A model generated the notes under the pieces. It did not search any database and had not been told where the DNA came from. It worked only from the letters and a program-made list of their open reading frames with translations. A DNA stretch of 64,000 nucleotides from Scytolyngbya sp. HA4215-MV1 (GTDB lineage: Bacteria; Cyanobacteriota; Cyanobacteriia; Leptolyngbyales; Leptolyngbyaceae), in the NCBI GenBank assembly GCA_019359045.1, contig JAHHIA010000012.1, forward strand, positions 1-64,000, in the 5' to 3' direction. A program made the position numbers and the translations under genes. This document shows positions 1-64,000 of the stretch, one piece after another (positions within the stretch are counted from its first letter, which is position 1; every line of letters begins with the position of its first letter).

Positions 1-273
1 CTCCTGCGCTCTTGGGCAATTTCACTGTTTCGCAAAGCAGGACATTCCTCGATTACCAAAGCCATGCGCCTATTCAAGCATGACCTGCCAACCCTTCTTT
101 CCTTCATCTAGAGAATCAACCCTACCTCCCAGAGGGGGGCGCACAGGGCAAGTTTTTTGCTGAAATGCGGAAGTTTGGCGGTGCGATCGCACTGCCTTGG
201 TAATTAGGTTTGAATCTGAAATCTCAATCCAAAAAATGTCAGCATTACTGAAATTGAGACGAGGGATGAAACT

Positions 274-660
274 ATGAGTATCACAACGGATGAGCAACTA
301 AATCAGAATAAGGCTTTCATCGTCAATCACTTTGAAGAATTTGTAAATCGGAAAAATTCCGCAATTGCCTACCAAAACTTCGCGGCTGATTTTCTAGATC
401 ATGACGAACCCGATGGAGAGTCGATCGGTCCCGAACCTGCTAAACAGATGATGGAGAGGGTATATGTCAAGTTTCCCGATATCCATGTCACGGTCGAAGA
501 TATGATTGCTGAGGGTGACAAAGTGATGGTACGTAACGTCTGGCGTGTAACAGATGCAACGACAGGCGAAAGACGAGAATTTAAAGGCTTTGTGCTCTGG
601 CGGTTGGCTAACGGAAAAATTGCCGAGCGTTGGGCAACCATTGCACCTCCAATGGGGTGA
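274..660 (+). CDS. SnoaL/NTF2-like small protein (ester cyclase-like)
   Basis: A 128-residue protein with the size and pattern of the SnoaL-like/NTF2-like fold: an N-terminal helical part (about 1-45), then beta-rich segments with a charged mid region and the C-terminal pattern GFVLWRLANGKIAERW, typical of the last strands of this fold. Family members include ester cyclases and small-molecule isomerases, but many have no known substrate, so no reaction is assigned. The ATG start has an AGGG element about eight bases upstream. The next gene, an NAD(P)-binding oxidoreductase, follows after 98 bp on the same strand, so the two could be co-transcribed and act on the same small molecule; that link is inference. 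Confidence 0.8.
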   Translation: MSITTDEQLNQNKAFIVNHFEEFVNRKNSAIAYQNFAADFLDHDEPDGESIGPEPAKQMMERVYVKFPDIHVTVEDMIAEGDKVMVRNVWRVTDATTGERREFKGFVLWRLANGKIAERWATIAPPMG

Positions 661-758
661 GTTGCCGTAAGCATTTGTTTTTTGAAGCTTAACAAATCCT
701 GCGCTTAAACCTCATCAAGCAACAAAAGATTTAACGATTTATTTACTGGAGATATTGC

Positions 759-1391
759 ATGAAACTTATCATGTTCGGCCCAACTGGCACGATTGGGAGT
801 CGAATCCTCACTGAAGCCTTACAACGAGGACATCAGGTTACCGCCATTACTCGCGATCCATCACGCTTTTCGGTCTCCCACAGCAATTTAGCCGTTGTTG
901 CTGGTAATGCACTCGATCCTGCTAGTGTTGCAAACTTAGCTAAAGGCCATGATGCCGTGTTAAGTGCAATGGGTCCGGGGGGTTCCTCAGCCGAAACGAT
1001 CGTCAAAGCGGCTCAAGCTTTAATTGATGGCTTATCTCAAGCAGGGATTCACCGTCTGATTGTCGTCGGCGGTGCAGGTACCCTTGAAGTTGCACCTGAT
1101 GTACTTCTGATGAATAGTCCTAATTTTGTAGAAGAATATCGTCCTCTGGCTGTCGCTCATCTTCAGGCATACAACCTTTATAAAGCCTCTAACCTTGACT
1201 GGTCATTTGTTTGTCCGGCGGCTGAAATTGCGCCTGGTGAGCGAACAGGTAATTTTCGGGTTGGAGCCGATCGTCTGCTTGTAAATGAGAAAGGAGAAAG
1301 TCGCATTTCGGCTGAAGATTACGCGATCGGGTTTCTCAATGAGGTTGAACAGCCACAGTATATCCATCACCGCATGACGGTTGCTTACTAA
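759..1391 (+). CDS. NAD(P)-binding atypical SDR / NmrA-like oxidoreductase
   Basis: A 210-residue Rossmann-fold protein. The N-terminus has the dinucleotide-binding glycine motif GPTGTIG (about residues 7-13) followed by the helix and strand pattern of atypical short-chain dehydrogenases, with TRDPSR where the adenosine ribose or phosphate is usually recognised. The later RLIVVGGAG strand also fits the family. Length matches the small 'NAD(P)H-binding protein' group rather than full-length epimerases. No catalytic Tyr-x3-Lys is obvious, as is common in atypical members. GGAG lies seven bases before the ATG. Substrate unknown; it may work with the NTF2-like protein just upstream. Confidence 0.85.
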   Translation: MKLIMFGPTGTIGSRILTEALQRGHQVTAITRDPSRFSVSHSNLAVVAGNALDPASVANLAKGHDAVLSAMGPGGSSAETIVKAAQALIDGLSQAGIHRLIVVGGAGTLEVAPDVLLMNSPNFVEEYRPLAVAHLQAYNLYKASNLDWSFVCPAAEIAPGERTGNFRVGADRLLVNEKGESRISAEDYAIGFLNEVEQPQYIHHRMTVAY

Positions 1392-1487
1392 AATTTGGGC
1401 GTTGCTCAAAAACGAGATGAAAATGATGCTGAATGATTTGAAACTTCGTTCCAAATCATCCTGCTTTTCAGCAACGCCAAAATTTGC
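1390..1487. repeat. Imperfect palindrome, possible short MITE or terminator
   Basis: Outer arms of about 17 bases at 1390-1406 and 1470-1487 (AGCAACGCC core on the right) are near-perfect reverse complements. An inner 8-base stem (1433-1440 with 1451-1458) sits between them. It begins at the stop codon of the oxidoreductase gene. The roughly 98-bp two-level fold fits either a miniature inverted-repeat element or a terminator; there is no T-run after the outer stem, which favours a repeat element. Confidence 0.5.
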
Positions 1488-1781
1488 GCATCTGGAGTGG
1501 TTCAGAAGCTATCCGTGAAGTTCAGCCTTAAAAAGGACAGCACTGCAATGTGTACAACGTTAACTGGTTTTGCAGGAAGTCTTTGCTCTCGTTCTTCAAG
1601 TTTTCTGTAGCGGTGAAAATGTGAGAAAGGTATTGGTTTTGGGAGAGGCGATCGTCCTCATAGAGCGCGAGATAAGCAGCCAGCAACTAGGAAAAAGCAA
1701 AAAAATATAATTCTTTCTCTAGCTTTGAATAAAAAAGAGTAATGTACTGGAATATTACTTTTTTGTCGAAGAAGCAGGGCG
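1488..1781. other. Intergenic region before the TIR-WD40 gene
   Basis: No complete gene is visible. On the minus strand, 1528-1686 is an open frame of about 52 codons with coding-like composition but no ATG and a stop directly upstream, so it could be a gene remnant; I do not recognise it. The last 90 bases are AT-rich and probably hold the promoter for the gene at 1782, but no clear -35/-10 pair stands out. Confidence 0.3.
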
Positions 1782-4700
1782 ATGCAAGCGTTTCAGGACA
1801 TTTTCATTTCCTACGGTCGCAAAGACAGTTTAGAGTTTGCATCCCGGCTGAATCGTCGTTTAGTCGATCGCGGGTTTACCGTTTGGTTTGACTACGACGA
1901 CATTCCTCTGGGAGTGGATTACCAGAAGCAGATTGATGACGGCATTGAGCGGGCTGATAACTTTCTGTTCATCATTTCGCCCCATTCCATTAACTCACCG
2001 TACTGTGGGCTGGAACTGGAATTAGCCCTGAAACATCAAAAACGCATTATTCCTTGGCTGCATGTCGAGAAGATTAGCGATGAAACCTGGCAGCAGCGCA
2101 CTCCCAATGGCACAGCGGAAGAATGGGCTGATTATCAGGCACAAGGCTTGCATGACCACTACCAGAATATGCACCCCGTCCTGCGCAAGATTAACTGGAT
2201 CTACGGACGGGAAGGGCAGGACGATTTTGAAGTTGCATTTGCTGGGCTACTGAATCTCTGCGATCGCCACAAAGACTATGTGCATCAACACACGTTGTTC
2301 CTGGCAAAAGCGTTGGAATGGGAACGCAACCAAAAGCGATCGCCTTACCTCCTGATCGGTGAAGAACGGCTCCAGGCAGAAGCGTGGCTCAAGATTCGCT
2401 TCATGGATTCCCAGCCGCCCTGCCTTCCAACCGATCTCCATTGCGAGTTCATCTCCGAGAGCCGCAAAAATGCTGATAACCTGATGTCAGAGGTGTTTCT
2501 GGCTTATGCCGACGAAAATCGGGCAACAGCAGAGCAGATCCGCAACAGTTTGCGGCGAACAGGCTTCACCGTCTGGACAAACACGACAGATATTCAGGTG
2601 GGAGCCGAGTTTCAGCAGGTGATCGATCGCGGCATCGAGGAAGCCGACAATGTGGTGTACTTGTTGTCTCCGGCAGCGGTGCGATCGCCCTGGTGCCAGC
2701 ATGAACTGGAGTATGCGCTGTCGTTGCACAAGCGCATCATTCCCGTGTTGGTGGAGGCAATGGCACCCGATCAAATCCCTCCGGGTGTGCGAGAGTTACA
2801 GTACATTGATTTGACCGACAATGTACAGGAATCGGACTATCAACTGGATGAAAGCCAGCTTTTGCAAGTGTTACAACAGGATGCGGCGTATCATGAAACC
2901 CACAAGCGATTGCTAACCAAAGCTCTCAAGTGGGAGCGACAACATCGCAATCCGACAATGCTGCTGCGGGGCTATAACCTGGGACAGGCAGAAGCCTGGT
3001 TGAAGCTGGCAAAGCAGATGCCTGCCTACCCACCGTTGCCGTTGCAGAACACCTTGATCGAAGAGAGTTTACGCCAACCCCCCGGTACTTCGCTGGATGT
3101 GTTCATTTCCTATTCCCGTGCCGATTCCGGAATTGCCCGCAGGCTAAATGAGGCGTTGCAGATTCAGGGTAAACGCACCTGGTTTGACCAGGAGAGCATT
3201 GCCGCAGGCACGGCGGATTTTCAGCAGGAGATCCATCGGGGCATCGCGAGTGCGGATACCTTTTTGTTTATCCTGTCGCCCCGATCGATCAATTCTCCCT
3301 ACTGTGCCGATGAGGTGGAGTATGCGGCAAACCTCAACAAACGCTTCGTTACCTTGCTGTACCAACCCATTGACCCCTCCACCCTGCATCCCGAACTGGC
3401 AAAGGTGCAATGGCTCGACTTTAATCAGCGGGAAGGCGACTTTTCCGCCAACTTCACCGAGTTACTGCGCATTCTCGATACCGATACCGAGCATCTTCAT
3501 GCCCATACCCGATTGTTGTTAAGGGCGATCGAATGGGATCACCAGGGCCGCAAAGAGAGTCTGCTGTTGCGCGGCGATGACCTCGAACTCGCCGAACAAT
3601 GGTTCGCGCAGAGTGTGGGCAAAGCACCCCAACCCACCGAACTCCAACATAGCTATGTCACCACCAGTCGTTCGGTCGAAGATGCCAACCAGCAAGCCAA
3701 CCAGATTCTCAAAGCGGCAGCCGCGAAAGGCAAGCGGTTGGTAACGGTAGGGGCGGTTGCTGGCGCGATCGGTTTACTGATTGCAGGAGTCTCAGGTTGG
3801 TTCGCCTGGCAAGCCACAAACCAAATCAAAGTTGCCGAACTAAAGTTAAAGACAACGGCTGCCAATGAACAAGTGCTATCGGGGCAACAGTTTCAGGCAT
3901 TGTTGACCGCCCTAGAATCAGGACAAACCCTCAAGACCCAATTTCGATTGGATAGTTCGGATTGGAATGAACTGCAACCCCGCATCATGGCAATTCTTCA
4001 GAAAACGACCAGCGAGCTTCGTGAAAAAAATACCCTGAAAGGACATCAAGATTGGGTTGGCAGTCTCAGTTATAGTCCCAATGGTAAAACAATCGCCTCT
4101 GGCAGTTCTGACAAGACCATTAAGCTGTGGGATGCGGCAACGGGTAAACTCTTACACACCTTAGAAGGCCATCAAAATCCAGTTTGGAGCGTTAGCTACA
4201 GCCCCGATGGCAAGACGATCGCCTCAGGTAGTTTCGACAAGACCGTGAAGCTGTGGGATGTCGCAACGGGTAAACTCTTACACACCTTAGAAGGCCATCA
4301 AGATAGGGTGACTAGTATCAGTTACAGTCCCGATGGCAAGACGATCGTCTCCGGCAGTTTCGACAAGACCGTGAAGCTGTGGGATGCGGCAACGGGCAAA
4401 CTCTTACGCACCCTGCAGGAACATCAAGATCCAATTTGGAGCGTCAGTTACAGCCCCGATGGCAAAACGATCGCCTCCGGCAGTTTTGACAAGACCATTA
4501 AGCTGTGGGATGCGGCAACGGGCAAACTTTTAAACACCTTGCAAGGACACCAAGATGGGGTGACTAGCATCCGTTACAGTCCCGATGGCAAAACGATCTC
4601 CTCCGGTAGTTTTGACAAGACCATCAAGTTGTGGGATGCGGCAACGGGCAAACTCTTACACACCCTGCAAGGACATCAAGGTACAGTTTGGAGCGTCAGT

Positions 4701-5882
4701 TACAGTCCCGATGGCAAGACGATCGCCTCTAGCAGCCAGGACAAGACCATTAAGCTGTGGGATGCGGCAACGGGCAAACTCTTAAACACCCTGCAGGGAC
4801 ATCAAGGTGAGGTCACTAGCATTCGTTTTAGTTTTGACGGGAAGACAATTGCCTCTAGCAGTTTCGACAAGACCATTAAACTGTGGGATGTGTCTCCGGA
4901 TCAGCAATTAAACACCCTCAAGGGGCATCAGCTTAATATTTGGAGCATCAGTTACAGTCCCGATAGCAAGACGATCGCCTCCGGTAGTGCTGACAAAACG
5001 ATTAAGCTGTGGGATGCGGCAACGGGCAAACTCTTAAACACCTTGCAAGGACATCAATATGGGGTAACTAGCATCCGTTACAGTCCCGATGGCAAGACGA
5101 TCGCCTCAGGTAGTGCTGACAAAACCATTAAGCTGTGGGATGCGGCAACGGGCAAACTCTTACATACCCTGCAAGGACATCAAGGTACAGTTTGGAGCGT
5201 CAGTTACAGCCCCGATGGCAAGACGATCGCCTCTGGCAGTGATGACAAGACCGTGAAGCTGTGGGATGCGGCAACGGGCAAGCTCTTACACACCCTGCAA
5301 GGACATCAAGGTACAGTTTGGAGCGTCAGCTACAGCCCCGATGGCAAGACGATCGCCTCCGGTAGTTTTGACAAGACCATCAAGTTGTGGGATGCGGCAA
5401 CAGGAAAACCCTTGAACACCCTGCAGGGACATCAAGATGGAGTGACTAGCATCCGTTACAGTCCCGATGGCAAGACGATCACCTCCGGCAGTGCTGACAA
5501 TACGATTAAGCGATGGGATGCGGCAACGGGAAAACTCTTACACACCTTAGAAGGCCATCAAGATAGGGTGACTAGTATCAGTTACAGTCCCGATGGCAAG
5601 ACGATCGCCTCCGGTAGTTTTGACAAGACCATTAAGCTGTGGGATGCGGCAACGGGCAAACTCTTAAACACCTTAGAAGGCCATCAAGATTTGGTTTGGA
5701 GCGTCAGTTTTAGCCCCGATGGCAAGACGATCGCCTCCGGCGGTCAGGACAAAACGATTAAACTCTGGGTTTGGGACTTCGATCTCCTTATGACCATAGG
5801 CTGCGATTGGATACAAGACTATTTGATCGCTCATCCCGAACAACGTCACCTCTGTAAAGGTTACTCACCTCAACCCCAGTGA
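1782..5882 (+). CDS. Triple-TIR, transmembrane, 14x WD40 repeat protein
   Basis: A 1366-residue protein. Three TIR domains lie at about residues 5-110, 235-345 and 438-545. Each has a (D/E)(V/I)F(I/L)(S/A)Y-type first strand and an SP(Y/W)C helix with an acidic residue where catalytic TIRs carry the NADase glutamate (E78, E308, E511). Each TIR is followed by a similar helical linker (a KALEWE-like start and an AEAWLK-like end), so the TIR-linker module is itself triplicated. A probable membrane helix spans about 653-676. Residues 752-1340 are fourteen 42-residue WD40 repeats, enough for two seven-bladed propellers, with WD at the usual site. TIR domains of this sort cleave NAD or make signalling nucleotides in known defence proteins, and WD40 propellers bind proteins. 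No NTPase is present, unlike TIR-NACHT-WD proteins. A defence or cell-fate role is inference. Confidence 0.92.
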   Translation: MQAFQDIFISYGRKDSLEFASRLNRRLVDRGFTVWFDYDDIPLGVDYQKQIDDGIERADNFLFIISPHSINSPYCGLELELALKHQKRIIPWLHVEKISDETWQQRTPNGTAEEWADYQAQGLHDHYQNMHPVLRKINWIYGREGQDDFEVAFAGLLNLCDRHKDYVHQHTLFLAKALEWERNQKRSPYLLIGEERLQAEAWLKIRFMDSQPPCLPTDLHCEFISESRKNADNLMSEVFLAYADENRATAEQIRNSLRRTGFTVWTNTTDIQVGAEFQQVIDRGIEEADNVVYLLSPAAVRSPWCQHELEYALSLHKRIIPVLVEAMAPDQIPPGVRELQYIDLTDNVQESDYQLDESQLLQVLQQDAAYHETHKRLLTKALKWERQHRNPTMLLRGYNLGQAEAWLKLAKQMPAYPPLPLQNTLIEESLRQPPGTSLDVFISYSRADSGIARRLNEALQIQGKRTWFDQESIAAGTADFQQEIHRGIASADTFLFILSPRSINSPYCADEVEYAANLNKRFVTLLYQPIDPSTLHPELAKVQWLDFNQREGDFSANFTELLRILDTDTEHLHAHTRLLLRAIEWDHQGRKESLLLRGDDLELAEQWFAQSVGKAPQPTELQHSYVTTSRSVEDANQQANQILKAAAAKGKRLVTVGAVAGAIGLLIAGVSGWFAWQATNQIKVAELKLKTTAANEQVLSGQQFQALLTALESGQTLKTQFRLDSSDWNELQPRIMAILQKTTSELREKNTLKGHQDWVGSLSYSPNGKTIASGSSDKTIKLWDAATGKLLHTLEGHQNPVWSVSYSPDGKTIASGSFDKTVKLWDVATGKLLHTLEGHQDRVTSISYSPDGKTIVSGSFDKTVKLWDAATGKLLRTLQEHQDPIWSVSYSPDGKTIASGSFDKTIKLWDAATGKLLNTLQGHQDGVTSIRYSPDGKTISSGSFDKTIKLWDAATGKLLHTLQGHQGTVWSVSYSPDGKTIASSSQDKTIKLWDAATGKLLNTLQGHQGEVTSIRFSFDGKTIASSSFDKTIKLWDVSPDQQLNTLKGHQLNIWSISYSPDSKTIASGSADKTIKLWDAATGKLLNTLQGHQYGVTSIRYSPDGKTIASGSADKTIKLWDAATGKLLHTLQGHQGTVWSVSYSPDGKTIASGSDDKTVKLWDAATGKLLHTLQGHQGTVWSVSYSPDGKTIASGSFDKTIKLWDAATGKPLNTLQGHQDGVTSIRYSPDGKTITSGSADNTIKRWDAATGKLLHTLEGHQDRVTSISYSPDGKTIASGSFDKTIKLWDAATGKLLNTLEGHQDLVWSVSFSPDGKTIASGGQDKTIKLWVWDFDLLMTIGCDWIQDYLIAHPEQRHLCKGYSPQPQ
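4035..5798 (+). repeat. Fourteen tandem 126-bp WD40-coding repeats
   Basis: Fourteen direct repeats of 126 bp, each encoding one 42-residue WD40 unit. The stretch around GATGGCAAGACGATCGCCTC and the GTGGGATGCGGCAACGG segment recur with few changes. Units mostly alternate between a VWSV-type and a VTSI-type, giving a 252-bp higher-order period. The near-identity at DNA level indicates recent duplication or gene conversion. Confidence 0.95.
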
Positions 5883-5948
5883 AGGATAGAGCGATCGTGT
5901 GTAAATCGGAGCGTGAAAATGGTGCAAGGAATAGGGGGCGATCGTGTG

Positions 5949-6143
5949 ATACCAATTTAAATTGAGAATATGACACTTAGGAGATCTCCCTAAATCCCCC
6001 TTAAAAAGGGGGACTTCAAGACTGGCTTGGGTTTCCCCCCTTTTTTTAGCGCAGCGGCGCATATAGCCTGTCGGCATGGCTTCGCTAAAGCGCGGGGGCT
6101 AGGGGGGATCTAGATCTGTCGCAAACACAAATCAAATTGGTAT
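5949..6143. repeat. MITE-like intergenic element with a nested palindrome
   Basis: A 195-bp element bounded by perfect 10-bp inverted ends, ATACCAATTT at 5949-5958 and AAATTGGTAT at 6134-6143. Inside are complementary C-rich and G-rich tracts (around 5995-6012 and again near 6035 and 6090-6105) of the cyanobacterial CCCCCTT(A)AAAAGGGGG type. A second palindrome with ends TTTAGCG and CGCTAAA (6045-6089) interrupts the C/G-rich arms and looks like a later insertion. It lies between two convergent genes and may also act as a terminator. A related C5/G5 palindrome occurs at 62601. Confidence 0.65.
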
Positions 6144-6276
6144 GAGTTGGGTTGAGATCAAAACCTCCAACATCCATAAGCCGTACAAGAATCGGTTTGA
6201 GGGGTTCAGGATGGCAGCGATCGTATGGTAGACGATCGATTTTCCCAGAAACAGATGCAGTCATTTTTTGAACAAT

Positions 6277-7818
6277 TTAGAAGAATTCGTAAGCAGCAAT
6301 CAGCTTTTTGACAGCGCGTTGGTGTTCCTGCGCGATCGCCGCACCGCTGCCTTCGACCGATTCAATAATAATGTCGCCGATCGTTTCCAACGCTCGTTCA
6401 TTAATCGAATCAATCAACAGTTCTGGCATCGTTAGATTGGCTTCAGCTATTTTCTTGAGCGTCGGATTGGGATTATTGGTTTCCGCGATCGCTTTTAGTG
6501 CCTGCGCTTCATATTCTGGCAACTGCGCCATTAACTCTGTCCACTCTGTAGGCAACTCAAACGCGGGTTTTGCGATCGCCGCTTTGGTGACGGGAGGCTG
6601 TTCTACGGCTGGCTGTTGAATTGTCGAATTCGTCAGACGACTAAAGGGACCCATCTTAGAAAAATTCGGCAATGATAACCCCGAATGTCCCTGGGCAGAC
6701 CCATTGCCACTTGACTCAGCCCCCTTTTCCTGCGCCAACGCCGATGGCTGCAATGGCAGTTCTGGGGTCGCAGATTGAGGCTGCACTAGCGGAGCCTGAG
6801 CGGAGGTAGATTGCTCAGTCGGGGACTGAATCAAAGTGGACGGTGCAACTGAGGCAGGCGTTGTTGAGGAGGAAATGACCACAGCCTGAGGGGCGATCGT
6901 CGGCTGTTTTTTTCCTTGTAACGCCGCCAATTCTTGCTCCAGGCTTTCTTTTTGCTGTCGCCGATCCTGAATCTGCGTCTCTAGCTGCTGCAACTCACCA
7001 TGCAGACTCAGCACCTGGGTCTGCAACTGCTGAATCGCCAAATGCAACGATTTTGCCCCCGCTTCGACCTGTTGTCGCTTCGGTTCTGCCGCCAGCAAAA
7101 ACTGGTTCAACTCAGTACGATATTGCTCCAACTCTTGCACACGGGTTTGCAGCGTGTTCGCCTCTTGCTCTAGCTGCTGCTTTTGGGCTGCCAGGTTGGT
7201 CACTTCTAATCCCAACTGGTCACGGCTATTGCGGTGTTCTGTCAGCTCGGTTTGGATCTGATTCAACTCAGTTTTGATCGGGGCAAGATTAATTTCTGCC
7301 CGTTGCTTGGCGGCGATGATAGCAGAAAGCGATTGGTTGAGTTCCCGTTCCTGCTTTTCCAGCTCTTCAATTTTGCTTTGCAGATGGATAGTTTGGGCTT
7401 CTGGCGCAGTTCCTTTGGGTTGAGGTGCGTTCAAATCCCAACTGAGTTCTTCTTTTTGATGCCACAGGTTCAAACTCTGGATTTGCAACTGCCGGAGTTG
7501 ATTTTGGAGCGAATTGAGTCCGGTTTCAACCTGTTGTTTTTCAGCGGAGATTGCCACCAAATCTTCGTAGATTTCCATCCGTCGCCGTTGCAACGCACGA
7601 ATATGCCCCTTTAGGGTTTCAATTCTGGCTTTGGCTGGGGCATCGTTGCGTAAATCCGCAGCAAAGCAAGCGATTAGCGTCGCAGGAACGGTGATGGCAC
7701 CGGTGAGCAATGCGCCACTAATATCTTTGAGGGGATCTTTTAATCTACTGGTAACCAGGCTGATGCCAAAGCTAATCGCAAAGGCAACCAAACCCACCCA
7801 TAGCCGATTTTGCAACAT
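6277..7818 (-). CDS. Membrane-anchored coiled-coil protein with TerB-C-like tail
   Basis: About 513 residues from the ATG at 7818; a GTG at 7875 would add 19 residues but leaves only two bases after its GGAG. Two hydrophobic helices open the protein (LWVGLVAFAISFGISLVTS and a second about 20 residues on). A long Gln/Glu/Leu-rich coiled coil of about 230 residues follows, then a Pro/Gln/Ser-rich linker, then a C-terminal block of about 110 residues. That block, with SINERALETIGDIIIES, resembles the TerB-C domain of tellurite-resistance-type proteins. TerB-C proteins are thought to act as membrane-linked scaffolds in stress or phage responses, but no enzymatic role is established. It converges on the TIR-WD40 gene across the MITE. 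The domain assignment is from memory of the pattern. Confidence 0.65.
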   Translation of the reverse strand: MLQNRLWVGLVAFAISFGISLVTSRLKDPLKDISGALLTGAITVPATLIACFAADLRNDAPAKARIETLKGHIRALQRRRMEIYEDLVAISAEKQQVETGLNSLQNQLRQLQIQSLNLWHQKEELSWDLNAPQPKGTAPEAQTIHLQSKIEELEKQERELNQSLSAIIAAKQRAEINLAPIKTELNQIQTELTEHRNSRDQLGLEVTNLAAQKQQLEQEANTLQTRVQELEQYRTELNQFLLAAEPKRQQVEAGAKSLHLAIQQLQTQVLSLHGELQQLETQIQDRRQQKESLEQELAALQGKKQPTIAPQAVVISSSTTPASVAPSTLIQSPTEQSTSAQAPLVQPQSATPELPLQPSALAQEKGAESSGNGSAQGHSGLSLPNFSKMGPFSRLTNSTIQQPAVEQPPVTKAAIAKPAFELPTEWTELMAQLPEYEAQALKAIAETNNPNPTLKKIAEANLTMPELLIDSINERALETIGDIIIESVEGSGAAIAQEHQRAVKKLIAAYEFF

Positions 7819-7937
7819 AGTTAACTGCCCTGAACTGCGCCGGGACACTGACCAGGTGAAAGCAGTGTAGCTCACAACTCCGGATTCACTCTATGAAATT
7901 TTGGCAACTTAATTTTAGCGTTGGGGGCAATCGCCCA

Positions 7938-8906
7938 TTAGGATGGGGCAAATTCTGACCCGTGACGCAAGGAAGCAGCCGCGAGGGCTGAGCAACAGAG
8001 ATCGCCCAACATATCCCGATCTCCGTTGAAATGAGCGATCCTGCTCCCTCGATCGCTGGGACTATCTTCGCCCGTTAATTCCCGTTCCACTTTGACCACA
8101 TGACCGTAGAGAGTTGCCAATGTATTTCTGCCAGAGGAAGTCATACTTAGGTAGTAGATACCATCTCGCAGATAAGGAGAAACGACCTGACGGAAAAAGC
8201 GGGGATAATCTGCGCGCAAATCGCCAGGATGGCGGTAGCCCAAATTACGATTCGTGCCAATTTCTTCAAATTCGTAGAATAGCGCCGGCAGTTTTTCTAG
8301 ATAGCAGGGGTCACTGAGTTGACCGATTAAATCTGCTGCCCGCACCAGCCCAGCAGCACTGCCCGTTTCTTGATAGATTGCCTGACAGGGAATCGGGAAG
8401 CGGGTCAATTCGATATTTTGTTGAATCGTGGTGACATTGATGCGGGGATGGCTGGCAAAGTGTTCTTGCACGAACAGTTTGCTGCGATCGATATGGTAGG
8501 CAGTGAGGCTAGCATCCGTTGCCCCCGGTGCCAATGTAATCACGCCATTCTCAATACCCGTCGCAAAGGTTTGGGTTGCCCCACAGTCTTGCTGACAGAT
8601 GCCTCGGACATATCCCACATCATGACAGAGCAGCGAAATCATAAAGTGCAACCAGTCTTCGCTGGTGACGTTGCCTTCTCGCAATTGCTTACCGTGTAAA
8701 ATTTCTTGCCCGACCTGTGTGACCAAAATGGTATGCTCCAGATCGTGGAATAGTGCATCACTGGAAGCGATCGCGTCCAGTGTCAGGGTGGCAGCCCACG
8801 TCAATAAATTGAGATAGTCTGGGTTGAGCGAACCATAGATGTTTTGATAGCCTACTTGAAGCGATTGAACACAGCTACGAATCATAATCTGTTTCAGGTC
8901 TCGCAT
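7938..8906 (-). CDS. HD-domain metal-dependent phosphohydrolase
   Basis: 322 residues from the ATG at 8906, which has a GAGGAA ribosome-binding site; a GTG at 8933 has none. The HD signature is clear: LEHTILVT supplies the first histidine and LLCHDVGY the His-Asp pair that binds the catalytic metal. A later helical part contains AAGLVRAADLIGQLSDPCYL, whose aspartate is the usual last metal ligand. Family members hydrolyse nucleotides or cyclic dinucleotides; the substrate here cannot be read from sequence. It lies upstream of the TerB-C-like gene on the same strand (gap about 120 bp) and is divergent from the TIR-AAA gene at 9495. Confidence 0.85.
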   Translation of the reverse strand: MRDLKQIMIRSCVQSLQVGYQNIYGSLNPDYLNLLTWAATLTLDAIASSDALFHDLEHTILVTQVGQEILHGKQLREGNVTSEDWLHFMISLLCHDVGYVRGICQQDCGATQTFATGIENGVITLAPGATDASLTAYHIDRSKLFVQEHFASHPRINVTTIQQNIELTRFPIPCQAIYQETGSAAGLVRAADLIGQLSDPCYLEKLPALFYEFEEIGTNRNLGYRHPGDLRADYPRFFRQVVSPYLRDGIYYLSMTSSGRNTLATLYGHVVKVERELTGEDSPSDRGSRIAHFNGDRDMLGDLCCSALAAASLRHGSEFAPS

Positions 8907-9494
8907 GACGATTTCCTCTAGCGCGGTGAGCACAGTGAATAAATTGAGTGGCGTAGGATGAACCCCGTTTAAACCTTGATGCTGCTAGCTTCGCTAAAAT
9001 TGAGCTGCATGAGAACCAGAAAAGCTCATGAGTTCGTTGTTTTTTAAAGTGATCGTCATCAATTCAGCCAGTGATGCTAAAAAAAGCTCATTCAAACACT
9101 TCTAAGTTGTCAACCCATACCCCATAAAACCTCATAAAATCTAATAAATTTTGAACTTTATAAAAACTAGTCAGATCGTTCAAATCAAGTCCCAAAGAGG
9201 ATTTTCCCTATCTTTCCTCTATGATCCCTTGTGATCCTGATCAAAAAAACACTGAACTGACTCTCTATAATTAAAAAGATAAAAATTGATCGGAGTTGTC
9301 GATCAAAGAATGGGTTACTACGTCATTGCCACCCAGTTTGAAATTTTGTTTCGTTAAGCCTGCACATGGGTGGATGATGCGTCTAAACCATCTTGATCTC
9401 ATTTTTTCGGAGTCGGGATTGACAAAATCTGATCACCACTTAAATTGAATAGTTCATTTTTTATCCTGAAAATCAAATTCGGTTCTGGAGCAGT
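8907..9494. other. AT-rich divergent intergenic region
   Basis: 588 bp between the divergent HD-phosphohydrolase and HTH-TIR-AAA genes. No gene is visible in either strand. Composition shifts sharply to A+T. It should hold promoters for both flanking genes; the best candidate facing right is listed at 9419. A short GCTTCGCTAAA motif near 8987 matches the end of the nested palindrome at 6089. Confidence 0.5.
9419..9446 (+). promoter_or_regulatory. Candidate sigma-70-type promoter for the TIR-AAA gene
   Basis: A perfect TTGACA box at 9419-9424 is followed after 16 bases by TAAATT at 9441-9446, a four-of-six match to the -10 consensus. It lies about 50 bases before the start codon at 9495. Sequence match only. 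Confidence 0.4.
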
Positions 9495-11411
9495 ATGGAT
9501 GTTGAAGAAGCTTTAGAACTAGTCGATCGCTTAATTTATGACCAGAGCGGCAAACGGCTGAATGACTTGGAGCGGGAGGTATTTGTCGGCTCCTGGGAAG
9601 GCAAAACCTATGGAGACATCTATCCGATTAATCCAGAATATATTGAGAAATCGGTTGGCTATAAACTGTGGCAAAAACTATCAACCGTTTGTGGCGAAAA
9701 GGTGACCAAAAAGCAACTGAAAGGGGCGATCGAACGCGCCTTAAAGCGTCAGTTTATGGCAATGCAGGCAACTGAATTGAGTGGAGAATCGTCCCCTCTA
9801 TCGACCCATTTACCTACAGACATCTCCCCTCAACAGGTTTTTATTAGTTATCGCAACCAGGAACCCGATCGCACGCTGGCAAAACTGTTTTACGAAGCGA
9901 TCAACATTACCGGGCACCAGGCAACCCTAACCGACTTCAACTCATCGGTGCACCAGCCGACTTCACCCAGCAACCCTTGGTTTTCCAAAATTAAAACTCA
10001 TTTACAAAAATGCCACTATTTTTTACTCCTGCTGTCTCCCCAGGCAGCCGTCAGCGAAATGGTGATCGAAGAGTTGCGGCAAACATGGGAACTGCACGAA
10101 ACTGACCAGACAGAAAAACCGATCATCCTCCCTATTCAAGTCAACTGGCAACCCCATCTTTCGCTCAACCACGATCTACAAAACTATCTCCAAAATACGC
10201 ACTCATTGGTGTGGCATTCCCCCGCTGATACTCCCACCCTGCTCAAAGCAATCTTGGACTGTATTAACGGCAGCCAAGTCTGGGATAAAGTAGCCACCGT
10301 GGGAGAAGCGCCGCAAGACACCGCTGCTGCAACATCGACCTCCTTTCCCTCCCTATCGCCCCCGTTACCCACAGCCGACCCTGAATTGCCACAAGGGCAA
10401 GTTCGCTTGCACTCCGCATTTTATATCGAACGGGTGCCCTACGAAGCTCAATGCTATCGAGAAATTTTGCAACCAGGGACACTCATTCGGATCAAGGCAC
10501 CCCGGCAAATGGGTAAGACTTCGCTGATGTCGAGAATTCTGCATCAGGCAGGCGAACAAGGCTATTGCACTGTACCGCTCAGCTTTCAACATGCCGATGC
10601 CAGCATCTTCACCAACTTGAACCAGTTTTTGCAATGGTTTTGTAGCAAAGTTGCGCGCAAGTTGCGTTTGTCACAATCGGTCGATCGCTACTGGAGCGAT
10701 ACCTTTGGCAGCAAAGATAACTGCACTGCCTACTTTGAAGATTGTCTGCTTTCCGAAATCAAAACACCGCTGGTCTTGGGGCTAGATGAAGTCGATCGCA
10801 TCTTTCAACATCCCACGATCGCCGATGATTTCTTTGGCTTGTTGCGCGCCTGGTACGAAGAGGCAGGGTATGGCAACAGCGATAGTGGCTTATGGGAAAA
10901 ATTGCGTCTGGTGATTGTGCATTCAACCGAGGTCTACATTCCGCTCGATGTGAACCAATCTCCCTTCAACGTGGGTTTACCGATCGAACTCTCAGAATTC
11001 AGCGCCGATCAAGTACTCGACCTGGCACATCGCCACCATCTGGATTGGACAACCTCGGACGTGGCAACCTTGATGCATATTATCGGCGGACATCCCTACC
11101 TGGTGCGACTTGCCTTCTACCATCTGGCACAACAACAACTCACCCTCGCCGAACTGCTGACCACCGCTCCCACCGAAGCTGGCATCTACGGCGACCACCT
11201 GCGCCGTCATCTGTGGAACTTGCAACAACATCCCAAACTCGCCACTGCCTTCAGTTGGGTCGTTGCCAGCGACGAGCCGATCGAACTTGAATCCATCCTT
11301 GCCTTCAAACTCCACAGTCTGGGTTTAGTGCAGCTACGCGGCAATCGCGTCCTCTCCCGTTTTGAACTCTACCGCCACTACTTCAACGAACGCTTGACCA
11401 TCAGCCATTAG
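9495..11411 (+). CDS. HTH - TIR - AAA_35-type ATPase
   Basis: 638 residues. Residues 1-85 match the N-terminal helical/HTH module common in cyanobacterial AAA-like signalling proteins (LNDLEREVFVGSWEGKTY, then YKLWQKLS and EKVTKKQL). Residues about 112-225 form a TIR-like domain: PQQVFISYRNQ as first strand, LLLLSPQAAVSEMVIEEL with an acidic residue where TIR enzymes place the catalytic glutamate. Residues 300-635 are an AAA_35-type P-loop ATPase with Walker [10 protein letters not shown] (K341) and Walker B LVLGLDEVD (D431-E432). GGAG precedes the ATG by four to five bases. This is a STAND-like layout: sensor or recruitment helix, TIR effector, NTPase switch. A second AAA_35 ATPase follows after 70 bp on the same strand. 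Role in conflict signalling is inference. Confidence 0.88.
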   Translation: MDVEEALELVDRLIYDQSGKRLNDLEREVFVGSWEGKTYGDIYPINPEYIEKSVGYKLWQKLSTVCGEKVTKKQLKGAIERALKRQFMAMQATELSGESSPLSTHLPTDISPQQVFISYRNQEPDRTLAKLFYEAINITGHQATLTDFNSSVHQPTSPSNPWFSKIKTHLQKCHYFLLLLSPQAAVSEMVIEELRQTWELHETDQTEKPIILPIQVNWQPHLSLNHDLQNYLQNTHSLVWHSPADTPTLLKAILDCINGSQVWDKVATVGEAPQDTAAATSTSFPSLSPPLPTADPELPQGQVRLHSAFYIERVPYEAQCYREILQPGTLIRIKAPRQMGKTSLMSRILHQAGEQGYCTVPLSFQHADASIFTNLNQFLQWFCSKVARKLRLSQSVDRYWSDTFGSKDNCTAYFEDCLLSEIKTPLVLGLDEVDRIFQHPTIADDFFGLLRAWYEEAGYGNSDSGLWEKLRLVIVHSTEVYIPLDVNQSPFNVGLPIELSEFSADQVLDLAHRHHLDWTTSDVATLMHIIGGHPYLVRLAFYHLAQQQLTLAELLTTAPTEAGIYGDHLRRHLWNLQQHPKLATAFSWVVASDEPIELESILAFKLHSLGLVQLRGNRVLSRFELYRHYFNERLTISH

Positions 11412-11481
11412 ATATCCGCCTCCAACTCAAAACTGCTAATTCTCCCCCATCCCACCCTTTCACTCCCCCACTCTATCCCCC

Positions 11482-14400
11482 ATGCACCCTTCCTACAGCT
11501 ACAAAGTTGGTGGTCACCTCTCCCTAGATGCACCCAGCTATGTCGTCCGGCAAGCAGATCACGATCTCTACGAAGGTCTAAAAGCAGGCGAATTGTGTTA
11601 TGTGCTGAACTCGCGACAAATGGGGAAAACCAGTCTGCGAGTACGAACCATGCATCGATTGCAATCTGAAGGGGTGGTTGGTGCCGCGATCGACCTGAAC
11701 AAAATTGGCAGCCAAGAGATTACGGTTGACCAATGGTACGCCGGGATTATGCGGCGATTAGTCACCAGTTGCCACCTCAATCTGGATCTGAAAAGCTGGC
11801 TCAAAGACCGAGAATATCTACCGCCTGTGCAGCGATTTAGCGAGTTTATTGAGCAAGTTTTGCTAGAGTCCGTTAAGGAAAAAATCGTTATCTGCATTGA
11901 TGAAATTGATAGTGTTCTGAGTCTCAACTTTCCGACAGAAGACTTTTTCGCCTTTATTCGCTCCTGTCTGGAATACGATCGCCTCACCTTTGGTCTATTG
12001 GGCGTTGCCACCCCTTCGGATCTGATTCAAGCGAGAAACCGTGCACCGTTTAATATTGGTCGCGCGATCGAGTTAAACGGCTTCCAACGATCGGAAGTAA
12101 AACCGCTGGCGGAGGGACTGGCGACCCAAGCCAGCCAGCCCTGGGCAGTCTTAGAGGCAGTGTTGGACTGGACCGGCGGGCAACCCTTTTTAACCCAAAA
12201 AATCTGCAAAATGATTGCCTCGTCAGAGCAGATCATTCCGGTTGGCAAAGAAGCAGTTTGGGTCGAAGCATTGGTGAGATCGCAGTTGATTGAAACCTGG
12301 GAGGCAACCGATGAACCGCCCCATCTCAAAGCCATTCGCGATCGCTTGGTCAGAATTGGACAACGGGGACGGGGGTTGCTCGATCTCTATCAACAAGTCT
12401 TGCAATCGGGAGAGGTGGACAGTTCCGACAGCCCCGAACAAATTGAACTGCGGCTCACCGGATTAGTCGTCAAACGATCGGGCAAACTGAAATGCTACAA
12501 CCGCATCTATGCGGAGGTATTTAACCAAAGCTGGTTGACCAAAGCCCTCACCGATTTGCAAGCAGACTTCATGCAACTGGTGGTCAGTCAAGAACAACGC
12601 CTGCTCTCGATGCTGAATGTGATGGAAGGGCGAGACTTTGCCGACATTCTGCACGAAATCTTGGGTTCTATTACCATTCGCATGGGCGAGTTGCTCAGTG
12701 TCGATCGCACCACGATCTTCTTTATTGACGAAGAGAAAAATGACATCTGGTCAATCATTGCCCACCACGACAATCACCGCTATCCAGACATTCAAATCAT
12801 TGCCAACAAATCCAGCGATGGACAACTGACCCGCGTACAAAAAATTGCCAACCAATCCTCCTCGGTGCGACATCAGAATTTTGAACGATCGTCCAATTCG
12901 CCCCGAGAAGACAGCGGCTATACCATTTACAACGAATTGATGGTGCCGTTAGCCAATGATCAAAACAAAATTGTAGCCGTCGTGCAACTGGTCAATCGGC
13001 TGCGGCGACATAGTAACCCGGCAGATCCGCTTGCCAAACGCATCAACTCCCAGGGGTTCACCGAATCCCATAAACGACAACTCGAAGAATACGTGCCAGC
13101 AATTTTGCGGATTTTGATGCGTTGTCAGGACTGTTACAAACTTACCCAGCGGTTGCAAGTTTCCGAAGCCCTGGCAGAAGCCACCCGGTCGGTATCTCAG
13201 AGCAGCCTCGACTCCGACGAAATCATCGGGCGAGTGATGGAAGCAGCAAAAAAACTCATGAATGCCGATCGCAGCACCCTCTGGTTACTCGACCACGAAA
13301 CGGAAGAATTGCGCACTCGCATTTTGCGGGAAGACGGGTCCGAACAAGAACTGCGCGTGCCGATGGGGCAAGGGTTTGCGGGCAAGGTTGCCGCAACTCG
13401 CGAACCCTTGAATATTCCTTTTGACCTGTACGACCACCCCGATTCAGAAACCTCGCGCAAAACCGATCAAAAGACGGGTTATCGCACTTGTAGCCTGCTC
13501 TGTATGCCCGTCTGGAGTCCCGATGGAGAATTGCTCGGTGTGACTCAACTGGTAAACAAACGCCGACAGGGCGAATTTCCCGACTACAATCCAGCAGATT
13601 GGCCCCAAGCCCCCGCATGCTTCAAGGCAAGTTTCGATAGCAATAGCCAGAAGTATATGCAAATCTTCAATGCCCAGGTAGGGGTGGCACTGCACAATGC
13701 CCATCAATACGCAGCGGTGAAACGACAGGTGGAAAACAGTCCCCAAAATGTGGTGATGCAAACCCTGTCGATGCTGAATCAGGTGATGGATAATCAAGGC
13801 TTTGACGATATTTTAGACACGACCTTGCGATCGATCACGCTGAAAATTGGCAAATCGCTGAATGCCGATCGCACGACGATCTTTCTATTGGATGAAGAAC
13901 GCAACGAACTCTGGTCAATCATTGCTGAAGCCGAAGGCAGCGATCACAGTCTGGAAATTCGTATCCCTGCCAATAAGGGCATTGTGGGCGAAGTCGCCCA
14001 CACCAAACAAACCATCAACATTCCCTTCGATTTTTATGACGATCCGCGTTCCAGCACCGCTAAAGAACAAGATCGGCAAACGGGATATCGCACTTATACC
14101 ATGATGGCAATGCCCCTCCTCAACCATCAGGGACACCTGATCGCCGTCATCCAACTGCTGAATAAACTGCAACGTGACGCCACCCCGAGCACGCCATTGT
14201 CAGACAAGCTCGATCGGCGTGGGTTCACCCAAAAAGACCAGGAACAATTTGCTGCCAGTGCACCGCTGATTCAAATGATTCTGGAAAGTTTCTGTTCGTA
14301 TCACAAAACAGCGAGAGGACAACGCGTGGCTGCGGCATTGATGGCAGCCACACGATCGGTGTCTCAAAGCAGTCTGGAGCCCGAAGAAATTCTGCTGCGT

Positions 14401-14928
14401 GTGATGGAAGCTGCCAAAGATCTGATGAATGCCGATCGCAGCACCCTCTGGCTGCTCGACCCTGCCACCAACCAACTCTGGACAAAAATTGCCGTGAGCG
14501 ATGGGGTCAAAGAAGTGCGAATCCCCGTTGGCAAAGGCTTTGCCGGTCAGGTTGCCGAAACAGGCGATCCCCTCAACATCCCCTTTGACCTCTACCATCA
14601 CCCCGACTCTGCCATGTCTCGCGCCACCGACGAACAAACCGGCTACCGCACCTGTAGCCTGCTCTGCATGCCCGTTCTGAACCCCGATGGTGAGTTAATC
14701 GGCGTGACTCAGCTCGTCAACAAAAAGTTACCAGGGGAGCACGCCAGTCTCGTTCCTGTTTTTGGTCACCCCATTCCTGATTGCTTCCAAACCAGCTTCG
14801 ACGAAAACGACCAGAAATACATGCAAATTTTCAATAACCAGGCAGGGGTGATTCTGCAAAATGCCCAACTGCTGGCTGCAGTGCGTCGTCAGGAACAATC
14901 TCTACGGGATCATTTGGGCATGGAGTAA
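11482..14928 (+). CDS. AAA_35-type ATPase fused to four GAF domains
   Basis: 1148 residues. The N-terminal third is an AAA_35-type ATPase with Walker [10 protein letters not shown] (K49) and Walker [10 protein letters not shown] (D140-E141), ending near residue 350. Four GAF domains follow at about 375-545, 562-735, 760-940 and 950-1135. GAF1 resembles GAF3 (both include SADRTTIF-type or VDRTTIFF-type starts) and GAF2 resembles GAF4 (both contain TRSVSQSSL and [11 protein letters not shown]), so a GAF pair has been duplicated in tandem. The GAFs carry NIPFDLY and (D/E)QTGYRT patterns seen in cyclic-nucleotide-type GAFs, but ligand cannot be assigned. No phosphatase, cyclase or kinase output domain is fused, so the output is probably through partners: the kinase that starts 22 bp downstream or the TIR-AAA protein upstream. 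Confidence 0.9.
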
Positions 14929-14950
14929 GGCTGTTCCATGGTTGGCGAAG

Positions 14951-17049
14951 ATGTTCAAAAAATTCTGGCTACAACTTAGCCTCACCCAAAGAATCGTGCT
15001 TCCATTTGTGACAGTCTCTCTCGGCATCTTGGTGGTGAGCGTACTAGCTTTAGGATATTGGTTTAACCATAGTTTAGAGCAAAATATGCGGACAGAAGCC
15101 GCAAGTTTTGCTGAACGAGTTCAGCAAGATTTTCAACGCGAACGGCAAGACCTCAGTAATCAGGTTGAGCTGATGACAGCCGAGGATGATTTGTGGGAAG
15201 CAGTTCAACGTCAAGATAAGCCTGTACTAGCGCAAGCTTTAGTGCCCCTTAAAGCCTCGTTGGGCTTGGATTGGGTCAGTGTGGTTAATACAGGAGGAAC
15301 AATTTTACTGGATGCGCGTGAAGATAGGCTGAAGCAAGCTGATTTATTGAATACTGATATTAGTAAAAGCGCGAGTGCTGGAGCTAACTTAACCGATCTT
15401 TTATTAGTACAAGTAGAGAAGTCAGACCAGCCGCAGGCACTCTTTGTTGCCAATTATCCGATTAAGTCAGAGCGTCTAGAGGGAGGGCTGATTGTTGGTC
15501 GGCGCATCAATGATGCGCTGTTGCAAAAGATTGCTGCAGGTTCTTCTAAACAGTTGGTTGCTCTTGTCAACCATCAGGTCATTGCTAAGACGCTGCCCAA
15601 TGGGCAAGATTTGACGTTTCACCCTGCAGCAGCTAATACTCCTGCCATACGAATTGAGGCGGGTGGGCAACCCTACTTTGCCAAAACTCTGGTACTCGAC
15701 GGTTCTCAGGGTGCCTTTTCAATTCTGGTGTTATATCCTGTTACAGCCTTGGAGGCAGCCAAGGCTGCACTATGGTTGCGGTTAGGAGCCTTGCTATTGC
15801 TGGGTGGCACGATTGTCAGTCGTGTCGGATTTTCTATTGGTAGAACGATCGCCCGTCCCATTCGCAACTTGACCTTGATGACTCAACAACTGGCACAGGG
15901 AAACCTCACCGCTCGCATTCCGGTCATGGGCAAAGATGAAGTCGCACAACTGAGCGCAGCCTTTAACCAAATGGCAGATCAATTGGCAGAACGCGGATTG
16001 CTCAGCCAACATATCCAGCAATTACAGCAAACGCTCGGTGATTTGGAGAAAAATCAAGAGCAGTTGATTCATGCCGAAAAAATGTCATCGTTGGGGCAAT
16101 TAGTAGCAGGTGTTGCCCACGAAATTAACACCCCCTTAGGGGTTATTCAGGCTTCTATTGGTAACATCACGAGTGCCTTAGAGCAAACCTTAAAAGAATT
16201 GCCACCCCTGCTGCAAACCCTACCGCCTGAGCAACTCTCTGAATTCTTCATGCTGCTCGATTGGGCATGCCAACCACAAGCCATGCTCTCTTCGCGAGAA
16301 GAACGCCAATTAAAACGGAACATCGAGCAAACCCTAGCAGATCAGGGCTTAACCCAGGCTGATGCGTTGGCAGATAGGCTCAGCAAAATGGGGATTACAG
16401 CTGCCCTCGACCCCATCCTGCCCTTACTAGAATCAGCGGATGCCCTTTTAATGCTTAAAACAGCCTATCCATTATCAATAGTACAAAACAACAGTCAGAA
16501 TATTCGATTAGCGATCGAGCAAGCTTCAAGAATTGTCCATGCGCTCAAAAACTATGTTCGACAAGATGTGTTTGGCGTACCCATTTATGCGTCGGTAACC
16601 GAGGGCATTGATACGGTTTTGACCATCTACCAAAACCAAATTAAACGGGGTATTGAAGTCGAAAAACAATATGCGTCTCTGCCTCAGATTCTTTGCTATC
16701 CCGAAGAACTAGTTCAGGTTTGGTCTAATCTGATTAGCAACGCCATTCAAGCCATGAGCTATCAAGGGAATCTGACGATCGTCGCCTCAGAAAAAGACCA
16801 GTCCATCGTTGTACAAATCACAGACACCGGAAGTGGGATTTCCCCCGACATCAAAGCCAGGATTTTTAAACCCTTCTTTACGACCAAGGCAATGGTGAGG
16901 GCACTGGACTAGGACTGAGTATTGTCAAAAATATTATTGAGAAACACCACGGCAGAATTGAAGTAAAAAGTGAGCCAGGACATACAGAGTTCAAGGTGTG
17001 GCTACCTTTTGATATTTCTTCATTAGAAGTTGAAAGAAAGAATGGGTAA
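14951..17049 (+). pseudogene. Sensor histidine kinase with a single-base frameshift
   Basis: A two-helix membrane sensor kinase: TM1 near VTVSLGILVVSVLALGYWF, an extracytoplasmic sensor of about 250 residues, TM2 near LRLGALLLLGGTIV, a HAMP-like linker, and HisKA with phosphoacceptor VAHEINTPLG. The ATPase domain has the N box (NLISNAIQAMS), DTGSGI and FKPFFTTK. The frame then ends at 16912 in place of the G2 box. One base earlier in phase, sequence to 17049 continues as [16 protein letters not shown] and a normal kinase tail. The text ATGGTGAGGGC at about 16892 should read ATGGGTGAGGGC: one G is missing from a G-run. It is either a real inactivating deletion, a slippage site, or a sequencing error. 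The ATG at 14951 matches a typical kinase N-terminus; an upstream frame from 14861 overlaps the previous gene. Confidence 0.85.
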
Positions 17050-17393
17050 TCAGTGTATGCCAGTTTTTTAGGTATTATGCGATCGTTTCATTGGCGGAAA
17101 AGATGCCCACAAAATCAACCTTAATCCTACGCAGAAATAGAATTCTTTGAGGAAAGTGGAAGCCTGACTGAAATGTTTGGATCAGTTTTTAACGTTTTTC
17201 ACAGATTCCTTTATTTTTTGGTACGTTATAGAGATTTATTCATGAGGGGTATCACGTCAATGTTGTTTTCAATCAGCAAGGGGGCATTGAAGGGAAGATG
17301 ATTGTGGGAGTGAAGGGAGCGTAGTCTAAAAAAACTCTTCATTAAGATAAATTAGCCGCTGATCCAGTTTGGAAGATTACCAATCAAAGGTTT
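17050..17393. other. Intergenic region between kinase and receiver gene
   Basis: 344 bp without a clear gene. A short coding-like stretch near 17240-17325 (with NQQGGIEGKMIVGVKGA) ends in TAG and lacks a start, so it may be a remnant. The gap probably holds a promoter for the receiver gene at 17394. Confidence 0.3.
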
Positions 17394-17807
17394 ATGGGTG
17401 TATCGAATAAAGCAATCTTATGTGTAGATGACGAGCGGACTGTTTTGCTGAGCCTACGAGACCAGATCGCCAAGCATTTTGGCGATCGCTACCGTTATGA
17501 AATTGCCGAAAGTGCAGATGAAGCTTGGGAGGTCATCGAAGAACTAGATCATCATGGCGTTCAGATTCTCATAATCGTCTCAGATTGGTTGATGCCCGGT
17601 ATCCGCGGAGACGAGTTTCTAATTCAAATTCATCAACGCTTTCCCCATATCGTTACGGTATTACTCACCGGACATGCCGATGAAACCGCGATCGAACGGG
17701 TACGTCAATCTGCCAATCTACATGCCTATATTGCAAAACCTTGGAGTGAAAAAACACTCATTGATGTAATCAGATCAGGTCTTCAGACATTAGATGATGG
17801 ATCTTAG
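17394..17807 (+). CDS. CheY-like single-domain response regulator
   Basis: 137 residues forming one receiver domain. The acidic pair DDE sits near residue 11, the phosphoacceptor is D64 in VSDWLMPG, and the switch threonine and lysine are visible in VLLTGHAD and AKPW. No output domain, so it likely passes phosphate or binds a partner. It ends 11 bp before a hybrid kinase whose first receiver has a similar LTG and KPW pattern, so the two are almost surely co-transcribed. The cognate kinase may be the frameshifted one upstream. AAAGG lies just before the ATG. Confidence 0.9.
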
Positions 17808-17818
17808 GAAATTGGGCA

Positions 17819-19531
17819 ATGAAAATAGCGATCGTCTGTGTGGATGATGAACAACTCATATTACGAAGTCTGCGAGATCAATTGCGCCAACTTCTGGGTG
17901 ATGGCTACATCATCGCCTTAGCCGAGAGTGGCGAAGAAGCCTTGAGTGTACTGGCAGATCTAGAAAAATCGCAAATCCCAGTACCCGTTGTGATTTGCGA
18001 CCAAATGATGCCCAAGCTCTCTGGCGATCGAGTACTCAGCCAAATCCACGCACTCTATCCCCAGATCCGAACGGTGCTCCTAACTGGCTTAGCACAATTA
18101 GACAACATCATCCACGCAGTCAACCATGCCAACTTATATCGCTATCTTTCTAAGCCCTGGAATGCAATTGATCTGGAATTAACTGTGCGAGAGGCAGTTC
18201 GCAGTTATTTCCAAGACCAGCAACTCATACGCCAGAACCTAGCCCTTTGTAAGGCGAATCAGGAATTGGAAGCCCTCAACAACAACCTCGAACAGCAAGT
18301 CGAGCAACGGACAGCAGAGCTACAACAGCAAGCCGCAACTCTGCGCTCCAGCAAAGAAGCCGCAGAAGTTGCAAATCATGCCAAAAGCGAGTTTCTCGCC
18401 AACATGAGTCACGAAATTCGCACCCCAATGCATGCAGTCCTGGGATATAGCGAATTGTTGGATATGACGAATCTGGATACGCAACAAAGAGAGTATGTGC
18501 AGCGTATTACGAATAATGGCAAAGCATTACTAGCAATTATCAACGACATTTTGGATCTGTCGAAACTAGAAGCTGGAAAGCTCGAACTTGATGCGAGTGA
18601 GTTTGACCTGCAAGAAATCATCCAAAGTCTTACTTGGATATTTCAGCCCCAGGCAACTGCAAAAGGGTTAGCCTTGACCACAGTGATCGCCCCCGATATT
18701 CCTCAACAGCTCTTTGGACCAGCCCAACGTCTACGCCAGGTGTTGACTAACCTGCTAAACAATGCGATTAAGTTCACAAGGTCTGGGCAAGTTGTTCTTA
18801 GGATTGAGAGACAAACGCCATCTGAGGAAGCAGCTCAGATAATCCTCTGTTTTAGCGTTCAAGACACCGGCATTGGGATTGCGCCAACAGATCAAGAACG
18901 CATCTTTAGTCCGTTTACCCAAGTGGACACATCCTCGACCCGACATTACGAAGGGACTGGCTTGGGGCTGACCATCTGCCGGAAAATTATTCAGATCATG
19001 CATGGGGAGATGGGGGTCGAAAGTTCTCCTGACAAGGGTTCTACCTTTTGGTTTACGATCGCACTCCAACAACCCCAGGTGCCAACAGCAGAACCGCCCA
19101 CTTTAGTGGCAGCCCACTCAACTACCACAGTTGCCTCAACGGAGGTTGAACCGCCCCCTCGCATCTTGGTAGTCGAAGATATTGAGTCAAATCAACAGTT
19201 GCTTATTCAAATGCTCAAACATCTGGGCTATCCGGCTGAAGTCGTGAGTAACGGTCAGGAGGCGCTGATCCAATTGGCTGAACACCCTTATGACATCGTA
19301 TTGATGGATTGCCAGATGCCAGTTTTGGATGGTTATGAAACGACTCGGCGACTGCGGCAGTCTGAGGATGAACAACACCGAACAATTATCATTGGTCTAA
19401 CTGCTCATGCGATGTTGGGCGATCGCGAAAAATGCTTGGAAGTGGGTATGGACGATTACCTGAGCAAACCCATTAATTTCCAAACTTTAAGCACCCTGCT
19501 AGAACACTGGTCAGCCCGGCTTAGAACTTGA
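17819..19531 (+). CDS. REC - histidine kinase - REC hybrid
   Basis: 570 residues. REC1 spans about 1-125 with phosphoacceptor D61 in VVICDQMMP; a coiled coil covers 135-175; HisKA holds H198 in NMSHEIRTP; the ATPase domain shows the N box (LLNNAIKFT), DTGIGI and [11 protein letters not shown]2 covers about 448-565 with D497 in [14 protein letters not shown]. There is no membrane helix, so input comes through REC1, probably from an upstream kinase in the same block. No HPt domain is fused, so a separate HPt would be needed for onward transfer. AGGA precedes the ATG by about nine bases. Confidence 0.93.
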
Positions 19532-19559
19532 ATCAACGAACTAATCGGATCTCACGTTT

Positions 19560-20966
19560 TTATTCCAACTCCCTCCTCACCAGCACTCTGTGCCACGGAA
19601 TACCGGGGTCTTGGGCAAGATACTTGCCGATCGCGATCGCACCAAAGCGATTCATGTGGCTGGGGTCGGCGAAGTTTTCATTCCGCGAAAGTTGGGGATG
19701 CCGACTGATATCACGGAAAATTAACCGCTTCTGGCGAGAAAAGTTTGCCATGTATCGCCAAAAGGCATTTTCGTAATCCTGCCGCGTCCAATCTAGATAA
19801 CTTTCGGTCAGTGGCAAATTGACAAATACCACTGGGATGTTCTTCGCTTGAGTAAAGGAGAGCACGCGATCAAGCGCCAGAGTTTGCTGTCCTTGCAAAT
19901 TAAAGTTTTGGTAGTCACTATCGTATTGCCCAGAAACCCAGGAATATCGTTGATAGTAAGTAGCAGGCTCAAAGCGCAGTGTCACTAGCTGCAAGCCAGC
20001 TTTGCGAGCATCCAGGCTGGGGGCAGGCAGTGAATAGAACGGAGAAAATTGGTGCAAAAACGGGTTAGCAGCATCGCAGAGAAGCTCCTGAATGCCTGGG
20101 GTCGGGAGTGCAAGGGGGGCAGGATTGGGAGAAGGCTGGCGATCGGCAGGAGCGAAGTTTGATGATGGGTCTTGATTGGTTGTCAGGTCTTGATTGGCTG
20201 TCAGGTCTTGATTGATTGTCAGGTCTTGATTGGTTGTCAGAGTTTGACCGACTGCCCCAGTTTGCGCTGGGGCGGGTTGGGAGAAGCGGGAAGTGGCGCG
20301 ATCGGCAAAATGCTCCGGCAACGCTTCGATACAAATTCGCTTTTGCTCGGCTGGGGGCAGGGTTGGACGGATGCCGCTAGATAAAAGTTTGTAGCCCTTC
20401 GATGCCACAATCCCGTTGTAGGTAATATCCAAGCGTCCACTGTTAAAAGCGCGAGATCCATCTGCCCACACAATCAGGCGGGGGAGTTGATCTGGCGTCA
20501 GAATCCGCTGAATCAGGAGATTGACCACCTGAGCCGTCGCTCCGTTGATCCCAAAGTTAAAGACACGCAGGTTGGGATAGTTGCGTTGTGCCAGGGCTTG
20601 CTGGAGAGTAATGGGATCGATGCCCTGTAATGCCCGTGAACTACCAACGATCAAAATTTCGGGTGTGCCAAAAGCCGCCTGGTACTCCAGATAAAGCTTC
20701 AGTTGTCGATCGAATTGTTTGCTGTTAAAGGTGGGATACGCATACGTGAGGGAAGCAGGGGACGGAGACCCTTCAGAAGATGAATGGGGCATGGGCTGGC
20801 TAATCGCGACCGATGAAATCAGGGACGACGATCGTCCTTGCCATGGGTTAGGCATCTCGACAGACGGCAGCACAAAACTCATCACCTCAGAGAATTGGAT
20901 GACCGCAGCAAATACGGGAATAGCAAGACCCGAAAATTGGGTCAAAGAGAACGGTGTTCTGTCCAT
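19560..20966 (-). CDS. SGNH-hydrolase-like protein with a repetitive Asn/Gln/Asp/Thr linker
   Basis: 468 residues. A hydrophobic N-terminal segment (about 10-35) suggests a membrane anchor or uncleaved signal. The core has VGSSRALQGIDP, matching the block I serine region of SGNH hydrolases, and near the C-terminus FADPSHMNRFG, matching the Asp-x2-His block V. The spacing fits cyanobacterial SGNH-like proteins that may act on extracellular polysaccharide. Between them, a spacer contains four copies of a six-residue (L)T(T/I/A)NQD unit made by 18-bp DNA repeats. Enzymatic activity is not certain because the canonical GDS motif is changed to GSS. It converges with the hybrid kinase (28-bp gap). 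Confidence 0.7.
   Translation of the reverse strand: MDRTPFSLTQFSGLAIPVFAAVIQFSEVMSFVLPSVEMPNPWQGRSSSLISSVAISQPMPHSSSEGSPSPASLTYAYPTFNSKQFDRQLKLYLEYQAAFGTPEILIVGSSRALQGIDPITLQQALAQRNYPNLRVFNFGINGATAQVVNLLIQRILTPDQLPRLIVWADGSRAFNSGRLDITYNGIVASKGYKLLSSGIRPTLPPAEQKRICIEALPEHFADRATSRFSQPAPAQTGAVGQTLTTNQDLTINQDLTANQDLTTNQDPSSNFAPADRQPSPNPAPLALPTPGIQELLCDAANPFLHQFSPFYSLPAPSLDARKAGLQLVTLRFEPATYYQRYSWVSGQYDSDYQNFNLQGQQTLALDRVLSFTQAKNIPVVFVNLPLTESYLDWTRQDYENAFWRYMANFSRQKRLIFRDISRHPQLSRNENFADPSHMNRFGAIAIGKYLAQDPGIPWHRVLVRRELE
20164..20240 (-). repeat. 18-bp minisatellite inside the SGNH-like gene
   Basis: About four tandem 18-bp units built on GTCAGGTCTTGATTG, in frame with the gene so that length changes would add or remove six residues without a frameshift. 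Confidence 0.85.
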
Positions 20967-21263
20967 AGAAGTTTAAATACACCATTACAGCGATCGTCAG
21001 CGAAAAGGTAAAGCACGACCTCGAAGAAAGCATTTGGGCAAAAGCAATACTTACATACCTCGGTAAAATGAGTGAAACGCCCCGATCGAAGAGCCTAAAT
21101 CATACACAGCACTATTAACCTTGCCCATGAATAGGTTCAACACTTCAACCCAGATTCCCTGGATCGTGACGTAAACCACCGACTCATCGATGCGCTACAT
21201 GAGTCGAGAGCCATCGAGATTGGACAATAAACGCAACGGATTCGATCTGTCATCATCAAGAGG

Positions 21264-22895
21264 ATGTCCTTGCAAATGAGCAAAGCTCGGTTCTGGCTCA
21301 AGGGTTTGTTGATAATCGTGCTTGTCTTGGGTGTCTTTTTTCGCTTTGCCAGTCTTGACCATAAAGTCTACTGGCACGATGAAGCCTACACGTCGCTCCG
21401 TGCGGCAGGGTATACCCGCAGTGAAATTGATCAAGAGATTTTTCAAAATCAGATTGTTCGGGCGGCTGACCTGCAAAAGTTTCAACGGCTAAAACCAGGC
21501 AGTACAGCGGCTGACACCGTACGATCACTGGCGCAAGAAGATCCACAACATCCGCCGCTCTATTTCCTCATAGCGAGGGTTTGGATGCAGCAATTTGGTA
21601 GTTCGCTGACGGCTTCGCGATCGCTGCCCGCCCTACTCAGCCTTTTGTCGCTGCCCCTCCTGTATGGACTGGCCATGGAATTGTTTGCCTTACCGCCAGC
21701 AGCACTTTGGGCAACCGTTCTGCTCTCGCTCTCCCCCTTTGACATTTTGTTCGCGCAAACCGCTCGGCAATATAGCCTGCTTACGGTTGCCGTAATCGCT
21801 AGTCACTTCTTTTTACTCCGCGCTCTGCGCCGATCGACCCTCCAGCTTTGGGCTGGCTATAGTCTGAGCCTTGCGCTCGGTTTCTACTGTCACCCCCTTT
21901 TTGGACTAACCGTGATTGGGCACGGTGTTTATATCCTGGGGTTGTGGTTCCAGGGACTGCGCCATCAACGCCAAGAAATGCCCCAACCGCCGCAGTCGGC
22001 AATCGTCTTTTCACCCTCTACTCCTTTTTTGCCACCCTACATGGTTGCTACCACGATCGGGGTCTTACTCTACGCACCCTGGCTGTGGGTTCTGCAAACC
22101 AATCAAAAACAGGCACTCTCTACCACCGATTGGACTCGAATCACGGTAGAACCGCTCTACCTGGCAAAGCTCTGGTTGCTCAGTTTCACCGCGCTGTTTC
22201 TTGATCTCGATTTCGGCTTTAACAATCCCGTCACTTATCTGCTCCGACTCCCCTTATTGGTCATGCTGGGAGTGGCGTTCTATTGGGTCTATCGCCACAC
22301 ACCAATTCGCACCTGGCTCTTGATTGTGACCTCAGTTGGCGTGCCATTCTTGCTGCTGGCATTGCCAGATTTGTTGGTTGGTGGAAAACGATCGACAGTG
22401 AGTCGTTACCTCATTTCGTGTTATCCCGGATTGCAACTGTCAGCGGCGTACCTGATCGCAAAGACGATCGCAACTATTCGGCATCCCGTGCTGGCAGGGT
22501 TGCAACGGGGTGCCCTGGCGCTATTGCTCACAGGCAGCTTAGTCTCTTGCACAATCAGCTTTTACGCCGATACTTGGTGGGATAAAGACTTGAGCTATGC
22601 CAATGGCGAAATCGCCCGCCGGATCAACACCGCAGCGACCTCGATGGTAGTGAGTGATGTGGGCAATGACTTTACCAACACAGGCGATTTGCTCTCGCTC
22701 AGCTATCTGTTACACAGCCAGATACCGTTATTGTTGCTACGTCAACCGTTCACTTTTCCACCGGGCAGTCTAGAACAACATCCTTTTGTTTTTCGTCCTT
22801 CCGAATCGCTCCGGCAAGCGATCGCTCAACAGGGGTATCGGCTAGAAATTCTGCCCCAAACGGGAAGCCTCTGGCAAGTACATTCCGTGCCCTAG
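21264..22895 (+). CDS. GT39-type membrane glycosyltransferase-like protein
   Basis: 543 residues with about ten hydrophobic helices. After the first helix comes FRFASLDHKVYWHDEAY, the first periplasmic loop with the acidic DE pair typical of PMT/ArnT-type GT39 enzymes, which transfer a sugar from a polyprenyl phosphate. HPPLYFLI further on fits the same family, and the C-terminal part is a small periplasmic domain. The ATG at 21264 is used; a second ATG at 21276 gives MSKARFW and is equally plausible. Acceptor unknown. A second protein of the same class starts at 62669. Confidence 0.8.
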   Translation: MSLQMSKARFWLKGLLIIVLVLGVFFRFASLDHKVYWHDEAYTSLRAAGYTRSEIDQEIFQNQIVRAADLQKFQRLKPGSTAADTVRSLAQEDPQHPPLYFLIARVWMQQFGSSLTASRSLPALLSLLSLPLLYGLAMELFALPPAALWATVLLSLSPFDILFAQTARQYSLLTVAVIASHFFLLRALRRSTLQLWAGYSLSLALGFYCHPLFGLTVIGHGVYILGLWFQGLRHQRQEMPQPPQSAIVFSPSTPFLPPYMVATTIGVLLYAPWLWVLQTNQKQALSTTDWTRITVEPLYLAKLWLLSFTALFLDLDFGFNNPVTYLLRLPLLVMLGVAFYWVYRHTPIRTWLLIVTSVGVPFLLLALPDLLVGGKRSTVSRYLISCYPGLQLSAAYLIAKTIATIRHPVLAGLQRGALALLLTGSLVSCTISFYADTWWDKDLSYANGEIARRINTAATSMVVSDVGNDFTNTGDLLSLSYLLHSQIPLLLLRQPFTFPPGSLEQHPFVFRPSESLRQAIAQQGYRLEILPQTGSLWQVHSVP

Positions 22896-23496
22896 AGATT
22901 CACCGATCGGGGGAAACTGAAGGGGTTAACTACGGTCATTGCCTTTGCAGACTAACAGAAATCGATAACTTTTCAATTGATAGGTAGGTAATTTTTTGGT
23001 TTACCTTGCTCAAACGCCAGGGTAAACACCGCAACCATAACCGTGCAGGATCAGACAAGGCTCTGAAGCCCTGTACCGATTCAGGCTTTGCGATGTTTAA
23101 ATGATCGGGGTTATTGCGATACATCACACTGCGATGCGAAGGGGAAATTCGATAAGTTTACCAATTCGTACATATCTCAACCGTAATATCCATCAACTTT
23201 CATCCAGTCGTTCGTATTCTTGCGGATCGCCTTACCCCGCCTCCTACCCGTAGAATTCCCCAGTCCCTGTACTTTTACTCAGGTAGGGAGAAATTCAGCG
23301 GAGTCCGCGACAGAAATTAGGGGTTCTCTACGAGTAATGCCGACGATCGCCAATGCTACGCTGATCAGCAATTGATGAATGGGTATGGGAAGATTCTCTA
23401 AATAGAGAGACAACCCTATAGGGACACCTTCCTCATTTACTGATCAAACTGTCAAAATGTTGCAAAAATCAGCTTACTAGAACTTGTTCGCTCCCT
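22896..23496. other. Intergenic region before the CBCR-type hybrid kinase
   Basis: 601 bp. No convincing gene. A short minus-strand open frame (22936-23127, 63 codons) has no recognisable family. A weak hairpin (GTTTACC at 22999 with GGTAAAC at 23021) is present. The region likely carries the promoter of the large kinase. Confidence 0.4.
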
Positions 23497-26400
23497 ATGC
23501 TCACAGCATCCCTGCCTTCTGACGAACCTGCCAGACTCAAAGCACTCTACCAGTGCAATATTCTGGATACGCCACCTGAGAGTGATTTTGACAGTATTAC
23601 TCGGCTAGCTGCTTACATTTGCGATGCTCCGATCGCCCTGATCAGCCTAATTGATGAAGATCGGCAATGGTTCAAATCTAGGGTAGGTCTCGATGTGAAC
23701 GAGACTCCCCGCGATCTAGCATTTTGCGCCCATGCCATCTTACACACTGATCTTTTCATCGTTTACGACACTCTAGAAGACGAACGGTTCGCAGACAACC
23801 CCTTAGTCACCGGGCATCCTTATATTCGTTCCTATGTGGGAGCCCCCCTGATCACCTCCGAAGGCTACATTCTGGGTACACTTTGCGTCATCGATCTACA
23901 ACCGCGCCACTTGACCAGTCTGCAATTGGAAGCCCTCCAGACCCTAGCCCAGCAAGTTGCCAAACAATTGGAACTGCGTCGTGACCTGAGCAAGCTGGAA
24001 CACAAGCTAGTTCGACGTAGAGCTCCTAAGACTCAGCACAGTTCATTTTTAACGCGGGTCGCCCTTTCTTTAGGAGCTGTCTCCGCTTTATTAATGACTG
24101 TGGGCATTGCCTTCTATCAGACCAACCAGAGCATGGTGCTGCAAACGAATGAGATCGTGAGTCAACAAGCCTTGATCGAAAAGGTTGCCACTCTGCGTAC
24201 CTATCTCAATCGGGCTGAAATCAGCCAGTACAGTTATGTGCTTTCAGGAGATCCGGAAGAACTCAAGGCTTACTACACTGCAATTGAAACAACCCAGCAT
24301 ACGCTACAAAATCTACGCCAACTCTCCCAACAATATCTTAGCAATCGCAAAAGTGGCGCCACATCCAATGATTGGATGACGTCCCAGCAAATTACGGAGA
24401 AACCTGTTTACGATCTCAAGAGACTCGCAACTCTTGAGAAAATGATCACAGCCCAAGTGGGTCTGATGCCAGACATCGTGCAGTTGCGGCAAGAGCGCGG
24501 CTCAGAAGCGGCTTCGCGACGGCTTAACCAGGCTGATGTTCGCCGAGACTCGATCGATTTATTAAAAGAACTCGATCAGTTGGAAAAACCCCAAACTCGT
24601 TCGTTTGAGGATCTTCTACAGGATACCCGGCAAGATGCCCGCACCACAGTCATGACCTCCATTGGAGGAATCGGGCTAACAGGCGCGATTTTATGGTTCA
24701 TTTTCTATTTAATTTATTTAGAAAACAAAAAGCGTCACCAAGTTGAAAGTGTCTTGGAACAAGAGCGCGATTTTTCGACTGCGATCGTCAATACTGCAGG
24801 GGCATTAGTGGTGGTCATGGACCCCCAAGGTAGAATTGTGCGCTTTAACCAGGAGGCTGAGCGCGTCAGTGGCTATGCATTTGCAGAAGTGCGCGGTAAG
24901 GCTGTTTGGGATATTTTACTCTTACCTGAAGATAAAAAAATTGTCCAAGCCACTTTCCTGAAGCTGGAAACGAAGCAAGGGTTTAGTAGTAACGAAAACT
25001 ACTGGGTCACTAAAAAAGGCGACTTGCACCTGATCTCTTGGTCTAATCGGATCATTCATGATTCAGAGGGCGATGTTGAATACATTATTGGACTCGGCAT
25101 TGACATTACTGAGCACAAACGGGCGGAAGCATCGCTCAGAGCCAGTGAAGAACAGTTTCGAGCAATTAGCGATGCCTCTCCCCTCGGTGTTTTTGTAACG
25201 AATGCCCAAGGCGATTGCCAATATACCAATCGCCTCTATCAGAAGATCACCGATCTTTCTCTGCAAGATTGCTTGGGACAAGGTTGGAGTACCGCAATTC
25301 ATCCTGAAGATCGCGATCGGATCATGCAAACATGGTACGAATCAGCCCAAAATCAGAAGTCCTTCCAAAGTGTGCTACGGTTTCTGCATCAAGATGGTGC
25401 CGTAGTCTGGGCGAGTGTCAAAACCGCCGAAATGCGAGATGGAGAAAGACTTTTGGGTTATGTCGGCACCGTAGAAGATATCACGGAGCAAGTCCGAGCA
25501 GAGCAGCGGCGCAATGCCCAGTATGCGATTACGAATGTACTGGCAGAATCGGCAACCTTACACGAGGCAACCTCAAAGATTTTGCAATCGCTGTGCGAAA
25601 GCCTGGAATGGGATGTGGGTCAGGTATGGAATGTCGATGCTCCAGCTGGCTTGATGCGATTTGTTGCCACCTGGCACAATTCCTCTCTTAATTTAGACCA
25701 ATTTGAAGCATCGGCACAGGCATTGGTGTTTGCTCCTGGCGAAGGGATGGTGGGTCGAGTTTGGGCTTCTCGACAACCGCTCTGGGTACATGATCTGCAG
25801 AATGATACCAATTTTGTGCAAAGCTCGGCTGCGATCGAAGCAGGGTTTCAACAGGCTTGTGGGTTCCCCATCTTGGGCAATAGCGGCATTTTGGGTGTGA
25901 TTTCGGCGTTTAGTCGGCATTCCCAAAATTTTGATGATGATCTGCTAGAAATGATGATTGCGATCGGTCAGCAGATTGGTCAGTTTATCGATCGTAAACA
26001 AGCCGAAGAAGAAGTCCAGCGGCAAACGGTGCGATCGCAGCTATTGGCTGACATCACCCTTCGCATTCGCCAATCCTTGGAACTGGAAGAAATCTTGCAA
26101 ACAGCAGTGACCGAAGTTCGCAACTTTCTTTATGCCGATCGTGTCCTCATTTATCGCTTTAAGCCAGACTGGAGCGGCACAGTTGTCGTGGAATCGGTAG
26201 AAGCATCACGGAGTGCTTTGCTTGGCTCCGACATTCGTGACATTTGCTTCATTGAAAATTGCCGAGCACTATATCAACAAGGACGCATCCGGGCGATCGA
26301 TGATGTGGAACAATCTGATCTTTCTGATTGTCACAAAAAAATGCTGACACAGTTTCAGGTTCAAGCAAACCTGGTGGTTCCGCTCTTAGAAAGTGAAGAA

Positions 26401-28686
26401 TTATGGGGGCTGCTCATCGCGCATCAATGCTCCCATACTCGCCACTGGCAAAAATTTGAAACCAGTTTCCTGAGTTTACTCGCCAACCAGGTGGGCATTG
26501 CCTTATCCCAGTCTCGCTTACTCAGCCAAGAAATTAAGCAGCGCCAACAACTCGCCCAACAAAATCAGGCCCTCAAAGAATCGCGTGCCGCCGCAGAACA
26601 TGCCCGCAAAGCCGCTATCCAGGCTCGTCGAACCGCAGAACAGGCAACTGAAATGAAGAGTGCCTTTCTTGCCACCATGAGCCATGAAATTCGCACCCCG
26701 ATGAATGCTGTCATTGGAATGGCAGGATTGCTGCTGAATACCAACCTTGATCCCCAACAACACGACTTTACTGAAACCATTCGGAGTAGTGGAGATAGCC
26801 TACTCACTCTGATTAACGAAATTTTGGATTTTTCCAAGTTGGAAGCAAAAGAAGTCAATCTTGAAGTGTTGGATTTTAACCTCAGCCTTTGCCTGGAAGA
26901 AATCACAGAATTGCTAGCAGTGCCAGCCCACAATAAGCATTTGAACCTCTCTAGCTTGATTCACCCCAGTGTGCCCACGTTGCTGCGAGGAGATTTCAGC
27001 CGTTTACGTCAGGTTTTGACGAATCTGGTGGGCAATGCGGTCAAATTTACCTCGATCGGGGAAGTAGTCATTGAGGTATCTCTCCAGTCACAGACTCTAA
27101 CCCATGCCACCATTTTGTTTTCTGTGACCGATACCGGGATTGGCATTGCACCTGACGTGCAACATAAACTGTTTCAGCCGTTTACTCAAATGGATGCTTC
27201 TACCACGCGCAAGTATGGTGGCACGGGGCTGGGGCTGGCGATTTGTAAGCAGTTGGTTGAGTTAATGGGGGGTGAAATTGGGTTGCAAAGCTTTCCTGGC
27301 AAAGGATCGAGTTTCCGGTTCACGATTCCCTTTGAAAAACAAGTATCCTCACTGGAGGTTCCTGCACTTGTTCCTCTTGCCTCTCCACTGATTGGCTGCA
27401 AGCTATTGATTGTCGATAGTAATGCCACCAGTCGGCAAGCAATTCGCTATCAAACTGTAACCTGGGATGTATCGATCGATGAAACGGATGATGCCGAAGT
27501 TGCTCTAGAGATGTTGCGATCTCAAGCAAGGCAAGGCAAGCCCTACGACATCGCCATCTTAGATCGACAACTCCCCGAAATTAATGGGCAATTTTTGAGT
27601 CAGCAGATCCGGACTGATCCTATATTAGCCAAGACACGTCTGGTAATTTTGGCGACCTTGAACCAGCAAATGACCACGCATCGCCTAGAGGCTTTAGGAG
27701 CGTCGGCATTTTTGATGAAGCCCATTAAACAATCTCGTCTATTCGATTGCCTGGCAAGTGTGATGAGTCATGAATCAAGCCAAAATCCGTCTAAACTGGT
27801 ACATACTTCCAGTAGTAAAGTGACGAAACCGCCCTTGCTAGAGCCTGCCGATGCGTCCAAAATCAAGATTTTGTTGGTGGACGATAGTCCAGTCAACCAA
27901 AAATTAGCGATTAATCAACTGAAACACTTGGGGTACAAGGCAGATATCGCAGCCAATGGTAGAGAAGTTTTGGATTTAGTTGCCAAGATTGACTACGACA
28001 TCATTCTAATGGACTGCCAAATGCCAGTAATGGATGGCTATGATGCAACGCGGTTCATTCGCCAAGCGGAAGTCGGTTCCCGACACACGATCGTGATTGC
28101 AATGACAGCGAATGCGATGAAAGAAGATCGCGATCGTTGTCTGGCAGCAGGTATGGATGATTACCTAAGCAAACCTGTACGGATTGAGGAACTTGCCGAA
28201 AAACTGGCAACTTGGAGCGAACTTATCTTGCGGCTAGCAACGAATCAGTCGGCGAAAAACGAAGCTGAAGACCTGATAAAACCTTATTTGGGAGAAGCAA
28301 CTGTGTCCCATGATGCTGAGCAGAACCAGACTACCCAGAATTTACAAATTAACTGGGATCACCTTCACCAACTGTCTGGGCACAATGAGGCGTTTGAGTG
28401 GGAAATCCTAAATTCTTTAGTGGAGTCAATGCCTCAGCGCTTAGAAAAGCTAGAGGATATGGTTAAGTTAAAAGATTTTCCTAACATTGAGTTGGAAGCC
28501 CACTCGATCAAGGGGGCTTGTGCATGTGCCGGAGCGACTATTTTGGGAGATCTGTCAGCCCAGGTAGAACAAGCCGCTTTAGCTCAGCAGGGCGAAGCGA
28601 TCGAGGAGCTAATGACGAACTTGAGCAAAAACTTTCAAGTTTTTCAGGATCTGGTCAACCAACACTCTCAATCACTGTCTTTATAG
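23497..28686 (+). CDS. Hybrid sensor kinase with candidate DXCF cyanobacteriochrome GAF, REC-REC-HPt
   Basis: 1729 residues. In order: GAF (25-165), TM (183-208), CHASE3-like extracytoplasmic domain (about 210-370), TM (388-410), two PAS (425-545, 548-670), GAF (675-835), GAF (845-1010), HisKA with H1063 in MSHEIRTP, ATPase ([23 protein letters not shown]), receiver 1 with D1356, receiver 2 with D1506 in [13 protein letters not shown], and HPt with H1669 in EAHSIKGAC. The third GAF has DICF (C917) and, 28 residues later, DCH (C945). This is the spacing of the two chromophore-linked cysteines in DXCF cyanobacteriochromes such as TePixJ. It also has [15 protein letters not shown] and WGLLIAHQ, all typical. 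It is therefore a candidate blue-light/green sensor with a full internal phosphorelay. No clear ribosome-binding site precedes the ATG. Confidence 0.9.
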
Positions 28687-28711
28687 CAGTTTTCACCTGA
28701 GTGAAGTACAG

Positions 28712-28761
28712 GAGTGTGAAGTACAGCGGGGTGCAAAGCACCCTCACTGTACTTCACACTC
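28712..28761. terminator. Strong hairpin between convergent genes
   Basis: A perfect 15-bp stem (28712-28726 with 28747-28761) capped by a further 6-bp stem (GGGTGC/GCACCC, loop AAA). It lies 25 bp after the kinase stop and 28 bp before the stop of the convergent CDF transporter, so it can serve both. The outer arm GTGAAGTACA is also present as a direct repeat just upstream. Confidence 0.8.
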
Positions 28762-28789
28762 TTGAAAAGGGCTATATAAACGACCGTCT

Positions 28790-29698
28790 TCATAAATGAC
28801 TGTCTTCATAACTAATTTGAGCCGACTGATAGCTGGGCGGTTCGACATGAGTCAAGATGCGCGCCGGACCGAACCGCTGTTCCAGACGACTTTCGACTTC
28901 TTCGGTAATTTGGTGAGCGGACTCTACATCCTTCACGTCTACGACCAAGTGCATTTCAATGAAAACCTGACGACCTACGATGCCCCGTGATGCGATGGCA
29001 TGGCAATTGATCACACCCGGTACAGTCATGGCAATCTCGTGGACGGCTTCAGGCGCGATCGCGATCTCATCCACAAGCCAGGGCAAATTTTGCTTCAAAA
29101 CGGACCATCCGCTAAAAAACACCAGTAGCGCAACGGGAAAAGCCAGAACAATATCCAACCATTGGAATTTAAAAATCCAAATACCAATTAAGCCTGCTAG
29201 CACACTGATGGTGACCCAAACATCGCTCATCGTGTGCTGGGCATCCGCGATCAAAATCGGGCTACCGACCCGTCTGCCCACATGCCGTTCATAGAAGGCA
29301 ACAAAAATATTGATCCCCAGAATAATGAGAAGGAACCATAATTCAGGACCGGAAATTCTAACGGGTTCACTGCCTTTCAAAATTCGTTCGATCGCCCCCT
29401 GCAAAATCTCAAAACAAGCAATTCCCAAAAAGGCTGCAATCCCCAGTGCACCCACCGCTTCAAATTTTTGGTGCCCGTAGGGATGTTCGCGATCGGGAAC
29501 AGGCGAAGAAAATCGACTTGCAACTAGCCCTAACACGTTATTGGCGCTATCAGTCACACTATGCAATGCATCTGCTAGCAAACTGAGAGAGCCTGTCCAC
29601 CAACCCACCCAGACTTTTAACCCCATCACCACCAGGTTGAGGCATAAGGTGATCAGCAAAACCCGTCGCACTGCTGAACGATTATCGACCACTACCAT
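28790..29698 (-). CDS. Cation diffusion facilitator (CDF) metal transporter
   Basis: 302 residues with six hydrophobic helices followed by a cytoplasmic alpha/beta domain. The metal-site motifs are present: LADALHSVTDS (HxxxD in helix 2) and IADAQHTMSD (HxxxD in helix 5). With this pair the protein likely exports a divalent cation such as Zn, Fe, Mn or Co in exchange for protons; which one cannot be read. The C-terminal domain has IEMHLVVDV, typical of the CDF dimerisation fold. No regulator is adjacent. Confidence 0.92.
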   Translation of the reverse strand: MVVVDNRSAVRRVLLITLCLNLVVMGLKVWVGWWTGSLSLLADALHSVTDSANNVLGLVASRFSSPVPDREHPYGHQKFEAVGALGIAAFLGIACFEILQGAIERILKGSEPVRISGPELWFLLIILGINIFVAFYERHVGRRVGSPILIADAQHTMSDVWVTISVLAGLIGIWIFKFQWLDIVLAFPVALLVFFSGWSVLKQNLPWLVDEIAIAPEAVHEIAMTVPGVINCHAIASRGIVGRQVFIEMHLVVDVKDVESAHQITEEVESRLEQRFGPARILTHVEPPSYQSAQISYEDSHL

Positions 29699-29892
29699 CA
29701 GGTTTCTCGCATCCTACTACTAGACTACCTGGACTTTAGACTCTGAATTGCAACGTTGCCTCAAAGACATTCAACCTCCAATGCGAAGGCTGAACCCGTC
29801 TTAGCAGATGTTCGAAATGCTATAGATACTGAGGAGCCTATTGGTCTTTATGTCCCCCTTCCTCGCTAGGATGGAAGAGCACTGCATTCAGA

Positions 29893-30255
29893 ATGATTAT
29901 CATGTCCCGCATCACGCTTAATCTGGTCGAAGGGTCTGTTGTATTTAGCTTTACCCCAGAGGCAGCGCGCAAGCTCCAGGCAGCGATCGCGGTGTTGATG
30001 GAAAGCCTGAAAGCAACGGCTGCGAAAGCGACTCCTGGCAGTGGCGCTGGCAAACCCAGCCCCAAACAACCAATGGAATATCAGTATACAGGAGACGTTT
30101 TCTTAGAAATTTTTTGTAATCCCAATATTTGGGTTAGCCCCTTTGCTGCCAAAGTCTTGATCACCCTGCGGGACGATCGCATTCGGTTGACCACAGAAGC
30201 AGAACTGAGTCGCCTGATTGAAGACCTCAACCAATATCTGGAACAGGCTGATTAA
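29893..30255 (+). CDS. Conserved small hypothetical protein
   Basis: 120 residues. Not recognised. It has a helical part (AARKLQAAIAVLMESLK), a small Ala/Gly/Pro/Lys-rich linker, and a beta-rich C-terminal half with an acidic end. Soluble, no signal. ATG at 29893, with a second ATG at 29902. It faces the NACHT-TPR gene tail to tail and is upstream of nothing on its strand, so it seems monocistronic. Confidence 0.6.
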   Translation: MIIMSRITLNLVEGSVVFSFTPEAARKLQAAIAVLMESLKATAAKATPGSGAGKPSPKQPMEYQYTGDVFLEIFCNPNIWVSPFAAKVLITLRDDRIRLTTEAELSRLIEDLNQYLEQAD

Positions 30256-30361
30256 AGAGATCTCGCAAACCTTCTTCTGATTAAATTTCCATGCCATGCC
30301 CGTAGACCAGATTTGGCAAACTAAACTATGCGCATCGCTCAGTTTGGCTCTTACTCATTGA

Positions 30362-33300
30362 TCACCCATCATCACTTTGATCTTCGCCTAAATCAACGGG
30401 CAATAACCGTTGGAGGGGATGAGATTGCATCAGTTGCGCTATCTCAGATGCTTTTTGCATGAGATCCAGTTCACGGTAGAGGTGCAGACTGGTGGTTAAG
30501 AATTGGCATGCCGTTGTGACTAAACCGGAGTCTTGCCGATCGGCGCGAACCAGGTAAATCTCGCCTAACAGATGGTGAGCTTCTGCTGCTTGCTTGTGGC
30601 GGTTGAAAGTCTGGAAGGTTTGCAAGGACTGACGGGTGAGGGTTTCGGCTTGATCGAGATTTTCCAGAGAACGGATTTCGAGATAGGCGCGGGCAATCTC
30701 CAGGGCGGCTTCGGCACGATCGACGACCTTTCCCAGATCAGTGAAGTAGGCAAACCCAGCGGTGTAAAGTTGCTCAAATTGAGTGGTCAAGGCAGTGGCA
30801 TCACCCAACTGCCACCGCAGAGATTCTGCGGTTAGTAGGGCAAGAGAAATCTGATCGTAAGCCAGATTTTCGCGGTAGTTGCCTGCGGAGTCGAGTTGCA
30901 ATGCCTGTTGTAAGTGCTGATCTGCCTGCTGGAGCAGCGCAACCGCTTGTTCCGATTCACTGTCTTGTGCCTTGAGTCGCTGGGTGTTGCTAAGTTGCCG
31001 CCACCGCCTTGCAGCGCTTTCGTTATGACCCAGTTCCTGGTGTTTTTTCAAGCTGTTTTGATAGAGATCGATCGCCGAGGTGTAATCTTTTGCCTGACGG
31101 TAGCAATCAGCTAAATAGGATAGTTGATTTGCTACGTCTTGTTGTAAGTCCAAAGTTTCATAGAGATCGCGACTTTGTTCGTAGTGGACGATCGCTTCTG
31201 CATACTTGCCCCAGGCTTGATAAATGCGTCCGAATTGATAATAGGACAAAGCAATATCCGTCTGAAGGTCTAGTTTCTGACAAAGTTCCAAATCTTTCTG
31301 CTCACACTCAAGGGCTTGCTGATATTTGCCCCACTCTCGATAGCACTCCGCCAGATTGTACCAACGATAGGAAACTTCCTTCTCTTTGCCCAACTGCTGA
31401 TACAGGTCGCGGCTCTGTTCGTACTGGGCGATCGCTTCTGCATACTTGCCCCAGGCTTGATAGATTCGTCCTAATTGGTAGTAAGTGACAGCAATCAATG
31501 ACGGATCATCTATTGTTTGACGAATCTCCAAGCATTTTTGTCGGTATTCCAATGCTTTAGGATATTTACCCCAGTCTTTATAGCAATCTGACAGCCAGTA
31601 CCACAGGTTTGCAACATCTTTTTCCTGCTCAAGCGGTTGATATAGGTCGCGACTTTGTTCGTAGTAGGCAATCGCTTCTGCATACTTGCCCCAGGCTTGA
31701 TAAATGCGTCCGAATTGATAATAGGACAAAGCAATATCCGTCTGAAGGTCTAGTTTCTGAAAAAGTTCCAAATCTTTCTGCTCACACTCAAGGGCTTGCT
31801 GATATTTGCCCCACTCTCGATAGCACTCCGCCAGATTGTACCAACGATAGGAAACTTCCTTCTCTTTGCCCAACTGCTGAAACAGGTCGCGGCTCTGTTC
31901 GTACTGGGCGATCGCTTCTGCATACTTGCCCCAGTCTTGATAGATTCGTCCCAATTGCCAGTATGTGACAGCAATCAATAACGGATCATCAACTGTTTGA
32001 CGAATCTCTAAGCATTTTTCTTGGCATTCCAAGGCTTCAGGATACTTACCCCAGTCTTTATAGCAATCTGCCAGGTTGTACCAGCGAGTTGCAACTTCTT
32101 TTTCCTGCTCAAGCTGCTGATAGCGATCACGGCTTTGTTCGTAATGGGCGATCGCCTCCACATATTTACCCCAGGCTTGATAGATGTATCCCAATCGCCG
32201 GTAGGCATTGGCAATATTGGACTTTTCATCAAGCTTCTGGCGAATTGCCAACTCCTGCTGCACGGCACTCAAGGCTTCACGATACTTGCCCCACTCACGG
32301 TAGCAATCTGACAACCAAGACCACAGAGCAGCAACGTCTTTTTCCTGCTCAAGCGGTTGATACAGGTCGCGGCTTTGTTCGTAGTGAGTGATCGCTTCTG
32401 CATACTTGCCCCAGTCTTGATAAATCCGTCCCAATTGCCAGTATGTGACAGCAATCAATAACGGATCACCAACTGTTTGACGAATCTCCAAGCATTTTTG
32501 TTGGCATTCTAAGGCTTCAGGATACTTACCCCAGTCTTTATAGCAATCTGCCAGGTTGTACCAGCGAGTTGCAACTTCTTTTTCCTGCTCAAGCTGCTGA
32601 TAGCGATCACGGCTCTGTTCGTAGTGGGCGATCGCCTCCGCATACTTACCCCAGGCTTGATAGATGTATCCCAATTGCCGGTAGGCATTGGCAATATCGG
32701 ACTTTTCATCAAGCTTCTGGCGAATCGCTAAATCCTCCTGCACGGCTCTCAAGGCTTGTTCATACTTGCCCCACTCACGGTAGCAATCTGACAACCAAGA
32801 CCACTGGTTTGCCACATTAGTTTCTTTCTCAAGCTTTTGATACAGGTTACGGCTCTGTTCGTAGTGGGAGATCGCTGCTGCATACTTGCCCCAGGCTTGA
32901 TAGATCCGTCCCAATCGCCAATAGGCACTGGCAATATTGGACTTGTCATCAAGCTTCTGGCGAATTGCTAACTCCTGGCGCTCGGCACTCAAGGCTTGCT
33001 TATACTTGCCCCACTCGCGGTAGCAATCTGACAGCCAGTACCACTGGTTCGCAACATTCGTTTCCTTCTCAAGCTGTTGATACAGGTCGCGGCTTTGTTC
33101 GTAGTGGGCGATCGCTGCTGCATACTTACCCCAGACTTGATAGATCCGTCCCAATCGCCAGTAGGCAAGGGCAATATTGGACTTGTCATCAAGCTTCTGG
33201 CGAATCGCTAAATCCTGCTGCTCGGCACTCAAGGCTGGCTCATACTTGCCCCACTCACGGTAGCAATCTGACAGCCAGTTCCACAGATCTGCCACATTAG

Positions 33301-36300
33301 TTTCCCTCTCAAGCTGTTGATACAGGTCGCGGCTTTGTTCGTAGTGGACGATCGCTGCTGCATACTTACCCCAGGCTTGATAACTTTTACCGATGCTGTG
33401 AATGATATCAGCTTCCGCTTTTGGGTGATTCAGTTGCTTGGAAATTGCAAGCGCCTGCTGTAAATATTCCAAAGATTGCTCATATTGCTGATGGAAGCGA
33501 TGACAAATTCCCCAATCCCACAAGAAAAATAATTCCGTATCGCTGGTGGTCGATCTCAGCTTCTCGGAGCACTGTTGATAGTAGTGCAACCCCTGGTCAT
33601 AGTTTTCCTTTTTCTCATAGGCAATCGCGATCGCCCACTGAACATAACTCTCGAAATAGCAATCCACTTGTTCTGTGAGGGGTTGTAGCTGGGCGATGGC
33701 GCGATCGTAGTGGTCCGCTCTCAGGTAAGAAACCCCGATCATAAACTCCAATGCCTTATGGTGTTCCAGATCCAGGTTTGCATCCGCTAGCGATCGCGCT
33801 AAAGCAGGGGTCATCTCTGCCCCTAATTTGGCAACCAAGTTGCAAATTTCCTTAAACAATGCAGGCGTGAGTTGATGAACAATTGAGATTACTTGATCGA
33901 CGAGGGGTTCTCCTGCCTCGCCACAAGCTATATACAACATCGCCGCCCAGGCTCGATTGTGTAGCTCTTCCGATAGAGTTTCGTTCGCGATCGCCCGCTG
34001 CAACGGCTCCAGCACATCGTGGTTAAATAACTCAATCCGGCGGAGCAATTTCAACAAATACTGAGTGGAATCCTCTTCAAAATCAGTATCCAGACACAGG
34101 TAAGTGATTACCAATTTTTCGATCAGTTGCTTGCGGAAATTGGCATTCACCTTCACCTCAGCCAACACCTGCCCTGCAAACAGTAAATCCTTAAAGACTG
34201 CGGCAGATTCTTGCAGTTGCAGGTCAGGCGGCGATCCCGTTTGCCAAACCAAAATTGGCTGATTCGATTGCGGTTGTTTCAAGCGTATTTCGCGACCGAC
34301 GATCGGTTGATAGGCATCCAAATCGCAAAACAACTGCTGCATCAGCCGGTTCACCCGATTTGCATTGGCACTGAGATAACCCAATGCCAATAAAATTGGC
34401 TCATTCCAACGTGCCTGATCGCGATAGGGGCTAATGATGGCGAGAATGTCAGCGATTTCATTGTCGGCAATGTGACGAGCGGCAAAATATTCTTCAAAGG
34501 TCAGGTGCATAAACCCATAGGATGCCGGTGCCCGCTCTACGAACAGTCCCGTCACTTCCCTCACCTTGCGTAAAAATTGCTGCACCAAAATTTGGGCAGT
34601 TTCAATGTCCACCCCTTGTAACTCCGCCATCCGAGGGGTTAACGCCACTTCGGCTTCAGCTTGAGTAATGAGTCCAGAGGGTTTGTGCTCATGCATCCAA
34701 AAGGCGAGCGGTGCCAGCAGCGCGATCACATCTTCCTCTGCCAGCATCAATTGGGTTTTTCTGGCGTTGTAAGCAATATTTCGGGCAAATTGCCAGTCTT
34801 CAATCAGGGTTTTGGTTGCCAAGTCATATAGTTCCACCCGACGCTGAGGCAAACGCACCCCATTGCGCTGAATCAGCGCCAAAATTGTCAACAGCAGGGG
34901 ATTGGTAGCAAAACGCTTGACCCCTGGCTGTTCGGCAATAGCTTGAACAATTCCCTGGGCTTCCTGTTTTGCATCCCGCTCCCGCAGGGTCGGACTGATT
35001 TCTGGGCGCAGCGTCGCTTCAACTGCCAAACACCAGCGTTCCAAAAATTTCTCAATCTGGTCGCTTTCCATCTCTCGAATGGTGAATTCCTGAAAGCGAT
35101 CGCCCAAAGAGGCTTCCTGGTATCCCGCAATCCGACTGGTGATCACAAAGCGGTTGTTTGAGTATCTGCCCACAAACTGCTCAATTTGCCGCACCACCTG
35201 GCTACGACTGACCGCATCAAACACCTCATCCAACCCATCCAGCAGCACTAAACATTCTCCCTGCCTCATCTTTTCCAGGAGCCATTCTGCGACCGAATCT
35301 CCCAACAGACCTTCAAAATAGTGATCCCACTGGCGATAAAACCGCCGCAGGTAATGCTCTAAGCTCAGGTCTGCACCCCGATCTTGCTGCTGTTTCAGCT
35401 TTTCAGCATAGTCTGCAATCCGGAACAAAATGGGCAGTTTTGCTTCACCCAGGCTTTCTCCCCATGCCCCACCCTGTACCGTCGGGTGGTTGTCCCGTTT
35501 AGCCAGGGCATGATGCCGCGCTAGATACCGCAACAGCGTGGTTTTGCCTGCGCCTGGATCGCCCAAAATCACACAATGGGAATGTTTCTGCACTGCCTCT
35601 GCCAGATCCAGGTTGACTATCCGGCGAGTGGGAGAACCGTCGAACCCATCATTCCTGCTCACATCCAGCATGAAATCTTCTGGTTCCGGTTCCCCCCCAT
35701 CCAGTTGTTCCAACCCCTGAGTGCTGGTTTCCCTGGAGGGAGATCGCAGTCCCTGACCACTACTGCTGCGATAAGCATTCATTGCCCGCCCACCCAGCTC
35801 TGACTGAGTTAGCTCCTCGACCCATGATCCTTGCAGCGACACGTAGATCTGATCTAGAAAAATATCGACCTGCCGTTGGACCTGCCTCACGCCACCAATT
35901 TTGAGGCGAGAGTTTTCAGCAATCAGCCATTCCAAATAGGGATAGAAGATGGGGTCGAATGGGGGACGCGTTTCAAACTGCGCCACCCTGCCACGCCAAT
36001 CCCAAAAATCGGGTGCCTGACGACGGAATTCATCCAGAAAACTTGATTGACTGAGCCAGAAGATGAGGATCAGATTTTGTTGAAAGATTTCTTCCCGCCC
36101 CAAATTGAGTTGCTTCATTTCCCGCCCAAAGCGGGCAGCATCTGCCAACTTCAATGACTCTAGACCCAATGCCATCACAACCCGACGACCCTGGCTTGGC
36201 GATGCTTCCAGCCGCTGCAAATAGTCATACAGGGTGTCATCACTGTAGTAAAACAGCGGCTCGATCCGAAATCGCTCCTCCAACGTTGCCAACTGAGCGT

Positions 36301-36460
36301 GCAGGCACTGAAGCACAGGATGGTTGGGGCTAATTTCAGGCGCGATCGCAAAAATGGTCACCGTGCGATCGCTCAATTCCAGTACATCCATCAACTGGTT
36401 CAATGCTTGCTGATCGTGTTGAGTGATCGGATTTTCCGTTTTTCCAGATTCAGTTTGCAT
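30362..36460 (-). CDS. NACHT NTPase with about 20 TPR repeats
   Basis: 2032 residues. Residues 1-235 form an N-terminal domain with LILIFWLSQ and APDFWDWRG, a pattern I associate with degenerate NTPase-like domains in front of STAND proteins. The NACHT ATPase has Walker A GDPGAGKTTLL (K306) and Walker B LVLLDGLDEV (D408), followed by the helical region with FMHLTFEEYFAARHI, a signature of the NACHT winged-helix/superstructure. A helical repeat part spans about 700-950. From about 1010 to 1790 lie ten 80-residue units, each of two TPRs, with motifs WGKYAEAIAHYEQSRD and DCYREWGKYxxAL. No effector domain is obvious, so effector function may lie in the N-terminal domain or the partner. The ATG is 4 bp after the stop of the upstream ATPase gene, implying translational coupling. 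By analogy with NACHT and Avs proteins it may sense an invader protein; that is inference. Confidence 0.9.
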   Translation of the reverse strand: MQTESGKTENPITQHDQQALNQLMDVLELSDRTVTIFAIAPEISPNHPVLQCLHAQLATLEERFRIEPLFYYSDDTLYDYLQRLEASPSQGRRVVMALGLESLKLADAARFGREMKQLNLGREEIFQQNLILIFWLSQSSFLDEFRRQAPDFWDWRGRVAQFETRPPFDPIFYPYLEWLIAENSRLKIGGVRQVQRQVDIFLDQIYVSLQGSWVEELTQSELGGRAMNAYRSSSGQGLRSPSRETSTQGLEQLDGGEPEPEDFMLDVSRNDGFDGSPTRRIVNLDLAEAVQKHSHCVILGDPGAGKTTLLRYLARHHALAKRDNHPTVQGGAWGESLGEAKLPILFRIADYAEKLKQQQDRGADLSLEHYLRRFYRQWDHYFEGLLGDSVAEWLLEKMRQGECLVLLDGLDEVFDAVSRSQVVRQIEQFVGRYSNNRFVITSRIAGYQEASLGDRFQEFTIREMESDQIEKFLERWCLAVEATLRPEISPTLRERDAKQEAQGIVQAIAEQPGVKRFATNPLLLTILALIQRNGVRLPQRRVELYDLATKTLIEDWQFARNIAYNARKTQLMLAEEDVIALLAPLAFWMHEHKPSGLITQAEAEVALTPRMAELQGVDIETAQILVQQFLRKVREVTGLFVERAPASYGFMHLTFEEYFAARHIADNEIADILAIISPYRDQARWNEPILLALGYLSANANRVNRLMQQLFCDLDAYQPIVGREIRLKQPQSNQPILVWQTGSPPDLQLQESAAVFKDLLFAGQVLAEVKVNANFRKQLIEKLVITYLCLDTDFEEDSTQYLLKLLRRIELFNHDVLEPLQRAIANETLSEELHNRAWAAMLYIACGEAGEPLVDQVISIVHQLTPALFKEICNLVAKLGAEMTPALARSLADANLDLEHHKALEFMIGVSYLRADHYDRAIAQLQPLTEQVDCYFESYVQWAIAIAYEKKENYDQGLHYYQQCSEKLRSTTSDTELFFLWDWGICHRFHQQYEQSLEYLQQALAISKQLNHPKAEADIIHSIGKSYQAWGKYAAAIVHYEQSRDLYQQLERETNVADLWNWLSDCYREWGKYEPALSAEQQDLAIRQKLDDKSNIALAYWRLGRIYQVWGKYAAAIAHYEQSRDLYQQLEKETNVANQWYWLSDCYREWGKYKQALSAERQELAIRQKLDDKSNIASAYWRLGRIYQAWGKYAAAISHYEQSRNLYQKLEKETNVANQWSWLSDCYREWGKYEQALRAVQEDLAIRQKLDEKSDIANAYRQLGYIYQAWGKYAEAIAHYEQSRDRYQQLEQEKEVATRWYNLADCYKDWGKYPEALECQQKCLEIRQTVGDPLLIAVTYWQLGRIYQDWGKYAEAITHYEQSRDLYQPLEQEKDVAALWSWLSDCYREWGKYREALSAVQQELAIRQKLDEKSNIANAYRRLGYIYQAWGKYVEAIAHYEQSRDRYQQLEQEKEVATRWYNLADCYKDWGKYPEALECQEKCLEIRQTVDDPLLIAVTYWQLGRIYQDWGKYAEAIAQYEQSRDLFQQLGKEKEVSYRWYNLAECYREWGKYQQALECEQKDLELFQKLDLQTDIALSYYQFGRIYQAWGKYAEAIAYYEQSRDLYQPLEQEKDVANLWYWLSDCYKDWGKYPKALEYRQKCLEIRQTIDDPSLIAVTYYQLGRIYQAWGKYAEAIAQYEQSRDLYQQLGKEKEVSYRWYNLAECYREWGKYQQALECEQKDLELCQKLDLQTDIALSYYQFGRIYQAWGKYAEAIVHYEQSRDLYETLDLQQDVANQLSYLADCYRQAKDYTSAIDLYQNSLKKHQELGHNESAARRWRQLSNTQRLKAQDSESEQAVALLQQADQHLQQALQLDSAGNYRENLAYDQISLALLTAESLRWQLGDATALTTQFEQLYTAGFAYFTDLGKVVDRAEAALEIARAYLEIRSLENLDQAETLTRQSLQTFQTFNRHKQAAEAHHLLGEIYLVRADRQDSGLVTTACQFLTTSLHLYRELDLMQKASEIAQLMQSHPLQRLLPVDLGEDQSDDG
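31140..33420 (-). repeat. Ten tandem 240-bp TPR-coding repeats with 480-bp superrepeats
   Basis: The segment CATACTTGCCCCAGGCTTGA or close variants recurs at 31201, 31441, 31681, 31921, 32161, 32401, 32641, 32881, 33121 and 33361, an exact 240-bp period. Some blocks are almost identical at twice that distance: about 31200-31400 matches 31680-31880, and 32041-32100 matches 32521-32580. This implies recent duplication of double units or gene conversion. Confidence 0.95.
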
Positions 36461-36464
36461 GATT

Positions 36465-37757
36465 CTATGTCAGCGGCGTTTGCCAGAGCGCGACATCTTC
36501 TGCAATTAATGGATTGACATCAAACCAGGGTTTTCCTGTCGAGGCATCCCGATAGCCTAATGCTAATTTATTCAACAGCATTTCATCGCAGATCTCCATT
36601 TCTTCCCGATCTGTCAGCGACTTCACCCCACTCGTGAGTCGTCCAGTTTGTCGGATAGCTGCCAGACGGGGAAAATGATATTCATGCAAATTGAACCGCG
36701 AGCCTCGTTCTTTGCGAATTGCAGCCTCAGAGGTGGGCAAATCCACAATAGTAAGTTTATTCTGCTTGGCAAGGATGCAAGCCTCATAACACAACCGGAT
36801 TAAATCTCGCATCACCCCACCACTTTTCTCGCAGAGCAAGCCCAGTGCATCGGGTTGAAACAGATCTTTGTAGCGATCGTCCAACCTTTGTAATCGCTTT
36901 TGAATCACCTCTGTCAGAAGCGATCGTCCATTGTCATCTGCTTCAGAGGTTGGGCAACCGTTCGGATTACAGCGAAACACCGGAATATTGACCAAATCCA
37001 GGCAGGTGAACCGTTCCTTGGGCTGGCTAAAGTTTGTGGAATAGCGCAGCGAAATGGGAATGGTGTAAACAATATGACAATCGAGTTTGGTTAACAGCTC
37101 ATCTGAAAACATGCGTAATGCAGTTTCCTGATCGTGGCGATCTAAGCCATCCACAATCATCAACAGCTTACGCCCCAAATTATTTTCTGCCGCTTTAATA
37201 ATATCGTTTACGCTGGCAATGACATTCTCCAGATTGGGACGAATGTCCACCTTGGTGGTGATTTCCTTACTTAATCCGCCCTTCAGAGTTAATCCCCACT
37301 TCTGCAAAATTTCTGGTACGCTAAACCCCTCTTGAGTGATTTGCTTATCTTCTCTCACAACGGTCATCAGGCTTTGCTCTAGACCTTCTAATAAATTGCC
37401 CTCAATGCCCCATTCATCCTGGAACACCTTGCTATGGATTTCTAGCCCAATCAAGACGATGATCTCGGCATAACCGATATTGTATTGACTCAGCGATGTG
37501 GCTGTATCAATCCAGAAAACTTTGTAATCCTTTAGTGTTTGCTCTAGCTTTCGTAATTCCGTTGTCTTGCCACTGCCAATGTGCCCTGCCAGTAAAAAAC
37601 TGATGGCTGCACTTGCCATCTCCAAACGACTACTCAAATCCTCAATTGGACTATTCATCCGCTGCACATATAAGTGTTCTAGCTCTTCGCTGGTTTGCAG
37701 AGGTGCTTGAACCTCAAAATATTGACAGACAGGTTTCCAAAAGCTGATGTCACTCAT
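36465..37757 (-). CDS. P-loop ATPase paired with the NACHT-TPR protein
   Basis: 430 residues with Walker A AGHIGSGKTTEL (K64) and Walker B LLMIVDGLDRHD. The layout (a compact P-loop core, ORC/AAA_16-like helical lid, then a helical C-terminus) fits AAA or STAND-type ATPases that act as switches. The Cys pair in RCNPNGC does not form an obvious zinc site. Its stop is 4 bp before the start of the NACHT-TPR gene, so the two are a single operon and are likely to form one complex. It is not similar enough to a named family for me to give a name. Confidence 0.85.
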   Translation of the reverse strand: MSDISFWKPVCQYFEVQAPLQTSEELEHLYVQRMNSPIEDLSSRLEMASAAISFLLAGHIGSGKTTELRKLEQTLKDYKVFWIDTATSLSQYNIGYAEIIVLIGLEIHSKVFQDEWGIEGNLLEGLEQSLMTVVREDKQITQEGFSVPEILQKWGLTLKGGLSKEITTKVDIRPNLENVIASVNDIIKAAENNLGRKLLMIVDGLDRHDQETALRMFSDELLTKLDCHIVYTIPISLRYSTNFSQPKERFTCLDLVNIPVFRCNPNGCPTSEADDNGRSLLTEVIQKRLQRLDDRYKDLFQPDALGLLCEKSGGVMRDLIRLCYEACILAKQNKLTIVDLPTSEAAIRKERGSRFNLHEYHFPRLAAIRQTGRLTSGVKSLTDREEMEICDEMLLNKLALGYRDASTGKPWFDVNPLIAEDVALWQTPLT

Positions 37758-37944
37758 CCGGTTGATCTCTCAAGTTTTCTAACGCTGGATTGCGATCTCG
37801 TTCCTACCACCCTTATGCCCTGGACATAAAGCTCCAAGACTTTATCGCCAATCATAACCTTTCCTTCAAAGAATTTCTCTGCTCAAAGTAGGGGCTTAGC
37901 ATTCGGCAGGACACTTCTTGCTCATCACCTAAGTTTTAGCCAGA
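37758..37944. other. Intergenic region upstream of the NACHT operon
   Basis: Likely holds the leftward promoter of the ATPase-NACHT operon. No gene, and no strong -35/-10 pair seen. Confidence 0.4.
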
Positions 37945-38300
37945 ATGCTAAACCCTGACGCTTGGAAAATTGCCGATGTGATTGAATCCACGCTTAGTAA
38001 CATTGCCACATCCCTCAATACGATCCTGCTGTAACTCAACGAGCAGACGATCTCACCCAGCAACATCGTGAGGCTACTCACCGAGAGTGTCACAGAACCT
38101 TCCAACATCATCGTGTGACTCAAGGAGCGCCCCAGGTTACTCAATCAGTCCACGATCGCACAAACCAATATCATCGCGTGACTCAATGCAACTCGCCTGT
38201 TACTCAATGCGCCTGCGATCGTACACAGTAAAATCGTTGCGTGACTCGATACGATCGCAATGTTACTCAGTCACATCGCCACATTCATAACAAAATATTA
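37945..38300 (+). repeat. Degenerate 63-bp repeat array, probably a decayed repeat protein
   Basis: From about 38096 there are three clear 63-bp units, each with (C/T)TACTCA near the start and GTGACTC at position 43-49, with further weaker units on either side. In one plus-strand frame beginning ATG at 37945, the translation shows repeated NI(I/V)(V/A) and LLN-like units but is broken by TAA at 38032 and by TGA at the same place in each of three units. Period 63 is 21 codons, so the array looks like a coding repeat that has decayed, or a noncoding repeat with conserved spacing. No repeat is identical enough for CRISPR. Confidence 0.65.
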
Positions 38301-38327
38301 TATAAGTAGCTGAGTGCAATTAAATAT

Positions 38328-38378
38328 AACACTTGCGTAGGTTGGGTTGAGGTACGAAACCCAACCTACGCAAGTGTT
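38328..38378. repeat. Perfect 21-bp inverted repeat
   Basis: Arms 38328-38348 and 38358-38378 are perfect reverse complements with a nine-base loop GAGGTACGA. The GTAGGTTGGGTT core is of the palindromic type dispersed in many cyanobacterial genomes. It lies about 210 bp before the gene at 38588 and could also end transcription. Confidence 0.8.
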
Positions 38379-38587
38379 ACGCTAACGCTGACCCAGCCTA
38401 CATTTAAATCAGCCCACCTACTTAGGCTTTCGTAGCGTTCTGAAAAGGCGATCGAGAACAGAACTTTTACGCAAAAGCCATCAACCTCCTCGCCTTACAA
38501 TCCCCAATTTACTCAGTTTCCCTTAGATGCCTGGATTAACGAGATGGGCAAATTTGAGAAGTAGTTTTTCCCTCAGGAGCATCTCCC

Positions 38588-39046
38588 GTGGCACGTCCCA
38601 AACGATCGTCTGCAACGCTACAAAAAGCCGAACTACGCGAAGCCGGTTTGCAATCTATCAGCCCGACCCTCGACCTGGGCAATGCATTGACCCTGGAAAC
38701 CTATTCCGACCTCATTAACACCCTACGCTCCCAGATTGCAGACTACAACAGTGCCCTGGCGGATCTGGATGATCAATCCCGCCAAATCAAAGACACCGAA
38801 CTAAAACTGCGGAATCTTTCTGAGCAAATGTTGTTAGGAGTTGCTGCCAAATATGGCAAAGACAGCCGAGAATACGGCAAAGCAGGAGGCGTACCTAAAG
38901 GAGAGCGGCGGCGTCCCACCCAGAAAAAATCGGGTGCAATGGCTGGGGTAACCTTGCAACCATTTGCTATCAATCAATTGACGAATGGGCAAACCTCTGA
39001 CTCTATCAATGGAAACGCAATGGTAAACTACTCGGTTCCTAATTGA
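38588..39046 (+). CDS. Unrecognised basic/coiled-coil protein
   Basis: 152 residues from a GTG preceded by AGGAG at eight bases. An N-terminal basic stretch, a predicted helical coiled-coil (about 35-80: INTLRSQIADYNSALADLDD), then KYGKDSREYGKAGG and a cluster of arginines and lysines (GERRRPTQKK), and a polar C-terminus. I do not recognise a family. The KYGxDSxEY pattern with a basic tail occurs in a number of small cyanobacterial proteins of unknown role. It stands alone between repeat elements. Confidence 0.6.
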   Translation: MARPKRSSATLQKAELREAGLQSISPTLDLGNALTLETYSDLINTLRSQIADYNSALADLDDQSRQIKDTELKLRNLSEQMLLGVAAKYGKDSREYGKAGGVPKGERRRPTQKKSGAMAGVTLQPFAINQLTNGQTSDSINGNAMVNYSVPN

Positions 39047-39121
39047 AAACTGAATGGAATTTTCATAAGGTGCGTATTGCTATCTGCGATCGCAACCATT
39101 GTCCAAGTTTTATACTGATAC

Positions 39122-39150
39122 CGTAATGCGAGCAAGACGCTCGCATTACG
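39122..39150. repeat. 12-bp hairpin between convergent genes
   Basis: Arms CGTAATGCGAGC and GCTCGCATTACG around a five-base loop. It lies about 75 bp after the stop of the gene at 38588 and well before the convergent zinc-ribbon gene. No T-run follows, so it may be a dispersed palindrome rather than a terminator. Confidence 0.6.
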
Positions 39151-39357
39151 ATTGGGTAAAAATCTCCGAGATTTGCATAAGTCGTATTGTATTTTATTGA
39201 CGATCGCTGATTTTTCCAAAAGGGATATGATTCGTGTCTTCTAGAGCATGGCAACTGCGGGTAGGGGATATTCTAGCCCTACTGTGCCAGTTGGAAGTAC
39301 GAATCTGTTTCGTAAGCGGTCATCCTATTGATTCGCTGGCAATAGCAGTCCATTGGC

Positions 39358-39708
39358 TCACCGCAACAAGGTAGCCACAATACTCAACAGAACTAACCCC
39401 AGCAAAACCAGCCACTTGAGGTTGCGTCTTAACCAGGATTGATAAGAAAACGGGAGCTTGGGTGCCGATGGTACCCCCATCGGTTGGGCACGATCGGTAT
39501 AGAGCGTACATTCCTTGGCATCGGGTCGTTGTGGAAAGTTGCAAGAATCATCATCGTGATAGGCACAAGTCACACAGAGTGATTCTTCCCCTGTCGATCG
39601 ATGCAACAGAATACCGGGATGTCCAAATGCTTTGAGCGGAGTGCGACAAGACGGACAGACGATCGCTTGGGGATTAACAGACTGGTTACAATGGGGACAC
39701 TGAGGCAT
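39358..39708 (-). CDS. Zinc-ribbon protein with C-terminal membrane anchor
   Basis: 116 residues from the ATG at 39708 (a TTG at 39720 is possible). It opens with CPHCNQSVNPQAIVCPSC, a CxxC-x(n)-CxxC zinc ribbon, followed by CVTCAYHDDDSCNFPQRP, a second cysteine-rich part, and ends with a hydrophobic helix (WLVLLGLVLLSIVATLL). It should sit on the membrane with the zinc part in the cytoplasm. Function unknown; similar small proteins are common in cyanobacteria. Confidence 0.75.
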   Translation of the reverse strand: MPQCPHCNQSVNPQAIVCPSCRTPLKAFGHPGILLHRSTGEESLCVTCAYHDDDSCNFPQRPDAKECTLYTDRAQPMGVPSAPKLPFSYQSWLRRNLKWLVLLGLVLLSIVATLLR

Positions 39709-39942
39709 CAGGCGAAACAAGACTCAATTGACTGCGTCCATGCTAACCCAGGTCGATCTCAAAACAGTGTTGCAAAACTCGCAACCGCCGCACCTGGATA
39801 AGATTCATCAGGCAGAGTAAAAGAGTCCGTTGATTGTGCTAGGTTGAGGCTGCATTGATGGGGAAGCATCATGATTTCCGATCGCGGTCAAGCCGATCAT
39901 CCGAGTCCATCAGCGTGATCAATCATTTTGTGGAGGTGGAAG

Positions 39943-41229
39943 ATGCAACCCTTTATCCTCAGGCGAATGGCAGCCCTGACGCTTGCCTGCGTCATTTTGC
40001 TCGGTTTGTCGGGCTGCTCCACCGAACAAGGCATTGCCCTGCCAACCAAAACGCCGCTTCCTCCTCCAACAAAACCCCAGGTTTCTATGCATCCCACCGC
40101 TTCAGCCCCCAATCCCAAACTGGTCACTGCCAGCACCCGTTTTGGTTTCAAACTCTTCTCAGAACTACAAAAACAAGAAAAAGATAAAAATATTTTCATT
40201 TCGCCATCCAGTGTAGCGATCGCCCTGGCAATGACCTACAACGGAGCCAGCGGCACCACCCAACAAGCTATGGCAAAAGCCTTGGAAATCCAGGGCATGA
40301 GTTTGTCAGAAGTGAATCAGGGCAGCGCCGCACTGCAAGCCCTATTGGCAAACCCAGACCCCAAAGTGCAACTGACGATCGCCAACGCCCTCTGGGCAAA
40401 AAAAGGAGCCGCCCTCAAACCTGGCTTTATCCAGCGCAACCAAACGTTCTATCAAGCCAAAGTTGCAGAACTCGATTTCAGCGATCCAGGGTCTGCCAGA
40501 GTGATCAACGCCTGGGTTAAGGAAAAAACGGGTGGCAAAATTGATCGCATGGTGGACAAGCTGAAGCCAGAGGATGTGCTGTTTTTGATTAACGCCATCT
40601 ATTTCAAAGGCAAATGGACAAAGCCCTTTGAGAAAGCCGACACTCAGCCTGCGCCCTTTTATCTCGCCAATGGTCGCCCAAAGCAACACCCCTTCATGGT
40701 GCAGGAAGGCGAGTATGCCTACGCCGAAACCGAGCAGTTTCAGGCAATTAGCCTACCTTATGGCGATCGTCGCCTGAGTTTCTACTTGTTTCTACCGAAG
40801 CCCAAAGCCAACCTCAACAGCTTCTACCAAACCCTCAATCCTGAAAACTGGGAGACTTGGATGCAGCAGTTTAGAAAACGTCCAGGGAGTATCAAGCTGC
40901 CTCGCTTCAAGCTGGAAACTGATCTGGAATTGAGCAATGCGCTCAAAACCTTGGGCATGGCAGAAGCCTTTGACGAATCACGCGCCAATTTTGCCGAGTT
41001 GAGCGATACTACCACCAAAATCGACCAGGTAAAACACAAAACCTTTGTAGAAGTGAATGAAGAAGGCACCGAAGCTGCGGCTGCAACCTCCGTCGGCATT
41101 GTCGCCACGTCCGTGCAAATTCCCCAGGAGCCGTTTACCCTGGTCGTCGATCGTCCCTTTTTCTGCGCCATTCGCGACAACCGGACGGGCACCTTGCTCT
41201 TTATGGGGTCGATCGTTGAACCTCAGTAA
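39943..41229 (+). CDS. Serpin-family serine protease inhibitor, lipoprotein
   Basis: 428 residues. The ATG at 39943 has a strong GGAGG five bases upstream. A signal peptide ends in LSGC, a lipobox, so the mature protein is anchored to a membrane by lipid. The rest is a full-length serpin with the usual NAIYFKGKW strand and the C-terminal RPFFCAIRDNRTGTLLFMG. The hinge before the reactive loop is EEGTEAAAATSVG, rich in small residues, as in inhibitory serpins that undergo the stressed-to-relaxed transition. Counting from the hinge glutamate puts P1-P1' near the Ala-Thr-Ser of IVATSV, which would favour elastase- or subtilisin-like proteases. Bacterial serpins are uncommon and a native target is not known. 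Confidence 0.9.
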   Translation: MQPFILRRMAALTLACVILLGLSGCSTEQGIALPTKTPLPPPTKPQVSMHPTASAPNPKLVTASTRFGFKLFSELQKQEKDKNIFISPSSVAIALAMTYNGASGTTQQAMAKALEIQGMSLSEVNQGSAALQALLANPDPKVQLTIANALWAKKGAALKPGFIQRNQTFYQAKVAELDFSDPGSARVINAWVKEKTGGKIDRMVDKLKPEDVLFLINAIYFKGKWTKPFEKADTQPAPFYLANGRPKQHPFMVQEGEYAYAETEQFQAISLPYGDRRLSFYLFLPKPKANLNSFYQTLNPENWETWMQQFRKRPGSIKLPRFKLETDLELSNALKTLGMAEAFDESRANFAELSDTTTKIDQVKHKTFVEVNEEGTEAAAATSVGIVATSVQIPQEPFTLVVDRPFFCAIRDNRTGTLLFMGSIVEPQ

Positions 41230-41249
41230 CCGCTCATGATGCAGACCCC

Positions 41250-41822
41250 ATGATGAAGACCATTGTTCTATTCCCCAGCTTGTGGCTGTTGATTGCCGGA
41301 AATTTGCCTGCGATCGCCCAAGCTCCCAATTGCGACAACTACTGGATCAACCCTCGCACAGGCAAATCGGAATGCCTGGGTGCCGATGGCAGACCCATCG
41401 ACCCTACCCCTCAAACCAACCCTTCAGGTACCAACGCCTCCCAGCCAAAAGCATCCATGGTGGCATCCTTGAACCAACTGAAAGCGTGCCAACCTAGCCA
41501 AATCATCCTTCCCGATCTGCCCTTTCCGGGCATCACCATTCGCACCCAGATTAAAGGCTGGCAGAATCAACGCTGTAGTGTGGACTATTTTCTGCAAAAG
41601 ACCGGACAAAAAGAAACGGAGTGGCTTTACGGTCGATGTCGCTACAGCCGACAAACCGTCGGCATAATGACCGACAAAAAAGCCTATCAAGACGCTGCCG
41701 AGTACGACAAAAGCGGCAAGCTTTCGATCAATGTCAGTAGTAGCAATCCTCGCAATCGGGCATTGTCCGCAGCTTTGCAAAAGGAATGCCGGTTTTATAA
41801 CCCACCTGCATCTTCCAAGTAA
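41250..41822 (+). CDS. Secreted hypothetical protein
   Basis: 190 residues. Signal peptide about 1-24 (ends AIAQA). A short cysteine-containing segment (CDNYWINPRTGKSECLG) comes first, then a beta-rich domain with four more cysteines (CQPSQ, QRCSVDYF, YGRCRYSR, KECRF). Not recognised; the paired cysteines suggest disulphides in the periplasm. It starts 20 bp after the serpin stop on the same strand, so the two are probably co-transcribed and may work together. Confidence 0.7.
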   Translation: MMKTIVLFPSLWLLIAGNLPAIAQAPNCDNYWINPRTGKSECLGADGRPIDPTPQTNPSGTNASQPKASMVASLNQLKACQPSQIILPDLPFPGITIRTQIKGWQNQRCSVDYFLQKTGQKETEWLYGRCRYSRQTVGIMTDKKAYQDAAEYDKSGKLSINVSSSNPRNRALSAALQKECRFYNPPASSK

Positions 41823-41845
41823 CTCCCGGATGTACGAAATTTTGC

Positions 41846-42378
41846 AAGCGACCCATTCGCTATTTTGCACAGGATGAGAGTCGCTTTAGACTCAAAACCC
41901 TGGTGGGGCGCTCGATCACTGCCTGTGGGGTCAAACCGATTGGGGCATGGCAGTGGTTGTTCAAAGCGTTTTGGCTTTATGGCGCAGTTGAACCGGCAAC
42001 GGGAGCAGCCTTTTTCTTGCAATTCTCCCATGCCGATGTTGTGTGCTTTCAACGATTCTTGGATGAATTTGCCAAGGCGTACCCAGACACTCCCAACCTG
42101 CTTCAGGTCGATAACAGACGATTTCACACCAGCCAAGATTTGGTGGTTCCAGAGAATGTGGTTTTGTTGTTTCAACCGCCTTACTGTCCAGAGTTGAATC
42201 CGATTGAGCGATTGTGGGAACATCTCAAGGCAGATCTAAAGTGGGCTTCTTCGAGACATTCGATCCATTCCAAGCCAAAGTTGATCACCTTCTCGCTCAG
42301 TTAACACCAGAAGTAATCGCTTCCATCACGGGTTATTTCTTTATTTTGGATGCCCTATCTGCCCTGACCTTCATTTAA
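41846..42378 (+). pseudogene. IS630-type transposase remnant, truncated and frameshifted
   Basis: Only the catalytic C-terminal half survives. The first aspartate is in YFAQDESRF (about 41867), the second in LQVDNRRFH, and the glutamate in ELNPIERLWEHLK, the DDE order of IS630/Tc1 enzymes. The 5' half is missing. After WEHLKADLKWAS the frame breaks: one base seems lost near 42246, and the +1 frame continues as FETFDPFQAKVDHLLAQ and ends at TAA 42376-42378. No terminal inverted repeats were found. Confidence 0.8.
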
Positions 42379-42588
42379 ATTGATATAATTTGAGACCATC
42401 AATACTGAACAATTGCCTGAACGTCCCCTGCGATATACTCCACATAAATGCCCCATCATGCTTGGCATGACAGGGCAATAATACTGACGTGATACATGAT
42501 TTGAGACTGGTGCGGATTAGTCCAGTCGCGAAAGTTCAGTATGTTACCGTCTTAGTTATCCGAGTTAGAACGAGAGATTGAAGTCTCT
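42379..42588. other. Intergenic region between IS630 remnant and metK
   Basis: 210 bp with no coding sequence visible. It contains a short hairpin (GCATGATGGG-like against CATGACAGGG, not perfect) around 42452-42475. Probably insertion debris continuing into the possible RNA at 42589. Confidence 0.3.
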
Positions 42589-42720
42589 TGGTATAATAGC
42601 CATCACCAACTTGGTTAGGACAAGGAGCTTAAGCCCCTCGTTGATTCCAGGTGTTGGAATGTCCTAACGATTATGGTTGTAGCTATAACTTCCGGCTGAA
42701 ATGTTCCAACGACGATAACG
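42589..42720 (+). ncRNA. Possible structured RNA downstream of metK
   Basis: TGGTATAAT at 42589-42597 is an extended -10 element. Downstream, GTTAGGACA (42614-42622) pairs with TGTCCTAAC (42660-42668), with an inner stem ATTCCA/TGGAAT (42644-42649 with 42655-42660) and further short complementarity (TTGGAA with TTCCAA near 42700). The shape recalls the structured right ends and guide RNAs of IS200/IS605 elements, but no tnpB remains. It could equally be a metK antisense or terminator. Folding is by eye only. Confidence 0.3.
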
Positions 42721-42729
42721 ATCGCGCTA

Positions 42730-43992
42730 TTAACTGCGAGCAGCAGAAAGCGGTTGGGCTAAAGCTTCTTTGAGCACAGCTACTTTGTCAGTTTGTTCCC
42801 ATGGCAGATCGAGATCGGTACGACCAAAATGACCGTAAGCAGCAACATCTTGGTAGAAACGCCCACCTCGCTCAGCCGGAAGATTCCGCAAATTAAAGGT
42901 CTGGATAATGCCAGCCGGACGAAGCTCAAAGTGCTGCTGTACCAGTTCTAACAACTGATCGTCATCGATCTTGCCCGTCCCAAAGGTTTCCAACATGATG
43001 CTGGTTGGACGCGCAACGCCGATCGCATAACTCAGTTGCACTTCACACTTATCCGCTAGACCCGCCGCCACAATATTTTTGGCAACATAGCGACATGCAT
43101 AGGCGGCGCTGCGATCGACCTTTGTGGGGTCTTTGCCTGAAAAAGCACCCCCTCCATGACGGGAGTAGCCACCATAGGTATCTACAATGATTTTGCGCCC
43201 GGTCAAACCTGCATCCCCTTGGGGCCCCCCAACCACAAACTTACCTGTGGGATTGACCAAGAAGCGCGTATTTTTGTCAGGTTTGATGTCAATATCTGCG
43301 AAAATGGGCTGAACAACAATGTCCCAAAGATCTGCTTTGATTTTCTGCTGAACTGCCGCATCGTCCGAAATATCCCCAATGGTGGGTGCATGTTGGGTTG
43401 AAACCAAAATGGTATCAATCCCGATCGGGCGATTATTCTCATACAGAACTGAAACTTGCGTCTTACCATCGGGACGCAAATAAGACAGTTGCCCAGTTTT
43501 TCTGACAACTGCCAGCTTTCGTGAAATCCGATGCGCCAAACTAATGGGTAAAGGCATCAGTTCAGGCGTTTCGTTACAAGCAAAACCAAACATGATCCCC
43601 TGGTCGCCTGCACCGATGGCATCCAGCGCTTCGTCACTGGTTTGATCTCGTGCTTCTTTCGCAGCATCAACGCCTTGAGCGATATCAGGAGATTGAGCAT
43701 CCAGAGCAATCAGCACGGCACAACTGTTTGTTGAAAAGCCATTGTCCTCGCCGGTATAACCAATCTCGGCAATCTTTTGCCGCGCCAGATCGATATAGTT
43801 GACCTTGGCTTTAGACGTGATTTCACCAGTGATGAGCACCAAACCTGTATTTACCACAACCTCTGCTGCGACTCGGCTGGTTGGATCATGAGCAAGCAGA
43901 GTGTCCAGAATAGTATCGGAAATTTGGTCACAAATTTTATCGGGGTGACCTTCTGTTACTGATTCGGAAGTAAAGAGATAGCGACGAGACAA
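42730..43992 (-). CDS. metK: S-adenosylmethionine synthase
   Basis: 420 residues, full length. It makes S-adenosylmethionine from methionine and ATP. Signatures: [12 protein letters not shown] at the N-terminus (ATP and metal site), the [10 protein letters not shown] hexapeptide region, and [19 protein letters not shown] (P-loop-like segment). The start is a TTG giving the standard N-terminus [21 protein letters not shown] lies 11 bases upstream. ahcY, the next enzyme of the methyl cycle, is 6 kb away on the same strand. Confidence 0.98.
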
Positions 43993-44353
43993 GCTTAAGA
44001 TCCCCTCTTCAACGAATGAACTTTAAATGACACCATTGGCATCGTGGATTTAAAAATGAATTGCGGGAAAGCCGATTCAAGCTCCTAGCTACGATCCAAA
44101 ATTACCAATCCAAAATTACCAAGGGCTTAACGACAAGGCAAGTCTGCTCAATATAGCATCTGCTTGCAACAAAAATATGCTTTTACCAAGACGACACCTG
44201 GCAGAGAGGCTTCCCCTGATGGATAATGACTTCTAACTGACAAATGAGATTTGCAACAGACGAGTCATACCGATTGAGCGAGTCAAACTCTATCTATCCT
44301 ATGCACCCGATCAAACAAATCGCCAGCGACCTCAGTTTCGCTTTATTTAATCT
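43993..44353. other. Intergenic region upstream of metK
   Basis: 361 bp without a gene. It holds the likely metK promoter (see 44150) and the 3' flank of the HAD gene. No S-adenosylmethionine riboswitch fold is evident by eye. Confidence 0.5.
44150..44158 (-). promoter_or_regulatory. Candidate extended -10 element for metK
   Basis: Read on the minus strand, TGCTATATT is an extended -10 (TGnTATAAT with one mismatch), about 158 bp before the metK start. No good -35 box is seen at the right distance, as expected for extended -10 promoters. Confidence 0.35.
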
Positions 44354-45106
44354 TTAAATTCTCTCAATCTGGATTTCGTTCAGATGGGAAATGGTGACAC
44401 TAGCACCCCGCAATTGCGTCGGAGGAGTCCAGCCCCAAGCAACAGCAATACAACCAGCAGCTCCGGCGGCTCTCGCCATCTCAATATCGGCGCTAGAATC
44501 ACCAATCATCAATACTTGTTGGGGCGCAACGTTGAATTTCTGGCAAGCTTGCCAGAAAAGGAAAGGGTCTGGTTTGCCAGGCTGATCATCAGTGCCCTGC
44601 TGTAAATGAAAGTAGGACTCCAACTGATAGCGTTTAACGAAGTCTTTAACATTGGCAGTTGTGTCCGCTGAGAGCATCCCGATTTTGCAATCAGCTTCAC
44701 AGAGCTTTTGTAAAGTTTGCAATACTCCGGCAAACAGGGGAGTTTCGTCTGCTTTTCGTCCTAATTCACGATCGGCAGCCCTAAAAGCAGTGCGAACGCT
44801 CGTCAAAGCTTCGATCCACTCATACCCAGCAGCAGCAAGGTAGGCAGCGGCAGCAATTTCATTCTCTCGACGCGTCCCGATCGCCAATAACCCCATTGGC
44901 TCAACCTTTCCATTACTCATGCCAAAGGCAGCCCGCAAAGAGGCCTGAATTCCAGGGACTTGTTTCTCTAGAAATTGCAATCGCCAATTTCCCAATTTCC
45001 ATAAAAAGGCATGCGAATCGGCAAGTGTGCCGTCTTTATCAAACACAACTGCTTGGATATTTTGAAAAACGCAATCCTGACATCGAATGTTCAGCAAGGA
45101 ACCCAT
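44354..45106 (-). CDS. HAD-family phosphatase (phosphoglycolate phosphatase-like)
   Basis: 250 residues from the ATG at 45106. The start is chosen because the longer frame (to 45211) would run through the rpsA terminator at 45127-45147. HAD motifs: FDKDGTLADS (nucleophile and proton-donor aspartates; the usual DxDGTL is DKDGTL), MLSAD (motif II), a lysine near KPDPFLF and GDSSADIEMARAAG (metal aspartates). The cap domain is of the alpha-helical type. Substrates may be phosphoglycolate or a nucleotide; not determinable. Confidence 0.88.
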   Translation of the reverse strand: MGSLLNIRCQDCVFQNIQAVVFDKDGTLADSHAFLWKLGNWRLQFLEKQVPGIQASLRAAFGMSNGKVEPMGLLAIGTRRENEIAAAAYLAAAGYEWIEALTSVRTAFRAADRELGRKADETPLFAGVLQTLQKLCEADCKIGMLSADTTANVKDFVKRYQLESYFHLQQGTDDQPGKPDPFLFWQACQKFNVAPQQVLMIGDSSADIEMARAAGAAGCIAVAWGWTPPTQLRGASVTISHLNEIQIERI

Positions 45107-45126
45107 GCTCCCCAATACAACAAATA

Positions 45127-45147
45127 AAGGGGGGAAAATTCCCCCCT
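45127..45147 (-). terminator. Rho-independent terminator of rpsA
   Basis: A nine-base stem AGGGGGGAA/TTCCCCCCT with a two-base loop. On the minus strand it is followed by TTTATTTG, so it faces transcripts coming from rpsA, about 90 bp after that gene's stop. Confidence 0.8.
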
Positions 45148-45235
45148 GTCTAGAAAACTTGCACGTTAGGTTTTCAGCGGCAGAAGCTTTGCCGCGATCG
45201 GCTCCAGACACACAACCGAGTCAAACCGCAGCAAA

Positions 45236-46201
45236 TTATTCGATCGCAGGAGGCAAATCCTCAATCTCTTCAACTTCTATCGCGACAGCGTTCCCCTGTT
45301 GCTGGGCAAGCACTTGTTCACGATACTTGGCAGCCATCTCTTCAGCTTTGTCATAGACAACCTGAGGATTTTTCACCATATCACCCGGTTCTGGCTCCAA
45401 TTGCTTAGTAGACAAAGAAATCCTGCCACGCTCAGCATCCAGGTCAATAATCATCACTTTCACTTCGTCATTCACATTGAAGACGCTGTGAGGAGTATCG
45501 ATATGGTCATGAGAGATTTCCGAAATATGCAACAAGCCGCTGACACCACCGATATCAATAAAGGCACCGTACGGCTTGATACCACGGACTGTGCCAATGA
45601 CAACCTCGCCAACCTCCAAGCGGTTCATCTTGCGTTCAACCAGTGCCCGACGGTGGCTCAGTACCAAACGGTTCCGCTCTTCATCCACTTCCAGAAATTT
45701 GAGCGGTAACTCCTCACCCAATAGATCTTCCTTGGGCTTACGGGTACTGATATGAGATCCCGGAATAAAGCCACGGAGACCCTCAATTCGAACCAGCGCG
45801 CCACCCCTGTTCGTCGCGAAAACAATCGAACGAACGGTTGCGTCTTCTGCCTGAAGTTGGCGAACACGCTCCCAAGCGCGCATATACTCAATTCTGCGAA
45901 TTGAGAGCGTTAGCTGACCATCTTCATTTTCATCCGCCAGGATGAAAAATTCGCGGGTTTCGTTGGATTGCAGCACCTCTTCTGGACTATCAATCCGGTT
46001 GATGGACATTTCCTGAATCGGAATGTAGGCAGCAGTCTTAGCACCGATGTCAATCAGAGCGCCCCTCGGCTCAATGCTGAATACAGTACCGGCTACCACA
46101 TCTCCAGGGCTAAAGTGGTAGTCATATTTGTCGAGCAGAGCGGCAAAATCTTCGTGTGTGAAGCCAATATCAATAGTTGCAGTCGTATCCTGATTGACCA
46201 T
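45236..46201 (-). CDS. rpsA: 30S ribosomal protein S1 (cyanobacterial three-S1-motif form)
   Basis: 321 residues. Three S1 (OB-fold) domains are visible: about 30-100 (DVVAGTVFSIEPRGALIDIGAK), 115-180 (ATNRGGALVRIEGLRGFIPGS) and 195-265 (EVVIGTVRGIKPYGAFIDIGGVSGLLHISEI, shown in parts). This short form, with three domains instead of six, is normal for cyanobacteria and plastids. It helps bind mRNA to the 30S subunit. AGGAAA lies about nine bases before the ATG. nrdR is the next gene upstream, as in many cyanobacteria. Confidence 0.97.
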   Translation of the reverse strand: MVNQDTTATIDIGFTHEDFAALLDKYDYHFSPGDVVAGTVFSIEPRGALIDIGAKTAAYIPIQEMSINRIDSPEEVLQSNETREFFILADENEDGQLTLSIRRIEYMRAWERVRQLQAEDATVRSIVFATNRGGALVRIEGLRGFIPGSHISTRKPKEDLLGEELPLKFLEVDEERNRLVLSHRRALVERKMNRLEVGEVVIGTVRGIKPYGAFIDIGGVSGLLHISEISHDHIDTPHSVFNVNDEVKVMIIDLDAERGRISLSTKQLEPEPGDMVKNPQVVYDKAEEMAAKYREQVLAQQQGNAVAIEVEEIEDLPPAIE

Positions 46202-46670
46202 GCTAATTGTTTCCTAGTTGCTATCTCCGTAAAACGTCACGCCTCCCACTGATGCACTCGCACAGCTTTAAGCGCTATTGCCCAAATCAGTACGATTGAC
46301 ACCGACACCTATCCTATTCTTGTAGAAGATCCTATGAAGACGATTGAGCGCCCGGAAGAACTATCATACCCTAATTAGGGTAGCCCCCGTCATCCTAACT
46401 TTTACCGATAGTGATTGTCAGCCTGAAGTATTACGTCTAACACGACAAAACTCAGTAGGCTAGATGGCTTTCACCTGAGTCAAAGTAAAAGCTACGGTTT
46501 GATTCAGTAGGAAGGCAGAATTAAATATGAAACCCGTATAGGATGGGCAGAGTAACATGTGCCCATTATTAGCCTGCCTGAAACAGTCTCAAGCCAGAAT
46601 AAAACTATCGACGAGAATCTAGCTTAAACTAGTTTCAGACTGATACGTTACTCTATATTAGAGCGAGGAC
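46202..46670. other. rpsA leader region with a palindrome
   Basis: 469 bp between nrdR and rpsA. No gene. It should contain the rpsA promoter and perhaps an autoregulatory leader. The 16-bp palindrome at 46367 is the only sharp feature. Confidence 0.5.
46367..46382. promoter_or_regulatory. 16-bp perfect palindrome upstream of rpsA
   Basis: TACCCTAATTAGGGTA is a perfect palindrome 166 bp before the rpsA start codon. Its symmetry suits a dimeric regulator binding site; the regulator is unknown. Confidence 0.45.
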
Positions 46671-47222
46671 TCAAATTTGGAACAAGGGCTGTTCCGAATC
46701 AGGCAAGGACTCAGCTTCTGACAAGCAAACTGCGTCTGGCAAGGGTTCGATCGCAGTTGATGCCTGATTCTGCCGATTCTTCAAGTGATTGAGTGTATCC
46801 ACAAAATCTCGAATTCCTTGAAATTTACGATATACCGAGGCGAAACGAATATAGGCAACTTCGCTCAAGGTTTGAAGGCTTTGTAAAACTAATTCACCAA
46901 TTTCACTGCTGTTCACTTCTCGAACAGCACGTTGCTGCAATTCTGATTCAATTTCGTCTACGATCGCTTCTAATTGAACATGGGGAATATCTGTTTTTTC
47001 GCAAGCACGGATCATTCCCCGTAGCAGTTTGAAGCGATCGAAAGATTCTCGATCACCATCTCGCTTAATAACCGTGATGGGAACAAACTCAATACGCTCG
47101 TAGGTGGTAAAGCGACGACCGCACTTCAAACATTCGCGCCTGCGTCTAACACTTTGCCCAGCTTCGGCTGAGCGAGATTCGAGGACTCGGTTATCGGGAA
47201 ACTGACAAAAAGGGCACCGCAT
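46671..47222 (-). CDS. nrdR: Transcriptional repressor NrdR
   Basis: 183 residues from the ATG at 47222; the frame extends upstream without conservation. The N-terminal zinc ribbon MRCPFC...[12 protein letters not shown] and the ATP-cone domain ([20 protein letters not shown]) are diagnostic. NrdR senses dATP/ATP and represses ribonucleotide reductase genes in bacteria. The C-terminal tail after about residue 150 is longer than usual ([15 protein letters not shown]...). Lies directly upstream of rpsA. Confidence 0.96.
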
Positions 47223-47734
47223 GATATTTGTGTTTGGGCAGTCGTCAGGGAACTTAAGTAAAGATGAAAGCGCAAGTTCAAAGGATATTATGAACAATTC
47301 AGCATTTAGGCGATTCTAAGAGTAGATTGTCTATCTCAACTGGACGATCGCGCATTCAGTTTGCATGGTTTAGAGGAAACAGCTGCATTTTTAGGGTTGA
47401 AAGACATAAAAATTAAAAATGAATCAAAGCATCCGCACCGATGGGAAAACACTAATGGGAAATAGGATACAAAAAAAACTCCGAATTGATCACTTGTTTT
47501 CGATCGTGCCTGATTTATTAAAAAGTGAAAGATTTTTTTAGCCAATTCATGAGTTTCAATAAATTTTCCGAGAAATGTATTCCTAGATTGAACATCCGTT
47601 CAGTGAACTGTGGGTCATGCCTTCAAAGAATTTGCTAAATTGCCAAATTCTTTCCCTTCGTTCTCAATTAAGATTGCGATACCCTTATCTAGAGCTTCTT
47701 TCTTGCCCTCATGTGCTTTGTGGCGCTGCCCATC
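47223..47734. other. Divergent intergenic region between nrdR and pcrA
   Basis: 512 bp, AT-rich, presumably with promoters on both strands. A minus-strand frame of 60 codons (47615-47797) overlaps the start of the helicase gene; its C-terminus (GKKEALDKGIAILIENEG) is lysine- and glutamate-rich and could be the tail of a lost gene, but it has no recognised family. Confidence 0.4.
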
Positions 47735-50092
47735 ATGACTCCAACCACTGACTTTTTGAAACAACTGAATCTCTCGCAAAGACGTGCGGTTGAGCACTAT
47801 TGCGGACCTTTGCTAGTCGTCGCTGGAGCGGGTTCGGGAAAAACGCGAGCGCTGACCTATCGCATCGCTAATCTGGTTTTAACGCACCGAGTTGATCCAG
47901 AAAATATCCTTGCAGTGACGTTTACCAACAAAGCTGCGAAGGAGATGAAAGAGCGGATTGAGAAACTATTTGCTGAGCAGGAAGCGCGGGCGAGGTATGG
48001 CAAGACATTGGCTGCACTGTCTGAACAGGAACAGACAAAACTGCGATCGCATGTTTATAAAACGCTAACCAAAGAGCTGTGGATTGGCACCTTTCACGCC
48101 TTGTGTTCTCGTATCTTGCGCTTTGATATCGATAAATTTCAGGATGATCAGGGACGAAAATGGGATCGTAATTTTTCGATTTTCGATGAATCGGATGCCC
48201 AAAGCCTGATTAAAGAGATTGTCACCAACAAGCTCAATTTGGATGACAAAAAATTTGACCCGCGATCGGTGCGCTATGCCATCAGTAATGCGAAGAATCA
48301 GGGGTGGTCGCCGCAAGATTTGGAGCGAGAGCAACCCAACTTTCGGGGACGGGTCATTGCCAACGTTTATAGTGAGTACCAATCTGCTCTCTCCAGCAAT
48401 AATGCGCTGGATTTTGATGATCTCATCCGGATTCCAGTGTTGCTGTTACGCCAAAATGAGCAGGTACGTGCCTACTGGCACAAGCGCTTTCGCCATATTC
48501 TGGTAGATGAATATCAGGACACTAATCGGACGCAGTATGACCTGATCCAACTGTTGGTGACGAATGGGGTTGATCCCCAAAAGTTTAGCGATTGGAACTA
48601 TCGCTCTGTTTTTGTGGTGGGGGATGCTGACCAGTCCATCTACTCTTTCCGGGCAGCAGATTTCACCATTCTGATGGGTTTTCAGCAAGACTTTGGCGAT
48701 GGGTTACCCGACGATGACACCCGCAGCATGGTTAAGCTGGAGGAAAATTATCGATCAACAGAAAATATTCTCGCTGTGGCGAATCAGTTGATTGAGCACA
48801 ATACGGAGCGAATCGATAAGGTTTTGAAGCCAACCCGGAGCAGTGGCGAAGCGATTTTTTGCTATCGGGCAGATGATGAAACAGCAGAAGCTGAGTTTGT
48901 GGTACAGCAGATTAGAACCCTGGAACAAAAGCACCCAGAACTGCAATGGGGTAGTTTTGCGATTCTCTACCGTACGAATGCCCAATCGCGTGCTTTAGAA
49001 GAATCCCTGGTACGCTGGCAGGTGCCTTACAAAGTGGTGGGAGGATTGCGATTCTACGATCGCAAAGAGATCAAAGACGTGTTGGCGTATTTGCGGGCGA
49101 TCGCTAATCCAGCAGATAGCATCAGTCTCTTGCGGGTCATCAATACGCCGCGTCGGGGAGTGGGTAAGGCAACGATCGATGCACTCGTGTCTGCTTCTCA
49201 ACAGTTAGGCGTGTCGCTCTGGGAAATTTTGATTGATGAGACTTCGGTCCGAACGCTGGCAGGGCGTTCTGCAAAAGGGGTGATCAGCTTTGCGCAAACG
49301 CTCCAAAAGTGGCGACAGCAGTTAGATGGTGTGTCTGCCAATGAAATTGTGCAAGGTGTATTAGAAGATTCTGGCTACGTTGCCGACCTGAAAGGGCAAG
49401 ATACCGAAGAGGCAGAAGATCGGCTAAAAAACGTGCAGGAACTCTACAACGCGGTTCTGCAATTTGAGGAAGAAAACGAAGATAAGAGCCTGATTGCGTT
49501 TCTTGCCAGTGCGACTCTGGCTTCTGACTTGGATAACCTAGACGAAGCAGCAACCAGTGTTTCGCTGATGACACTCCATTCCTCTAAGGGGTTAGAATTT
49601 CCGGTGGTGTTTTTGGTAGGGCTGGAGCAAGGTTTGTTTCCTAACTTTCGATCGTTGGAAGATGTAGCAGCGTTGGAAGAAGAGCGTAGGCTTTGCTATG
49701 TGGGGATCACCCGTGCTAAGGAGCGTTTATTTATCTCCTATGCGCGTGAACGACGGTTGTATGGTTCCCGTGAGCCTGCAAGCCCTTCGCTCTTTTTAGC
49801 AGAACTGCCCAAAGATTTACTGGAATCGAATTCTGCCAGAGCCATTCCTAGCCGGATGACCAAGGGGATGACAGCCAATCGTCTTGGAAATGGTGCGTCT
49901 GGGAGTCACCCTCAATCTACTAGTCAGGCAAATTGGAATGTGGGCGATCGGGTTGCCCATCAATCTTTCGGAACGGGACAAGTGACCCACATTTTTGGTG
50001 CAGGTAACAAAATTTGTCTAGCAATCAAGTTTCCTGGGATGCCTCAGAAAATTATTGATCCCAAGCTTGCCCCGATCGAGCGAGTTGAATAG
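47735..50092 (+). CDS. pcrA: UvrD/PcrA-type superfamily 1 DNA helicase
   Basis: 785 residues from the ATG at 47735 (47711 is another option; neither has a clear ribosome-binding site). SF1 motifs: Q-motif region LNLSQRRAVEH, motif I GAGSGKTRALTYR, motif II LVDEYQDTN, motif III VVGDADQSIYSFRAAD, motif V LMTLHSSKGLEF, motif VI LCYVGITRAKERL. The C-terminus ends in a short region with VGDRVAHQSFGTGQVTHI, the RNA polymerase/tail module seen in PcrA. Unwinds DNA 3' to 5' in replication restart and repair. Some would call it uvrD. Confidence 0.95.
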   Translation: MTPTTDFLKQLNLSQRRAVEHYCGPLLVVAGAGSGKTRALTYRIANLVLTHRVDPENILAVTFTNKAAKEMKERIEKLFAEQEARARYGKTLAALSEQEQTKLRSHVYKTLTKELWIGTFHALCSRILRFDIDKFQDDQGRKWDRNFSIFDESDAQSLIKEIVTNKLNLDDKKFDPRSVRYAISNAKNQGWSPQDLEREQPNFRGRVIANVYSEYQSALSSNNALDFDDLIRIPVLLLRQNEQVRAYWHKRFRHILVDEYQDTNRTQYDLIQLLVTNGVDPQKFSDWNYRSVFVVGDADQSIYSFRAADFTILMGFQQDFGDGLPDDDTRSMVKLEENYRSTENILAVANQLIEHNTERIDKVLKPTRSSGEAIFCYRADDETAEAEFVVQQIRTLEQKHPELQWGSFAILYRTNAQSRALEESLVRWQVPYKVVGGLRFYDRKEIKDVLAYLRAIANPADSISLLRVINTPRRGVGKATIDALVSASQQLGVSLWEILIDETSVRTLAGRSAKGVISFAQTLQKWRQQLDGVSANEIVQGVLEDSGYVADLKGQDTEEAEDRLKNVQELYNAVLQFEEENEDKSLIAFLASATLASDLDNLDEAATSVSLMTLHSSKGLEFPVVFLVGLEQGLFPNFRSLEDVAALEEERRLCYVGITRAKERLFISYARERRLYGSREPASPSLFLAELPKDLLESNSARAIPSRMTKGMTANRLGNGASGSHPQSTSQANWNVGDRVAHQSFGTGQVTHIFGAGNKICLAIKFPGMPQKIIDPKLAPIERVE

Positions 50093-50116
50093 AGACGTTC
50101 TCACCGAACGTCTCTA
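50090..50116. terminator. Hairpin between pcrA and ahcY
   Basis: An 11-bp perfect stem (TAGAGACGTTC / GAACGTCTCTA) with a five-base loop, starting at the pcrA stop codon and 38 bp before the ahcY stop. It probably ends transcription from one or both directions. Confidence 0.6.
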
Positions 50117-50154
50117 CAGAATTTAACGAGATTTCGAACCCACTGCGATGGCAA

Positions 50155-51756
<1,602 letters not shown>

Positions 51757-51999
51757 GTGAAACTGAAATCTATGCACAAACGCTCAACGATGGATGTGAC
51801 TCAGGTCATGCGCCGAGCAGAAGATCTGATTGGTGCTGCGTCTAACCGTTATCGCATTACGGTACAGGTCGCAAACCGAGCAAAGCGTCGCCGATTTGAG
51901 GATTTTGATAGCATGGATGACCCATCCATGAAGCCAGTGATGCGGGCAATTATCGAGATGTCTGATGAGTTGACCCAGCCTGAAATCATCGGTGAATAA
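51757..51999 (+). CDS. rpoZ: RNA polymerase omega subunit
   Basis: 80 residues from a GTG at 51757, chosen because GGGAG sits six bases before it; an ATG at 51772 (MHKRS) has no such site, and a TTG at 51688 gives an unconserved extension. The core [20 protein letters not shown] and the [17 protein letters not shown] tail are as in cyanobacterial omega. It assists assembly of the RNA polymerase core. Confidence 0.93.
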
Positions 52000-52073
52000 T
52001 CGTCTGCCCAGGCTTAGCAACACTCTCTTTGGACCAGCTTGACTGGATGGGTCAAAGCAATCAGTAAAACCAT

Positions 52074-52120
52074 AAAAAAATGACGAGATGACAAAGAGTT
52101 CATCATCTCGTCATTTTTTT
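52074..52120. terminator. Bidirectional terminator between rpoZ and rnj
   Basis: An 18-base perfect stem that includes an A7 run on the left and a T7 run on the right, loop of 11 bases. Works in both directions for the convergent rpoZ and rnj genes. Confidence 0.93.
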
Positions 52121-52271
52121 AGGAAATTCTCTCAAGTTTCTAAGAAGTGCTCATTTTCCTTGTGTTTCTATGTGATGGATAGAGCTAGGGTCACCTTAGG
52201 ATGTGCAGTATTATCGATCGCACATCCTGACCCACGAATCAAGACTGTAACAAAATCCTAATCCACCTGTC

Positions 52272-54032
52272 CTAGGAGATAGCTTTGGCAACCTGGCGAG
52301 GATAGCTGCTACCGACTGTACCAACCGCTGGTTGTTCAGGTGCTTGGAGTAAAAAGACCAAAAGCGGATTTCCTTGAAATTCGCGCCGGACAAAGCGGAT
52401 CAGTTCCCGCTCAATCTGGGTACGCACCCCTACCCAATCGACTTCAACGTTTTGGTCAAACTTGCGAGTCAACTCATGCCAGCGATCGTGCAACACTGCT
52501 TCAATCACATCTCGCACCCGCAATTGCAACAGGGTGAAATCGATCGAGGAGACAACCCCCCGTAAATGCACATCTGGTTTCGCAATCAAATCACCTTGCC
52601 AGTTAATTGCCGCCGCAACCGTCACGACACCATCCCCTGCCAGCTTCTGCCGCTCTTTCAAAATTTGAGCATTGACCACACCCGATCGTGAGGCATCTAC
52701 CAGTTCAATCCCAGAAGGAACTTTGCCCGCAATCCGAATCGAGTTTTCGGTCAGTTCTACCACATCGCCATTGTCCACAATCACCATATTTTCTGCGGGA
52801 ACCCCTGTACTCTGGGCAGTTTGGGCATGTTTAACCAGCATTCGGTGTTCACCATGCACTGGCAAGAAGAATTTGGGACGGGTGAGACCGAGCATGAGTT
52901 TTTGATCTTCCTGGCAACCATGTCCAGAAACATGAATTCCTTGCTCCTTGCCGTAGATCACTTTAGCTCCCTGGATCATCAATCGATCGATCATATTAAC
53001 GACCGAGATCGTATTGCCAGGAATCGGGTTTGCCGACAGTACAACGGTGTCACCTTCCCGGATCTTAATCTGACGGTGATCGCCATTAGAGATGCGAGTC
53101 AACGCCGACATCGGCTCTCCCTGAGAACCCGTGGTCAAGATCAACACATTTTCATCGGGCACCTGATTGATCACATTCAAGGGTTGCAACAGGCTGTCTT
53201 CGCATTTGATATAGCCCAGATTGCGAGAATGAGCAATCACATTCAGCATGGAGCGTCCAACCACAGATACAACTCGACCGTGTTTTTTTGCCAAATCCAA
53301 AATTAGATTGATCCGATGAACTGAAGAGGCAAAGGTTGTGACGAGCAAGCGTCCTTTTGCCTGACCAAAAACCCGATCCAGATTGGGATAAACCGATCGT
53401 TCAGAAGGCGTAAAGCCAGGAACTTCCGAATTAGTCGAATCACTAATTAAACAAAGCACCCCTTTTTCGCCGTACTCTGCCAGCTTTTGGAAATCGAAAA
53501 ACTCACCATCGACAGGCGTATGATCGACCTTGAAATCTCCAGTGTGGATCACGATACCGACTGGGGTATGGATCGCAACGGTAAAGCTATCCGCGATCGA
53601 ATGCGTATTGCGGATATATTGCACAAAAAAGTGCTTACCAATTCGGACAATATCGCGGGGCTGAACCGTTTTCAGTTCAGTTCGATTGGTCACTCCCGCT
53701 TCTTGTAGCTTTTCTTTTAGCAGCGCCATCGCCAACCGGGGACCGTACATCACCGGAATATCAAACTGTTTAAGGTGAAAAGGAATGCCACCAATATGAT
53801 CTTCATGCCCATGCGTGACGATCATGCCTTTAATTTTGTGGCGGTTTTCGCGCAGGTAAGTCATATCAGGCAGGACGATGTTAACGCCATGCATCCCATC
53901 CGTTGGGAACGCCAGCCCTGCATCTAGCAAAATAATTTCGTCTTCATATTCAAAGACACAAGTGTTTTTGCCAATTTCATGCAGTCCACCAAGCGGAATG
54001 ACTTTAAGGGCTGATTTATTTTTTTCGGTCAT
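52272..54032 (-). CDS. rnj: Ribonuclease J
   Basis: 586 residues. A metallo-beta-lactamase/beta-CASP nuclease with the metal motif VTHGHEDHIGGIPF, LDAGLAFPTD upstream and VSGHGCQED (motif B/C region). The C-terminal part provides the dimer and tail regions. RNase J degrades and matures mRNA and rRNA with 5' exonuclease and endonuclease activity, and is essential in many cyanobacteria. Third gene of the asd-dapA-rnj order on the minus strand. Confidence 0.96.
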   Translation of the reverse strand: MTEKNKSALKVIPLGGLHEIGKNTCVFEYEDEIILLDAGLAFPTDGMHGVNIVLPDMTYLRENRHKIKGMIVTHGHEDHIGGIPFHLKQFDIPVMYGPRLAMALLKEKLQEAGVTNRTELKTVQPRDIVRIGKHFFVQYIRNTHSIADSFTVAIHTPVGIVIHTGDFKVDHTPVDGEFFDFQKLAEYGEKGVLCLISDSTNSEVPGFTPSERSVYPNLDRVFGQAKGRLLVTTFASSVHRINLILDLAKKHGRVVSVVGRSMLNVIAHSRNLGYIKCEDSLLQPLNVINQVPDENVLILTTGSQGEPMSALTRISNGDHRQIKIREGDTVVLSANPIPGNTISVVNMIDRLMIQGAKVIYGKEQGIHVSGHGCQEDQKLMLGLTRPKFFLPVHGEHRMLVKHAQTAQSTGVPAENMVIVDNGDVVELTENSIRIAGKVPSGIELVDASRSGVVNAQILKERQKLAGDGVVTVAAAINWQGDLIAKPDVHLRGVVSSIDFTLLQLRVRDVIEAVLHDRWHELTRKFDQNVEVDWVGVRTQIERELIRFVRREFQGNPLLVFLLQAPEQPAVGTVGSSYPRQVAKAIS

Positions 54033-54200
54033 GTGTATCCGTTTCTAGGGTTGATATGAAAAGAAAATTGATGAGAATTTGGCTTAAATAATTAGAAGCC
54101 AGCTCAGAGGCAGCTTTTTGAAGAGCGTCACTGAGAAAAATCATCCATTTGTTCGTAAAACCATGGACTATTCAGTTGTCAAAAAACTCTTGGTTGCGCT

Positions 54201-55082
54201 CTAGAGCAGTTCCAGATCTGCCAAAACCGATTTCAACTTCTCAACCACTACGGCTTCAGGTTCACAGAGTGGCAATCGTAAAGAACCTACGTCCCAACCC
54301 TGAAGCTTGAGTGCTGCCTTTACCGGAATTGGATTTGTCGTTAGGAATAAAGCTTTGAACAAAGAAAAAAGTTTTAAGTGAATCTGGGTAGCAACCTGGG
54401 TTTGACCAGCTTCAAAGGTTTGCACCATTTGTTGTAAGGGCTTGCCGACCAGATGGCTAGCAACGCTGACGACTCCTCGTGCGCCCACTGCCATCAAAGG
54501 AAGTGTAAGGGAGTCATCCCCAGAGTAAATGCCAAAATCCGGTGGTGTCAACTGCCGAATTAAACTTGCTTGGTCTAAGTTGCCACTGGCTTCTTTGATT
54601 GCGACGATGTTAGGAACTTCTGCAAGGCGGGCAACCGTTTCGGGTTGCAGATTTTGGCTAGTTCGCCCCGGCACATTGTAGAGCATAATCGGTAAGGCGG
54701 TCGCCTCAGAGATCGCTCGAAAATGGGCATAAAGCCCCTCTTGGGGTGGCTTATTGTAGTAAGGGACAACCTGTAGAGAACCGTCTAAACCAAGCTTTTC
54801 AGCCTTTTGAGTGGCAACGATCGCTTCCTGGGTTGAATTCGACCCTGTTCCTGCAATAATCTTTGACTTGCCAGAAACTGCCTGCTTGACCACTTGGAAT
54901 AATTCATACTCCTCCTCCCAGCTTAGCGCAGGAGACTCGCCAGTGGTACCACAAACGACTAAAGTATCTGAACCATTTTCTGCCAGATAAACCGCCAGCT
55001 TCTCAGCGACCGCATAATTCACAGTGCCATCGTGAGCAAAGGGCGTAATCATCGCCGTCAAAATACGTCCGAAATCTACCAC
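54201..55082 (-). CDS. dapA: 4-hydroxy-tetrahydrodipicolinate synthase
   Basis: 293 residues, full length. Condenses pyruvate with aspartate semialdehyde in lysine and diaminopimelate synthesis. The catalytic lysine is in VAIKEASGN, the GTTGESPAL loop contains the threonine pair, and the NVPGRT segment supplies the tyrosine-arginine region (MLYNVPGRT). GTG start. It lies 121 bp after asd, which makes its substrate, and before rnj. Confidence 0.97.
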
Positions 55083-55203
55083 ACTCGAATTAAACTCCTC
55101 TATGGGTCAAACTGCCAGCAATTTGATTTTGGCTTTCAGCTTTCTTACCTGCTTGTATCTTTTGTCTTCTCGTTCGATCAGTCAAGCCCTAAAGGCGCAA
55201 CAA

Positions 55204-56244
55204 CTATTTCGCCATTGCCATTGCTGGTTTCAGCAAATCTTTTTCAATTAAAAGTTCAGCAATTTGCACCGCATTCAGAGCAGCACCTTTGCGGATTTGA
55301 TCGCCGCACAGCCAGAGTTCCAAGCAATGGGGGTTGGAAATGTCCTGACGAATGCGTCCTACTAGCACTTCATCCAACCCACTGGCTTCGATCGGCATGG
55401 GGAAGTAATTGGATTGCCAATCTTCAACAATACGCACCCCTGGAGCCTGACTGAGAATTTCTTTGGCTTGAGCAACCTTAAAGCGAGAGTCAAACTCTAG
55501 ATTAAGCGCTTCGGAGTGCGCCCGCAGTACGGGAACCCGCACACAAGTCGCCGTCACGCGCAAATCGGGGACACCAAAAATCTTTCGGGTCTCGTGCACC
55601 ATCTTCATTTCCTCTTCACAATAACCCTGGTCATCGAACTTAGAGTTGTGGGGGAAAAGATTGAACGCCAAAGGAAAGGGAAAGATTTCGGGTATCGCTT
55701 CTTCGTCATTGAGAATAGCTCTGGACTGCACCCTGACTTCTTCCATCGCTCGTGCACCTGCCCCGCTAGCGGATTGGTAGGTAGAAGCCACAATCCGACG
55801 AATGGGCTGCACCCGATGCAACGGATACGTGGCAACCGCCATTAAAATTGTTGTGCAGTTAGGATTGGCAATGAGTCCTTGGTGAGCTGCGGCATCGTCT
55901 GGGTTGACCTCTGGGACAATGAGTGGCACTTTAGGGTCCATCCGAAAAGCGCTGGAGTTGTCAATCACAACGGCTCCCGCAGAAATTGCCCGCTGTGCCC
56001 AGGTTTTGGAGGTGGAGCCGCCTGCCGAAGCCAGGACTAAATCGACATCGTCAAATGCGTGTTCATCCACCACTTCTACAGGAAGATGCTCACCTTGAAA
56101 CGAAACAGTTTTACCTGCCGAGCGGGGTGATGCCAGGAGCTTTAAATTCGATAATGGAAAATAGCGACTTTCTAGAAGTTGCAGAAGCTCTGCTCCCACT
56201 GCCCCCGTAGCACCTAAAATTGCCACCCGGTAGGATTGACCCAC
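55204..56244 (-). CDS. asd: Aspartate-semialdehyde dehydrogenase
   Basis: 346 residues. Reduces aspartyl phosphate to the semialdehyde with NADPH, the branch point to lysine, threonine, methionine and diaminopimelate. N-terminal VAILGATGAVGAELLQLL binds NADP; the active-site cysteine is in NPNCTTI; a conserved AHSEAL histidine follows. GTG start with a strong AAAGGAGG eight bases upstream. First gene of the asd-dapA-rnj run. Confidence 0.97.
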   Translation of the reverse strand: MGQSYRVAILGATGAVGAELLQLLESRYFPLSNLKLLASPRSAGKTVSFQGEHLPVEVVDEHAFDDVDLVLASAGGSTSKTWAQRAISAGAVVIDNSSAFRMDPKVPLIVPEVNPDDAAAHQGLIANPNCTTILMAVATYPLHRVQPIRRIVASTYQSASGAGARAMEEVRVQSRAILNDEEAIPEIFPFPLAFNLFPHNSKFDDQGYCEEEMKMVHETRKIFGVPDLRVTATCVRVPVLRAHSEALNLEFDSRFKVAQAKEILSQAPGVRIVEDWQSNYFPMPIEASGLDEVLVGRIRQDISNPHCLELWLCGDQIRKGAALNAVQIAELLIEKDLLKPAMAMAK

Positions 56245-56524
56245 GTTAATTTCCTCCTTTTTTGAGAATCACCACAGACTATTTATTTGAATATAAGAAA
56301 ATCAAATCTCATCAGAATATTATTTTCAGTTAATTTTTTTTAAGCATTCACTCGTTTAATTCATTACCAGTTTCTAAGGGTAATTATCTACTCACATCGC
56401 CTCGCCAGGTCGTTACACAACTTAAGCGATCGCTCGCGAGGGCAAAGCTAACATAAATTTCTAACTTTCAGTTTTAAGAGTGCTTATACTCGCTCATCAT
56501 CATTCATTTTGCAGCGTAACAGGT

Positions 56525-56845
56525 TTAACTGGGTCCGTGGGATTTGGCACCATCGCCATGGCTAGGGCAAGGGGGCGCAGAAATGGAACGATCAAGCCAA
56601 CCCACTGCTTGCTGAAGTCGAGGCAGCGCTTCTTCGGGCTGATCCTTCAGCAAAAAGACCAATGCAGCTGCAACCTGTTCCTTTGCGCGTGCCTTACGGT
56701 TAGACTTGAGCCGATGCCACTCGCGATCGCCAATCGTCAACCGTTCCACCATTAACTGTGCCAGTTGTAGATCGGTTAGCTCAGCCGCAGCGAAATCTGT
56801 CACTGATGGATTGGGAAGTGAGAGAGAATCCGTCATATCGGGCAA
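56525..56845 (-). CDS. Small conserved cyanobacterial protein (possibly DUF6439)
   Basis: 106 residues, soluble and largely helical: LAQLMVERLTIGDREWHRLKSN, then KEQVAAALVFLLKDQPEEAL and WLDRSISAPPCPSHG. The second half matches my memory of the DUF6439 family, which has no known function. It stands alone, divergent from the coiled-coil gene at 56929. Confidence 0.65.
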   Translation of the reverse strand: MPDMTDSLSLPNPSVTDFAAAELTDLQLAQLMVERLTIGDREWHRLKSNRKARAKEQVAAALVFLLKDQPEEALPRLQQAVGWLDRSISAPPCPSHGDGAKSHGPS

Positions 56846-56928
56846 TCTTTTGAAAGGCTTGAAAGAGAAATTCAGGTGGCATCGATTGGGTATCTCCCAA
56901 TCTCCTATCTTTACTCTACTATGCTTCT

Positions 56929-57393
56929 ATGAAGTCGTCCCAGGAAACCCCGCAAGAGCCAGTGAGTGATTCGGCACAACCTCCCCAACCACAAGCGGAG
57001 GCGGTATTGGATTTTGAGCAATTCTTAGTAGCGGTGGAGCAATCGCTTCAGGAACTCAAAAGCCGCTATCAGCAAATTCAAACCGATCAACAGCAGCAAT
57101 TGGACCTACAAGCCCAACAGAGAGAACTTCAACAGCAGTTGAAACAAACCCCTGATCCCGCATTACGACAAGAATTAACAAAACTTAAAGACCAACTAGA
57201 AGAACTGGAAGTCAAGCTGGAAAGCCGCCTGCTCTCCTGGCTCAGCTTTCGGGAAAAGTTTTGGCAAATTGTCCGTTTTTTGGGATTGGGTATGGCAATC
57301 GGTTGGGTTTTCGCCTTTGTTACCCTCAAATCTCCTAAACCAGCCCCCGATGCAACATCGCCCACGACTCAATCTCCGCAACCTCATCAATAA
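56929..57393 (+). CDS. Coiled-coil membrane protein, unknown
   Basis: 154 residues. An acidic Pro/Gln-rich N-terminus, a Gln/Leu-rich coiled coil at about 40-95, a hydrophobic helix (IVRFLGLGMAIGWVFAFVTL) near 112-132, and a short Pro/Ser/Thr-rich tail. A single-helix membrane protein of the kind common in cyanobacteria, with no recognised domain. Confidence 0.6.
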   Translation: MKSSQETPQEPVSDSAQPPQPQAEAVLDFEQFLVAVEQSLQELKSRYQQIQTDQQQQLDLQAQQRELQQQLKQTPDPALRQELTKLKDQLEELEVKLESRLLSWLSFREKFWQIVRFLGLGMAIGWVFAFVTLKSPKPAPDATSPTTQSPQPHQ

Positions 57394-57477
57394 ACTAAAC
57401 TGAGCGAACCATTGGAGCCAGAGCGCGGTTTCCTTAAGCACTCAAGGGATAATCGGCAGCCATGATCCAACTTGTTA

Positions 57478-57502
57478 AGTGGATTGCCCATTGCAATCCA
57501 CT
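57478..57502. terminator. Hairpin between the coiled-coil gene and moaC
   Basis: A ten-base stem AGTGGATTGC / GCAATCCACT with a five-base loop, overlapping the moaC stop codon. Likely a terminator or insulating hairpin between convergent genes. Confidence 0.5.
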
Positions 57503-58017
57503 CAAACCGCATCGAGGTTATAGTCTCCCGACTTGCCCCCCGTTTTGTGAATTAGGCGAATATTTTCAATTTGCATCGATTTTTCTAATGCTTTTGCCAT
57601 GTCATAGAGGGTTAACGCCGCGATCGCTACTGCTGTCAGTGCTTCCATCTCCACCCCTGTTTCTGCCTTGGTCTTGACTTCTGCCTGAATTTGTATTCCC
57701 GGCAATGTGGGGTCAGGGGTCAGAGTGACTTCAACTTTTTGCAACGGCAGCGGATGGCAAAGGGGGATGAGTTGCGAGGTCTGTTTCGCTGCCATGATGC
57801 CTGCCAACCGAGCCGTTCCTAACACATCCCCTTTGGGGGCATTGCCAGATTGGATCGCTGCCAACGTTGCGGGCAACATACGGATTTGTCCCGCCGCGAT
57901 CGCCCGTCGCACAGTCGAGGCTTTGGTGGAGACATCCACCATGTGTGCCTGTCCCTGCTGATCCAGATGGGTCAATCTTGGCTCAAGCGAAGCAAAATCA
58001 GTCTGATCAGAATTCAT
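57502..58017 (-). CDS. moaC: Cyclic pyranopterin monophosphate synthase
   Basis: 171 residues. Second enzyme of molybdenum cofactor synthesis, making cPMP from the MoaA product. It has the family's IPLCHPLPL catalytic segment and the METGVEME-like stretch ([11 protein letters not shown]). Full length. No other moa gene is in the window. Confidence 0.96.
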
Positions 58018-58067
58018 TGAGAAATTTTGTGTCGTGGCTCAAGCTATGATACTATTGAAATTCGTGA

Positions 58068-58141
58068 GGGCCTGTAGCTCAGTGGACTAGAGCACGTGGC
58101 TACGGACCACGGTGTCGGGGGTTCGAATCCCTCCTGGCCCG
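58068..58141 (+). tRNA. trnR: tRNA-Arg (anticodon ACG)
   Basis: A cloverleaf is readable: acceptor arms 58068-58074 with 58134-58140 (one U-U mismatch), D-arm TAGCTCAGTGGACTAGA, anticodon stem CGTGG/CCACG with loop CTACGGA (anticodon ACG at 58102-58104), T-arm GGGGGTTCGAATCCCTC, discriminator G at 58141. CCA is not encoded. Confidence 0.95.
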
Positions 58142-58146
58142 TCCAA

Positions 58147-58177
58147 AACAGGGGGTGCGATGTATGCACCCCCTGTT
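58147..58177 (+). terminator. Terminator after tRNA-Arg
   Basis: A 12-base perfect stem AACAGGGGGTGC / GCACCCCCTGTT with a seven-base loop, starting six bases after the tRNA. Confidence 0.8.
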
Positions 58178-58209
58178 CATTAGGGGGTAGATCTTTAGCT
58201 TTGACGGCA

Positions 58210-59457
58210 TCATTTCGGGGTAGATAGTGCGTATACATCTCGTCCTGCTCCCAGGGCAAAACGAAGCGAATAGGTCAGGTTTTTGCTGTTCAGGGTACTA
58301 AATAGGGTCAATGCGATGACCCCCAAACAGGCCGCCAGCCCAAACAGATTACGATACCCTGTGTGATCGGCAAACGAACCCAGTAGCGGAGCTGAGATCG
58401 CAATACCTAAGTCAAATCCGTTCAGGCACAGCCCCAGGAATCGACCCCGCTCATAGGCTTCTGCCCGATCGGCAACCAGGGCTACCATGCTGGGTAACAA
58501 AATTCCGGCACCGCTGCCTTCCAGCACCCCTGCTAGCAAAAATCCTGATGCCTGGTGCGCTTCAAATAGCATGAACATCGCAACGGCGTAAAGTAACAAT
58601 CCCAAGCTGATGAATCGCCCTCGCCCGTAGCGATCGGATGCCCGTCCAATCGGTAACCGTACCGTGAAACTGGCGATCGCTGCTGCGGTATAAAACAAGC
58701 CTGCATTTAACTGTACTCGCGTTTCTTGCAGCAACAAAGGCATGAACGTGGTCAGGGTGCCAAATGCCAGTCCGATCATCATCAGGGTGAGGGTGGGAAT
58801 CCGCAACCGAGGGCTGAGTAACAACCGCCAAAATCGACGATCGGCAGGACGCGCTGCTCCAGTCGATGTCACATCTTTGGGGAGAGCAGGCACCTGAACT
58901 GGCAAACTACACATTAATCCAGCCACGCCCAAACTGCTGGACAGCAGAAGGAGGGGCACACTCCCAAAACTGGCGTACAAAAAACCGCCGATCGCGGGTC
59001 CTAATGCCATTCCAATCGGACTTGCCAGGGTCATATAACCCAGCACTTCACCCCGATGCTCAGGCGGCGAAAGATCAACGACCAATGCACTGTAAGCAGT
59101 GGTAAATGCTGCGATACTAATGCCATGAAAAATACGGACGATGGCAAGCGGCAAGAGTGCATGAGTCGTTAGATACCCCAAGGGGGCGATCGCTGCCACC
59201 ACTAATCCAATCAGCAAAACCAGCTTTCGCCCCCGCAAGTCCGCCAGGATGCCTAATTGGGGACGAAATACTAACAGCCCGATCGCGAACGATCCCATCA
59301 CCCAACCTAATTGCTGGTTATTGGCTCCTACTGATTTGATATACAGCGGCAATACAGGCAGTAAAGAAGCCAGACTGATCCAAAACAGGAGCGCGCAAAT
59401 AAAGAGGATTAATAAATTGCGCTGTGACTCTGATTTGATGAGATTCAATGATTTCAA
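58210..59457 (-). CDS. Major facilitator superfamily transporter
   Basis: 415 residues with about twelve hydrophobic helices. The loop after helix 2 has ADLRGRKLVLLIG (the MFS motif GxLaDrxGrr), and after helix 8 ASDRYGRGRFI repeats the motif in the second half. The pattern fits drug or small-molecule efflux pumps of the TetA/MdtG sort; the substrate is unknown. The start is a TTG with GAGGAA eight bases before it. Confidence 0.85.
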   Translation of the reverse strand: MKSLNLIKSESQRNLLILFICALLFWISLASLLPVLPLYIKSVGANNQQLGWVMGSFAIGLLVFRPQLGILADLRGRKLVLLIGLVVAAIAPLGYLTTHALLPLAIVRIFHGISIAAFTTAYSALVVDLSPPEHRGEVLGYMTLASPIGMALGPAIGGFLYASFGSVPLLLLSSSLGVAGLMCSLPVQVPALPKDVTSTGAARPADRRFWRLLLSPRLRIPTLTLMMIGLAFGTLTTFMPLLLQETRVQLNAGLFYTAAAIASFTVRLPIGRASDRYGRGRFISLGLLLYAVAMFMLFEAHQASGFLLAGVLEGSGAGILLPSMVALVADRAEAYERGRFLGLCLNGFDLGIAISAPLLGSFADHTGYRNLFGLAACLGVIALTLFSTLNSKNLTYSLRFALGAGRDVYALSTPK

Positions 59458-59686
59458 AGATCTAATTCCTCTTCGCCCAAATCTTGATACTGCGATGCAT
59501 CGAAGCCAGAACCCACGATTGTCTTATGTTCGCCTGGTTCTTTGATGAAACGCTTCGCCTGATTTGGCGATTTTTACTCCTCAAGTGAGCAATTGTGTCA
59601 ATCTATCTACCATAAGAGGTAGAACAATTTGCATCAAAAAATGAATGGGCAAATTCAAGGGTAAGTCTACAAGTATAGCCCGCTGC

Positions 59687-59974
59687 CTAAAGTGATGATT
59701 TATCTATCAGATGAGGGGTTGATTCAGCAGTTTCAAATTTCACTTTGCTGTAAAAGTCTGCCAAGGAGATCTGAAAGGAAAAGGTTGAAAAGACGATCGC
59801 TTCATCTTCTTCGTCATATTCGCAGAGCGACCATTGCTTTTTGCTCAGTTTAGAAAACTGCTCGACATGCACCCGGTTTTGATCGACCAGGAGATATTTT
59901 TGAAAGCTGGGAATTGATCGATAAACTTCAAATTTTTCTTCGCGGTCGTAAGATCTTATCGAAGTTGCTGAGAG
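59687..59974 (-). pseudogene. Uma2-family endonuclease remnant
   Basis: The C-terminal half of an Uma2 (DUF820) PD-(D/E)xK-type protein: SIRSYDREEKFEVYRSIPSF, then YLLVDQNRVHVEQFSK, and a tail with ISLADFYSKVKFE. The N-terminal half with the catalytic acidic residues is missing. It runs directly into the 3' end of the amidohydrolase gene (stop at 59980), so the break was probably by insertion or deletion. Confidence 0.75.
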
Positions 59975-59979
59975 ACTTG

Positions 59980-61224
59980 TTACACAAAATAAAGCTGATC
60001 CAGCTTCAGAAAAGTTTGAAGTAAAACATTGGCACCCTGAGTGCATTGTTCAGGCGAAGTATATTCTTCCTCCGAGTGGCTGATGCCGTTCCGACTGGGG
60101 ACAAAGATCATGCCCATATCAGTGAAGCGTCCAATTTCCTGGGCATCGTGTCCAGCACGGCTGGGGAGATGGGTGTAGCTCAGCCCCAATTCTTGACTGA
60201 CCTGAGCGATCGTCTCCATGATATGGGGGGCAGAAAGCGTGGGCATCACATGCAACGTTTCGCGTAAGGTAAAGTCAGTACCCGTTGCATTGGCGATCGC
60301 CTCAAACTCCTGCTTAATTTCACTCACCAAAAACTCTAGATTCTCTTGGGATAGGTCGCGCAAGTCAATTCTAAAATCGACTTCACCGGGAACAGTGTTG
60401 GTGGAATTGGGTACGACCGACAGATAGCCGACAGTTGCTACCTGCTCCCCCGGATTTTCCAAGGCAATGCGGTTGACTGCCAACACCATTTGCGCTGCTG
60501 CCACCAGAGCATCTTTTCGCATTTTCATCGGCGTTGTCCCCGCATGGTTAGGACAACCCACGACTTTCACCGCAAAGCGATATTGTCCCACCACCCCCGT
60601 CACCACCCCAATCTGCAAATCTAGATGCTCTAACACTCCCCCTTGCTCGACGTGCAGTTCAACAAAAGCAGCCATTTCAGAAGGATCTCGTCTTGCTGTA
60701 GCAATTTTTGACCAATCACCCCCGATTTTTTCCAGACAGGGCTGAATCGCTGTACCATCTAAGCGTCCGTAGTAACTGGGATCTTCTTTAACTTCGCCTG
60801 CCATAGCTTTGCACCCCAGCACTGATCGCTCTTCGTCTGTAAAAACGATTACCTCAATGGGATGGTCGAGTCGAATATGGTTTTCATTCAAAACTCGCAC
60901 CACTTCAATGCCTGCCAGCACGCCCAAGCAGCCATCGTAACGTCCTGCCACTGGCACCGTATCAATATGAGACCCGGTTGCCAGCGCTGCCGATCGATTT
61001 TTGCCCGCATATCTTGCAATAATGTTGCCAGCCGCATCAATCCGTACGGTCATCCCAGCTTCTAGCATCCAGGATTGCACCAACTGACGGGCGAGTAAAT
61101 CTTCGGTTGAGAACGCGACTCGGCTCACGCCACTATTGGGCAGTTTGCCAATTTCGGCTAGTTGCAAAATACTGCGATTGAGGCGATCACTATTGATGGT
61201 TAGGGGGTAGAGGGCGACAGTCAT
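59980..61224 (-). CDS. M20-family amidohydrolase (allantoate / N-carbamoyl-amino-acid type)
   Basis: 414 residues. The zinc motifs GSHIDTVPVAGRYDG, FTDEERSVLG (catalytic Glu) and LHVEQGGVLE, plus GHDAQEIGRF near the C-terminus, are those of the hydantoinase/carbamoylase family, which includes allantoate amidohydrolase and N-carbamoyl-L-amino-acid hydrolase. It should release carbamate or ammonia from a ureide. With the deaminase and allophanate-like protein nearby it points to purine or ureide salvage; the exact substrate is not certain. Confidence 0.88.
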   Translation of the reverse strand: MTVALYPLTINSDRLNRSILQLAEIGKLPNSGVSRVAFSTEDLLARQLVQSWMLEAGMTVRIDAAGNIIARYAGKNRSAALATGSHIDTVPVAGRYDGCLGVLAGIEVVRVLNENHIRLDHPIEVIVFTDEERSVLGCKAMAGEVKEDPSYYGRLDGTAIQPCLEKIGGDWSKIATARRDPSEMAAFVELHVEQGGVLEHLDLQIGVVTGVVGQYRFAVKVVGCPNHAGTTPMKMRKDALVAAAQMVLAVNRIALENPGEQVATVGYLSVVPNSTNTVPGEVDFRIDLRDLSQENLEFLVSEIKQEFEAIANATGTDFTLRETLHVMPTLSAPHIMETIAQVSQELGLSYTHLPSRAGHDAQEIGRFTDMGMIFVPSRNGISHSEEEYTSPEQCTQGANVLLQTFLKLDQLYFV

Positions 61225-61408
61225 AGGAAGAGTTGAGGGGGCGAGGAGTAAAGGGATTAAGGAGTAAAGCGGTGAAGAGAGGAGAGTGGATCTCGAGGGT
61301 GCAGTATCCGTAAGAACGCAAACCTTATGTCCCTTAAGGGGTAAACTTTGCGTTCACTTGAGTCAATCAGGCAGGAAGGCTTTATAGCCTAACAGGGCAG
61401 AAATCACC

Positions 61409-61885
61409 TTAATACTCAACTTTGTCAGTTTTTTCATCCCACTCTTGAAAGACTTCCAATGCCTCTTTTTGCATCATTTGAGTCATAGAGAGTTTGCGAT
61501 CAGCAATGGGAACTTCTAGCTCTTCGTAAATAAATTGATCATCGAAGCCAATTTTGGCAGCATCTACTTTGGTGTTGGCGTAGTAGACGCGATCGGGACG
61601 TGCCCAGTAGATTGCCCCCATACACATGGGGCAAGGTTCACAACTGGTATAGATTTCGCAACCTGTGAGTTGAAACGTGTTGAGCGCTTTACAGGCTTCG
61701 CGAATAGCAACGACTTCCGCATGAGCGGTGGGGTCATTGGTAGAAGTGACCTGATTATGTGCTTTGGCGACGATTTCGCCATCTTTAACAACCACGGCAC
61801 CAAAGGGTCCCCCCAGCCCTGATTGAATACTGTGGCGGGACATGGCGATCGCCTCTTGCATAAACGGATTGGAAGATTCTGTCAT
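61409..61885 (-). CDS. Nucleoside/guanine deaminase-type cytidine deaminase-fold enzyme
   Basis: 158 residues from the ATG at 61885 (MTESSNPFMQEA); the frame extends upstream without conservation. Zinc motifs TAHAEVVAIREA and SCEPCPMCMGAIYWA are clear. The C-terminal region with PIADRKLSMTQMM is closest to guanine deaminases (GuaD type) rather than TadA. It would turn guanine to xanthine and ammonia, or act on a related base. Confidence 0.88.
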   Translation of the reverse strand: MTESSNPFMQEAIAMSRHSIQSGLGGPFGAVVVKDGEIVAKAHNQVTSTNDPTAHAEVVAIREACKALNTFQLTGCEIYTSCEPCPMCMGAIYWARPDRVYYANTKVDAAKIGFDDQFIYEELEVPIADRKLSMTQMMQKEALEVFQEWDEKTDKVEY

Positions 61886-62159
61886 GTGCTTGACTGTAAC
61901 TCGTTCTCTTGAATTGTTAGGTGATGTTTCCAGGGATCTGACAGCCTTTGGCAAGAATCGTGCTGAACAGCATTTGCTTGAATGCCAGAGCCTACTCCAT
62001 TGTCTCATCCGTCTAGGCGGCTGCCGTGTATACACGAAACACAGTCGGTCTACGAGGAGAGGTGCTGAGAGTGATCCCTAGTTTTTTCAGTAGCGTAAGT
62101 CCAAAGCATCTTACAATCTGGTACTGGTGATACGGTAATCCAAGCTGAAAGGTGAAGTG

Positions 62160-62567
62160 ATGACGAAAACGGATCAGGGCGTGAGACGAGTTTTTATCTG
62201 TGGATCAGCGCTGCGGGGACAGCCCGATCATCAAAATCTACAATCCGCTAAATTTATTCGTGAAGCGACAACCCAGCCTCGGTATCGCCTTCATGCAGCG
62301 GGGGATGCTTGGCATCCAGCAATTTACGAAGTTCCAGAAGAGGGGATTTCGATTCCGGGCGAAGTCTATGAATTAACTACAGAACAGTTTGATTATTTGA
62401 ATGCCAACGAGCCTCCTCATATGTATCCTGCGGATGTAGTTCTAGAAGACGGAGAAGTGTTGACCGCGTTTCTTTACCCGCAAGAATTAGTCGTTCAGTA
62501 CAGCTGGGAAGATATCTCTCATTATGGCGGTTGGGCTGCATATCAAGCAGCCAGACAGAAGGAATAA
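62160..62567 (+). CDS. Gamma-glutamylcyclotransferase-fold / allophanate hydrolase-like protein
   Basis: 135 residues from the ATG at 62160, with AAAGG about seven bases upstream. VFICGSALRGQPDH, YRLHAAGDAWHPAIYEV and ISIPGEVYELT fit the GGCT/AIG2 fold, with GSAL matching the usual nucleotide- or glutamyl-binding loop. Similar domains occur at the C-terminus of allophanate hydrolase. It is divergent from the deaminase at 61409, and both could belong to nitrogen salvage. Activity not shown. Confidence 0.7.
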   Translation: MTKTDQGVRRVFICGSALRGQPDHQNLQSAKFIREATTQPRYRLHAAGDAWHPAIYEVPEEGISIPGEVYELTTEQFDYLNANEPPHMYPADVVLEDGEVLTAFLYPQELVVQYSWEDISHYGGWAAYQAARQKE

Positions 62568-62600
62568 TAGACAGTTTGACGATGTTTTCAAGTGGGCTGA

Positions 62601-62640
62601 TCTCCCTCAATCCCCCTTGAAAAAAGGGGGATTTTCAAAT
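62601..62640. repeat. C5/G5 intergenic palindrome
   Basis: TCAATCCCCCTTGAAAAA followed by AAGGGGGATTTTCAAA: a short copy of the CCCCCTT/AAGGGGG palindrome seen in the MITE-like element at 5949. It lies between the GGCT-like gene and the GT39-type gene. Confidence 0.7.
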
Positions 62641-62668
62641 TCCAATTGCAAGCATCACGATCGCTCTC

Positions 62669-64000
62669 ATGCTTTGGTTATTCTTAATTTTCATTCTATT
62701 GCGTCTCTTGTTCTGGTTAGTGGCTTTTCCTAATCCTGATGAGGCGTATTACTGGCTCTGGGGGCAACATCCAGCCCTGTCTTATTACGACCATCCACCG
62801 CTAATTGCCTGGGTCGGAGGGCTGGCTACAGCATGGTTGGGACGATCGTCCTTCACTCTACGTCTGCCTACCTTTCTGGCAAATCTAGCATTTTTCTATC
62901 TCATCTTTTTATGTTTGCGCCATCTGTATGGAGATCGTGCCAGATCGTATTTTGGCATCGTATTGTTGGCAATTGCGGCAAGTCCACTTTATTTCATGTT
63001 TTTGGCACTTGCCTGGCCTGATGCTTTAATGATTACGCTTGCGTTATTAGCATCGTATTGGTTTATTACTTTTATTGATGTTTATGCCGAAGATGGACAA
63101 GGAGAAAGCTGGCGATTGTATGGCACAGCCGCCGCGATCGCCCTGGCAATATTAGCAAAATACAATGCTATTTTTGTGCCTTTAGGCTTTCTGGCAACCG
63201 TGATCAGTACACCTCCCTTGCGTCCTTTGCTGCACGATCGACGAGTTTACGGGGCTGTGGCAATTGCTGCGATCGCTTTCTTACCCATCTTGTTCTGGAA
63301 TGAAAGCAATGATTTTCAATCGCTGCGCTACTATCTCAGCCGCAGTGCCGATGGTAGTGGTGCCAGTTTTAAAGTGGGCGAGGCTTTGGGCTTTTTGGCA
63401 TTGGCGATCGTCAGCGTGTCTCCCTTTTACATTTACGGCATGATCAGCCGATTACAGAGCCAGTTTCAGCCGTTTACGAAAGCGCAAAAAAATGGTCAGC
63501 TCACTTCTTTCTATCCCACGGTTGCTTTCTGGATTTTTGCGCTTTCTACTGGCATACTGACTTTGACCGCACTCGTTTCCACCGCACTTTACTACTGGAA
63601 TATTACCGCTTATTTATTGTTATTTCCCCTCTTACCTCGTTATTTTTTGGATACGCAGGGGCAGTGGATACGTCTGCGTTTATTTTGGGCAGGGCAGATG
63701 TATGGGCTATTGTTTGCAGTGGTTTTTGTCGTGCACTACAGCCTCTTACCGATTTCGGTATGGCTTTCTCCAGACGCTGACCCCGACAGTCGCATGATGT
63801 TTGGCTGGCAAACCGTTGCTGCTGAGGTGCAAAAGCTGCAACAGAATACAACTGAGCCATCATTTTTGCTGGCAACAGACTACCGCACGGCTTCGGCATT
63901 GGCATATCAACTCAACCAGAAAACAGTAACAGTGATTTCCGATCGCATTGATCAGTTCGACTTTTGGTATGCAGGCGATCGGGCACTCCAGGGCAAAAAC
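62669..64000 (+). CDS. GT39-type membrane glycosyltransferase-like protein (partial, runs off the window)
   Basis: 444 codons to the window end, no stop seen. Begins with a hydrophobic helix (MLWLFLIFILLRLLFWL), then PNPDEAYYWLWGQ with the acidic pair of GT39/PMT enzymes and DHPPLIAWVGG, a typical ArnT-like loop. Several more helices follow. The start is the first ATG in this frame; no good ribosome-binding site is seen, so an earlier start is possible. Same class as the gene at 21264, but the two do not look like close copies. Confidence 0.8.
   Translation, partial: MLWLFLIFILLRLLFWLVAFPNPDEAYYWLWGQHPALSYYDHPPLIAWVGGLATAWLGRSSFTLRLPTFLANLAFFYLIFLCLRHLYGDRARSYFGIVLLAIAASPLYFMFLALAWPDALMITLALLASYWFITFIDVYAEDGQGESWRLYGTAAAIALAILAKYNAIFVPLGFLATVISTPPLRPLLHDRRVYGAVAIAAIAFLPILFWNESNDFQSLRYYLSRSADGSGASFKVGEALGFLALAIVSVSPFYIYGMISRLQSQFQPFTKAQKNGQLTSFYPTVAFWIFALSTGILTLTALVSTALYYWNITAYLLLFPLLPRYFLDTQGQWIRLRLFWAGQMYGLLFAVVFVVHYSLLPISVWLSPDADPDSRMMFGWQTVAAEVQKLQQNTTEPSFLLATDYRTASALAYQLNQKTVTVISDRIDQFDFWYAGDRALQGKN

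Follow-up and report, generated by a model that had tools for sequence, protein, structure and literature searches.

Introduction

A known counterpart of the predicted light-sensing domain described here is the GAF domain of TePixJ. In this protein, C522 binds ring A of the bilin at C3-1, and a further cysteine, C494, binds C10, breaking the conjugation and giving a blue-absorbing dark state; the side chain of W499 forms a hydrogen bond with the propionate of ring B (PMC6955287). DXCF domains are typically blue/green (PMC11284453), and the photoproducts of the family span teal to orange (PMC5240096; PMC6628166). In AM1_1186g2, the second cysteine is located in α-3 (PMC6628166).

We analyzed a 1729-residue membrane hybrid histidine kinase encoded in a 64-kb stretch of DNA, referred to in its full length as the window. 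We estimate a probability of roughly 0.87 that this protein is a DXCF cyanobacteriochrome hybrid histidine kinase that absorbs blue light in the dark and operates through the photocycle and phosphorelay proposed below. Its sequence marks it as a sound but ordinary addition to the DXCF family, not as a novel sensor type, and other cyanobacteria encode kinases built alike.

Domain organization of the kinase

Pfam places eleven domains in the open reading frame, in the order GAF, CHASE3, PAS, PAS, GAF, GAF, HisKA, HATPase_c, two Response_reg and Hpt. The features, in nucleotide positions of the window, are:

23497–28686, + strand: membrane hybrid histidine kinase, 1729 amino acids, carrying the DXCF cyanobacteriochrome GAF
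23497–24006, + strand: N-terminal GAF, residues ~1–170, lacking the DXCF/CH signature (Pfam)
24058–24114, + strand: predicted transmembrane helix 1, residues 188–206 (hydropathy)
24145–24606, + strand: CHASE3, residues 217–370, predicted periplasmic (Pfam PF05227)
24649–24714, + strand: predicted transmembrane helix 2, residues 385–406 (hydropathy)
24781–25113, + strand: PAS 1, residues 429–539 (Pfam)
25150–25482, + strand: PAS 2, residues 552–662 (Pfam)
25552–25992, + strand: GAF 2, residues 686–832, lacking the DXCF/CH signature (Pfam)
26080–26505, + strand: cyanobacteriochrome GAF, residues 862–1003 (Pfam, PDB sequence matches, AlphaFold2 model, Foldseek, tree)
26239–26250, + strand: DICF motif, residues 915–918, with the second cysteine C917 at 26245–26247 (aligned with TePixJ D492–F495)
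26260–26262, + strand: extra cysteine C922, at the position of TePixJ W499 (alignment)
26329–26334, + strand: canonical bilin cysteine C945 (26329–26331) and H946 (aligned with TePixJ C522–H523)
26653–26847, + strand: HisKA, residues 1053–1117, phosphoacceptor H1063 within HEIRTP (Pfam, motif)
26989–27336, + strand: HATPase_c, residues 1165–1280 (Pfam)
27385–27771, + strand: receiver 1, residues ~1297–1425, D1356 (Pfam)
27868–28206, + strand: receiver 2, residues 1458–1570, D1506, canonical acidic pair (Pfam)
28402–28617, + strand: HPt, residues 1636–1707, H1669 within HSIKG (Pfam, motif)

CHASE3 scores 32.4 bits against a Pfam cut-off of 28 and is flanked by one hydropathy-predicted membrane helix on each side. 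The N-terminal GAF shares 54–63% identity with its counterparts in most relatives of the same architecture. The C-terminal half has a HisKA-HATPase-REC-HPt layout with the H, D and H residues intact (H1063, D1356, D1506, H1669), and the acidic pair of receiver 1 is D-S (VDS), not D-D. A BarA model matches this half with a score below the model's cut-off, so the kinase is BarA-like and not BarA. The initial annotation had named the CHASE3 input, both receivers and the HPt of this hybrid kinase, and Pfam recovers each of them; it missed the N-terminal GAF, both PAS domains and the GAF at residues 686–832. The DXCF-type GAF that it pointed out is present as described, with the correction that its start, given as 26033, falls off a codon boundary.

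The genes flanking the kinase encode a PMT_2 glycosyltransferase and a cation-efflux protein, which rules out a cognate response regulator adjoining the kinase gene. Kinase-domain cross-matches aside, the window neighbors tested had no match near the relatives in genomes G004 and G056 or near the paralog L003; with no shared neighbors, gene context gives no function. Promoter and terminator scans returned fewer sites than in shuffled sequences. Elsewhere in the window, positions 1782–5882 and 9495–14928 encode a TIR-WD40 protein (1366 amino acids), a TIR-AAA_35 protein (638 amino acids) and an AAA_35 protein with three GAFs (1148 amino acids). These TIR/AAA_35 genes lie just upstream of a CHASE4-HAMP histidine kinase, a receiver and a hybrid kinase (14861–19531). 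On the minus strand, positions 30362–37757 hold a 2032-residue NACHT/STAND NTPase with a long TPR array, immediately followed by a KAP-type P-loop NTPase (36465–37757).

The predicted bilin-binding site

The translated reading frame, 1729 residues long as first annotated, bears out the sequence elements that had drawn attention to this domain: DICF with C917, YQQGR (residues 926–930) and DCH with C945, 28 residues beyond C917. Residues 953–962 read [10 protein letters not shown]. A six-frame translation of the window contains the pattern D-x-C-F-(26)-C-H a single time, and 200,000 shuffles of the GAF domain never produced it. Together with conservation at the exact columns in relatives, the shuffles rule out a chance motif; as evidence for the motif, we regard this column conservation as stronger than the shuffle test. 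The pocket residues D915, F918, H946, N958 and H976 are kept along with both cysteines.

Aligned with TePixJ, the cyanobacteriochrome GAF is identical at 60 of 159 positions (38%), with no gap between C494 and C522. Specifically, TePixJ D492, C494, F495, R507, D513, C522, H523, N535 and H553 are all identical in the query.

Fold and phylogeny of the cyanobacteriochrome GAF

A PDB sequence search returned cyanobacteriochrome GAFs and their engineered derivatives as best matches, followed by phytochromes; the top match is 6oap, a dual-sensor histidine kinase (2.4e-49). An AlphaFold2 model of the domain, built from 11 related domains, has a mean pLDDT of 90.2 and a pTM of 0.87, and a Foldseek search with this predicted structure placed 6oap, miRFP670nano, TePixJ and AnPixJ near the top. 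VIA-align scores are tied at ~24–25 among bilin GAFs, bacteriophytochromes included, so the subfamilies are not separable by fold alone. A cyanobacterial phytochrome is rejected on domain content: Pfam finds no PHY domain, and the GAF is followed by HisKA.

The top GAF match in each of 58 related genomes shares 48–62% identity with the query, and identity to DXCF relatives is 57–64%. In a tree of 115 GAF domains, computed by a quick method without bootstrap, the query falls in a 23-row DXCF clade (SH-aLRT 97) nested in a 34-row group (SH-aLRT 96) that contains the TePixJ subclade. The XRG red/green group (SH-aLRT 99) is separate from the query's clade. The query is thus not an XRG cyanobacteriochrome, since it has DICF, no Trp two residues before the Asp and a separate clade; tree and motif likewise rule out an XRG domain that regained DXCF.

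Among the 22 clade relatives, D915 and C945 are invariant (22/22), and C917 and F918 are kept in 21 and 20, respectively. Position 946 is His in 19 relatives and Tyr in three. Position 938, occupied by F515 in TePixJ, is acidic (D or E) in 17 of the 22. The query departs from the clade consensus at three conserved sites (W905 to R, G921 to N and W923 to R), and its spectra or stability could therefore be atypical.

Bilin supply and the GAF repertoire of the genome

The genome encodes one ferredoxin-dependent bilin reductase; this protein scores 341 bits with the NCBIfam PcyA model, above the cut-off of 206, and lies far under the PebA and PebB cut-offs. Two heme oxygenase-family genes are present (Pfam); with PcyA, they indicate that phycocyanobilin should be made.

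A search of the query's own genome found 47 GAF matches. By eye in the alignment, D-x-C-F is paired with C-H or C-Y in ten domains, the query included, and five further domains have D-x-C-[LIM]; by these motifs, the query is one of many DXCF sensors in a genome rich in them. Two other own-genome domains are worth noting. L013 (G000:C15:454715-455230) has DTCF and reads DRH at the canonical site, i.e., it carries the second cysteine without the canonical one. L022 (G000:C16:21288-21704), a possible stand-alone cyanobacteriochrome, is a 185-residue reading frame with little besides a divergent GAF that carries DDCF and PCH.

Kinases of the same layout

The arrangement GAF-CHASE3-PAS-PAS-GAF-GAF-HisKA-HATPase-REC-REC-HPt recurs in at least six genomes from three families, as judged by Pfam for G004, G028, G284 and G236 and by alignment coverage for G218 and G159; the architecture is therefore not unique. 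PAS 2 is only weakly alike in G004, G236, G218 and G159, and these four kinases keep DXCF and CH/CY. Over its full length, the query is ~49% identical to the G004 kinase. Genome G050 encodes the same chain without the cyanobacteriochrome GAF; the sensor is thus a module that can be detached from the chain.

In a tree built from the non-cyanobacteriochrome modules, the kinases nearest to the query by path are those of G284, G032 and G028. These three form one clade (100/100) from a single other genus, and the fork placing the query relative to them is unsupported. All three have lost both bilin cysteines: the DXCF/CH positions read RVWH/NSF in G284 (L125, G284:C64), SAYF/QWH in G032 (L122, G032:C3) and EAAF/LWY in G028 (L124, G028:C76). 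They are apparently light-blind versions of the query kinase with its other modules kept, and the G032 protein also lacks CHASE3. Double-loss kinases this near to the query weigh against our main reading, since this kinase type can evidently do without light sensing. That both cysteines were lost repeatedly does not follow, as three kinases in one clade and one genus attest at least one event and do not prove several; G135 has a second, partial loss (TPCF/ETQ). This multi-domain kinase exists with the pair of bilin cysteines and, within a single genus, without it, and so provides natural pairs for the question of light input, namely what light adds to a kinase that takes further inputs through CHASE3, PAS and GAF domains.

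Proposed mechanism and alternative readings

Bilin binding, phycoviolobilin formation, the photocycle, the direction of kinase control and the order of the phosphorelay are all predicted. Heme would be converted to phycocyanobilin by heme oxygenase and PcyA, and the bilin would attach to C945 through ring A. By analogy with the family (PMC11284453), phycocyanobilin is expected to isomerize to phycoviolobilin. In the 15Z dark state, C917 would add to C10 and shorten the conjugated system, so that the domain would absorb blue. Blue light would then isomerize C15=C16 and break the C917–C10 bond, yielding a longer-wavelength 15E form that may revert through the light it absorbs or in darkness. The C-terminal helix of the GAF would relay the change to HisKA, with phosphate predicted to pass from H1063 to D1356/D1506, then to H1669 and on to a response regulator. 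CHASE3 between the two membrane helices, the two PAS domains and the two other GAFs would supply further inputs.

Sequence does not fix the color of the photoproduct, which may be green or anything from teal to orange. Because DXCF photoproducts have this range, blue/green is the most likely reading and not the sole one. In calling the protein a blue/green sensor, the first annotation got the DXCF type right, as cysteines, pocket, fold, phylogeny and bilin genes agree, and was too specific about green. A DXCF domain that is not blue/green, in which phycocyanobilin is kept or the D-ring twisted to give a blue/teal, blue/yellow or blue/orange cycle, is a serious possibility that we place short of even odds. 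It is a sub-case of the DXCF hybrid kinase explanation, so the two confidences overlap. Beyond the breadth of the family's photoproducts, it draws on the separation of the query's clade from the TePixJ subclade and on the acidic residue that this clade favors where TePixJ has F515. Against it, H946 stands beside the canonical cysteine as in phycoviolobilin-forming TePixJ, the query GAF has no insertion, and blue/green is what typical DXCF members are.

More radical departures appear improbable. The domain could be a degenerate GAF that has lost bilin binding or photoconversion and persists as a structural relic in the kinase, as the loss of both cysteines in same-layout kinases of another genus and of three clade-conserved residues in the query might suggest; retention of both cysteines and the five pocket residues, and the 57–64% identity to DXCF relatives, make this very unlikely. 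We also hold it very unlikely that the query is a three-cysteine variant whose third cysteine, C922, sits next to the B-ring propionate, contends with C917 for the bilin and thereby changes the photocycle. C922 aligns with the propionate-bonding W499 of TePixJ, and in a related domain from Cyanomargarita (L034:6001-6516), which reads DSFF and lacks the DXCF cysteine, a cysteine stands as many residues from the Asp as C922 does. L030, L015 and L080, like L034, have comparable cysteines five or six residues past the DXCF site. The α-3 cysteine of AM1_1186g2 offers a precedent (PMC6628166); by the residue numbers given there, C922 is probably at a different position from that cysteine (C2510). 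A cysteine at this site is rare, found in none of the other 22 clade members, and is not conserved in same-layout kinases. A stronger form is likewise very unlikely: C922 would take part in the chromophore chemistry, the photocycle would depart from the known blue/green ones, and the kinase lineage would elsewhere have shed both bilin cysteines and become light-blind. We treat C922, noted from the alignment, as a lead and not a finding.

Comparison with known sensors

The query GAF shares its fold and canonical cysteine with XRG (red/green) domains such as AnPixJg2 and NpR6012g4 (3W2Z, 6BHN), which differ in carrying a WxDxxL motif that is not in the query and in belonging to a separate clade. 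The closest solved sequence and best Foldseek match is the GAF of 6OAP, 6OAQ and 6OB8, from the PPHK dual-sensor histidine kinase. This domain is 49% identical to the query and, like it, is a bilin GAF feeding a histidine kinase; it has DQYF in place of DXCF, and thus the second cysteine is absent there. The blue/green DXCF GAF of TePixJ (PDB 4FOF, 4GLQ, 3VV4, 6P58) has the same DXCF and CH cysteines, the same 28-residue spacing and the same pocket residues, and its fold superimposes on the query model with a TM score of 0.72–0.80 by query length. The two differ at TePixJ W482, H498, W499 and F515, which are R, N, C and E in the query, and in their output: TePixJ is a methyl-accepting chemotaxis protein, whereas the query is a histidine kinase.
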